Made by a program: the position numbers and the translations under genes. DNA of 27,140 nucleotides from a virus, in IMG/VR virus record IMGVR_UViG_3300035182_001366, positions 1-27,140 of that record. One strand, given 5' to 3'. The notes under the pieces were generated by a model that was given only the letters and a program-made list of their open reading frames with translations, searched no databases and was not told the DNA's origin. Positions 1 to 27,140 of the stretch are shown here, one piece after another (the stretch's first letter is position 1; every line of letters starts with the position of its first letter).

Positions 1-111
1 AAGGTTGGTATCATTAAGGCCAGCCCTAGACAGGTCGGCGTTAGAGAGTTTAGCCTTAGGGCCGATTTCGTATTCAATACCGTTAACGGTAGTTTCATTG
101 TGTGACTCCAT
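1..111 (-). CDS. Pentapeptide-repeat protein, N-terminal part (cut by window start)
   Basis: Only the first 37 codons are inside the window. I chose the ATG at 109-111 because it puts the stretch VNGIEYEIGPKAKL in frame, and this closely matches the start of the downstream paralogue (INGVKYEIGPKANL). The reading then enters A(D/N)LxR-type pentapeptide units (NADLSRAGL). The upstream DNA and the first 90 bases resemble the neighbouring gene at 165-896, so the two are a tandem duplication that has since diverged. No clear Shine-Dalgarno is visible. The function of phage pentapeptide-repeat proteins is generally unknown; the fold is a right-handed quadrilateral beta helix. Confidence 0.7.
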   Translation of the reverse strand, partial: MESHNETTVNGIEYEIGPKAKLSNADLSRAGLNDTNL

Positions 112-164
112 TGTGAAGTGGGTGCCACCACTAATATCAGGTTTCGAGCCTACTGGCAAGACCT

Positions 165-896
165 TTAGGTGTGCCCTTCAGCTTCCTTACGGGTCATGAA
201 AAAATGGATACCCTTAGTGCACTCGACTCGGATATCATGGTCGTATTCGGGTTCGCAAATAGTTTCACCCACGACATACTTGAAATTTGGGCTAAAGAGC
301 GACTCAAACTCCTTTTCAGTACAAATCGAACCATCTCGATTGTAAGCCTCGACAACCTTAGCCTTATTGGTCCTACACTTACGACCGATAAGCGAAGAAT
401 TACGCTCACCGATGATTTCAAGCTCAAGAATAACGTTACCGAAAACCTTTTTCCACCCGGTAAAAACGCCAGTATCAGGGGTGATTTTGAAGTCGGGCAA
501 AATTGCCCCGGCAAGGTTAGCGTTAGACAGGTTAGCCCCAGTGAGGTTAGCCCCAGTAAGGTTAGCCCCAGTAAGGTTAGCCTCAGAAAGGTTGGCCCCG
601 ACAAGGTTAGCCTTAGAAAGGTTAGCGCTAGACAGGTTAGCCTCAAACAGGTAAGCCTCAAACAGGTAAGCCTCAAACAGGTTAGCCCCAGTAAGGTTAG
701 CCTCAGACAGGCGAGCGTTAGACAGGTTAGCGCTAGACAGGTTAGCGTTAGACAGGTCAGCCCCAAACAGGTAAGCCCTGACAAGGTTAGCCTTGTAAAG
801 GTTAGCTCTGAAAAGGTTAGCCTTGTAAAGGTTAGCTCTGAAAAGGTTAGCCTTAGGGCCGATTTCGTACTTGACGCCGTTAATGGTCATTTCCAT
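165..896 (-). CDS. Pentapeptide-repeat protein with conserved C-terminal domain
   Basis: A 243-residue protein. Residues 1-13 form a short leader, followed by about 25 tandem five-residue units of the A(N/D)Lxx type (NANLSSANLSNARLSEANL and similar), which fold as a right-handed beta helix. The last 110 residues leave the repeat and contain GRKCRTNKAKVV and VECTKGIHFF, a C-terminal module often seen behind pentapeptide repeats in phage proteins (DUF5758-like). The ORF is open upstream to 1013, but I start at 896 because GGAG lies eight bases before that ATG and the repeat leader of the paralogue starts at the same place. The DNA shows the repeat as 15-base units on both strands, which creates long spurious ORFs on the plus strand. 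The role is unknown. Confidence 0.85.
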   Translation of the reverse strand: MEMTINGVKYEIGPKANLFRANLYKANLFRANLYKANLVRAYLFGADLSNANLSSANLSNARLSEANLTGANLFEAYLFEAYLFEANLSSANLSKANLVGANLSEANLTGANLTGANLTGANLSNANLAGAILPDFKITPDTGVFTGWKKVFGNVILELEIIGERNSSLIGRKCRTNKAKVVEAYNRDGSICTEKEFESLFSPNFKYVVGETICEPEYDHDIRVECTKGIHFFMTRKEAEGHT

Positions 897-1019
897 TGTG
901 TGACTCCGTGGTGAAGAGCGCGCAACCATTAATATCAGGTATTTCATGCGGAGAACAGAGTATTCGAAACTCACACCTTTTAAAGATGCCGTCTGCTTAG
1001 CAGGCAGCGCCACAACCTC

Positions 1020-1084
1020 AGTGGTTTATTCTCCAAATCGAACCCGCATGAAGAAACTGTCATATTCGGTTCGGGAACTTCATG
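1020..1084 (-). repeat. tRNA-like remnant with 9-bp inverted repeat
   Basis: CGCATGAAG and CTTCATGCG form a perfect inverted repeat around a 24-base loop. Next to it, on the minus strand, is GGGTTCGATTTGG, which looks like an isolated tRNA T-arm without a matching 5' half. It is probably the debris of a tRNA gene just downstream of tRNA-Ser. Confidence 0.4.
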
Positions 1085-1172
1085 CGGAGGAGGTAGGAGT
1101 CGAACCCGGCCCTTATTCAGAGCTATCGGTTTTCAAGACCGACCTCACGTTGCCGTTGTGAGCGCCCCCTCC
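1085..1172 (-). tRNA. tRNA-Ser(UGA)
   Basis: The acceptor GGAGGGG pairs with CTCCTCC. The anticodon loop is CTTGAAA on a 5-bp stem. A class II variable arm (GCTCT/AGGGC) is present, as expected for serine tRNA. The T-loop is TTCGACT, but only three of five T-stem pairs form. No encoded CCA. Confidence 0.85.
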
Positions 1173-1173
1173 A

Positions 1174-1380
1174 TTACTTCCAATTCTTAAGCTTCTTCTT
1201 TACGCCGTGCTTTGCAAAACGCTTGATATTTTCACCACCATGAGCCGGGCAGTGGTCGCAAACCCACAAAGACCTTGTGTCAGCTTTTTCTTCGGTACTA
1301 TTTTTAAGCTTGAGGACTTCCTTATCGGTTTCGAACACTTCTACCAGAACTTCAGCGGAAGCACAAGATTTAGATTCCAT
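1174..1380 (-). CDS. Small Cys/His protein inside the tRNA array
   Basis: This 68-residue ORF fills the gap between tRNA-His and tRNA-Ser exactly. The N-terminal half is acidic (VFETDKEVLKLKNSTEEK). It is followed by WVCDHCPAHGG, a CxxCxxH cluster that could bind zinc, and a very basic tail (KHGVKKKLKNWK). The ATG begins two bases after the tRNA-His discriminator, so the message would start inside or next to a processed tRNA end, and no clear Shine-Dalgarno is visible. I do not recognise the family. The snug fit and protein-like composition favour a real gene. Confidence 0.5.
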   Translation of the reverse strand: MESKSCASAEVLVEVFETDKEVLKLKNSTEEKADTRSLWVCDHCPAHGGENIKRFAKHGVKKKLKNWK

Positions 1381-1381
1381 A

Positions 1382-1456
1382 TTCGGTTGCCTGGACTCGA
1401 ACCCGACCCTTTTCTTTCACAGAGAAACGTGCCTTTGTCCACTACACTACAACCGC
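1382..1456 (-). tRNA. tRNA-His(GUG)
   Basis: The anticodon loop is CTGTGAA on a 5-bp stem, with T-loop TTCGAGT. The acceptor GCGGTTG pairs with CAACCGA except for a terminal G-A. The extra G at position -1 typical of histidine tRNA is not encoded. Confidence 0.88.
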
Positions 1457-1458
1457 AG

Positions 1459-1530
1459 CCCCATGTGACGGAATCGAACCGACCTCAATGCGTTGACGGC
1501 GCACCGGCCACACCAGCAGCCTCACACGGG
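1459..1530 (-). tRNA. tRNA-Asp(GUC), with C at position 33
   Basis: The acceptor CCCGTGT pairs with ACATGGG and the D-stem is GGCT/GGCC. Anticodon stem GTGCG/CGCAT encloses CCGTCAA, so position 33 is C instead of the near-universal U. The T-loop is TTCGATT. The first base pair is C-G, unusual for tRNA-Asp. Confidence 0.8.
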
Positions 1531-1537
1531 ATAAAAA

Positions 1538-1635
1538 GAAACAGGTCCTTAGTCGGAGGTATTCGCTCAAGAGTGCCTAGCTCTATCACTCGCAAGAGTC
1601 GCCGGGGGTTACGCACCCAGTGTCTGCGCCTGTTC
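1538..1635 (-). ncRNA. Candidate structured RNA between tRNA-Trp and tRNA-Asp
   Basis: About 98 bases closed by terminal pairing (minus strand GAACAGG with CCTGTTT). Inside are hairpins GGGT/ACCC, ACTC/GAGT, and AGAG-CTAGGCA-CTCT with a seven-base loop. It is tRNA-sized but lacks a TTCGA T-loop. It may be a degenerate tRNA or a small RNA co-transcribed with tRNAs. Confidence 0.3.
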
Positions 1636-1636
1636 A

Positions 1637-1707
1637 CATGCAATGTAGGAGTCGAACCCACGCTAACTAGTTTGGAGCTAGACGTGCTACCGTAACACTT
1701 ATTGCAT
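1637..1707 (-). tRNA. tRNA-Trp(CCA)
   Basis: The acceptor ATGCAAT pairs perfectly with ATTGCAT. The anticodon loop is CTCCAAA on TCTAG/CTAGT. The T-arm is GTGGG/CCTAC with loop TTCGACT. The D-arm (GTGTTACGGTAGCAC) is nearly identical to that of the tRNA at 4664-4733. Confidence 0.9.
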
Positions 1708-1717
1708 ATTACTTACA

Positions 1718-1791
1718 AGGGCCCTCAGGGAATCGAACCCTGCTTTCACTGCTTAACAGGCAGCCGCAATCACCAGACATGCCAAGAACCC
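1718..1791 (-). tRNA. tRNA-Asn(GUU)
   Basis: The acceptor GGGTTCT pairs with AGGGCCC. The anticodon loop is CTGTTAA and the T-arm CAGGG/CCCTG with loop TTCGATT. The discriminator is U, unusual for Asn. Confidence 0.92.
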
Positions 1792-1799
1792 AACTTCAG

Positions 1800-1871
1800 T
1801 GCTGCCCACAGGTATCGAACCTGTCTGTGTGGATTTTCAGTCCACTGCACATCCGTCTATGCCAGAGCAAC
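1800..1871 (-). tRNA. tRNA-Phe(GAA)
   Basis: The acceptor GTTGCTC pairs with GGGCAGC. The anticodon loop is CTGAAAA on GTGGA/TCCAC, and the T-loop is TTCGATA. Confidence 0.92.
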
Positions 1872-1891
1872 ATTGCTATACTTCTACTACA

Positions 1892-1965
1892 TAGTCCAGA
1901 GGGGACTCGAACCCCTAACTCGCGGATTTTAAGTCCGCTCCCTCTACCAGTTGGGGTACTGGACC
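1892..1965 (-). tRNA. tRNA-Leu(UAA), short variable loop
   Basis: The acceptor GGTCCAG pairs with CTGGACT. The anticodon loop is CTTAAAA on GCGGA/TCCGC, and the T-arm is AGGGG/CCCCT. The variable loop is only five bases (GAGTT), whereas bacterial leucine tRNAs normally carry a long variable arm. It is the first of four related Leu tRNAs in a row. TGTAGTA follows the discriminator. Confidence 0.9.
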
Positions 1966-1973
1966 AAAAACAG

Positions 1974-2047
1974 TAGCGAGAAAGGGATTCGAACCCTTAG
2001 CATCTGGTTTCTAAGACCAGTCCCTCTGCCAATTGGGGTACCTCGCC
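1974..2047 (-). tRNA. tRNA-Leu(UAG), short variable loop
   Basis: The anticodon loop is CTTAGAA on CTGGT/ACCAG, the acceptor GGCGAGG/TCTCGCT and the T-loop TTCGAAT. The variable loop has five bases. The D-arm TACCCCAATTGG is shared with its three Leu neighbours. Confidence 0.9.
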
Positions 2048-2052
2048 ATGTG

Positions 2053-2126
2053 TAGCCAAAATGGGACTCGAACCCATAACACCCGGTTTTTGAGACCGGT
2101 CCCTCTACCAATTGGGGTACTTGGCC
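2053..2126 (-). tRNA. tRNA-Leu(CAA), short variable loop
   Basis: The anticodon loop is CTCAAAA on CCGGT/ACCGG and the acceptor GGCCAAG/TTTGGCT. The variable loop has five bases. It is a close relative of the Leu tRNAs on both sides. Confidence 0.9.
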
Positions 2127-2131
2127 ATCAG

Positions 2132-2205
2132 TGCCTAGGGCGAGATTCGAACTCGCAACTCTACTGTTCTCAACAGTAGCCCTCTACCGATTGGGGTACC
2201 TAGGC
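2132..2205 (-). tRNA. tRNA-Leu(GAG), short variable loop
   Basis: The acceptor GCCTAGG/CCTAGGC is perfect. The anticodon loop is TTGAGAA on TACTG/CAGTA and the T-arm GCGAG/CTCGC. The variable region is short. With its three neighbours it covers UUA, UUG, CUA and CUY codons; CUG has no dedicated gene. Confidence 0.9.
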
Positions 2206-2300
2206 GAAAGCGTTGTAGGGTCAGTACCACGTAAAAGGTGGTACATTCCTACGCTGTGCCCCTTTCTATCGGGGTGCCTCTCATTTGGGCTAAACGCTAG
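2206..2300 (-). repeat. Hairpin-rich spacer
   Basis: It contains a 7-bp hairpin (minus GTACCAC, loop CTTTTAC, GTGGTAC) flanked by pairing GTAGG/CCTAC, then CCCC/GGGG around eight bases. The seven-base loop resembles a Lys anticodon loop, but no T-arm or D-arm accompanies it. It is either a tRNA relic or a structured RNA. Confidence 0.35.
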
Positions 2301-2382
2301 TGGGTTGTCAAGGAGTCGAACCTTGGTATGTCGCAATGACACGGGGTTACAGCCCGTTGCATAACCGTTCTGCCAACAACCC
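2301..2382 (-). tRNA. tRNA-Tyr(GUA)
   Basis: The acceptor GGGTTGT pairs with ACAACCC. The anticodon loop is CTGTAAC on ACGGG/CCCGT. The class II variable arm TGTC/GACA is as expected for bacterial tyrosine tRNA. The T-arm is CAAGG/CCTTG. Confidence 0.92.
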
Positions 2383-2410
2383 ATTGTTGGTATATTCTTT
2401 TGTGACTTGG

Positions 2411-2440
2411 ATTATAACAGGCTTTTACGGCTACTGTCAA
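2411..2440 (-). promoter_or_regulatory. Strong sigma70-type promoter for the Tyr-to-Ser tRNA module
   Basis: On the minus strand, TTGACA and TATAAT are separated by 18 bases, with TGT directly before the -10 (extended -10). It lies just upstream of tRNA-Tyr and would drive leftward transcription of tRNA-Tyr, the Leu set and onward. Both boxes are consensus. Confidence 0.85.
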
Positions 2441-2517
2441 GTTGTTTGATTCGTTTGTCTACTTCGACTTGGAGTAGCCTTGTGGGCCTATTAATTATCC
2501 AAGGAGCTATTAAACGA

Positions 2518-2574
2518 CAGACCTAGCCACAAGCCGCAAAGGCTTGACATGTGGCTATAGTTAAACGAGGTCTG
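2518..2574 (-). ncRNA. Triple-nested 57-nt stem-loop between tRNA-Gln and the next promoter
   Basis: Three perfect nested inverted repeats: CAGACCT/AGGTCTG outside, TAGCCAC/GTGGCTA in the middle and AAGCC/GGCTT inside around GCAAA. It sits downstream of tRNA-Gln and upstream of the promoter at 2411-2440, where other modules of the array have terminators, but no T-run follows. It could be a transcription stop, an RNA processing element or a protein-binding RNA. Confidence 0.55.
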
Positions 2575-2603
2575 CATATCGAGTTTCAGATTATAACTTC
2601 TTA

Positions 2604-2674
2604 CAGGCCACCCCCGAATCGAACGAGGACCATGTGGTTCAAAGCCACAGGCACTACCATTATGCAAGTAGCCC
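2604..2674 (-). tRNA. tRNA-Gln(UUG)
   Basis: The acceptor GGGCTAC pairs with GTGGCCT. The anticodon loop is CTTTGAA on TGTGG/CCACA, and the T-arm is CCTCG/CGGGG with loop TTCGATT. The discriminator is G. Confidence 0.92.
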
Positions 2675-2676
2675 AC

Positions 2677-3087
2677 TTACCAGTTTACTGGTGGATGATT
2701 CGCAAAGTAATCAACCACTCTTTTTACTGTTTCTTCGTGTACGTCTTGAATTGATTCTACCACAACTTCCTTGAGATAGTCAATGGGAATTTCACCGAAC
2801 CCCTGACTATTGTAGTCACCCAAAAACAGAAACGCCGGGTCAGCGTAAATCTTGACTCCTTTATCTAGGATGTAAAAAGTAAAGTAAGTACGGCTTTCTA
2901 GGTGACTTACTTCAACTTGGTCTATAAAGGGGTTTACTTCGTCCGTGCTTAATACTACCTTACCGCACGGTAGCTTGCAAGCTTTTAAATTATAGAAGCT
3001 GTCTCTTGCAATGTGAAGATTGGTGATTTCAGGGTCACAGCCGTGAAACCGCAGATAGTCTAGGTAGGCGTCGAGTGAAATCTGCAT
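2677..3087 (-). CDS. Hypothetical protein, 136 residues
   Basis: A soluble-looking protein of mixed alpha/beta composition beginning MQISLDAYLDYLRFHG. It is rich in aromatic and acidic residues with no motif I can assign. I prefer the ATG at 3085-3087, ten bases after the stop of the gene before it; an in-frame TTG at 3133-3135 would add 16 residues but overlap that gene. The stop falls three bases before tRNA-Gln, so the message is probably shared with the tRNAs. It is the last of three genes in a small operon (3531 to 2677). Confidence 0.7.
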   Translation of the reverse strand: MQISLDAYLDYLRFHGCDPEITNLHIARDSFYNLKACKLPCGKVVLSTDEVNPFIDQVEVSHLESRTYFTFYILDKGVKIYADPAFLFLGDYNSQGFGEIPIDYLKEVVVESIQDVHEETVKRVVDYFANHPPVNW

Positions 3088-3097
3088 ATTAGGCAGA

Positions 3098-3262
3098 TTA
3101 TCCCGGCTTGTACTCTTTGGTGCAGTGGCGCCCAACCATTTCTTCTAGAAATTTCACGTGCTTAGCAGCCTTCGCCAAAGTCTCTGCTGCTTCTAGAGGG
3201 GCAATTTCACCCTTAACTAGCTTTTCAGCAATAGAATCAATGATTTGCGAAGGAGTAAGCAT
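3098..3262 (-). CDS. Small helical protein, 54 residues
   Basis: It encodes a 54-residue, largely helical protein (MLTPSQIIDSIAEK...EEMVGRHCTKEYKPG). Its ATG overlaps the stop of the upstream gene as TAATG, a typical sign of translational coupling, and the ORF occupies the gap between its two neighbours. AGGAG-like sequence is not obvious, consistent with coupling. I do not recognise the family. The length and coiled, alanine- and lysine-rich sequence would suit a small regulator or subunit, but nothing proves a role. Confidence 0.65.
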   Translation of the reverse strand: MLTPSQIIDSIAEKLVKGEIAPLEAAETLAKAAKHVKFLEEMVGRHCTKEYKPG

Positions 3263-3531
3263 TAGTGAAAAGTCTCTAGCGGGCGGATTATAGACGACTC
3301 CCGATGAATATTCATCTTGACTCCACAGCAGCTAATGCGCATGACACTTGGACTAAAGAAAAGGATGGCTGCTTTTGAAGCAATGTCTTGCTTTATCGTA
3401 CAGTCGAAATCTGCGTCCTCAAGTGTAATGTCGAATTCATCCGGCAAGAAATACAGCGGATTCTTTTCGAGGATGCTCAGTAGCTCGTCTTCTACTGCTT
3501 CGACAATCGACAATGGCTTTTCTTTAAGCAT
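3262..3531 (-). CDS. Hypothetical protein, 89 residues
   Basis: It begins MLKEKPLSIVEAVEDELLSIL, followed by an acidic segment (DEFDITLEDADFD) and a C-terminal half with a CC pair (SCCGVKMN). It is the first gene of a three-gene operon lying between tRNA-Thr and tRNA-Gln and is coupled to the next gene by TAATG. A possible promoter lies immediately upstream, leaving almost no leader. The family is not recognised. Confidence 0.65.
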   Translation of the reverse strand: MLKEKPLSIVEAVEDELLSILEKNPLYFLPDEFDITLEDADFDCTIKQDIASKAAILFFSPSVMRISCCGVKMNIHRESSIIRPLETFH

Positions 3532-3543
3532 GAATTATATATT

Positions 3544-3573
3544 ACAATAGAATGCGGGTTTTGAATACGACAA
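3544..3573 (-). promoter_or_regulatory. Possible promoter for the three-gene operon
   Basis: Minus strand TTGTCG and TATTGT with an 18-base spacer, the same spacing as two promoters in the array. The boxes match consensus at four of six positions each, and the ATG follows about 12 bases after the -10. Confidence 0.35.
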
Positions 3574-3578
3574 ATTTA

Positions 3579-3664
3579 AGCTCCCTGTGGGATTCGAACC
3601 CACGATGGGGTATTAACCCTCTTGTTTACAAAACAAGTCTATTCGACCACTGTAGGAAAGGAGC
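3579..3664 (-). tRNA. tRNA-Thr(UGU) with long variable arm
   Basis: The acceptor GCTCCTT pairs with AGGGAGC. The anticodon loop is TTTGTAA on CTTGT/ACAAG and the T-arm GTGGG/CCCAC. The variable region is 17 bases with its own stem (GGGT/ACCC), a class II architecture normal for Ser, Leu and Tyr but not for Thr. The anticodon reads ACA; which synthetase charges it is uncertain. Confidence 0.85.
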
Positions 3665-3671
3665 ACTAATA

Positions 3672-3743
3672 TGCACCCTGAGGGATTCGAACCCCCAACC
3701 TTCGCGGTGTAGGCGCGTCGCTCTACCATTGAGCTAAGGGTGC
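3672..3743 (-). tRNA. tRNA-Val(UAC), with C at position 33
   Basis: The acceptor GCACCCT pairs with AGGGTGC and the D-stem is GCTC/GAGC. Counting from the D-arm gives anticodon stem ACGCG/CGCGA and loop CCTACAC. Position 33 is then C and the anticodon TAC. Shifting the loop one base would give ACA with a poorer stem. Confidence 0.75.
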
Positions 3744-4024
3744 ATGTCGGATTCTCTCTTCCGTGTCACGGTGTGTGCTGTATTGGCTGTACCGTTCTGC
3801 CTATTACTCCCCAGCACTGGGGAAGCCATCACCTTGGGGAAAGGCGGGCTCACGAGTCTATGAAACCTCCCCACTCGGAACTTTTTGAACTTGTATGTTC
3901 GTCGGTGCCAGCCGACGAATATGTGACGCTTCTGACTCACCTTGCGGACATTTTTGCTGAGACAATTGATACCAGTACCGTATACGGGTTTTGCTCCCGT
4001 CTGTCAAGGGAGAGAGCCTTGAGA
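3744..4024. other. Hairpin-rich stretch without a convincing gene
   Basis: About 280 bases with several strong inverted repeats: TTCGTCGG/CCGACGAA around six bases (3898-3919), CCCCAG/CTGGGG around CA, ACGGG/CCCGT with a seven-base loop, and TCAAGG/CCTTGA. The ORFs here run into tRNA genes. It may be degenerate tRNAs or structured RNAs. Confidence 0.4.
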
Positions 4025-4103
4025 CCTCACTAGAAGTCGAATACGGCATAACCGGGGATACCGATATACCAGACCGGTGTTTTTCCAACTGAACTAAGAG
4101 AGC
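4025..4103 (-). pseudogene. tRNA-Thr(GGU)-like gene with broken T-arm
   Basis: A good D-arm (TAGTTCAGTTGG) and anticodon arm (CCGGT, loop CTGGTAT, ATCGG; anticodon GGT) are present. The T-arm region is disrupted: TTCGACT appears about ten bases late with no paired stem, and no partner for the acceptor strand GCTCTCT is found. It is probably a decayed tRNA. Confidence 0.5.
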
Positions 4104-4108
4104 CCTAG

Positions 4109-4179
4109 AGGCCTGTATGGGAATCGAACCCATCTCGCCGGGTTTGCAATCCGGTGCCCTCCCAAAAGGCTAACAGGTC
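4109..4179 (-). tRNA. tRNA-Cys(GCA)
   Basis: The anticodon loop is TTGCAAA on CCGGA/CCCGG (one mismatch). The T-arm is ATGGG/CCCAT and the acceptor GACCTGT/ACAGGCC has one A-C mismatch. The discriminator is U, as usual for Cys. Confidence 0.88.
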
Positions 4180-4182
4180 TAG

Positions 4183-4253
4183 TCAGGTATGAAAGATTCG
4201 AACTTTCAATACCGGCTTCCGACGCCGGTAGGTTGCCATTACCGCAATACCTG
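4183..4253 (-). tRNA. tRNA-Pro(CGG)
   Basis: The acceptor CAGGTAT pairs perfectly with ATACCTG. The anticodon loop is GTCGGAA on CCGGC/GCCGG, and the T-arm is GAAAG/CTTTC. Confidence 0.92.
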
Positions 4254-4321
4254 AAAATTAAACTTCGTGTTCTTCAACAAATAAACGCACGAAGTTGACG
4301 GAACAAAATCTTCCGTCTGTG
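4254..4321. repeat. Two adjacent hairpins in a tRNA spacer
   Basis: ACTTCGTG/CACGAAGT encloses 17 bases, and GACGGAA/TTCCGTC is a perfect 7-bp stem with a seven-base loop. No T-run follows on either strand. Possible RNA processing or stability elements. Confidence 0.4.
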
Positions 4322-4393
4322 TATAAGGTGAGAATTTCGAAATCTCGACCTCTTGCGTCCAAGGCAAGCGCTCTTCCTCTGAGCTAACCCTAT
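4322..4393 (-). tRNA. tRNA-Pro(UGG)
   Basis: The acceptor ATAGGGT pairs with ACCTTAT and the D-stem is GCTC/GAGC. The anticodon loop is CTTGGAC on CTTGC/GCAAG, and the T-loop is TTCGAAA with one T-T mismatch in the stem. Confidence 0.9.
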
Positions 4394-4406
4394 ATGTTTA
4401 CTACAG

Positions 4407-4480
4407 TACCCGCTGTGGGATTTGAACCTACAGCCTCTCGGATATAAGCCGAGTGCTCCAACCAATTGAGCTAAGCGGGC
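4407..4480 (-). tRNA. tRNA-Ile(UAU)
   Basis: The acceptor GCCCGCT pairs with AGCGGGT. The anticodon loop is CTTATAT on CTCGG/CCGAG, and the T-loop is TTCAAAT. A UAU anticodon reads AUA directly, whereas most bacteria use a lysidine-modified CAU tRNA. The trailer CTGTAGTA follows. Confidence 0.9.
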
Positions 4481-4489
4481 AAATTACTG

Positions 4490-4560
4490 TGCGGGTAGCG
4501 GGGGTCGAACCCGCGCTGTCAGGGTGGAAGCCTGATGCCTTACCTCTTGGCTATACACGC
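4490..4560 (-). tRNA. tRNA-Gly(UCC)
   Basis: The anticodon loop is CTTCCAC on TCAGG/CCTGA and the T-arm GCGGG/CCCGC. The acceptor GCGTGTA/TACCCGC has one mismatch. Confidence 0.9.
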
Positions 4561-4575
4561 AACTTCATACTACAG

Positions 4576-4649
4576 TACCCCGTGTGGGAATTGAACCCAC
4601 TTCTCTGGCTTGAAAGGCCGGCATTCTAGACCATGTAAACTAACGGGGC
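4576..4649 (-). tRNA. tRNA-Glu(UUC)
   Basis: The acceptor GCCCCGT pairs with ACGGGGT. The anticodon loop is CTTTCAA on CCGGC/GCCAG (one mismatch), and the T-loop is TTCAATT. The trailer CTGTAGTA follows. Confidence 0.9.
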
Positions 4650-4663
4650 ATTACTTGCTACTG

Positions 4664-4733
4664 TGCGGTGCACGTGGGTCGAACCCGCGCCCTGAATTGG
4701 AGACCCAGAATGCTACCATAACACCTACACCTC
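4664..4733 (-). tRNA. tRNA, probably Gly(UCC), diverged from tRNA-Trp
   Basis: The D-arm (GTGTTATGGTAGCAT) matches that of tRNA-Trp. Anticodon stem CTGGG/TTCAG, with two G-T pairs, encloses TCTCCAA. Counting gives anticodon TCC with C at position 33; a one-base shift would read CCA (Trp) but breaks the stem. The acceptor GAGGTGT/GCACCGC has one mismatch. Confidence 0.7.
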
Positions 4734-4741
4734 ATACTTCA

Positions 4742-4813
4742 CAGGGGATGAAGGATTCGAACCTTCACGAACAGGTTCAGAGCCTGTCATACTAACCGTT
4801 ATATGAACCCCCT
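4742..4813 (-). tRNA. tRNA-Gln(CUG)
   Basis: The acceptor AGGGGGT pairs with ATCCCCT. The anticodon loop is CTCTGAA on ACAGG/CCTGT, and the T-arm is GAAGG/CCTTC. The discriminator is G, as in tRNA-Gln(UUG). Confidence 0.92.
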
Positions 4814-4892
4814 AAATACTACCGGTTTTACCCGGTAGGACACTCAACCATTTGTGTGGTCGCCACTTGTGTCAAGCGGCTTTCGCGGTGGT
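4814..4892 (-). pseudogene. tRNA 5'-half remnant
   Basis: The minus strand carries a D-arm-like ACAC/GTGT stem with a GG-containing loop, then a 7-bp hairpin CTACCGG/CCGGTAG where the anticodon arm would be. There is no T-arm or 3' acceptor before tRNA-Gln begins. A second hairpin GCCGCTTG/CAAGTGGC lies upstream. Confidence 0.35.
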
Positions 4893-4965
4893 AGGCCTCT
4901 TTGGGATTCGAACCCAAAACCTTCACGTTCGTAGCGTGCTGCTCTATCCATTGAGCTAAGAGGCC
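4893..4965 (-). tRNA. tRNA-Arg(ACG)
   Basis: The acceptor GGCCTCT pairs with AGAGGCC and the D-stem is GCTC/GAGC. The anticodon loop is CTACGAA. A34 would need deamination to inosine by the host TadA to read CGN widely. The T-arm is TTGGG/CCCAA. Confidence 0.92.
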
Positions 4966-4988
4966 ATTTACTTTACTGCTTACTACAG

Positions 4989-5061
4989 TGGACTCGTAGA
5001 GAATCGAACCCTACACAGATGGCCTGCAAAGCCTTCTCGCCCCCTTGGAACATGCGAGCCC
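4989..5061 (-). tRNA. tRNA-Ala(UGC)
   Basis: The acceptor GGGCTCG pairs with CGAGTCC. The anticodon loop is TTTGCAG on AAGGC/GCCAT (one mismatch), and the T-arm is TAGGG/CTCTA. The D-arm is irregular. The trailer CTGTAGTA follows. Confidence 0.85.
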
Positions 5062-5078
5062 ATTTACTATTTACTACA

Positions 5079-5151
5079 ACGATGTGGCCGGATTCGAACC
5101 GGCTGCTAGTGCTTTATGAGGGCACTGTCTATCCTAACAGACTCCACATCG
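5079..5151 (-). tRNA. tRNA-Met(CAU) or tRNA-Ile2
   Basis: The acceptor CGATGTG/CACATCG is perfect and the D-stem is GTCT/AGAC. The anticodon loop CTCATAA has a CAT anticodon, and the T-arm is GCCGG/CCGGC. A paired C1-G72 argues against an initiator. A lysidine-type Ile tRNA cannot be excluded, though an Ile(UAU) gene is already present. Confidence 0.88.
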
Positions 5152-5241
5152 AAAATACATAGTCAGAAACTTGATTTTCACCAATATGTCCATGCCTGCC
5201 GGCTTCTCAAAGAGGTGTGAGCATTTAAACTATTATGACCA

Positions 5242-5315
5242 AGCTCCCGATGGGATTCGAACCCACATCGTCCATTACGGTTTAACTGTTTAGAAGGCAG
5301 TGCCGGTACAGGAGC
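5242..5315 (-). tRNA. tRNA-Arg(UCU) without a D-arm
   Basis: The acceptor GCTCCTG/CGGGAGC, anticodon arm ACTGC-CTTCTAA-ACAGT and T-arm GTGGG/CCCAT are clear. Only CCGGC lies where the D-arm should be, while the variable region is 18 bases. Its acceptor and T-arm resemble those of the Thr(UGU) tRNA at 3579. It could be a functional D-armless tRNA or a decayed copy. Confidence 0.7.
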
Positions 5316-5322
5316 AACTACT

Positions 5323-5392
5323 AGGTCTCGGTGGGAGTCGAACCCACACAAAGTGGTTTAGGAAACCTCTCACAGAATCCGTCTGCGAGACC
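5323..5392 (-). tRNA. tRNA-Arg(CCU)
   Basis: The acceptor GGTCTCG/CGAGACC and T-arm GTGGG/CCCAC are perfect. The anticodon loop is TTCCTAA on GAGGT/ACCAC (one mismatch). The D region is only 14 bases with a tight ACGG/CTGT hairpin. Confidence 0.85.
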
Positions 5393-5438
5393 AGATACTA
5401 GGTCTTACCCAAGGAGTTACCTTGGTGCCTTACTACAG

Positions 5439-5509
5439 TGGGTCGCCGGGGTACTGACCCCCGTTCTCCAACTTAAAAGGAAGGTGCATCACCTTAATGC
5501 TTGCAACCC
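5439..5509 (-). tRNA. tRNA-Lys(UUU) with atypical T-loop
   Basis: The acceptor GGGTTGC/GCGACCC and D-stem GCAT/ATGC are good. The anticodon loop is CTTTTAA on a stem with two T-T mismatches. The T-stem CGGGG/CCCCG is perfect, but its loop is GTCAGTA instead of TTCGAAT. The trailer CTGTAGTA follows. It may be impaired. Confidence 0.75.
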
Positions 5510-5541
5510 GTAGTCTACCGATTAAAACCTCTGCCCTGAGT

Positions 5542-5570
5542 CTTATAACAATGTTTTGTTTCTATTGCAA
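5542..5570 (-). promoter_or_regulatory. Promoter for the Lys(UUU) tRNA module
   Basis: Minus strand TTGCAA and TATAAG with a 17-base spacer, and TGT before the -10 as in the promoter at 2411-2440. It directly follows the terminator at 5575-5607. Confidence 0.75.
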
Positions 5571-5574
5571 CGAA

Positions 5575-5607
5575 GAAAAAACGTCGTGCCAGTGAGACTT
5601 GCGACGT
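5575..5607 (-). terminator. Rho-independent terminator after tRNA-Lys(CUU)
   Basis: Minus strand hairpin ACGTCG/CGACGT, with an inner AGT/ACT pairing, followed directly by six T. It would end transcripts coming from tRNA-Thr(CGU) and tRNA-Lys(CUU). Confidence 0.75.
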
Positions 5608-5618
5608 AAACGAATTAG

Positions 5619-5690
5619 TGGGTCGTCTCGGAATCGAACCGAGTTCTACTGGTTAAGAGCCAGTTGCTTCGCCATCTAAGCTTACAACCC
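5619..5690 (-). tRNA. tRNA-Lys(CUU)
   Basis: The acceptor GGGTTGT pairs with ACGACCC. The anticodon loop is CTCTTAA on ACTGG/CCAGT, and the T-arm is CTCGG/CCGAG. Confidence 0.93.
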
Positions 5691-5769
5691 AAGCGCGGGT
5701 ACTCTGCCAACTGAGCTACACCCCAAAAGCTCAGCTTTTGAGTGAAGCCGGACTCGAATTATCGGCTTC
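5691..5769 (-). pseudogene. Two tRNA fragments next to tRNA-Lys(CUU)
   Basis: At about 5694-5727 the minus strand reads GGGGTGTAGCTCAGTTGG and continues as a D-arm, a perfect tRNA 5' half that then runs into tRNA-Lys. At 5744-5769 a 7-bp stem GAAGCCG/CGGCTTC closes directly on a TTCGAGT-type loop, as if an acceptor stem had been fused to a T-loop. Both look like deletion products. Confidence 0.55.
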
Positions 5770-5775
5770 CCGCAT

Positions 5776-5847
5776 AGCTGCCTGTGGGATTCGAACCCAC
5801 GTGGTACTGTTTACGAAACAGTGGCCTATCCTCTCGGCCAAAGCAGC
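5776..5847 (-). tRNA. tRNA-Thr(CGU)
   Basis: The acceptor GCTGCTT pairs with AGGCAGC. The anticodon loop is TTCGTAA on ACTGT/ACAGT, and the T-arm is GTGGG/CCCAC. The variable loop has the normal five bases. Confidence 0.92.
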
Positions 5848-5889
5848 AATTTGTCGTATTCTCGATTTCAAACCACTTCGATGCGGCGT

Positions 5890-5919
5890 ATTGTACATCT
5901 ACTTTGTTCTACTTGTCAA
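5890..5919 (-). promoter_or_regulatory. Promoter for tRNA-Thr(CGU) and tRNA-Lys(CUU)
   Basis: Minus strand TTGACA and TACAAT separated by 18 bases. It lies between the terminator at 5937-5980 and tRNA-Thr(CGU). Confidence 0.75.
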
Positions 5920-5936
5920 GCTCTTCTTTTCTACCT

Positions 5937-5980
5937 TTTAAAACTCGAAACCCCCGGTACCGTTAGGTGCCGAGGGTTCG
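5937..5980 (-). terminator. Terminator after the 6078 tRNA
   Basis: A long hairpin, CGAACCCTCGG-ACC with GGT-CCGGGGGTTTCG around TAAC, followed on the minus strand by AGTTTT. The T-run is short. Confidence 0.65.
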
Positions 5981-6077
5981 TACAGACACAATCGCACACC
6001 TTTTTATTCAAAAGAACGAATACCGCAAGGCTGGGCGACTTTTGTCTCAAACATAAAGAGCAGATTATTGCTCTTAA

Positions 6078-6150
6078 CTCGCCGCCTCGGAATCGAACCG
6101 AGAATCAGCCCCCTCACTGGGCTTCGCTTTACCAGTTAGCGTAGCAGCGG
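6078..6150 (-). tRNA. tRNA of undetermined specificity
   Basis: The D-stem CGCT/AGCG with a GG-containing loop, T-arm CTCGG/CCGAG and acceptor CCGCTGC/GCGGCGA (C1-A72 mismatch) are clear. Anticodon stem AGCCC/GGGCT encloses AGTGAGG: counting gives UGA (Ser), but position 33 is G and the variable loop is short, so decoding is doubtful. Confidence 0.65.
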
Positions 6151-6170
6151 CTCTACTTTAAAGTAAAGTA

Positions 6171-6425
6171 TTACGTTTGAGTATCATTCACTGTATACAG
6201 GCTATCACAGCAGCTTCGGCGAGCACGGTCTGGAAACCAACCCGACTGAGAATTCAGTAAACCCTTCTGCTTTAGCTCTGAAACTCGGGCCCTAACGCTG
6301 TGCCGAGGATACTTAATTGTTTGTCGATTAAGTACAGAGACAAGCTCACTAATCGTTAGTCCAGAATCTCCAGCACTCAAGATTCGACGGTAAACCTTTT
6401 CCTTAAGAGTCAGTCGCTTTGTCAT
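6171..6425 (-). CDS. Winged-helix DNA-binding protein, 84 residues
   Basis: The sequence has the pattern of a winged helix-turn-helix: a first helix (KEKVYRRILSAG), GLTISELVSVL as helix 2, HSVRARVSELKQKGLL as the recognition helix, and a short wing. I start at the ATG at 6423-6425 because it overlaps the stop of the gene before it as ATGA. A GTG at 6471-6473 would extend the protein by 16 residues but overlap that gene. It lies between the capsid-gene terminator and the tRNA array and could regulate either. The target is unknown. The C-terminal part (RARRSCCDSLYTVNDTQT) is not part of the fold. Confidence 0.7.
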   Translation of the reverse strand: MTKRLTLKEKVYRRILSAGDSGLTISELVSVLNRQTIKYPRHSVRARVSELKQKGLLNSQSGWFPDRARRSCCDSLYTVNDTQT

Positions 6426-6571
6426 GCGGTAATAGTACCATCCTGTTTCTCGCTTGGCAAGCCACAAATCCACTTTCGGTGACCGTAATCCTCGATTCTG
6501 AATAAAGGACTTTTGTCGCCAAATGTCCTACTGGAGGTTACTCCTTCTAAGGCCCGTTGCTCTTCAGTCAT
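6422..6571 (-). CDS. Small hypothetical protein, 49 residues
   Basis: It starts MTEEQRALEGVTSS and continues with charged and aromatic residues (FRIEDYGHRKWICG). The four-base ATGA overlap with the winged-helix gene supports both genes and suggests translational coupling. GAGGG lies about 14 bases upstream, rather far for a Shine-Dalgarno. No family is recognised. Partnership with the winged-helix protein is plausible from the overlap but unproven. Confidence 0.55.
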   Translation of the reverse strand: MTEEQRALEGVTSSRTFGDKSPLFRIEDYGHRKWICGLPSEKQDGTITA

Positions 6572-6619
6572 TATGCGTCGGTAGATACCCTCTAATCACT
6601 TTACCACATTTTGATGACG

Positions 6620-6661
6620 ATAAAAAGAAAAACGGCAACCTCATTAAAGAAGTTGCCGTTT
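6620..6661 (-). terminator. Rho-independent terminator after the major capsid gene
   Basis: Minus strand stem AACGGCAAC/GTTGCCGTT around 12 bases, followed by TTTCTTTTT. It lies about 25 bases after the capsid stop codon and probably ends the head operon. Confidence 0.9.
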
Positions 6662-6687
6662 CATTCTACTTATTCTAGTTTTACTGA

Positions 6688-8070
6688 TTAGTAGCTGCCG
6701 ACAAGGTTATCGAGAATTACGTTGTGGCGAGGCTTAATCACTGCTAGGGTAGCGAACCTGAAGTGAGCCTCAGGCATGCTGAGGTCAGTTACGGCCAGCT
6801 TCATGCGCGAGTAAGGAGCCAATTCCATTACTTCCATCGAGTCCTTCTGGATTAGGAAACCAGTTACAAAGCCAGGCTTCTTGTTTCCAAGGTCAATAAA
6901 GGCCGTAGTGGCAGCACCCGAGTTAGAAACGCGACCGATGAACTTCGCAGTAGCCGCAGGAGCACCAGCGTTGTTACGGTACACGTTGAAATACTTAGGC
7001 GAGCCCGAAGGAGTGATTGTTACGGTGATTTGGTCACCGGCAGCAGCAGTCACAGAGCCGACAGCCGAAACAGGCGACTCACCGAGTTCGTTGACCGAGC
7101 TAGCGTAGTAGCTGTAAGTACCCGCAGTGATAGCCGAGCTACTACCCAAGTTGCCTACCGAAATCGAAGGAGCAGCTGGACCGGTCGCACGAGGAGCAGC
7201 AGGACCAGTCTTTCCAGACAGGAAGCGGCTAGCCTCAATCGAGACGGTACCACCCGAAACCCACTGGCGCTTCAAATCGGCCGCAGTCGCGTCCTGAGCC
7301 GAGCCAGCAAGAACGATACGCTCCTTACCGAACGAAATCTTATTGTAAGCGCTCAAAACCTTAGGGTCAACGAGCAGTTGCTCGGCCTCGCCGTGCTGCA
7401 TGGTGCTGCGCACGTGGGCATCTTCAATCGCGTCCTGAGTCAGCACGCCACCGACCGAAACGAGCACCGAGTCAGTGCCGCCGAACTCGTTAAACATAAG
7501 GTCCTGGCTGTTTCGCTCGGAATCCGACATACGAACCTGTGAATCTAGGCCAAGGATGTTCGGGAGCGCAGGAATAATACCCATGTTGCCGTCGAACACA
7601 CCAGCGTTAGAGAAGTCAGACTTGCCACGGAAGAGGTCGAACTCGAAGTCTGCCGCTAGCTTCTTAGCAGCATCGCTCGCGCTACGCTCTTCGGCCTTGA
7701 CACCGTCAACGGTCTGTACCATATTCGCGACAACCGTTACACGGCGGGTGTGGCTGTAGTAAGCCATCGGAACCACGATACGTACGAACTGGCTGTCTTC
7801 CTCTTGACCAATTGCGCCTTCAATTTGGGCCGAAGCGCCGAAAATACCGAACGAAAGCTGACGGTCAAACTGAGCCAGAGTTGACTTGCAAGAAGTGGTC
7901 TTGAGACCCTTCTGCAACTTAATCGCCTTCTCCTCGAAAGTAATGACGTGCATCACGTTCGAGAGGTCCTCAATCTGAAGTGCGCCACCCTGCACGAGCG
8001 TAGAGGGAGCCGCATTATAGTTGCCCGCTTCCAACGCCTTGAGCAGTGCCTGTGTTACTTCGCTTGCCAT
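6688..8070 (-). CDS. Major capsid protein
   Basis: A 460-residue protein forming the head shell. Support comes from position (last gene of the head operon, after a scaffold-like gene, before a strong terminator), a strong Shine-Dalgarno (AAGGAG) and a capsid-like sequence in the style of SPO1-group capsid proteins. Residues 1-40 hold LLKALEAGNYNAAPS and GGALQIEDLS, a segment that recurs inside the protease fusion gene upstream. Residues about 290-400 (AGTYSYYASSVNELGES, PKYFNVYRNNAGAPAATAKF) look like an inserted immunoglobulin or fibronectin-type beta domain, which would project from the capsid surface. The C-terminal part (APYSRMKLAVTDLSMP) returns to the shell fold. The assignment rests on context and pattern, without a database search. 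Confidence 0.85.
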   Translation of the reverse strand: MASEVTQALLKALEAGNYNAAPSTLVQGGALQIEDLSNVMHVITFEEKAIKLQKGLKTTSCKSTLAQFDRQLSFGIFGASAQIEGAIGQEEDSQFVRIVVPMAYYSHTRRVTVVANMVQTVDGVKAEERSASDAAKKLAADFEFDLFRGKSDFSNAGVFDGNMGIIPALPNILGLDSQVRMSDSERNSQDLMFNEFGGTDSVLVSVGGVLTQDAIEDAHVRSTMQHGEAEQLLVDPKVLSAYNKISFGKERIVLAGSAQDATAADLKRQWVSGGTVSIEASRFLSGKTGPAAPRATGPAAPSISVGNLGSSSAITAGTYSYYASSVNELGESPVSAVGSVTAAAGDQITVTITPSGSPKYFNVYRNNAGAPAATAKFIGRVSNSGAATTAFIDLGNKKPGFVTGFLIQKDSMEVMELAPYSRMKLAVTDLSMPEAHFRFATLAVIKPRHNVILDNLVGSY

Positions 8071-8110
8071 TGTGATTTCTCCTTGAATACTTATTACTTA
8101 TTGGTTAATG

Positions 8111-9043
8111 TTACTTGTTGAATTTTTCGAGAATCGGCGCCAAAGCATCGGCCTTGACTTCACCGTTGTAGAACTTAAGAACAACTTGACGCTCAGCCTT
8201 CGATAAAGTAGGAATCATTTCAGCTAGAGCAGCACGAGCGCTCTCGGGAGTAAAAGTCTTCGCAGACTTAGTCGAGGTCTCAACTTCAGACTTCGAAAGG
8301 AAAGCCATATTGGTTACAGCCTTGCGTTCAGGGCGAGTAAGAACAAGTTCAATCGACTTGGTCAGGTTTTCCACATCTTCGGCCTGAGACTTCATGACCG
8401 CGTTCTGCTTCTCGATAAGCTCTTGGGTCTTAGCTAGAGCAGTTCGAAGAGTGTCGATTTCAGACTTGCCCATCTTGCCGCCGTTTGCCTGAGCATGTGT
8501 TGCAATTTCAGCCTTTTGCGCCATTCCGTCAGGAGGAAGGACCTGAGACTCAGGACCGGCAGAAGGAGCCGCAGGTGAAGCGGGTGAAGCGCTTGCGCCC
8601 GGGGGAGGACCCATGGGAGCAGCGGGAGCGGGAGCACCCGGAGGACCGCCAGCAGCGCCAGCAAGGGCTTGCTTAGCAGCCATCGCGGCCTGAAGGTGCA
8701 TGTCTAGCTCCTCAGGAGGCAGCTGCGCGTATTCGGCTTGGAGAGCCTCTACGGTCACTGGGCTCTGCTGAGCAGCGGGGTCAGAGGCGCCGTCTGGAGC
8801 AGCGGAATCTGGAGCAGCGGAAGCCGAACCGGCACCGTCTAAGGGAGCATCAGGAGTAGGCGTCGCGGCCGAGTCTACTGGCGCTGAAGCCGAATCAGCC
8901 GCGCCATCGTCGGAAGGACCGTCTGTGTCAGGCTTGTCGCCTTCTGCCTTCATCAGGCCGGGCTTTGCCGCAACCCAAATGTTTTCGAGTTCTGCTTGCA
9001 GCGCTTCAATTGTAGCGCGAAGCTGTGCGTCCTTAATAGCCAT
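8111..9043 (-). CDS. Scaffold-like head assembly protein, Ala/Pro-rich
   Basis: A 310-residue protein just upstream of the capsid gene, the usual place for a scaffold. The N-terminus is helical. Residues about 35-180 are a low-complexity Ala/Pro/Gly/Asp linker, which makes this stretch GC-rich. Residues about 190-235 form a likely coiled coil (IDTLRTALAKTQELIEKQN). The C-terminus (EMIPTLSKAERQVVLKFYNG, ending ILEKFNK) is helical and basic, as in scaffolds that bind capsid subunits. GGAAA precedes the ATG. The scaffold role is inferred from position and architecture. Confidence 0.6.
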   Translation of the reverse strand: MAIKDAQLRATIEALQAELENIWVAAKPGLMKAEGDKPDTDGPSDDGAADSASAPVDSAATPTPDAPLDGAGSASAAPDSAAPDGASDPAAQQSPVTVEALQAEYAQLPPEELDMHLQAAMAAKQALAGAAGGPPGAPAPAAPMGPPPGASASPASPAAPSAGPESQVLPPDGMAQKAEIATHAQANGGKMGKSEIDTLRTALAKTQELIEKQNAVMKSQAEDVENLTKSIELVLTRPERKAVTNMAFLSKSEVETSTKSAKTFTPESARAALAEMIPTLSKAERQVVLKFYNGEVKADALAPILEKFNK

Positions 9044-9073
9044 GTTAGTTTCCTTTCATTAGCTGTCAAGAAC

Positions 9074-9526
9074 TTAAATCTGGCTCGTGGTCTTGTACTT
9101 CAAGTCAGGCTCAAAGGTCGTCTTGAGGTTACCCGAAGTGATTTGAGCAATAGCAACCGCAGTGCCGTTAGCCGACTGGTAAAGCTCAATGCGCGAGCCA
9201 CGGTGAGCGAGCATGCCAAGCAGCTGGGTAATGTTAGCGCCAGTCAAAAGAGGAACGTTCGAGACGGCTGAGGTCTCAAGAACAGCCTGAATCTTGCAGG
9301 GGTTGCCGTACGAAACTGCCGCCTGACCAATAGCGTTGAAGCCAACAGGGAGAATATCCGCAATCTTTAGAAGAGCAGACTGGGAGCCGGCAGTACCAGC
9401 ACCGACAAGAACGTAAGGTAGTAGGTCAGTGTCGAACTGAACCGCACCAACAGTTAGAACACCGCTGAAACGCTTCACGAGTTCGTCGCGGATATCGTTC
9501 GCAAGAGAAAGGGCCTTAGCTGACAT
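9074..9526 (-). CDS. Probable small structural protein, 150 residues
   Basis: After an N-terminal helix (ALSLANDIRDELVKRFSG), the sequence is small-residue-rich with alternating hydrophobics (LPYVLVGAGTAGSQSALL, TGANITQLLGMLAHRGS), suggesting a beta-rich fold. An AAGGAG Shine-Dalgarno precedes the ATG, like the capsid gene. It lies two genes upstream of the capsid gene and may be a decoration or head-associated protein. No family motif is recognised. Confidence 0.55.
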   Translation of the reverse strand: MSAKALSLANDIRDELVKRFSGVLTVGAVQFDTDLLPYVLVGAGTAGSQSALLKIADILPVGFNAIGQAAVSYGNPCKIQAVLETSAVSNVPLLTGANITQLLGMLAHRGSRIELYQSANGTAVAIAQITSGNLKTTFEPDLKYKTTSQI

Positions 9527-9592
9527 ATTATTGTGCTCCTTGGATAAGGGTTAAAAAGTTGTTTACAAAAATCAGTTTACATTTCTTTAAAG

Positions 9593-9622
9593 CGGACAAA
9601 ACCCGCCCATCGCCCGTAATCT
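9593..9622 (+). promoter_or_regulatory. Possible promoter of the plus-strand insertion
   Basis: CGGACA and TAATCT with an 18-base spacer. The GTG start follows seven bases after the -10, so the transcript would be nearly leaderless. Two copies of GTTTACA lie just upstream and may be an operator. Confidence 0.3.
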
Positions 9623-9629
9623 GACTTAA

Positions 9630-9911
9630 GTGACAACTTGCACAAAATGCGGACTGGTATATAAAGTGACCAGCTGCTCTAATTGTAGACGAACAAAATA
9701 CTTGCGTTCAAATGGCCTTACACCTACGATTTGTACGAGGTGTTGTGTTCTAAGTGTTTGCGGTTCTAACGGAAATTGCAAGTCTTGCTTGGTTGAGCAG
9801 GGACTCAAGGAGTGCAACCACTGCAAAGAGTGCCTTCCGAGTCTGCTAGAATTCGAGCCACGCAGAGGAATTTGCAGGACTTGCCGTAAAAACAGCCGCA
9901 GAAAGAACTAA
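9630..9911 (+). CDS. Cys-rich multi-zinc-ribbon protein
   Basis: A 93-residue protein with six CxxC pairs (CTKC, CSNC, CTRC, CKSC, CNHC followed by KEC, CRTC) and a basic tail (CRKNSRRKN). This pattern fits two or three small zinc ribbons that bind nucleic acid or protein. The start is GTG; an in-frame TAA immediately precedes it and no ATG follows soon, so the start is well bounded, although there is no Shine-Dalgarno. It is the first of three plus-strand genes inserted against the head operon. TAA is followed directly by the next ATG. Confidence 0.65.
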   Translation: MTTCTKCGLVYKVTSCSNCRRTKYLRSNGLTPTICTRCCVLSVCGSNGNCKSCLVEQGLKECNHCKECLPSLLEFEPRRGICRTCRKNSRRKN

Positions 9912-10175
9912 ATGATTCCAATTGACTCAGAGCTACTGAACCGCGAACTTAAGCTTGTTACCGGAGACAAACTACGTCGCACGTGCAAGTATCAGGGAGG
10001 GGGAGCGATTGAAATGATTGCAATAGAGATAGACGTAAATGGAATGACACAAAAAGAAATTTCCAGTCTTTCCAGAGACGTACGTGCAAAATGCAAGGCA
10101 TTGGGAGTTATCCGCCCAAAGGTTTTCTGCCTAGGTGTTCCAACTGAACTAGAAGAGTTTTTCTCAAATGTCTGA
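9912..10175 (+). CDS. Hypothetical protein, 87 residues
   Basis: It starts at the ATG touching the stop of the zinc-ribbon gene. Hydrophobic strands alternate with charged segments (AIEMIAIEIDVNGMTQ, IRPKVFCLGVPTELEEFF), which suggests a small alpha/beta domain. It overlaps the next gene by eight bases, so the three plus-strand genes form one operon. The family is not recognised. Confidence 0.6.
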   Translation: MIPIDSELLNRELKLVTGDKLRRTCKYQGGGAIEMIAIEIDVNGMTQKEISSLSRDVRAKCKALGVIRPKVFCLGVPTELEEFFSNV

Positions 10176-10416
10176 CGATTACTTTAATCTCGGAGGCGCG
10201 CCAGAAGAATGGCAAGCTCTCTACAAGAAGCACTTATTCACCCTTAAGCTCCCAGCTTTACTTGCAGAGCTTTCAAGGGTGAATAGGGAAATTACTAAAT
10301 ACGCCGTATTTTCTCCTACTTGGAGAAATCTTTCTATTGCTGACGAAATGGTAAAAGACTCGATTACGACCTTTTTCGCAAAAATCAACAAAAAGTTTCT
10401 AAACAAAAAGGTTTAA
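10168..10416 (+). CDS. Hypothetical protein, 82 residues
   Basis: A helical, charged protein (MSDDYFNLGGAPEEWQALYKK) ending with a basic tail (KINKKFLNKKV). It is the last gene of the plus-strand insertion. Its stop overlaps the stop of the convergent GGDEF gene by a few bases, leaving no room for a terminator, so transcription presumably runs into the antisense of that gene. No recognised family. Confidence 0.6.
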   Translation: MSDDYFNLGGAPEEWQALYKKHLFTLKLPALLAELSRVNREITKYAVFSPTWRNLSIADEMVKDSITTFFAKINKKFLNKKV

Positions 10417-11543
10417 TTAGAAACTTGGGTAGGCGCAGCAGGCTGCGTAAATTCGGGGTGAGCTTCGATGTAGGATGGGGCTTGCCCCTTAGGGTGGTTC
10501 GCTAGTTGCTTTTTGTGCTTAGCTGAAACTAAAGCTGACTCCGCATTATCTGGAGTCGTACCATACCCAGCACTTGTACTGAGCCGAAATGTTCCTCTAA
10601 TAGCCGGAATGGCTTCAAGCTTTTGTCGGAAGGTACGCAGGAAATGCGCGGCATGTTGACTGCTCGGAACGTGAGCCCTGAATTCATCACCTGAAACCCG
10701 AAAAGCCTTGCCGTTTTTTCGTCCTACGCTTTCGTCCATTGCTTCTCTAAACGCCTTACCAGCAGCGACAATAGCTGAATCACCTACCGTGTAGTTGTAG
10801 GGGTGCTTGTTAAGCTGGCCAAAATCTTGCAGGTCTACGTGAACGTGTACTCCCGGTCGTGGACGCGAAAGAAAGTCGTTGTAGGCCATTTTATTTCCTA
10901 GACTAGGCACCATAGAATCGGTAAATAATTGCCTATTAAGTGTGCGTACTGCTTCTGGGGCAACATGCCCCTGCTGAACGGCCCTACGGATATGACCGAG
11001 AGCTTCAGCGAGTGTTGGTTCAATCTTCTGCAAATTAGACCCTTCGATGTGGTGGCGGATCTTTGCCTTGCCTTGCTGGGCGTTCTGCATGAGGCGGCTT
11101 AGTTCGTCTTGGGAAAGCGCCAGCCCGTCCAAAGTGGCGGTTTGCCCCTTGATTTCCAGTAGCTGAGGGGCTGGAGAACCGTCGCGAAAATAATCAAAAA
11201 CACTTGTTGGGCCACCATCAGAACTCAATTGCCTATCCATTGCATCTTTGAGTTCTGATGAAATACGTCTACCCTCTTGTGTAGAGGGTAGGAGTTCTGG
11301 ATAGTGACCTTGCTTAAGGTCTTCAGCTGAAACAACCATTGTTCGCTGAGAACTTGCTAGGGCTTGAATCTTAGCAGAAATTTCCGCTGGCGACAAGGTG
11401 TCAAGAGGAACCCTTGCCATTCCGTGGTCCTCAAGAATTAAAAAAGTTCCATCCTTCAGCAGAAACTTACCCAAAAGCTTGTGGTGCAGGTCTCCCGACT
11501 CGTGAGGGCGAATGTCAAAAACGTAGTAAAGTGAATTAAACAT
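10413..11543 (-). CDS. GGDEF-domain protein in the head operon
   Basis: A 376-residue protein. The C-terminal half reads as a GGDEF (diguanylate cyclase) fold: TDSMVPSLGNKMAYNDFL, then VDLQDFGQLNKH...YTVGDSAI at about 231-255, which matches the metal and nucleotide-binding motif D-x-x-x-F...GD, and FRVSGDEF at about 281-288 as the active-site loop (SGDEF in place of GGDEF). A signature such as LSTSAGYG completes the fold. The N-terminal half is unassigned, with helical segments. The start overlaps the protease fusion gene by eight bases, so the two are co-translated. GGDEF proteins make cyclic dinucleotides from GTP; whether this variant is active or makes a different product is not known. 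Its place in the head operon suggests a virion or early-injected protein. Confidence 0.7.
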   Translation of the reverse strand: MFNSLYYVFDIRPHESGDLHHKLLGKFLLKDGTFLILEDHGMARVPLDTLSPAEISAKIQALASSQRTMVVSAEDLKQGHYPELLPSTQEGRRISSELKDAMDRQLSSDGGPTSVFDYFRDGSPAPQLLEIKGQTATLDGLALSQDELSRLMQNAQQGKAKIRHHIEGSNLQKIEPTLAEALGHIRRAVQQGHVAPEAVRTLNRQLFTDSMVPSLGNKMAYNDFLSRPRPGVHVHVDLQDFGQLNKHPYNYTVGDSAIVAAGKAFREAMDESVGRKNGKAFRVSGDEFRAHVPSSQHAAHFLRTFRQKLEAIPAIRGTFRLSTSAGYGTTPDNAESALVSAKHKKQLANHPKGQAPSYIEAHPEFTQPAAPTQVSN

Positions 11544-14500
11544 CTACAAAGCCCTCTTGTGAAAAGTTTCTTTTGTGGAGTAAATCGACAAGGCGGGCAT
11601 TGGGCTGCTGTGCAAGCTCTTTGATTTTCTTGATTTTCGTTGCCATTTGTGGGCCTCGGTGGTCTTCCAAACGTGCCATTTGCGAATTAAGTTCGTTTGG
11701 GTCAAGGTTCTGTAGCCACTGTTTGGTTTCTGGCGTAAGAGGTGTGTCTCTCCTGCCAATCGCGTACGTAGGAGGGTACATATCAACAATTCCGGCTGGA
11801 CTTCCCATGAGCCCGTGGTCAATTAACACTAGATTGTTAGTACCATCCTTTTCGTTTGGATGCAAGAGATAATTGCGTTCATGGCGGTCGGCGTTGCCCA
11901 TTACGTAATTCATAATAGAGGCCTTTTCGATTTGGTGCTGAGGAATTTTGGCGTGCTCTTCAGTCCAGTTGTCATCGTTTACGTGCTCGCCCGGCAAGTG
12001 CTCAATGATGGCGTGCTCTTGACGGGTTTGTGGGTGGCGTACAACTGCCACAGTAGGCACGTGGGCACCCATTCCCCAGAAGTTTCTGGCCAATGAATAA
12101 TAAATACCTTCATTGCGCACCTCGTCACGGCCCTTATTCGCTTGACCTTTGACATATACGTGCTTGCCGTTGTCTAGCTTTGACCAATAATTGTGGACGC
12201 CTCTCGAACCATCTTCAGCCATGTTAGGTCCACGCTTACCGAATGTGAAATTTCGAATAAGCTCTTGTGACTCGGGAGAAGTATTAAATTGACCGACGTG
12301 GTGTTCAGATGTAGGCTTTAGGCTCTTTCCGAGAATTTTTGGTGGCGTAGCGACGGCATTACGAAAATTTTCCGTGTCGTTGCTGTTATTGCGGTGTCCC
12401 GTGTAGTCCACGCGCAGGTCCTCAGGACTATAGTTGTGCTCCTTTCCGAACGGCACCGTGTGTACTCGGTCTTGGTCGTCAATGTGCAGAATCGAGCGGC
12501 CACCATTAGTGCGACCCGGAATTACCTTGTTTCCGAGGTAAGGTACGGCGTATTTTTCTTCTGGGTCGTCTGACTTTGTGAGGTCTTCCACCACGAAGTT
12601 CAAGCCGGCCAAAAGCTCAACCGACAAGGCTTCTGCTTTGTGAATTTCAGCCTGTTGACGCTTGGCGTCATTCGCGATGAGGCGCGGGGCAAGATAGCGC
12701 CAAAACAAATCCAAGGCGTGCACGTGTCCGTGCTTTTCAACCCAGCGGTGGTGCTGCATAGCTGTTGAAGAGTGCAGGTCGGGCTCGTAAGCTTCCGACT
12801 TAAGCATTGGGTTGACGGCATCCCAGAATGGAGTATGGTCTGTGCCTTCGTTGTAGGCTGAGTTTGAGGGGATGCCGATACGACGCTCATGGCCAGCAAT
12901 TGAATTCCAGTGCTTCCAGAAAGCTGGGAACAGAGCCTGCTCTTCCCGACCCTTAAAGTAAGGACCAAGTTCGGGGTCATTGAGTACAGATTTCACAGAA
13001 GCGTGATTTTTAAAATAGTGCTTATCAATGCCTTCTAGAATATCGTGACTCGCGGTCGAGCTCAAGAGGGTCTTTTTTAGGTGGTCGATTGCTTCCGTGT
13101 CTGGGGAAGAGCCAGATTGCCCTCCCGGGGCATCAGGGCGAGCGCCGAAATAGTGGCGAATAAAGTGTGTGTCTGGTACAATAACATTTCCGCCACCCAT
13201 CATTCCTAGCAGGTAACGAGCCAGCTTTGGGGCTACGCCTCTCACCTCGGTTAGTTTGCGGGCAGCCAGTTGGGCGTTTCCTTTGCTATTGCGGATTGTG
13301 TCAACGACTTGGTCGTGGTGGTTTTTGAGATACTCTCCTAGGTACTCGATAACCTTGCTGGGCTTCGAATACCCGATGTAGGAGCCACTCTTCGACCTAA
13401 CGGCAGAACGAGCATTTAGATTTTGCTCCATCGCCTCGAAGTGTGCTCGCGAGTGATTTGGCATTCCGCTCCTGTTGCGCGAAAGCCAGTCTTTGATAGT
13501 CGCGTCCCACTTGTCTCTGCTTGGTGACTGTAAGCCTTGGTTGTGTAGGGCGTCCACAAAATGGCCATACATTGATTCCTGCATTGGAACTTTAATCCCG
13601 GGGCTCATTAACGCAAAAGCGACAGCGTGACTAACGAGCCCTTCTGGAACTTCGCCTGAAGTGAATGCTTGGTTAGCTTTCATCCAAGATTGCATCGCCC
13701 TCATGTGGTGGGGGCGACCTTCTGCCATTTCTTTCTGGAATTCTCCGGCGATATCTTTCCCGGCCACATGAGCGGCAAGATTTGGGTGTGGGGAGTCTGG
13801 CGTCGAGGCTTGGAACAGGCCACCTTTTGTGGTAAGAACTCCTGTGTCTGGATTAAATGAAGGACCCTTTACATTAAAGGAAGCGGTTGGGACTGGCTTT
13901 CCCTGAATTGTAAGGCTAGAGCTAGCCTCAGGTGCAGGCTGTGGCTTCTTGGGGGTCTTTCCGGCCTTACGTAGGTCCATTAGGGCCTCTTCCGTCTTTT
14001 TCATTTTCAAGTGATGGGACTCAACTAGGTCGGTGAAATGGTCAATAAACTCATCGCTTACATCTGGCATACGCGCCTTAAGGAAGTCTTTAAACGGCGT
14101 TACTCTGTCCCAGTCGCGCAGAGCAGCCTTTGCGCTTGCACGCAAATTTCTGTCTTCGACTTGTAGAGCGGCGCCATTATTGATTGTGCCGGGCGCAGCG
14201 TTGTAGTTGCCGGCAACCATCGCCTTCATGGTAGATAATCCGTACTCCATTTCGTGACCGCCAAGACGCTGGAAAACACTCGGAAACTCAGTTTTATCGA
14301 CCATTCCGACGAGGTCTACCTTGCTCGCGTCTTTAACGAATCCCTTGGGAGCATTCGGGTCATCAAGGACACCCAGTAGAGCGGTTTTATTGCAGGGCTT
14401 TACTGTGATGGCCACGCGGCGACATACCGTACTAGAAAGAATGTTATCTACTCTCTTGAGGGTAGAGCCTTCGATAGACCATCCAATTGCAACGGGTTCA

Positions 14501-14880
14501 TTGTTAGCATGCGAATCCCTAATGATGGCCGCGATTGCCCTGGAACCTTCGTGTCCAGCACCGTCATAAAGCCGAGCAACCCCGTAAATATACGGTAGCT
14601 TTACCTCATACCAATACTCGCGCTGTCTATCGTTTTCGCAGTCGGACTCCTTGAAGATTTTCTTGGCAAAAAGAATTTTGCCGACAATTTCAGCGCCCGG
14701 AATTTCAGCTTCATCGTGACCGCGATGCTCCCAATTTACATGGGCCGTGCCGTCTAGGAAAGACGAAATGTCGGCGCCGGTAACGCTGAATACCTCACCC
14801 GAAGAATCAATAGCCTCAGAGGCCATGATTCCATCAATAATCATGCCAGTCGGGTTTTCTGGTACTTGATACTTTGCCAT
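11536..14880 (-). CDS. Capsid maturation protease fusion (protease, HhH-GPD-like, kinase-like)
   Basis: A 1114-residue multidomain protein. Residues 1-200 fit a prohead protease: EAIDSSGEVFSVTGADISS, the conserved VNWEHRG (His) and PVAIGWSIEGS (Ser). Residues about 213-243 (MKAMVAGNYNAAPG, AALQVED) repeat the capsid protein's N-terminal segment. A Pro/Ala-rich linker follows. At about 540-578, EVRGVAPKLARYLLGMMG then VIVPDTHFIRHYFG fits the helix-hairpin-helix and catalytic Asp of HhH-GPD DNA glycosylases. At about 905-1021, HVYVKGQ, GNADRHERNYLL and LVLIDHG fit the ATP-Lys, catalytic loop and metal Asp of PI3/4-kinase- or HipA-like kinases. I use the ATG at 14878-14880; an upstream in-frame start at 14931 would add an unlikely leader. 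The proteolysis role follows family knowledge; packaging of the other domains is inference. Confidence 0.75.
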   Translation of the reverse strand: MAKYQVPENPTGMIIDGIMASEAIDSSGEVFSVTGADISSFLDGTAHVNWEHRGHDEAEIPGAEIVGKILFAKKIFKESDCENDRQREYWYEVKLPYIYGVARLYDGAGHEGSRAIAAIIRDSHANNEPVAIGWSIEGSTLKRVDNILSSTVCRRVAITVKPCNKTALLGVLDDPNAPKGFVKDASKVDLVGMVDKTEFPSVFQRLGGHEMEYGLSTMKAMVAGNYNAAPGTINNGAALQVEDRNLRASAKAALRDWDRVTPFKDFLKARMPDVSDEFIDHFTDLVESHHLKMKKTEEALMDLRKAGKTPKKPQPAPEASSSLTIQGKPVPTASFNVKGPSFNPDTGVLTTKGGLFQASTPDSPHPNLAAHVAGKDIAGEFQKEMAEGRPHHMRAMQSWMKANQAFTSGEVPEGLVSHAVAFALMSPGIKVPMQESMYGHFVDALHNQGLQSPSRDKWDATIKDWLSRNRSGMPNHSRAHFEAMEQNLNARSAVRSKSGSYIGYSKPSKVIEYLGEYLKNHHDQVVDTIRNSKGNAQLAARKLTEVRGVAPKLARYLLGMMGGGNVIVPDTHFIRHYFGARPDAPGGQSGSSPDTEAIDHLKKTLLSSTASHDILEGIDKHYFKNHASVKSVLNDPELGPYFKGREEQALFPAFWKHWNSIAGHERRIGIPSNSAYNEGTDHTPFWDAVNPMLKSEAYEPDLHSSTAMQHHRWVEKHGHVHALDLFWRYLAPRLIANDAKRQQAEIHKAEALSVELLAGLNFVVEDLTKSDDPEEKYAVPYLGNKVIPGRTNGGRSILHIDDQDRVHTVPFGKEHNYSPEDLRVDYTGHRNNSNDTENFRNAVATPPKILGKSLKPTSEHHVGQFNTSPESQELIRNFTFGKRGPNMAEDGSRGVHNYWSKLDNGKHVYVKGQANKGRDEVRNEGIYYSLARNFWGMGAHVPTVAVVRHPQTRQEHAIIEHLPGEHVNDDNWTEEHAKIPQHQIEKASIMNYVMGNADRHERNYLLHPNEKDGTNNLVLIDHGLMGSPAGIVDMYPPTYAIGRRDTPLTPETKQWLQNLDPNELNSQMARLEDHRGPQMATKIKKIKELAQQPNARLVDLLHKRNFSQEGFVDV

Positions 14881-14898
14881 AAGCGATAAGATTACCCC

Positions 14899-14927
14899 TT
14901 GACCTATTAATAGACGGGTAGTACAAC
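14899..14927 (+). promoter_or_regulatory. Possible plus-strand promoter before a tiny ORF
   Basis: TTGACC and TACAAC with a 17-base spacer. Six bases after the -10 comes an ATG, which would give a leaderless message. Confidence 0.3.
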
Positions 14928-14933
14928 TCACTT

Positions 14934-15032
14934 ATGAAAAAGCGACTCGTGGCGATTATTGGTTTTTCACCGGCTCTTATGGTTATTGCTGACCGGATTG
15001 CTCACTTATTCGGGTTCTGCCTCGGCTTTTGA
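14934..15032 (+). CDS. Tiny putative membrane peptide, 32 residues
   Basis: The ORF encodes MKKRLVAIIGFSPALMVIAD followed by RIAHLFGFCLGF: a basic N-terminus and a single hydrophobic segment. It fills the otherwise empty gap between the MuF-like gene and the protease fusion on the opposite strand, and a promoter-like sequence precedes it. It overlaps the last nine codons of the MuF-like gene. No Shine-Dalgarno. Its existence is uncertain. Confidence 0.3.
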   Translation: MKKRLVAIIGFSPALMVIADRIAHLFGFCLGF

Positions 15033-15788
15033 TTCTGCGTAAGCGTCGTAGCCCGGCTTAATGTACTTAACTTTTCCAGATGAGTCAAAACCGTAACCCG
15101 GCAACAACACAGTTAAAAAACACCGGCAGTGAGGATGCAGCCCGCCGATTTTGGGTGTTTTATCGCCACGCTTATGGTAACTCGCACCGATTTCGCTACG
15201 CTTCCATAGGCGTGGAGTAACTTTATCCGGCATTAAGTGAAGCTCAGTGCACTCTTCGCAACGGTTACCGTCTCTAACAACAACAAAAAACATTGTTGGG
15301 TCAGACTGCCCTGACATGGCTGCAATTCTTGTTGCTGCGTCAAAAAGACCCGTATTTCTAACACGAGTCGATTCGCTTTCGACAATCTTTTTAATGTCTG
15401 CCTTTGCATCTTTCCAGACTTCGGTGAGTCTGCCCTGAAGTACAGTGCGAGGGTCTGTTTTAATACCTTTTTCATTAGCCTCTTCAATGAAACCGTGTAC
15501 TTCTGCCACGACACGCGCTTTTGTGTGCTCTCGGCGGGAGTCAATGTATTTAGCCGCAACTCTCAGTAGAGTGTGCAGAACTTCTTCCCGTGGAGAAGCG
15601 CCTTCTGCTCGCGAGGCCTCTGCAAAAAGACCAACTAAAGAAAGCTCTTCTGGAAACCCAAAAACGAGTTTCTTGCCCCAGCTACGATAGGCGCCGGGAC
15701 CTAGAAACCTTTCTTTCGCTGAATCATACAGCTTGTCTACAGCTTCTTCAATTGTCTGTACGGCCTTTTTTGACAAATGAGTTTTCAT
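15006..15788 (-). CDS. MuF-like minor head protein
   Basis: A 260-residue protein placed immediately after the portal gene and coupled to it by TAATG, the usual position for SPP1 gp7/Mu gpF-type head morphogenesis proteins. The C-terminal third holds the family signature: DGNRCEECTELH, then GGLHPHCRCFLTVL, with Cys and His residues that probably bind zinc. The N-terminal two thirds are helical (TIEEAVDKLYDSAKERF). These proteins sit inside or on the procapsid near the portal. The tail is acidic (YAESKAEAEPE). Confidence 0.8.
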   Translation of the reverse strand: MKTHLSKKAVQTIEEAVDKLYDSAKERFLGPGAYRSWGKKLVFGFPEELSLVGLFAEASRAEGASPREEVLHTLLRVAAKYIDSRREHTKARVVAEVHGFIEEANEKGIKTDPRTVLQGRLTEVWKDAKADIKKIVESESTRVRNTGLFDAATRIAAMSGQSDPTMFFVVVRDGNRCEECTELHLMPDKVTPRLWKRSEIGASYHKRGDKTPKIGGLHPHCRCFLTVLLPGYGFDSSGKVKYIKPGYDAYAESKAEAEPE

Positions 15789-17827
15789 TAGGTGTGGCTA
15801 ATCGCAACGTCCAGAATCTGATCAATCGCGGTGTCGCTCTCCTTTTCAAACGACTCTAGTAAGGCCGAAACTACCTTTCGCTGACTCGCGAGCAGGTGTT
15901 TTGCGTTGCTGGGGAGTTGCTGCTCAGACTTCGTCAGCAGGCCTCCTAGCTGGTCGATAGAGCTAGTCAAGTCGCCCTGTGCCTGTTGCTGCTGGACTTG
16001 CTGTTGCTGGACTTGCTGTTGCTGGACTTGCTGTTGCTGGAGTTGCTGGGTCTGTTGCTGTTGGCTAAGGATGATTTGCTGCCAACTGAAGAAGTTTGGA
16101 TTATTAATGAATTTCAAGCTAGGGTCTTGAGCAGCACCCTTCATGTCAAAGAAATACTCCATAATTTCGCCTTGGTAGAAGTATTTATCAAGAACTTGCT
16201 GCCACTGCGGATTAAGCAGGAAGTGGCCTCCCCACTTCTTTCCAAGAGGAGTCTTGTCCACGGTCTCAAGGACCTCGTCGATTGACATGTGAATCGCCAT
16301 GTCTTCCTGTAGGCGAACTGACTCTTTTTCCGCTGTATCCGAGTCCAAACCAACAAACTTTAAGTAGCAATTTTTCGCGAGTTCAGGAGCTACCAAGGGT
16401 AGAATGCGCGAGTTAAGAAAATCCTGAAGCTGGGCGATTAAAGGTCTAATGCCAACGTCTCTGTGAGCTTCGAGCTTATATTCGTTGTTGGATTCTGATA
16501 GGGCTTGGTTGTTCGTTCCTCTTGAAAGGTGTGCGTAACCGGGAATTTCCTCTGGCGATACCTGAAAGGCCGAAAGAATTTGTCGTGCGTTGCTATCGGA
16601 CAAATACTGGAACTCCATGTCGCGACCGCCAGCCGAATCAATGGCAGTCCAAACGATTTCTTCGTCGGTACCGACTGAAAACAGCGGCATGCGCCATGAA
16701 TTTCCGACCGAGTTGATTGAGGCATTAAACTGCTGCTGTACTGTAGCTACAACGGATTCGTCAACATCGTCGGACTTAATGACTAGCATTCCGCGAGCCG
16801 CTCTACCCGACTGGAAGTAAAGCTTGTTGTGAGTACCAATATTAATGTGAGTTGTGATTGCGGTAATTACCGTATCCATTGGGGTAACTGGATACCCATC
16901 AAGCTCTACGTCCGTGCACGGGAAAAAGTTGTGTACAACGCATTCCTCTGAACTAAAGGCCTGTACAGGTCGGCCGTCAATTACCTGTACCCACGAATAC
17001 TCATCGGCAACGTAGCGTTCTGGGGCAAGCCTCTTTCGGTCACCCTTAAGCTCCTGAAGCATACTTAGCGCATTATCGCGCACAGACTGAGCCTGTGTCT
17101 TAAACGGAGCCGCCTTGTAGATTGTGCCAGCGTCAATGGGTCGAAAACTATGGAACCTGCGACCCTTGCTTGTTTCGACGTAAATAACTTCTGTGGCGAT
17201 ACGGCCAAAAACGATTGCGTTGCGCGCCTGAATGTGCAAAAATTGAGACAAGGAAGCCGCGTCGTCGTCCGACCAGCCCTTAGTCTCCCCGCAAGTCAAA
17301 AGATTAGCTTCAGCCTTTGCGATGGACTCTTGAACTCTTTTCCGGTCTTCATCAGACAAACGCTCCATGTAACCGGGAATGGCTTCGATTTTGTATCCAG
17401 TAGAAAAACGGTCTGGCTGAGGGCGACCAAAGGCCTTGACCTGATGGCTGCGCAAGTTTGTGATTGCCGCAACAAGGTCGTCCTGAATACTAATTCTTTT
17501 CAGAATTTCGTCTGGCAAAAGACGTAGCTTACGCTTCCACAGTCCGCCGTACGTATTACTGGTCCAAGGCTGATTTTCAAACGCCAGACGCTCGATTGAA
17601 TCGCCTGGACCATTAAGTACGTTGAGTACAGACTTAATTAAAGGACTTTCTCCCTTAACTCGCTCGGTGTGTTCCGCAACATCATCCTTAGTGAGCTTGG
17701 CAGAATAGACCGCACCGGCCGCAAACGGGTCAGCCATCCTGAAGTCGATTTTCTTTCTTTTCTTTGGCGCTTCATCGCCCATCAAGGCCTTGGCCATAGA
17801 TTCAGCAAACTGGTTCTTCTTAGCCAT
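15788..17827 (-). CDS. Portal protein
   Basis: A 679-residue protein expected to form the dodecameric ring through which DNA enters and leaves the head. Support comes from its place between terminase and MuF-like genes, a length above the family norm, and portal-like segments: DDLVAAITNLRSHQVKAFGR, NAIVFGRIATEVIY, IGTHNKLYFQSGRAARGMLV, FQVSPEEIPGYAHLSRGTNN and HRDVGIRPLIAQLQDFLN. Residues about 590-625 are almost pure glutamine with valine (QQQQVQQQQVQ), encoded by a 15-base tandem repeat, then a short helical C-terminus. The basic N-terminus (PKKRKKIDFR) is notable. A gap of two bases separates it from the upstream gene. Confidence 0.87.
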   Translation of the reverse strand: MAKKNQFAESMAKALMGDEAPKKRKKIDFRMADPFAAGAVYSAKLTKDDVAEHTERVKGESPLIKSVLNVLNGPGDSIERLAFENQPWTSNTYGGLWKRKLRLLPDEILKRISIQDDLVAAITNLRSHQVKAFGRPQPDRFSTGYKIEAIPGYMERLSDEDRKRVQESIAKAEANLLTCGETKGWSDDDAASLSQFLHIQARNAIVFGRIATEVIYVETSKGRRFHSFRPIDAGTIYKAAPFKTQAQSVRDNALSMLQELKGDRKRLAPERYVADEYSWVQVIDGRPVQAFSSEECVVHNFFPCTDVELDGYPVTPMDTVITAITTHINIGTHNKLYFQSGRAARGMLVIKSDDVDESVVATVQQQFNASINSVGNSWRMPLFSVGTDEEIVWTAIDSAGGRDMEFQYLSDSNARQILSAFQVSPEEIPGYAHLSRGTNNQALSESNNEYKLEAHRDVGIRPLIAQLQDFLNSRILPLVAPELAKNCYLKFVGLDSDTAEKESVRLQEDMAIHMSIDEVLETVDKTPLGKKWGGHFLLNPQWQQVLDKYFYQGEIMEYFFDMKGAAQDPSLKFINNPNFFSWQQIILSQQQQTQQLQQQQVQQQQVQQQQVQQQQAQGDLTSSIDQLGGLLTKSEQQLPSNAKHLLASQRKVVSALLESFEKESDTAIDQILDVAISHT
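15983..16072 (-). repeat. 15-bp tandem repeat inside the portal gene
   Basis: Three tandem copies of ctgttgctggacttg (plus-strand reading; the last has one change) flanked by partial copies. They encode the QQQVQ units of the portal C-terminus. Copy number is likely to vary between relatives. Confidence 0.85.
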
Positions 17828-17829
17828 AG

Positions 17830-18816
17830 TTACTCCGCGTGAATTAAAAATACTTCAACATTAGATGGACACTTGTTTACAATTTGAATCGACCAAACAG
17901 GCCCCCTCTTCATGTAGTTGCCCGGGGCAAGACTTCCATCGTCAGTCGGTACAGGACAAATTCTCTGCGTTACACCTGAGTCGCCATTAAGCCGTAGGGC
18001 GACTTGCTGTGAAGCCTCAACGTACAAAAATGACTTAACGCTAAAAAAGAATTGAATTCCACTTGCACCCGGTGTAATACCCGTTTCATTAGCGAGAGGG
18101 ATAGCGGATTCAATATCGACAAAAGTGTCTGTCACTAAGACAATATCGAATGTGTTGAGGGAACCAATCGAGAACCCTTGCGAAATATCAACTGAATCGC
18201 CAACCTGCACTCCTGCCGAAGAGAAAACCCTAAACTGAGAATCGGCGCTCGGGGTCTGGGTTTCTGTCACACCAACAAAATCCGTTCCGGGAGCCCTCAC
18301 AAGAGTGAGAGAATTCGAGCCAGACTTCGAAAGAACAATCCAGCCGCCCTCATTAAGTGGCGAAAACGGTCCCGAAGACTCACCTGTTGTGACGCCGGGA
18401 ATATATACCGAGTCGCCGGCCTGCACCGAAGTGAAAATGGCACTTCCTGCAACAACCGTAAGTGTAGCGTTAGCGTTAACGGTAAGTGCCATTGACACTC
18501 CTGAGCACGCAACGCCCCTCGAACTCCTAAAGACAGGGTCTGTTCCACCTGTCCAACTCAAACGGTAACGACTCGGGTCTAAGCTAGTGAGAGCCATCGA
18601 AAAGACGGTATCCGAAGCGACACTCGTTGCGCGGGCGCCGTTAAAGGCGTTAAGTGTTCCGCCGACCTGAATTGTATAGCCTTCAGTCTTAAAGTTACTC
18701 ACGGAAATGCCAGAAATGTCTCGGAGCCAGTCAGGTGCCCGCAAGCGTGGGTTTGAGCTTACCTGCTCATCGGCAAATGCGAGAATTTTGGTCGTTACAT
18801 TAAGTTTCGCTTGCAT
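17830..18816 (-). CDS. Beta-rich probable virion protein, 328 residues
   Basis: It lies between the large terminase and portal genes. The sequence is rich in Ser, Thr, Val and Gly with alternating patterns (TVNANATLTVVAGSAIFTSV, GDSVDISQGFSIGSLNTFDIV), typical of beta-sandwich structural proteins. No enzyme motif is visible. The C-terminus (WSIQIVNKCPSNVEVFLIHAE) is hydrophobic with no membrane segment. It may be a head or neck component, but the family is not recognised. Confidence 0.6.
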   Translation of the reverse strand: MQAKLNVTTKILAFADEQVSSNPRLRAPDWLRDISGISVSNFKTEGYTIQVGGTLNAFNGARATSVASDTVFSMALTSLDPSRYRLSWTGGTDPVFRSSRGVACSGVSMALTVNANATLTVVAGSAIFTSVQAGDSVYIPGVTTGESSGPFSPLNEGGWIVLSKSGSNSLTLVRAPGTDFVGVTETQTPSADSQFRVFSSAGVQVGDSVDISQGFSIGSLNTFDIVLVTDTFVDIESAIPLANETGITPGASGIQFFFSVKSFLYVEASQQVALRLNGDSGVTQRICPVPTDDGSLAPGNYMKRGPVWSIQIVNKCPSNVEVFLIHAE

Positions 18817-18826
18817 TTAATTTAGA

Positions 18827-20749
18827 TTACCCGTTAAACAGGAATCTACCTTTTTTAATTGTTTGGGTTGGTTGGGCTGTTGAGTCTCGGGAAGGTGCGT
18901 CAATTTGCCCTGTAAGAGACTTTATCATATTCGTAAGCTGTAGGGCGTGTATATTAGATGGAGCCAGAGGAGCATTCGGGATTGTATCGTTTTGGTAGGT
19001 AGCGTTATCTACGAGTACGCCGTTTTTACCCATTCCGTTCATAATTCCGTAACGCATTGCGTCACATTCATCGTCGTCTTTATCGTTTGGCTCTTCAGTG
19101 ACTTGCCCTGCTGCGTCGGTAACAAAGGCGTAACGAGACATTCTATCAAACAAAAGCTTGACACCTTCGTCATCCTTAAGGAAAAACAATCTAGTGCGAC
19201 CACGACTATCCCAGATTAGGGTACGCACCATTTCGATGCCGGCCTTCACCGACCCGGGCCCCTTTTCCCACTCCCGCATTTTGTATCCATTTTTTCTGAA
19301 AGAAATAATGTCTGAAGGGTAGGCTGGGTCACCAAACACAACGGGATTCCCGTACGTAGTCTTAATGTACTGGCACGCTTCGATTTTTTGGTCTAAGTCA
19401 AGATTCGACTGAGCGAAAACGTCTAGCACGTACACGAAGGCTCCGTACGAGGCAAAAGTAACACTTACAAAGTTGTGGCTAAAACCAAAGTCCATTCCCG
19501 TAAAGAACTTGGCCCCACGACGACGTAGTTCTTGGATTACTTTTTGTTTGTCAGCCATTGGGTCACGAGTACCAGTGACCATTTCAATGATATCGGCAGC
19601 TTCCTTGTAATGTACTTCAGGGTCTAGACGAGGGTAAATAAGTCCTGTAGAATCCGGCTTGCGACACAGAAATTCCGTTTGAATGTATTCGGGGCCGGGC
19701 GCACCTTTGAATTTGTCAATTGTGTCAGCCACAGGCTTCAACATTAAGCTTTTGGAAGTCTGATGTGTAGCCAACCTTCCCTTGCAAGCAGCAAACAAGG
19801 GGCACTTTGCGCAACCTTCGTAGCCCTCGGCGGAAACGTACTTTGCTTGTACTGCTGGATTAAGTGTTTGGTACTCGGCTTCAGTAATGTGCTTGAGTGT
19901 GTTGTCGTTTATCCAGTACGTCTGCTTCGGCCTGTCGGGTAGATGCCTTTCCTGCTCGCAAGCGGAAGTAAGGTCGATAAGATTCCAGTGACGAGCGACC
20001 AATCCTGTATTAACAGCTTCGTCTAGTTCCTTTTGGACTAGACCTGTACGGAACTTTCTGGTAGAGGTGAGTAACGTAATCGGGCGGAAACCAGAACTTG
20101 TATCTGGAATCGACTTGGACTGAAAGTATGCTGGAACGTGCTGTTTAGGCACAACGTCTACTTCGTCCACGACAAATAGGCCGTTAACGTGGAGGCCGTT
20201 TGCGCCTGCCATTGTACATAAAACAATCGTGAGTTTATTCTGCTTGCGAATCCACGCTGGCCTCTTGTCTACCGCGACCTTAGTAAATTCCTTGGAAGTA
20301 ATAATGTCACCTGTCACTTTGTGAACGTACTTTACAATAACGAAATCGGTCGCGTTATCATTGTCAACGTAGTCGCGAAGGTGTGGAAGCTGAAAAAATC
20401 CCTTTACGTAACCGGCCGAAATCTTTGACTGGCGCTCGATGGCCGCCATGTGACCTACACTTCGGTCAGTGTGCAGAAGTAGAAGGGTCTCTAGAATCGC
20501 CGCAGAGAGTGTCTTAAAACCGCCTCTACTGGCATACGACATGACTCGGGTAAACCCCTCTACGTCGTTACGTAGAATACAATCGTAAGGCTCCCAGAGA
20601 GCGTCAAACGGATTCGAGTTAGACTCTTCAAGTACCGTGCAGTCAGGTAGCTCAATATTCAAAAAGTGCTTAACCCACAGCTTAAGGTGCTCTTTCGTCT
20701 TGCACGGCGTAAAAATAGCCTTACGCTGTTCTGAGATTGATGCGCTCAT
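18827..20749 (-). CDS. terL: Terminase large subunit
   Basis: The DNA-packaging motor, an ATPase plus nuclease that cuts concatemeric DNA and pumps it into the head through the portal. Visible motifs: a Walker A variant SYASRGGFKT (71-80), Walker B LFVVDEVD (191-198), coupling motif TST (228-230), and RNase H-like nuclease acidic residues in TGMDFGFSHN (D419), VFGDPAYPSD (D473) and DDDECDAMRY (D562). An insertion between the domains holds C313, C316 and C322 (CAKCPLFAAC), with C264 before it, which suggests a bound metal. Its start overlaps the stop of the transglutaminase-like gene by four bases. At 640 residues it is somewhat longer than most terminases. Confidence 0.93.
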   Translation of the reverse strand: MSASISEQRKAIFTPCKTKEHLKLWVKHFLNIELPDCTVLEESNSNPFDALWEPYDCILRNDVEGFTRVMSYASRGGFKTLSAAILETLLLLHTDRSVGHMAAIERQSKISAGYVKGFFQLPHLRDYVDNDNATDFVIVKYVHKVTGDIITSKEFTKVAVDKRPAWIRKQNKLTIVLCTMAGANGLHVNGLFVVDEVDVVPKQHVPAYFQSKSIPDTSSGFRPITLLTSTRKFRTGLVQKELDEAVNTGLVARHWNLIDLTSACEQERHLPDRPKQTYWINDNTLKHITEAEYQTLNPAVQAKYVSAEGYEGCAKCPLFAACKGRLATHQTSKSLMLKPVADTIDKFKGAPGPEYIQTEFLCRKPDSTGLIYPRLDPEVHYKEAADIIEMVTGTRDPMADKQKVIQELRRRGAKFFTGMDFGFSHNFVSVTFASYGAFVYVLDVFAQSNLDLDQKIEACQYIKTTYGNPVVFGDPAYPSDIISFRKNGYKMREWEKGPGSVKAGIEMVRTLIWDSRGRTRLFFLKDDEGVKLLFDRMSRYAFVTDAAGQVTEEPNDKDDDECDAMRYGIMNGMGKNGVLVDNATYQNDTIPNAPLAPSNIHALQLTNMIKSLTGQIDAPSRDSTAQPTQTIKKGRFLFNG

Positions 20750-21294
20750 TCTTTATATCCGTATTCATCCATGAAATACACGCCAAGTAGAGTCGCTCCG
20801 GGCGCGTATTCGGATAAAACTTCACTCACAACGTCCTCAATCTTGAACCAGTGGGAACGCGATGGAGGTCCGTAGTCCATGTATGAGAGCGTACCGTCCA
20901 TATACTCAATCAGGCAAACGTTATGGCCTTCGTACTTGTCGCTGTGCCAAATAATAGTCATTATTTTGGCCGACTTGACTTCCTTGAGAGTTTTTGCTAC
21001 ACTTACCTCATAGCAGGCGAAGTCTTCGCAATCTCCGATAAAAACGGCCCCTGTTGTCATGAGCCACTGGACGTGTTCAGGGTGAGAAATGGCGTCGCCA
21101 AGCTGTCTCCAGCCATCGGCACGCCACTTGAACTTCTGCATGTAGTGGCCAAGTTCGTCTAGGCTTGAAAACTTCTCTACTGGAAGACGCTGGGATTCCC
21201 AAATTCTTTGGTAGAAACGTGACCATGCGCCGTAAGCGCCTGACCACATGTAGATTTTCATGACAAAGGCTACAAATTTTTCAATGATATTCAT
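20746..21294 (-). CDS. Transglutaminase-like cysteine protein
   Basis: A 182-residue protein with the Cys-His-Asp arrangement of the transglutaminase/papain-like fold: GDCEDFAC (C89), EGHNVCLIEY (H124) and LSYMDYGP (D140). The length fits a minimal single domain. The N-terminus (FVAFVMKIYMWSGAYGAW) is hydrophobic and aromatic but too broken for a clear membrane helix. It overlaps both neighbours by four bases, placing it in the terminase operon. Bacterial relatives act as peptidases or protein cross-linkers; the substrate here is unknown. A role in head assembly or virion protein processing is inferred from context only. Confidence 0.7.
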   Translation of the reverse strand: MNIIEKFVAFVMKIYMWSGAYGAWSRFYQRIWESQRLPVEKFSSLDELGHYMQKFKWRADGWRQLGDAISHPEHVQWLMTTGAVFIGDCEDFACYEVSVAKTLKEVKSAKIMTIIWHSDKYEGHNVCLIEYMDGTLSYMDYGPPSRSHWFKIEDVVSEVLSEYAPGATLLGVYFMDEYGYKE

Positions 21295-21917
21295 GGTTTA
21301 CCCTTGGAATCGAGTCCAAGGAGTAGATTATAGGCTTCGTCGCTAGTGGCAGGCCTGTCCTTTGGGAGCGAAGGAAGTTCAGGCATTGAAACCGAAATGG
21401 GCGCATCAGTCTTAAAAACGACTTCTTGCCTGTTTTCTTTGCCTTGACCTGTCATCTTCATGAATAGGTCTACCATGCCTTGGTAGGTCCTGAATGAAAC
21501 GTCTTTCGCGTCTCCAAGGTCAGCCTTGTCGCCGGTCTGAAGGAATTTTCGGTAGTTCATGCCTACGATTTTGTGGTAAACGGCCATTCCATCGGCAGCA
21601 AACTGAATTCCCTCTAGGGTAGTCTTTTCGATAGTGGCGCGGGCGGAAGCCATTAAACTCCTAATGTAAGCGTCTCGCTGTCCATCCCAGTCATACTCGA
21701 TTCGGGCCCTCAAAAGCAACCCTAGGCCGTAGGAGCCTAAACTTGGATTTGTGAGTGCAATTGTAGTGCAGTCGTACCCTTGCAGAAACAAAGAAAAAAA
21801 TTTTGTCGCTGCTGTCGGTGATAGCTTATTGCTCGGAATTGCGCTTACTTTTCTTAGCTCGCTTAATTCTTCTGTACTTAGCAGGCTGTCTGCAAGTAAT
21901 AGTTGTTCTGGAGTCAT
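21291..21917 (-). CDS. Putative terminase small subunit
   Basis: A 208-residue protein. The first part reads as helices with a helix-turn-helix-like segment (SPTAATKFFSLFLQGYDCTT, then NPSLGSYGLGLLLRARIEYDWDGQRDAYI); the helical middle is followed by a Pro-rich C-terminus (SVSMPELPSLPKDRP). DNA-binding N-terminal helices, helical oligomerisation region, flexible tail and position close to terL fit a small terminase, which recognises packaging sites and feeds DNA to TerL. I start at the ATG at 21915-21917, preceded by AAGGA; the ORF is open to 21971. It overlaps the preceding gene by 92 bases in another frame. The assignment rests on context and pattern. Confidence 0.5.
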   Translation of the reverse strand: MTPEQLLLADSLLSTEELSELRKVSAIPSNKLSPTAATKFFSLFLQGYDCTTIALTNPSLGSYGLGLLLRARIEYDWDGQRDAYIRSLMASARATIEKTTLEGIQFAADGMAVYHKIVGMNYRKFLQTGDKADLGDAKDVSFRTYQGMVDLFMKMTGQGKENRQEVVFKTDAPISVSMPELPSLPKDRPATSDEAYNLLLGLDSKGKP

Positions 21918-22299
21918 TTTCCTTTTTCTTTCCGTTAATGGACAGTTTAACTCTTTTCCACTGAGGTCCAAGGCACCAGCCAGTTAGAGTGCGCAGCCTA
22001 TCCATATTGGCCGCCGAGACAGTTTCCTTGCCTCTTGGGTTTACCGCCTCAAAACTAGCAACGTAATTGTCGAAGTCAAGTCTAATTACAACGGCAGCAT
22101 CCAAAATTAGCATTGCTGTTCTTTTTAGAGTTTCTAGCTGGGGCGGGTAAACCATTCCCGTCCACTCAGACAACTTTAGAATGGCTGCCCACTGTTCCTT
22201 GGTCGGGTTTTGGTTTGTCTGAAAAAGCTCCTTCTTAAGCTGCGCGCCTAGCTCCTTAGGTAGCCTATCGTCGATGATTTTGGATAATTCCGGTGACAT
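21826..22299 (-). CDS. Hypothetical protein, 157 residues
   Basis: The N-terminal 120 residues are helical and balanced in charge (SPELSKIIDDRLPKELGAQL, EQWAAILKLSEWTGM). The final 35 are very basic (AKYRRIKRAKKSKRNSEQ) and lie over the start of the next gene in another frame. Its ATG overlaps the stop of the phosphoesterase gene as TAATG. No family recognised. It may bind DNA through the basic tail, or the tail may simply be a by-product of overlapping the next gene. Confidence 0.6.
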   Translation of the reverse strand: MSPELSKIIDDRLPKELGAQLKKELFQTNQNPTKEQWAAILKLSEWTGMVYPPQLETLKRTAMLILDAAVVIRLDFDNYVASFEAVNPRGKETVSAANMDRLRTLTGWCLGPQWKRVKLSINGKKKENDSRTTITCRQPAKYRRIKRAKKSKRNSEQ

Positions 22300-23279
22300 T
22301 AAATTTTCACTCTCTCGAAAATAATTTTTCTCAATACTTCTGGGTTGCTATTAAACTTAGGCTTGTAAGCCGTTACGTACTTATTGAACGCCTTGCCTAC
22401 ACCTTCAGACTCTGAAATTTGCACTTCACGTGGGCGAGTCTGAAAAGACCTAATAGAAACAGTTACGTCAGAAGAATTTAACTCTTGCCATACCCTCTTG
22501 CGACTTTCGATGTAATCGGCGCTCCCGTGAAGCGAAAGAGCGAGTTTGTAGGGTCTCACCATAACTTGAATCGGTTCTGAGGCTCCGGTTTCGTGCTCTG
22601 AATAAGAATACATCGCACGACACACTCCTTCTGTGGAAAACCTCTCTACAGAGCCGTTGCTAGGGTCGAAGAGAACGATACGACGACAAACGTCTGAGTC
22701 AGTGCTAATGCGCCACCGGGGTGCCCCAACATACTCGACGTTTTTAAAAGTTTGAGGTGAGTGGATATGGCCAGAAAAAATCTTTTTCCAGTCTTCTAGG
22801 TCGGAAAGATTAACTCCTTCGTCCTCAGGAACGTAGAAGCCGTTTTCATACTTGGCGCCTACGATTGTCTGGTGACAAACGAGGTAGTCGCCACCAACCC
22901 ACTTTGCCTCTTGAACAAAGGCCTCTACCGAGTGTTGCCAAGGAACAAAAGCTACATTGTCGATTCTGGTGGGTTCACTAATGACTTCGCATACATCGCC
23001 ATACATCAAACTGTGAATTCCCGAACTTGTGTTGGGTGTTCTGTCATGGTTACCGACAAGCATGTAGGTCTTGATACCTGATTCCTTGAACTTTTTAAGG
23101 TTGCGGTGCCAGAAATCAAGAACTTCGGCTCGCACTACGTTAAAGGTGTGGTGCTGGTCTCCCATGAATACAACACCAATATTTTTGCCTGACTTTGAAT
23201 AAACGAAGTCCAAGAGAGCCTGACAGTCGTCAAGCTCATCCGGGACCGCGTGCACATCTCCGACTAGCAAAAACTTCAA
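22299..23279 (-). CDS. SbcD/Mre11-like metallophosphoesterase
   Basis: A 326-residue calcineurin-type phosphoesterase. The metal-binding motifs are all present: GDVHA (7-11), GDQHH (40-44), GNHDR (76-80), VCHQ (134-137) and GHIH (170-173). This set and the length match the nuclease subunit that partners an SbcC/Rad50-like ATPase in phage T4 (gp47) and bacteria. Such pairs process DNA ends during recombination and host DNA degradation. The partner gene is not in this window. It is coupled to both neighbours by one- to four-base overlaps. Confidence 0.88.
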   Translation of the reverse strand: MKFLLVGDVHAVPDELDDCQALLDFVYSKSGKNIGVVFMGDQHHTFNVVRAEVLDFWHRNLKKFKESGIKTYMLVGNHDRTPNTSSGIHSLMYGDVCEVISEPTRIDNVAFVPWQHSVEAFVQEAKWVGGDYLVCHQTIVGAKYENGFYVPEDEGVNLSDLEDWKKIFSGHIHSPQTFKNVEYVGAPRWRISTDSDVCRRIVLFDPSNGSVERFSTEGVCRAMYSYSEHETGASEPIQVMVRPYKLALSLHGSADYIESRKRVWQELNSSDVTVSIRSFQTRPREVQISESEGVGKAFNKYVTAYKPKFNSNPEVLRKIIFERVKI

Positions 23280-23659
23280 CTTACTAGCTCCACGAGTGTT
23301 TCCGGCAAAAGAATAAGTGCCTTTCCGTCAATTTCGAGTACGTTTTTCGCCCACGGCTGTGTGTACAGGCTAGAAGCAACCCAGACTTTCTGGCCAGCCC
23401 TGAATCTTAGGTCCTCTGAGTCAAAAACGACTTCAAGGCTCGTGAGAGATACCTTATTTTCAATAAAAGCTACCTTTACGGTGCCTGTGCCCCTTTGAGT
23501 TGTCTTAACCGTTGTGTCAACAAAAGGCGTGACGGCAACTTTGCCCTTGACAGAACGAATTGGCGTAATAGCTCTTACTGGGTGTCCTGGCTGGCCCACG
23601 AAAAAACCAGTTGTGTTGTCGGGGTTTGTGGAAGTTGTTGTGCCGTCGTTGTTCTTCAT
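23276..23659 (-). CDS. Hypothetical protein, 127 residues
   Basis: An N-terminal disordered, Thr/Asn-rich stretch (NNDGTTTSTNPDNTTGF), then a beta-rich domain (KVSLTSLEVVFDSEDLRFRAG, QKVWVASSLYTQPWAKNVLE, IDGKALILLPETLVELVS). The last part has the feel of a small beta barrel and recalls the end of GroES-like co-chaperonins, but the match is too weak to assign. The ATG overlaps the upstream sigma-like gene by four bases. Confidence 0.6.
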   Translation of the reverse strand: MKNNDGTTTSTNPDNTTGFFVGQPGHPVRAITPIRSVKGKVAVTPFVDTTVKTTQRGTGTVKVAFIENKVSLTSLEVVFDSEDLRFRAGQKVWVASSLYTQPWAKNVLEIDGKALILLPETLVELVS

Positions 23660-24732
23660 AGTTTAATCCCTTTCAATCTTAGCAGTTTTTGCTCTCTTAA
23701 GCCAAGAGAATTCGCTGTTTCAACTAGCTTTGCTACTAATTCCTGTTGCTCGAACTGGTTGTCGGGTTGGTCCTCGGGAGCGATTGGAAGCCACACTGGC
23801 TGGTCACCGTTGTCTTGAGTGCCGTCTTTGTCCTTCGCGAGTACGTTGAGAGTCACCGGAGAACCGCCAGCCATGAGGGCGCCTAGCTCTTCGCTGGTAG
23901 TTTGGTTTTTGGGGTCAAGAATCTTGTTGCATTCTTCAGCTACGGCCTCAAGGTCAGTTCCACCTGAATTTTGGTGTCTGCGGGCGATTTTATTTGCAGC
24001 GTAAAGCTTTGCGCGGTCACCCGGCCAATAATGTAGCATTGTCTCGCTGTAAGCGTTGACTCGGTCTCTCATCATGATTCCGATAACGACCGCTCTGAAG
24101 CTCTTGAACCTTTTCAAGTTTTCCTCTTCGGTCATTTCACCTTTAGGGGCAACAAATTTGTCGATTGCGAGCATAAAACTCATACAGTGGATTTGTACAA
24201 TATCCATGTAACTCAGATGCGAACGCGGCACCGAATTCCAAAAAAGTCTTGACTGGCTTAGTGCTAGGGGGATATTTTGTTCAAGTAGCTCTGTGCGCTG
24301 GCATGAAATGGCACGCGCAATTTCAGCGACCTTACCGTTCTTGGGCCACTTGTGTAAGTTAAGTACCCACTTGACAAAAGTCCAATTAGTATTAAGCGAA
24401 TAAAGGTCCTTGTCAGAGCGGGTCTTAAAAGCCTTCGAAATCTTACTCGTGAAAGTTTCGTGACGCTCCCGGAAGAACGGTCTTGCTGCAAGGATATTCT
24501 TTTTGTCGTCAAGAATGTATTCCATGAACTTGCGGTAGGTCGCAGGTCCCCAGCGGTGCTCAAGTAGCACGCGGCGAAATTCGACCTCAAGTTCAATAAG
24601 GTTCCGAAGCTGCCTTCTCTGACGAATCAGCAAGTCTTCGTCAGGGTCTATATTTGCTTCGTGACGCTGGAGAAGACCCTCTAGCTGGTCAGCAAAGAGC
24701 CTGTAATCTGCGTCGACTTCAAACTTAGCCAT
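23656..24732 (-). CDS. Sigma70-like factor
   Basis: A 358-residue protein. Residues about 146-225 match sigma region 2: RTELLEQNIPLALSQSRLF, then DIVQIHCMSFMLAIDKFVAP and KSFRAVVIGIMMRDRV, the pattern of promoter -10 recognition and core polymerase binding. The C-terminus (LVETANSLGLREQKLLRLKG) resembles the start of region 4 but stops early, so -35 recognition may be weak or absent, as in T4 gp55. The first 140 residues are unassigned. In tailed phages such factors switch host polymerase to late genes. It lies in the same operon as packaging genes. Confidence 0.65.
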   Translation of the reverse strand: MAKFEVDADYRLFADQLEGLLQRHEANIDPDEDLLIRQRRQLRNLIELEVEFRRVLLEHRWGPATYRKFMEYILDDKKNILAARPFFRERHETFTSKISKAFKTRSDKDLYSLNTNWTFVKWVLNLHKWPKNGKVAEIARAISCQRTELLEQNIPLALSQSRLFWNSVPRSHLSYMDIVQIHCMSFMLAIDKFVAPKGEMTEEENLKRFKSFRAVVIGIMMRDRVNAYSETMLHYWPGDRAKLYAANKIARRHQNSGGTDLEAVAEECNKILDPKNQTTSEELGALMAGGSPVTLNVLAKDKDGTQDNGDQPVWLPIAPEDQPDNQFEQQELVAKLVETANSLGLREQKLLRLKGIKL

Positions 24733-24766
24733 GAATCCATCATATCACAAGGTAGACTCAATGGTC

Positions 24767-26248
24767 TCAAACAATCTTAACTGAGTCAGAAATTGACCTG
24801 TAAACCTCTAGTCGCTCTAGGCTATGCCGAAATGGAACGAAGTTCTTGATTGATTCTGGTTGCTCGACAAAAAAGTCGATAACCTTAAAGTCTTTTTTAC
24901 CGGGAACAACACGGGTTCCTCGACCCACACCTTGCAGCAAGTCTACTTGGGACCTGCCACCCTTCCAGTAGACTAACACTTTGACTGGGCGAGTATCAGT
25001 GCCAGTAGAGATACAACTAGTGCCAACAAGAAGTTTAATCTTGCCTTCATTGAAATCTTTCACTTGTTGCTTCGTGTTTGAGTCGTGGAATTCGGTTGGC
25101 ACTTTAGACTTGTTTTCAGTAAGAGTTCCATGGGCAAAGGACACTTCGTATTTCAAGTAAGGTAAGAGTTTAGTAAACTGTTCTACTTCGTCAATTAAAA
25201 CAATGGTTTGCAGGCCTAGCTTCATGGCTGAGTTGCAAATATCGCCTACCGACTTGGTAATATTTGGATTGTAGAGTACATGATGGCGAGTCATGTCGTT
25301 AGGGTCGTCGCACAATAAGTCTCCGTTAGACTTGACAGAGTACATCCTGACTACAGGATTAGCCAACCACCCTCCAGCAACCCCCTCCTTCACAGTCATT
25401 GTGTAGACATTAGGTCCAATAATACCATCCAAAAGAACTCCGGCTCCGTCACCTCTGATTTGAGTAGCTGAAAAGAAAAATCTGTAAGGAGCCTTTGCAA
25501 GAAGACCGAAACAAACATTCGCTAGTGTTTCAGCTGGACATAGGTGTGATTCGTCTGCAATAAAAACCTCTGTTTTAGAGAAACTCTCCCAGTCTTTCGA
25601 ATCTTCCTTGACTCTCGTTAGAGATTGCGCTGTTGCGATTGTAATAAGTTTGTCAGACTTCTTTTTGCCTCCGAAAAAAGCTCCTACATTTTTAGAACCA
25701 AAAGCTAAAACAAATTGTTCGTAGAGTTGCTCGGTAATCGAGGCCGAAGGCGCCATAATTACTGTCTTTAGACCTAAGCTTTTAGTCAAGAGAGCAATAA
25801 TGTGAGATTTACCTAGTCCTGTACCCATAGATACAGAACCATGTTTAATGTTTAATAGATTTTCACAAGCTTCTGTTTGGTAATGTCGGTCTTTGTGGTC
25901 GGGAGCTTTATGCCAAGCCAAAAGCTTAGGTTCAGGGTAGCTGAAATTGATTTTAACTGGTAGTTTTGTTTTTTCTTGAACATACTTGACTAATCCAGAA
26001 TGAGTGTACCAAAACTCTTGGTCTTCTGTCAAGAGACAAACTTTTGCTTCTTCTTGTAGAACCCTAAGTCTTTCTTGAAAATCTTCTTCGTCAAGATAAT
26101 TTCTTCCTGTATTTTTAAATCTTTGAGCCTGAAAGTTCTTTGATTTATTAATGTAAGATAATCCAGCCCTCAGTTGACTCTCAACAATCTCGCTCACTTC
26201 CGATTTTGGAATTCGTAGAGTTGTAGGGCTTGTAAGTTCAATTGGCAT
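24767..26248 (-). CDS. SF2 DNA/RNA helicase, UvsW-like
   Basis: A 493-residue superfamily 2 helicase. Motifs: Q-like YQTEACENLL (about 123-132), Walker A GTGLGKS (142-148), DEAD-box variant ADESH (231-235), SAT (260-262) and QGVGRGTRV (about 440) with the arginine finger. The N-terminal 110 residues resemble the UvsW/phage helicase leader. Such helicases unwind recombination intermediates, often turning the phage from origin- to recombination-dependent replication. The base composition is more AT-rich than the structural genes. It is the first gene of the leftward operon, and a promoter-like TGGTACAAT lies upstream. Confidence 0.87.
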   Translation of the reverse strand: MPIELTSPTTLRIPKSEVSEIVESQLRAGLSYINKSKNFQAQRFKNTGRNYLDEEDFQERLRVLQEEAKVCLLTEDQEFWYTHSGLVKYVQEKTKLPVKINFSYPEPKLLAWHKAPDHKDRHYQTEACENLLNIKHGSVSMGTGLGKSHIIALLTKSLGLKTVIMAPSASITEQLYEQFVLAFGSKNVGAFFGGKKKSDKLITIATAQSLTRVKEDSKDWESFSKTEVFIADESHLCPAETLANVCFGLLAKAPYRFFFSATQIRGDGAGVLLDGIIGPNVYTMTVKEGVAGGWLANPVVRMYSVKSNGDLLCDDPNDMTRHHVLYNPNITKSVGDICNSAMKLGLQTIVLIDEVEQFTKLLPYLKYEVSFAHGTLTENKSKVPTEFHDSNTKQQVKDFNEGKIKLLVGTSCISTGTDTRPVKVLVYWKGGRSQVDLLQGVGRGTRVVPGKKDFKVIDFFVEQPESIKNFVPFRHSLERLEVYRSISDSVKIV

Positions 26249-26258
26249 TTGTAAATAG

Positions 26259-26267
26259 ATTGTACCA
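26259..26267 (-). promoter_or_regulatory. Extended -10 promoter candidate for the helicase operon
   Basis: Minus strand TGGTACAAT (extended -10), 10 bases before the helicase ATG. No good -35 lies at the usual distance, so it may depend on an activator or the phage sigma-like factor. Confidence 0.45.
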
Positions 26268-26724
26268 CACTCTCCTTACCAAAATTCCCTATGGATACAT
26301 CTATACTACTTATCTATACTACTATTTAGATACCACCATTACAGGTGCCCATAGGGAATGCAACTCTGTTGCAACAACGTTTTGCAAGTTCTCGTTTTGC
26401 TTGAAGTTCAGGTTTAGTTGGGGAGTAATGCCCCGAGTACGACACATTTGCCATAGTGACTGTAAGTCCTTGATTCGTGGTCGATTGACATGAATGTCAT
26501 AGTCGAGGCAAATGTCCCCAATCAAACGGAGACGTTTTCAAGTCTTTGATTTTGTTCATGGTACCGTTTGTCGGGTAGTTTTGCCCCAGTGGTAGATATA
26601 CCGCATACAGAATGCCCCAATTGAATGATTTCAATGGTTTAGACGATTTTGGGTCCAAAACGTATATACTGCATAACGGCAAAGCTTGACTTGTTGCAAC
26701 AGGCGGTTTAGAATGTAGGTTGAA
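26268..26724. promoter_or_regulatory. Palindrome-rich divergent control region
   Basis: No gene is supported here. It holds an inverted repeat TTCCCTATGG/CCATAGGGAA (26285-26294 and 26349-26358), a 13-base direct repeat ATCTATACTACT (26299 and 26312), palindromes TGACAT-GA-ATGTCA (26486-26499) and TTTTGG-GT-CCAAAA (26647-26660), and TGTTGCAACA twice (26367-26376 and 26692-26701). ACATTTGCC/GGCAAATGT also pairs across 54 bases. Likely operators or replication signals. Confidence 0.6.
26686..26714 (+). promoter_or_regulatory. Promoter with operator-like palindrome for the right-end gene
   Basis: TTGACT and TAGAAT with a 17-base spacer. The palindrome TGTTGCAACA fills the first ten bases of that spacer and recurs at 26367, so a repressor bound there would block polymerase. 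The ATG follows 10 bases after the -10. Confidence 0.65.
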
Positions 26725-27140
26725 ATGAAAACTACCTACGTTGTGATGGTTGACTGTCAGCCCGTTTTTGTGACTGAGTCTTCGAGCAAAACCGCCGCTA
26801 GGTGTTCTTGGTATAAGTTTCGTCCAGATAACTTTATCGGCAAAGCGACAAGCCTTCTGGAGACAACGATGAGCAAAAAAGAGGCTATTGAGTTTTACAG
26901 GAACCTTGGGTGCACAATTTGCAATAAAGACGCAACTGTTAAGGCTGCTCACGAAGCGACCATCCGAAAGTATGATATCCTACGTTCTCATCTGCTCGGT
27001 TTTGTGGCTAATGGCAAAAAAGTGTTAGTTGAGGAAGTTCAAGAAAAGTTCGGTTGGAGCAAGAAAACTGTGCTCAGAAGGGCGAGTCAACTCGCTGAGT
27101 TTGGTATGATTGAGCTTCAGGAAGATGTTTTAACAACAGG
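26725..27140 (+). CDS. Winged-helix-like protein, runs off the window
   Basis: Open from the ATG at 26725-26727 to the window end, at least 138 residues. The N-terminal part has Cys residues (VDCQPVFV, LGCTICNKDA) that could bind metal. The last visible part (LVEEVQEKFGWSKKTVLRRA, then SQLAEFGMIEL) fits a helix-turn-helix with wing, so it is probably a DNA-binding regulator. It has its own promoter and is divergent from the helicase operon. The missing C-terminus prevents a family call. Confidence 0.65.
   Translation, partial: MKTTYVVMVDCQPVFVTESSSKTAARCSWYKFRPDNFIGKATSLLETTMSKKEAIEFYRNLGCTICNKDATVKAAHEATIRKYDILRSHLLGFVANGKKVLVEEVQEKFGWSKKTVLRRASQLAEFGMIELQEDVLTT

Follow-up and report, generated by a model that had tools for sequence, protein, structure and literature searches.

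A phage prohead protease predicted to cut itself from glycosylase-like and kinase modules at a copy of the capsid maturation site

Analysis of an IMG/VR virus fragment of 27,140 bases (hereafter the window) revealed a single open reading frame (ORF) in which four parts follow one another, namely an S78-type protease, a site resembling the N-terminus of the major capsid protein (MCP), a helical module that contains an HhH-GPD core, and a PI4K/PI3K-type kinase. We consider it probable that this fusion is the prohead maturation protease of a phage related to Myxococcus phage Mx1, enlarged into a self-cutting carrier of enzymes that are packaged in the head and ejected from it. The domains, their catalytic residues, a site restricted to MCP and protease, and the exchange of cargo among relatives all emerge from sequence comparison and structure prediction, as detailed below.

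The fusion ORF lies on the minus strand and encodes 1131 residues when counted from its GTG codon; a plus-strand reading of the region was ruled out by 36 stops. The ATG at 14880 is the likelier start, as it is preceded by AAGGGG, and homologues of the protein start near residues 19-30. A sequence-only reading of this DNA, which left the strand unstated, had ended its protein at this very ATG, and every motif that it quoted is present in the ORF, each exceeding chance.

Table 1. Features of the window. Residue numbers of the fusion protein count from the GTG, not from the ATG at 14880.
Feature	Position	Strand	Basis or remark
Whole fusion ORF	11536..14931	-	GTG start; ATG at 14880 is residue 18, likelier start
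S78-like prohead serine protease domain, aa 29-190	14362..14847	-	Herelleviral homology
Catalytic candidates H69; S152	14725-14727; 14476-14478	-	Invariant in 16 sequences
MCP maturation-site copy, aa 233-261 (STMK/AMVAGNYNAAPGTINNGAALQVED...)	14149..14235	-	Motif HMM
Predicted self-cleavage after K236	14224-14226	-	Equivalent Lys precedes mature kayvirus MCP chain
Conserved helical segment, aa 262-312 (ALRDWD..FLKARMPDVSDEFIDHF)	13996..14148	-	Conserved in 16 sequences
All-helical cargo module, aa 341-795	12547..13911	-	AF2 pTM 0.75
HhH-GPD glycosylase-like core, aa 432-610	13102-13638	-	Profile match to EndoIII
K569; D587	13225-13227; 13171-13173	-	Aligned with EndoIII K120, D138
PI3K/PI4K-like kinase cargo, aa 885-1126	11554..12279	-	Pfam PF00454 3.5e-7
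Kinase residues K928; D1015; N1020; D1038	12148-12150; 11887-11889; 11872-11874; 11818-11820	-	
GGDEF (diguanylate-cyclase-like) protein, 376 aa	10413..11543	-	Pfam GGDEF 2.4e-4, just below cut-off
Probable scaffold protein, 310 aa	8111..9043	-	Directly upstream of MCP; lies between protease and MCP genes, a placement shared with SPO1-type phages
MCP, 460 aa	6688..8070	-	PHROG 752 major head protein 3.3e-40
MCP maturation-site motif, aa 9-36	7963-8046	-	Motif HMM 7.7e-14
Portal protein	15788..17827	-	PHROG portal 2.6e-16
Terminase large subunit	18827..20749	-	PHROG terminase 1.1e-16

Profile comparison identifies the N-terminal domain as an S78 prohead protease of the SPO1/herellevirus type. 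In hhalign, a profile of 16 protease sequences matched one built from six herelleviral prohead proteases at 99% (E 5.5e-18, 165 columns), with H69 and S152 aligned to the herelleviral active-site residues. The same domain contains VNWEHRG and GWSIEG, from which the sequence-only reading had correctly proposed a prohead protease. Since Pfam PF04586 (Peptidase_S78) gave no direct match to the window protein, its placement in this family comes through the profile link; a homologue from Lysinibacillus phage LysYB1 exceeds the Peptidase_S78 cut-off, and tblastn of the relative L016 found Listeria prohead proteases at 1e-4. Both this homology to known prohead proteases and the position of the gene, between those for portal and MCP, support the carrier reading.

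Following the protease, residues 233-261 (STMKAMVAGNYNAAPGTINNGAALQVED...) match residues 9-36 of the same phage's MCP (tblastn 6.6e-6), so that a copied MCP N-terminal segment of 29 residues lies between protease and cargo. A motif HMM was searched against 3683 ORFs (all loci fetched by then, the whole Mx1 genome and the window) and its only matches were protease proteins and MCPs, in the latter always inside the first 54 residues; no other ORF scored above 4.3 bits or better than E 8.7. In phage G1 and further herelleviruses, too, MCP and protease both have the motif. In PDB 9row, a kayvirus capsid that we take to be that of Staphylococcus phage 812, the MCP sequence is identical to that of phage G1, and the deposited chain of 439 residues starts at S25, directly after K24 (VVK/SFQTGYG), the invariant Lys of the motif. 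In a hand-made set, this Lys is present in all 24 MCPs and in 23 of 24 proteases, the lone exception (L047) being an effect of trimming a site that has an insertion. Because the invariant Lys directly precedes the mature kayvirus MCP chain, we predict the self-cut after K236. Presumably, Cps of Listeria phage A511 is cut at the same Lys, although we do not count it as evidence. Furthermore, protease sites resemble the MCP site of their own genome above those of other genomes (observed sum 853 versus a permuted maximum of 835; 20,000 permutations within family), a resemblance to which shared ancestry contributes in part. The sequence-only reading had noted a capsid-like motif and suggested that the protease cleaves off its own C-terminal domains; by these comparisons the motif is a copy of the phage's own MCP maturation site, and self-cleavage of the fusion is strongly implied, a stronger case than that reading could have known. 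In three relatives (L027, L030 and L033) protease and MCP have a site variant of their own in common, AGYGGxGxPT..GGxxQxES, and in the protease this site is immediately followed by a terminal zinc-ribbon-like tail.

Beyond the site and a conserved helical segment, residues 341-795 are predicted to be mostly helical (mean pLDDT 78) and probably hold a divergent HhH-GPD domain. Pfam and PDB sequence profiles alone gave nothing significant on this module (EndoIII reached just E 1.1), and the assignment therefore draws on profile-profile and fold evidence. Against six EndoIII/MutY-type proteins, the module scored 38.4 (P 4.2e-5), whereas none of 60 column shuffles exceeded 18.5 and the reversed profile reached 11.1. 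K569 falls on EndoIII K120 and D587 on D138, with a spacing of 18 in both; among the 11 long members, the Asp is present in all and the Lys in ten, L023 having Glu. In Foldseek, the sole coherent high-probability set of solved structures was that of 8-oxoguanine DNA glycosylases (probabilities of 0.90 for 3n0u, 0.90 for 3knt and 0.66 for 3fhg), at weak E-values of 0.18-0.5. The HhH-GPD signature proposed from the letters alone is thus borne out, and the label 'DNA-modifying' attached to it holds as a prediction at the level of fold and active site, but not at that of family, as the curated glycosylase models PF00730 and NF002305 had no match in the window. Among phage records, tblastn with the L007 module found this module only in Mx1.

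The C-terminal module is, by profile and predicted fold, a PI4K/PI3K-type kinase with intact catalytic residues, which sharpens the earlier description of a kinase-like triad. It exceeds the curated cut-off of PF00454 (PI3_PI4_kinase; 30.8 versus 27.1 bits), its profile matched PI4K-beta in the PDB at 1.8e-6, and its predicted fold is nearest to PI4KII-alpha (Foldseek E 2.3e-5, probability 1.00, TM 0.5). Five residues are invariant in the 11 kinase members: K928 (the ATP-site Lys), D1015 and N1020 (the catalytic Asp and Asn), D1038 (the metal Asp) and R1016. HipA was rejected as the best name for this domain, as HipA_C reached just 0.18 and the PI3/PI4 kinase family fits better. Retention of the catalytic residues in both the HhH and the kinase cargo is a further point in favor of the carrier reading.

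The surrounding genes form a head-gene module resembling that of SPO1-type phages. On the same strand, the terminase large subunit is followed by the portal, a weakly MuF-like protein, the fusion ORF, the GGDEF protein, a probable scaffold and the MCP, and Mx1 has the same order. The MuF-like match (0.087) belongs to the separate gene at 15006-15788, and a Pfam search found no PF04233 (MuF) domain in the fusion protein itself. The GGDEF protein, whose motif reads SGDEF, starts at an ATG that overlaps the stop of the fusion ORF (ATGTTTAA), and its Mx1 homologue matches Pfam GGDEF at 1.3e-9. The probable scaffold is rich in Ala, Pro and Asp, with one coiled-coil-like part, and had no informative family match in Pfam or PHROG. 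Homology of the conserved segment 262-312 to scaffold C-termini or to herelleviral protease C-termini was not detectable, and the idea that it is a domain of either type was dropped. Elsewhere in the window, the MCP has an apparent Ig/fibronectin-like insert at about residues 300-400 (PHROG 19622 match at 301-400). Just downstream of the MCP gene, ARAGORN found a 4.8 kb array of 25 tRNA genes for most amino acids (1381-6150, minus strand), and Mx1 likewise has a large tRNA set. A long, pentapeptide-repeat-like protein of 282 residues with ANLxx repeats is encoded at 165-1013 (minus strand).

Comparison of 31 IMG/VR loci and Mx1 (L004 being a copy of the window's own sequence) indicated that about thirty relatives keep the protease while the cargo varies, comprising kinase alone, HhH with kinase, HhH with GGDEF cyclase, acetyltransferase, or HEAT repeats. 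A protease-site-kinase build of about 570 residues is found in L013-L019 and L021, protease-site-HhH-kinase in the window, Mx1, L007 and L009, and protease-site-HhH-GGDEF in L005, L006, L008, L010, L011 and L023. In particular, the GGDEF domain that is fused in these last six has a gene of its own immediately downstream in the four HhH-kinase genomes. A few relatives, such as L027 and L034, have the protease only. In the protease tree, the window falls among the HhH-GGDEF proteins and apart from the other HhH-kinase proteins, as a cargo swap would give, with modest support that does not allow events to be counted; the kinase tree, for its part, is too poorly resolved to date the swap. Searches for related loci in viral contigs with the GGDEF alignment and in genome contigs with P0001 returned nothing. 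This exchange of cargo around a retained protease and site supports the notion that the enzymes are payload. One contig, IMGVR_UViG_3300049472_000168, encodes both a full protease-HhH-GGDEF fusion (L023) and a separate protease-only protein of 154 residues (L034:10001-10465), which has no site, shows active-site residues that look altered (KWEYR, GIGGF), and is perhaps a degenerate copy.

Several observations count against the carrier reading, among them the part that shared ancestry has in the resemblance of protease and MCP sites. In L022, L028, L030, L031 and L033, cargo or filler precedes the site; a cut there would free the C-terminal tail alone, and the preceding material would therefore stay joined to the protease. 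In L031 this material is a GNAT domain, and the inserts of L022, L028 and L030 resemble lytic transglycosylases by eye, with no match in Pfam. The contig of L029, with its HEAT repeats, stops before any site comes into view. Another observation concerns Mx1, in which the motif HMM found no other ORF of at least 50 residues with an MCP-type site. Among the Mx1 ORFs without it are a 1479-residue protein with GNAT, ART-PolyVal and NUDIX domains (L003:24404-28843) and a GNAT-kinase protein whose kinase is paralogous to that of the fusion (L003:28851-30710). Since these and the other Mx1 ORFs searched are without the site, we rejected the idea that it is a general packaging or cargo tag.

Taken together, we propose that the fusion protein would be built into the prohead by a targeting route that we infer, where the activated S78-type protease would cut the MCP after the Lys of its N-terminal site. 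Because the MCP's site is copied between protease and cargo, the protease would also cut itself after K236, and thus part from a fragment of about 890 residues holding the EndoIII/Ogg-like HhH-GPD module and the PI4K-type kinase. This fragment would remain in the head, perhaps together with the co-encoded GGDEF protein, and would enter the host with the DNA, where the enzymes may act on host or phage targets; cleavage itself, retention in the virion, delivery and the nature of the substrates are the parts of the scheme that we infer from this arrangement. Delivery of the enzymes at infection had already been suggested in the sequence-only reading.

An alternative that we regard as unlikely is that the C-terminal modules act in assembly. 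They would then form an outsized propeptide with a targeting or regulatory role, docked in the prohead core, whose HhH part binds DNA and whose kinase phosphorylates head proteins; in mature virions this propeptide would be lost or inert. A C-terminal propeptide has been proposed to target the SPN3US protease gp245 to the core (PMC7411985), in herelleviral proteases the same site is followed by a short C-terminal tail, and segment 262-312 is conserved regardless of cargo. The cargo, however, appears interchangeable and enzymatic with intact active sites, its GGDEF and GNAT versions have no evident role in assembly, and a tail of about 60 residues suffices for SPO1-type phages. A distinctly less probable possibility is that the MCP-like segment is a docking element, mimicking the MCP N-arm for binding to the capsid lattice, in a protein that stays uncut. 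The motif is indeed conserved for about 25 residues past the Lys, more than a short cut site needs, and is retained even where other material precedes it. Yet its conserved Lys falls where the mature MCP chain of the solved capsid starts, and standalone herelleviral proteases also have the site; docking and cutting at this segment are, moreover, mutually compatible. It is very improbable that the enzymes are active in the infected cell at the stage of late expression, preceding assembly or running alongside it, with the fusion merely coupling expression or having no role in delivery: the start/stop overlap suggests translation coupled with structural genes, and the GGDEF domain and a related kinase are separate genes in some relatives, but fusing enzymes to the assembly protease with a maturation site between them would be a costly form of co-expression, and such fusions occur in many divergent contigs.

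Returning to the self-cutting carrier, a broader version of it can be put forward tentatively, as one that may well hold but that we would not yet call probable. It would be a general in-cis system for head loading, in which enzymes placed beside a copied capsid site are packaged, cut free in the head and ejected, and in which the lineage trades a base-excision-like module, a PI4K-like kinase, a c-di-GMP-type cyclase, an acetyltransferase and others via one slot, so that the host is reprogrammed or disarmed as the phage enters. Proteomics is the usual route to head-packaged effectors, since the sequence offers few marks of what a phage loads. Here, the maturation protease would serve as carrier, and the copied cut site of the capsid would be a mark that can be read from the sequence. 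The resulting predictions are an exact cut after K236 and a list of the cargo in about 30 phage contigs. Whether infection begins with the joint injection of glycosylase-like, kinase and cyclase activities also becomes testable, with Mx1 of Myxococcus available as an isolated relative with a complete genome. The arrangement is also a candidate means of loading a chosen protein into phage heads.

Among known systems, the herelleviral (SPO1-type) prohead proteases of Staphylococcus phage G1, Listeria phages LP-124 and P100, and LysYB1 are homologous, occupy a like gene position, and share the MCP-like site with its Lys inside the protease. They differ in their length of 248-270 residues, ending about 60 residues past the site, whereas in the window protein enzyme modules account for about 820 further residues. 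The nearly full-length homologue in Mx1 (WNM70322.1, 'putative prohead protease'; 31% over 88%) has the same four parts and a GGDEF gene nearby, but is annotated as a protease alone, and its GGDEF region is split into two genes. MuF polymorphic toxins, in which a head-assembly domain bears variable C-terminal enzymes, follow the same logic of a carrier with exchangeable enzymes; the window fusion differs in having no MuF domain and in using as carrier the maturation protease, which bears a copied cut site. A precedent for the predicted self-cut is the prohead protease gp245 of SPN3US, which autocatalytically removes its own 64-residue C-terminal propeptide, a segment that may target it to the core (PMC7411985). 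T4 Alt and the IPs are likewise protease-processed, ejected proteins (PMC7411985). The ejection proteins of the SPN3US and T4 gp21 systems are, however, separate polypeptides with their own propeptides, while the window's enzymes are joined to the protease in cis; placing an enzyme on the maturation protease itself would be a new step relative to them. The nearest concept is that of polyvalent proteins, phage multi-domain proteins that mix unrelated enzymes such as peptidases, kinases, GNATs and GGDEF domains and are thought to be injected (PMC5512222), and the window fusion likewise combines several unrelated enzymatic domains in one polypeptide. In the survey of polyvalent proteins, assemblin-like peptidases are always C-terminal (Iyer et al. 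2017; PMC5512222), whereas the window fusion has its peptidase at the N-terminus, with an MCP-type site behind it, and this peptidase is itself the predicted maturation protease.
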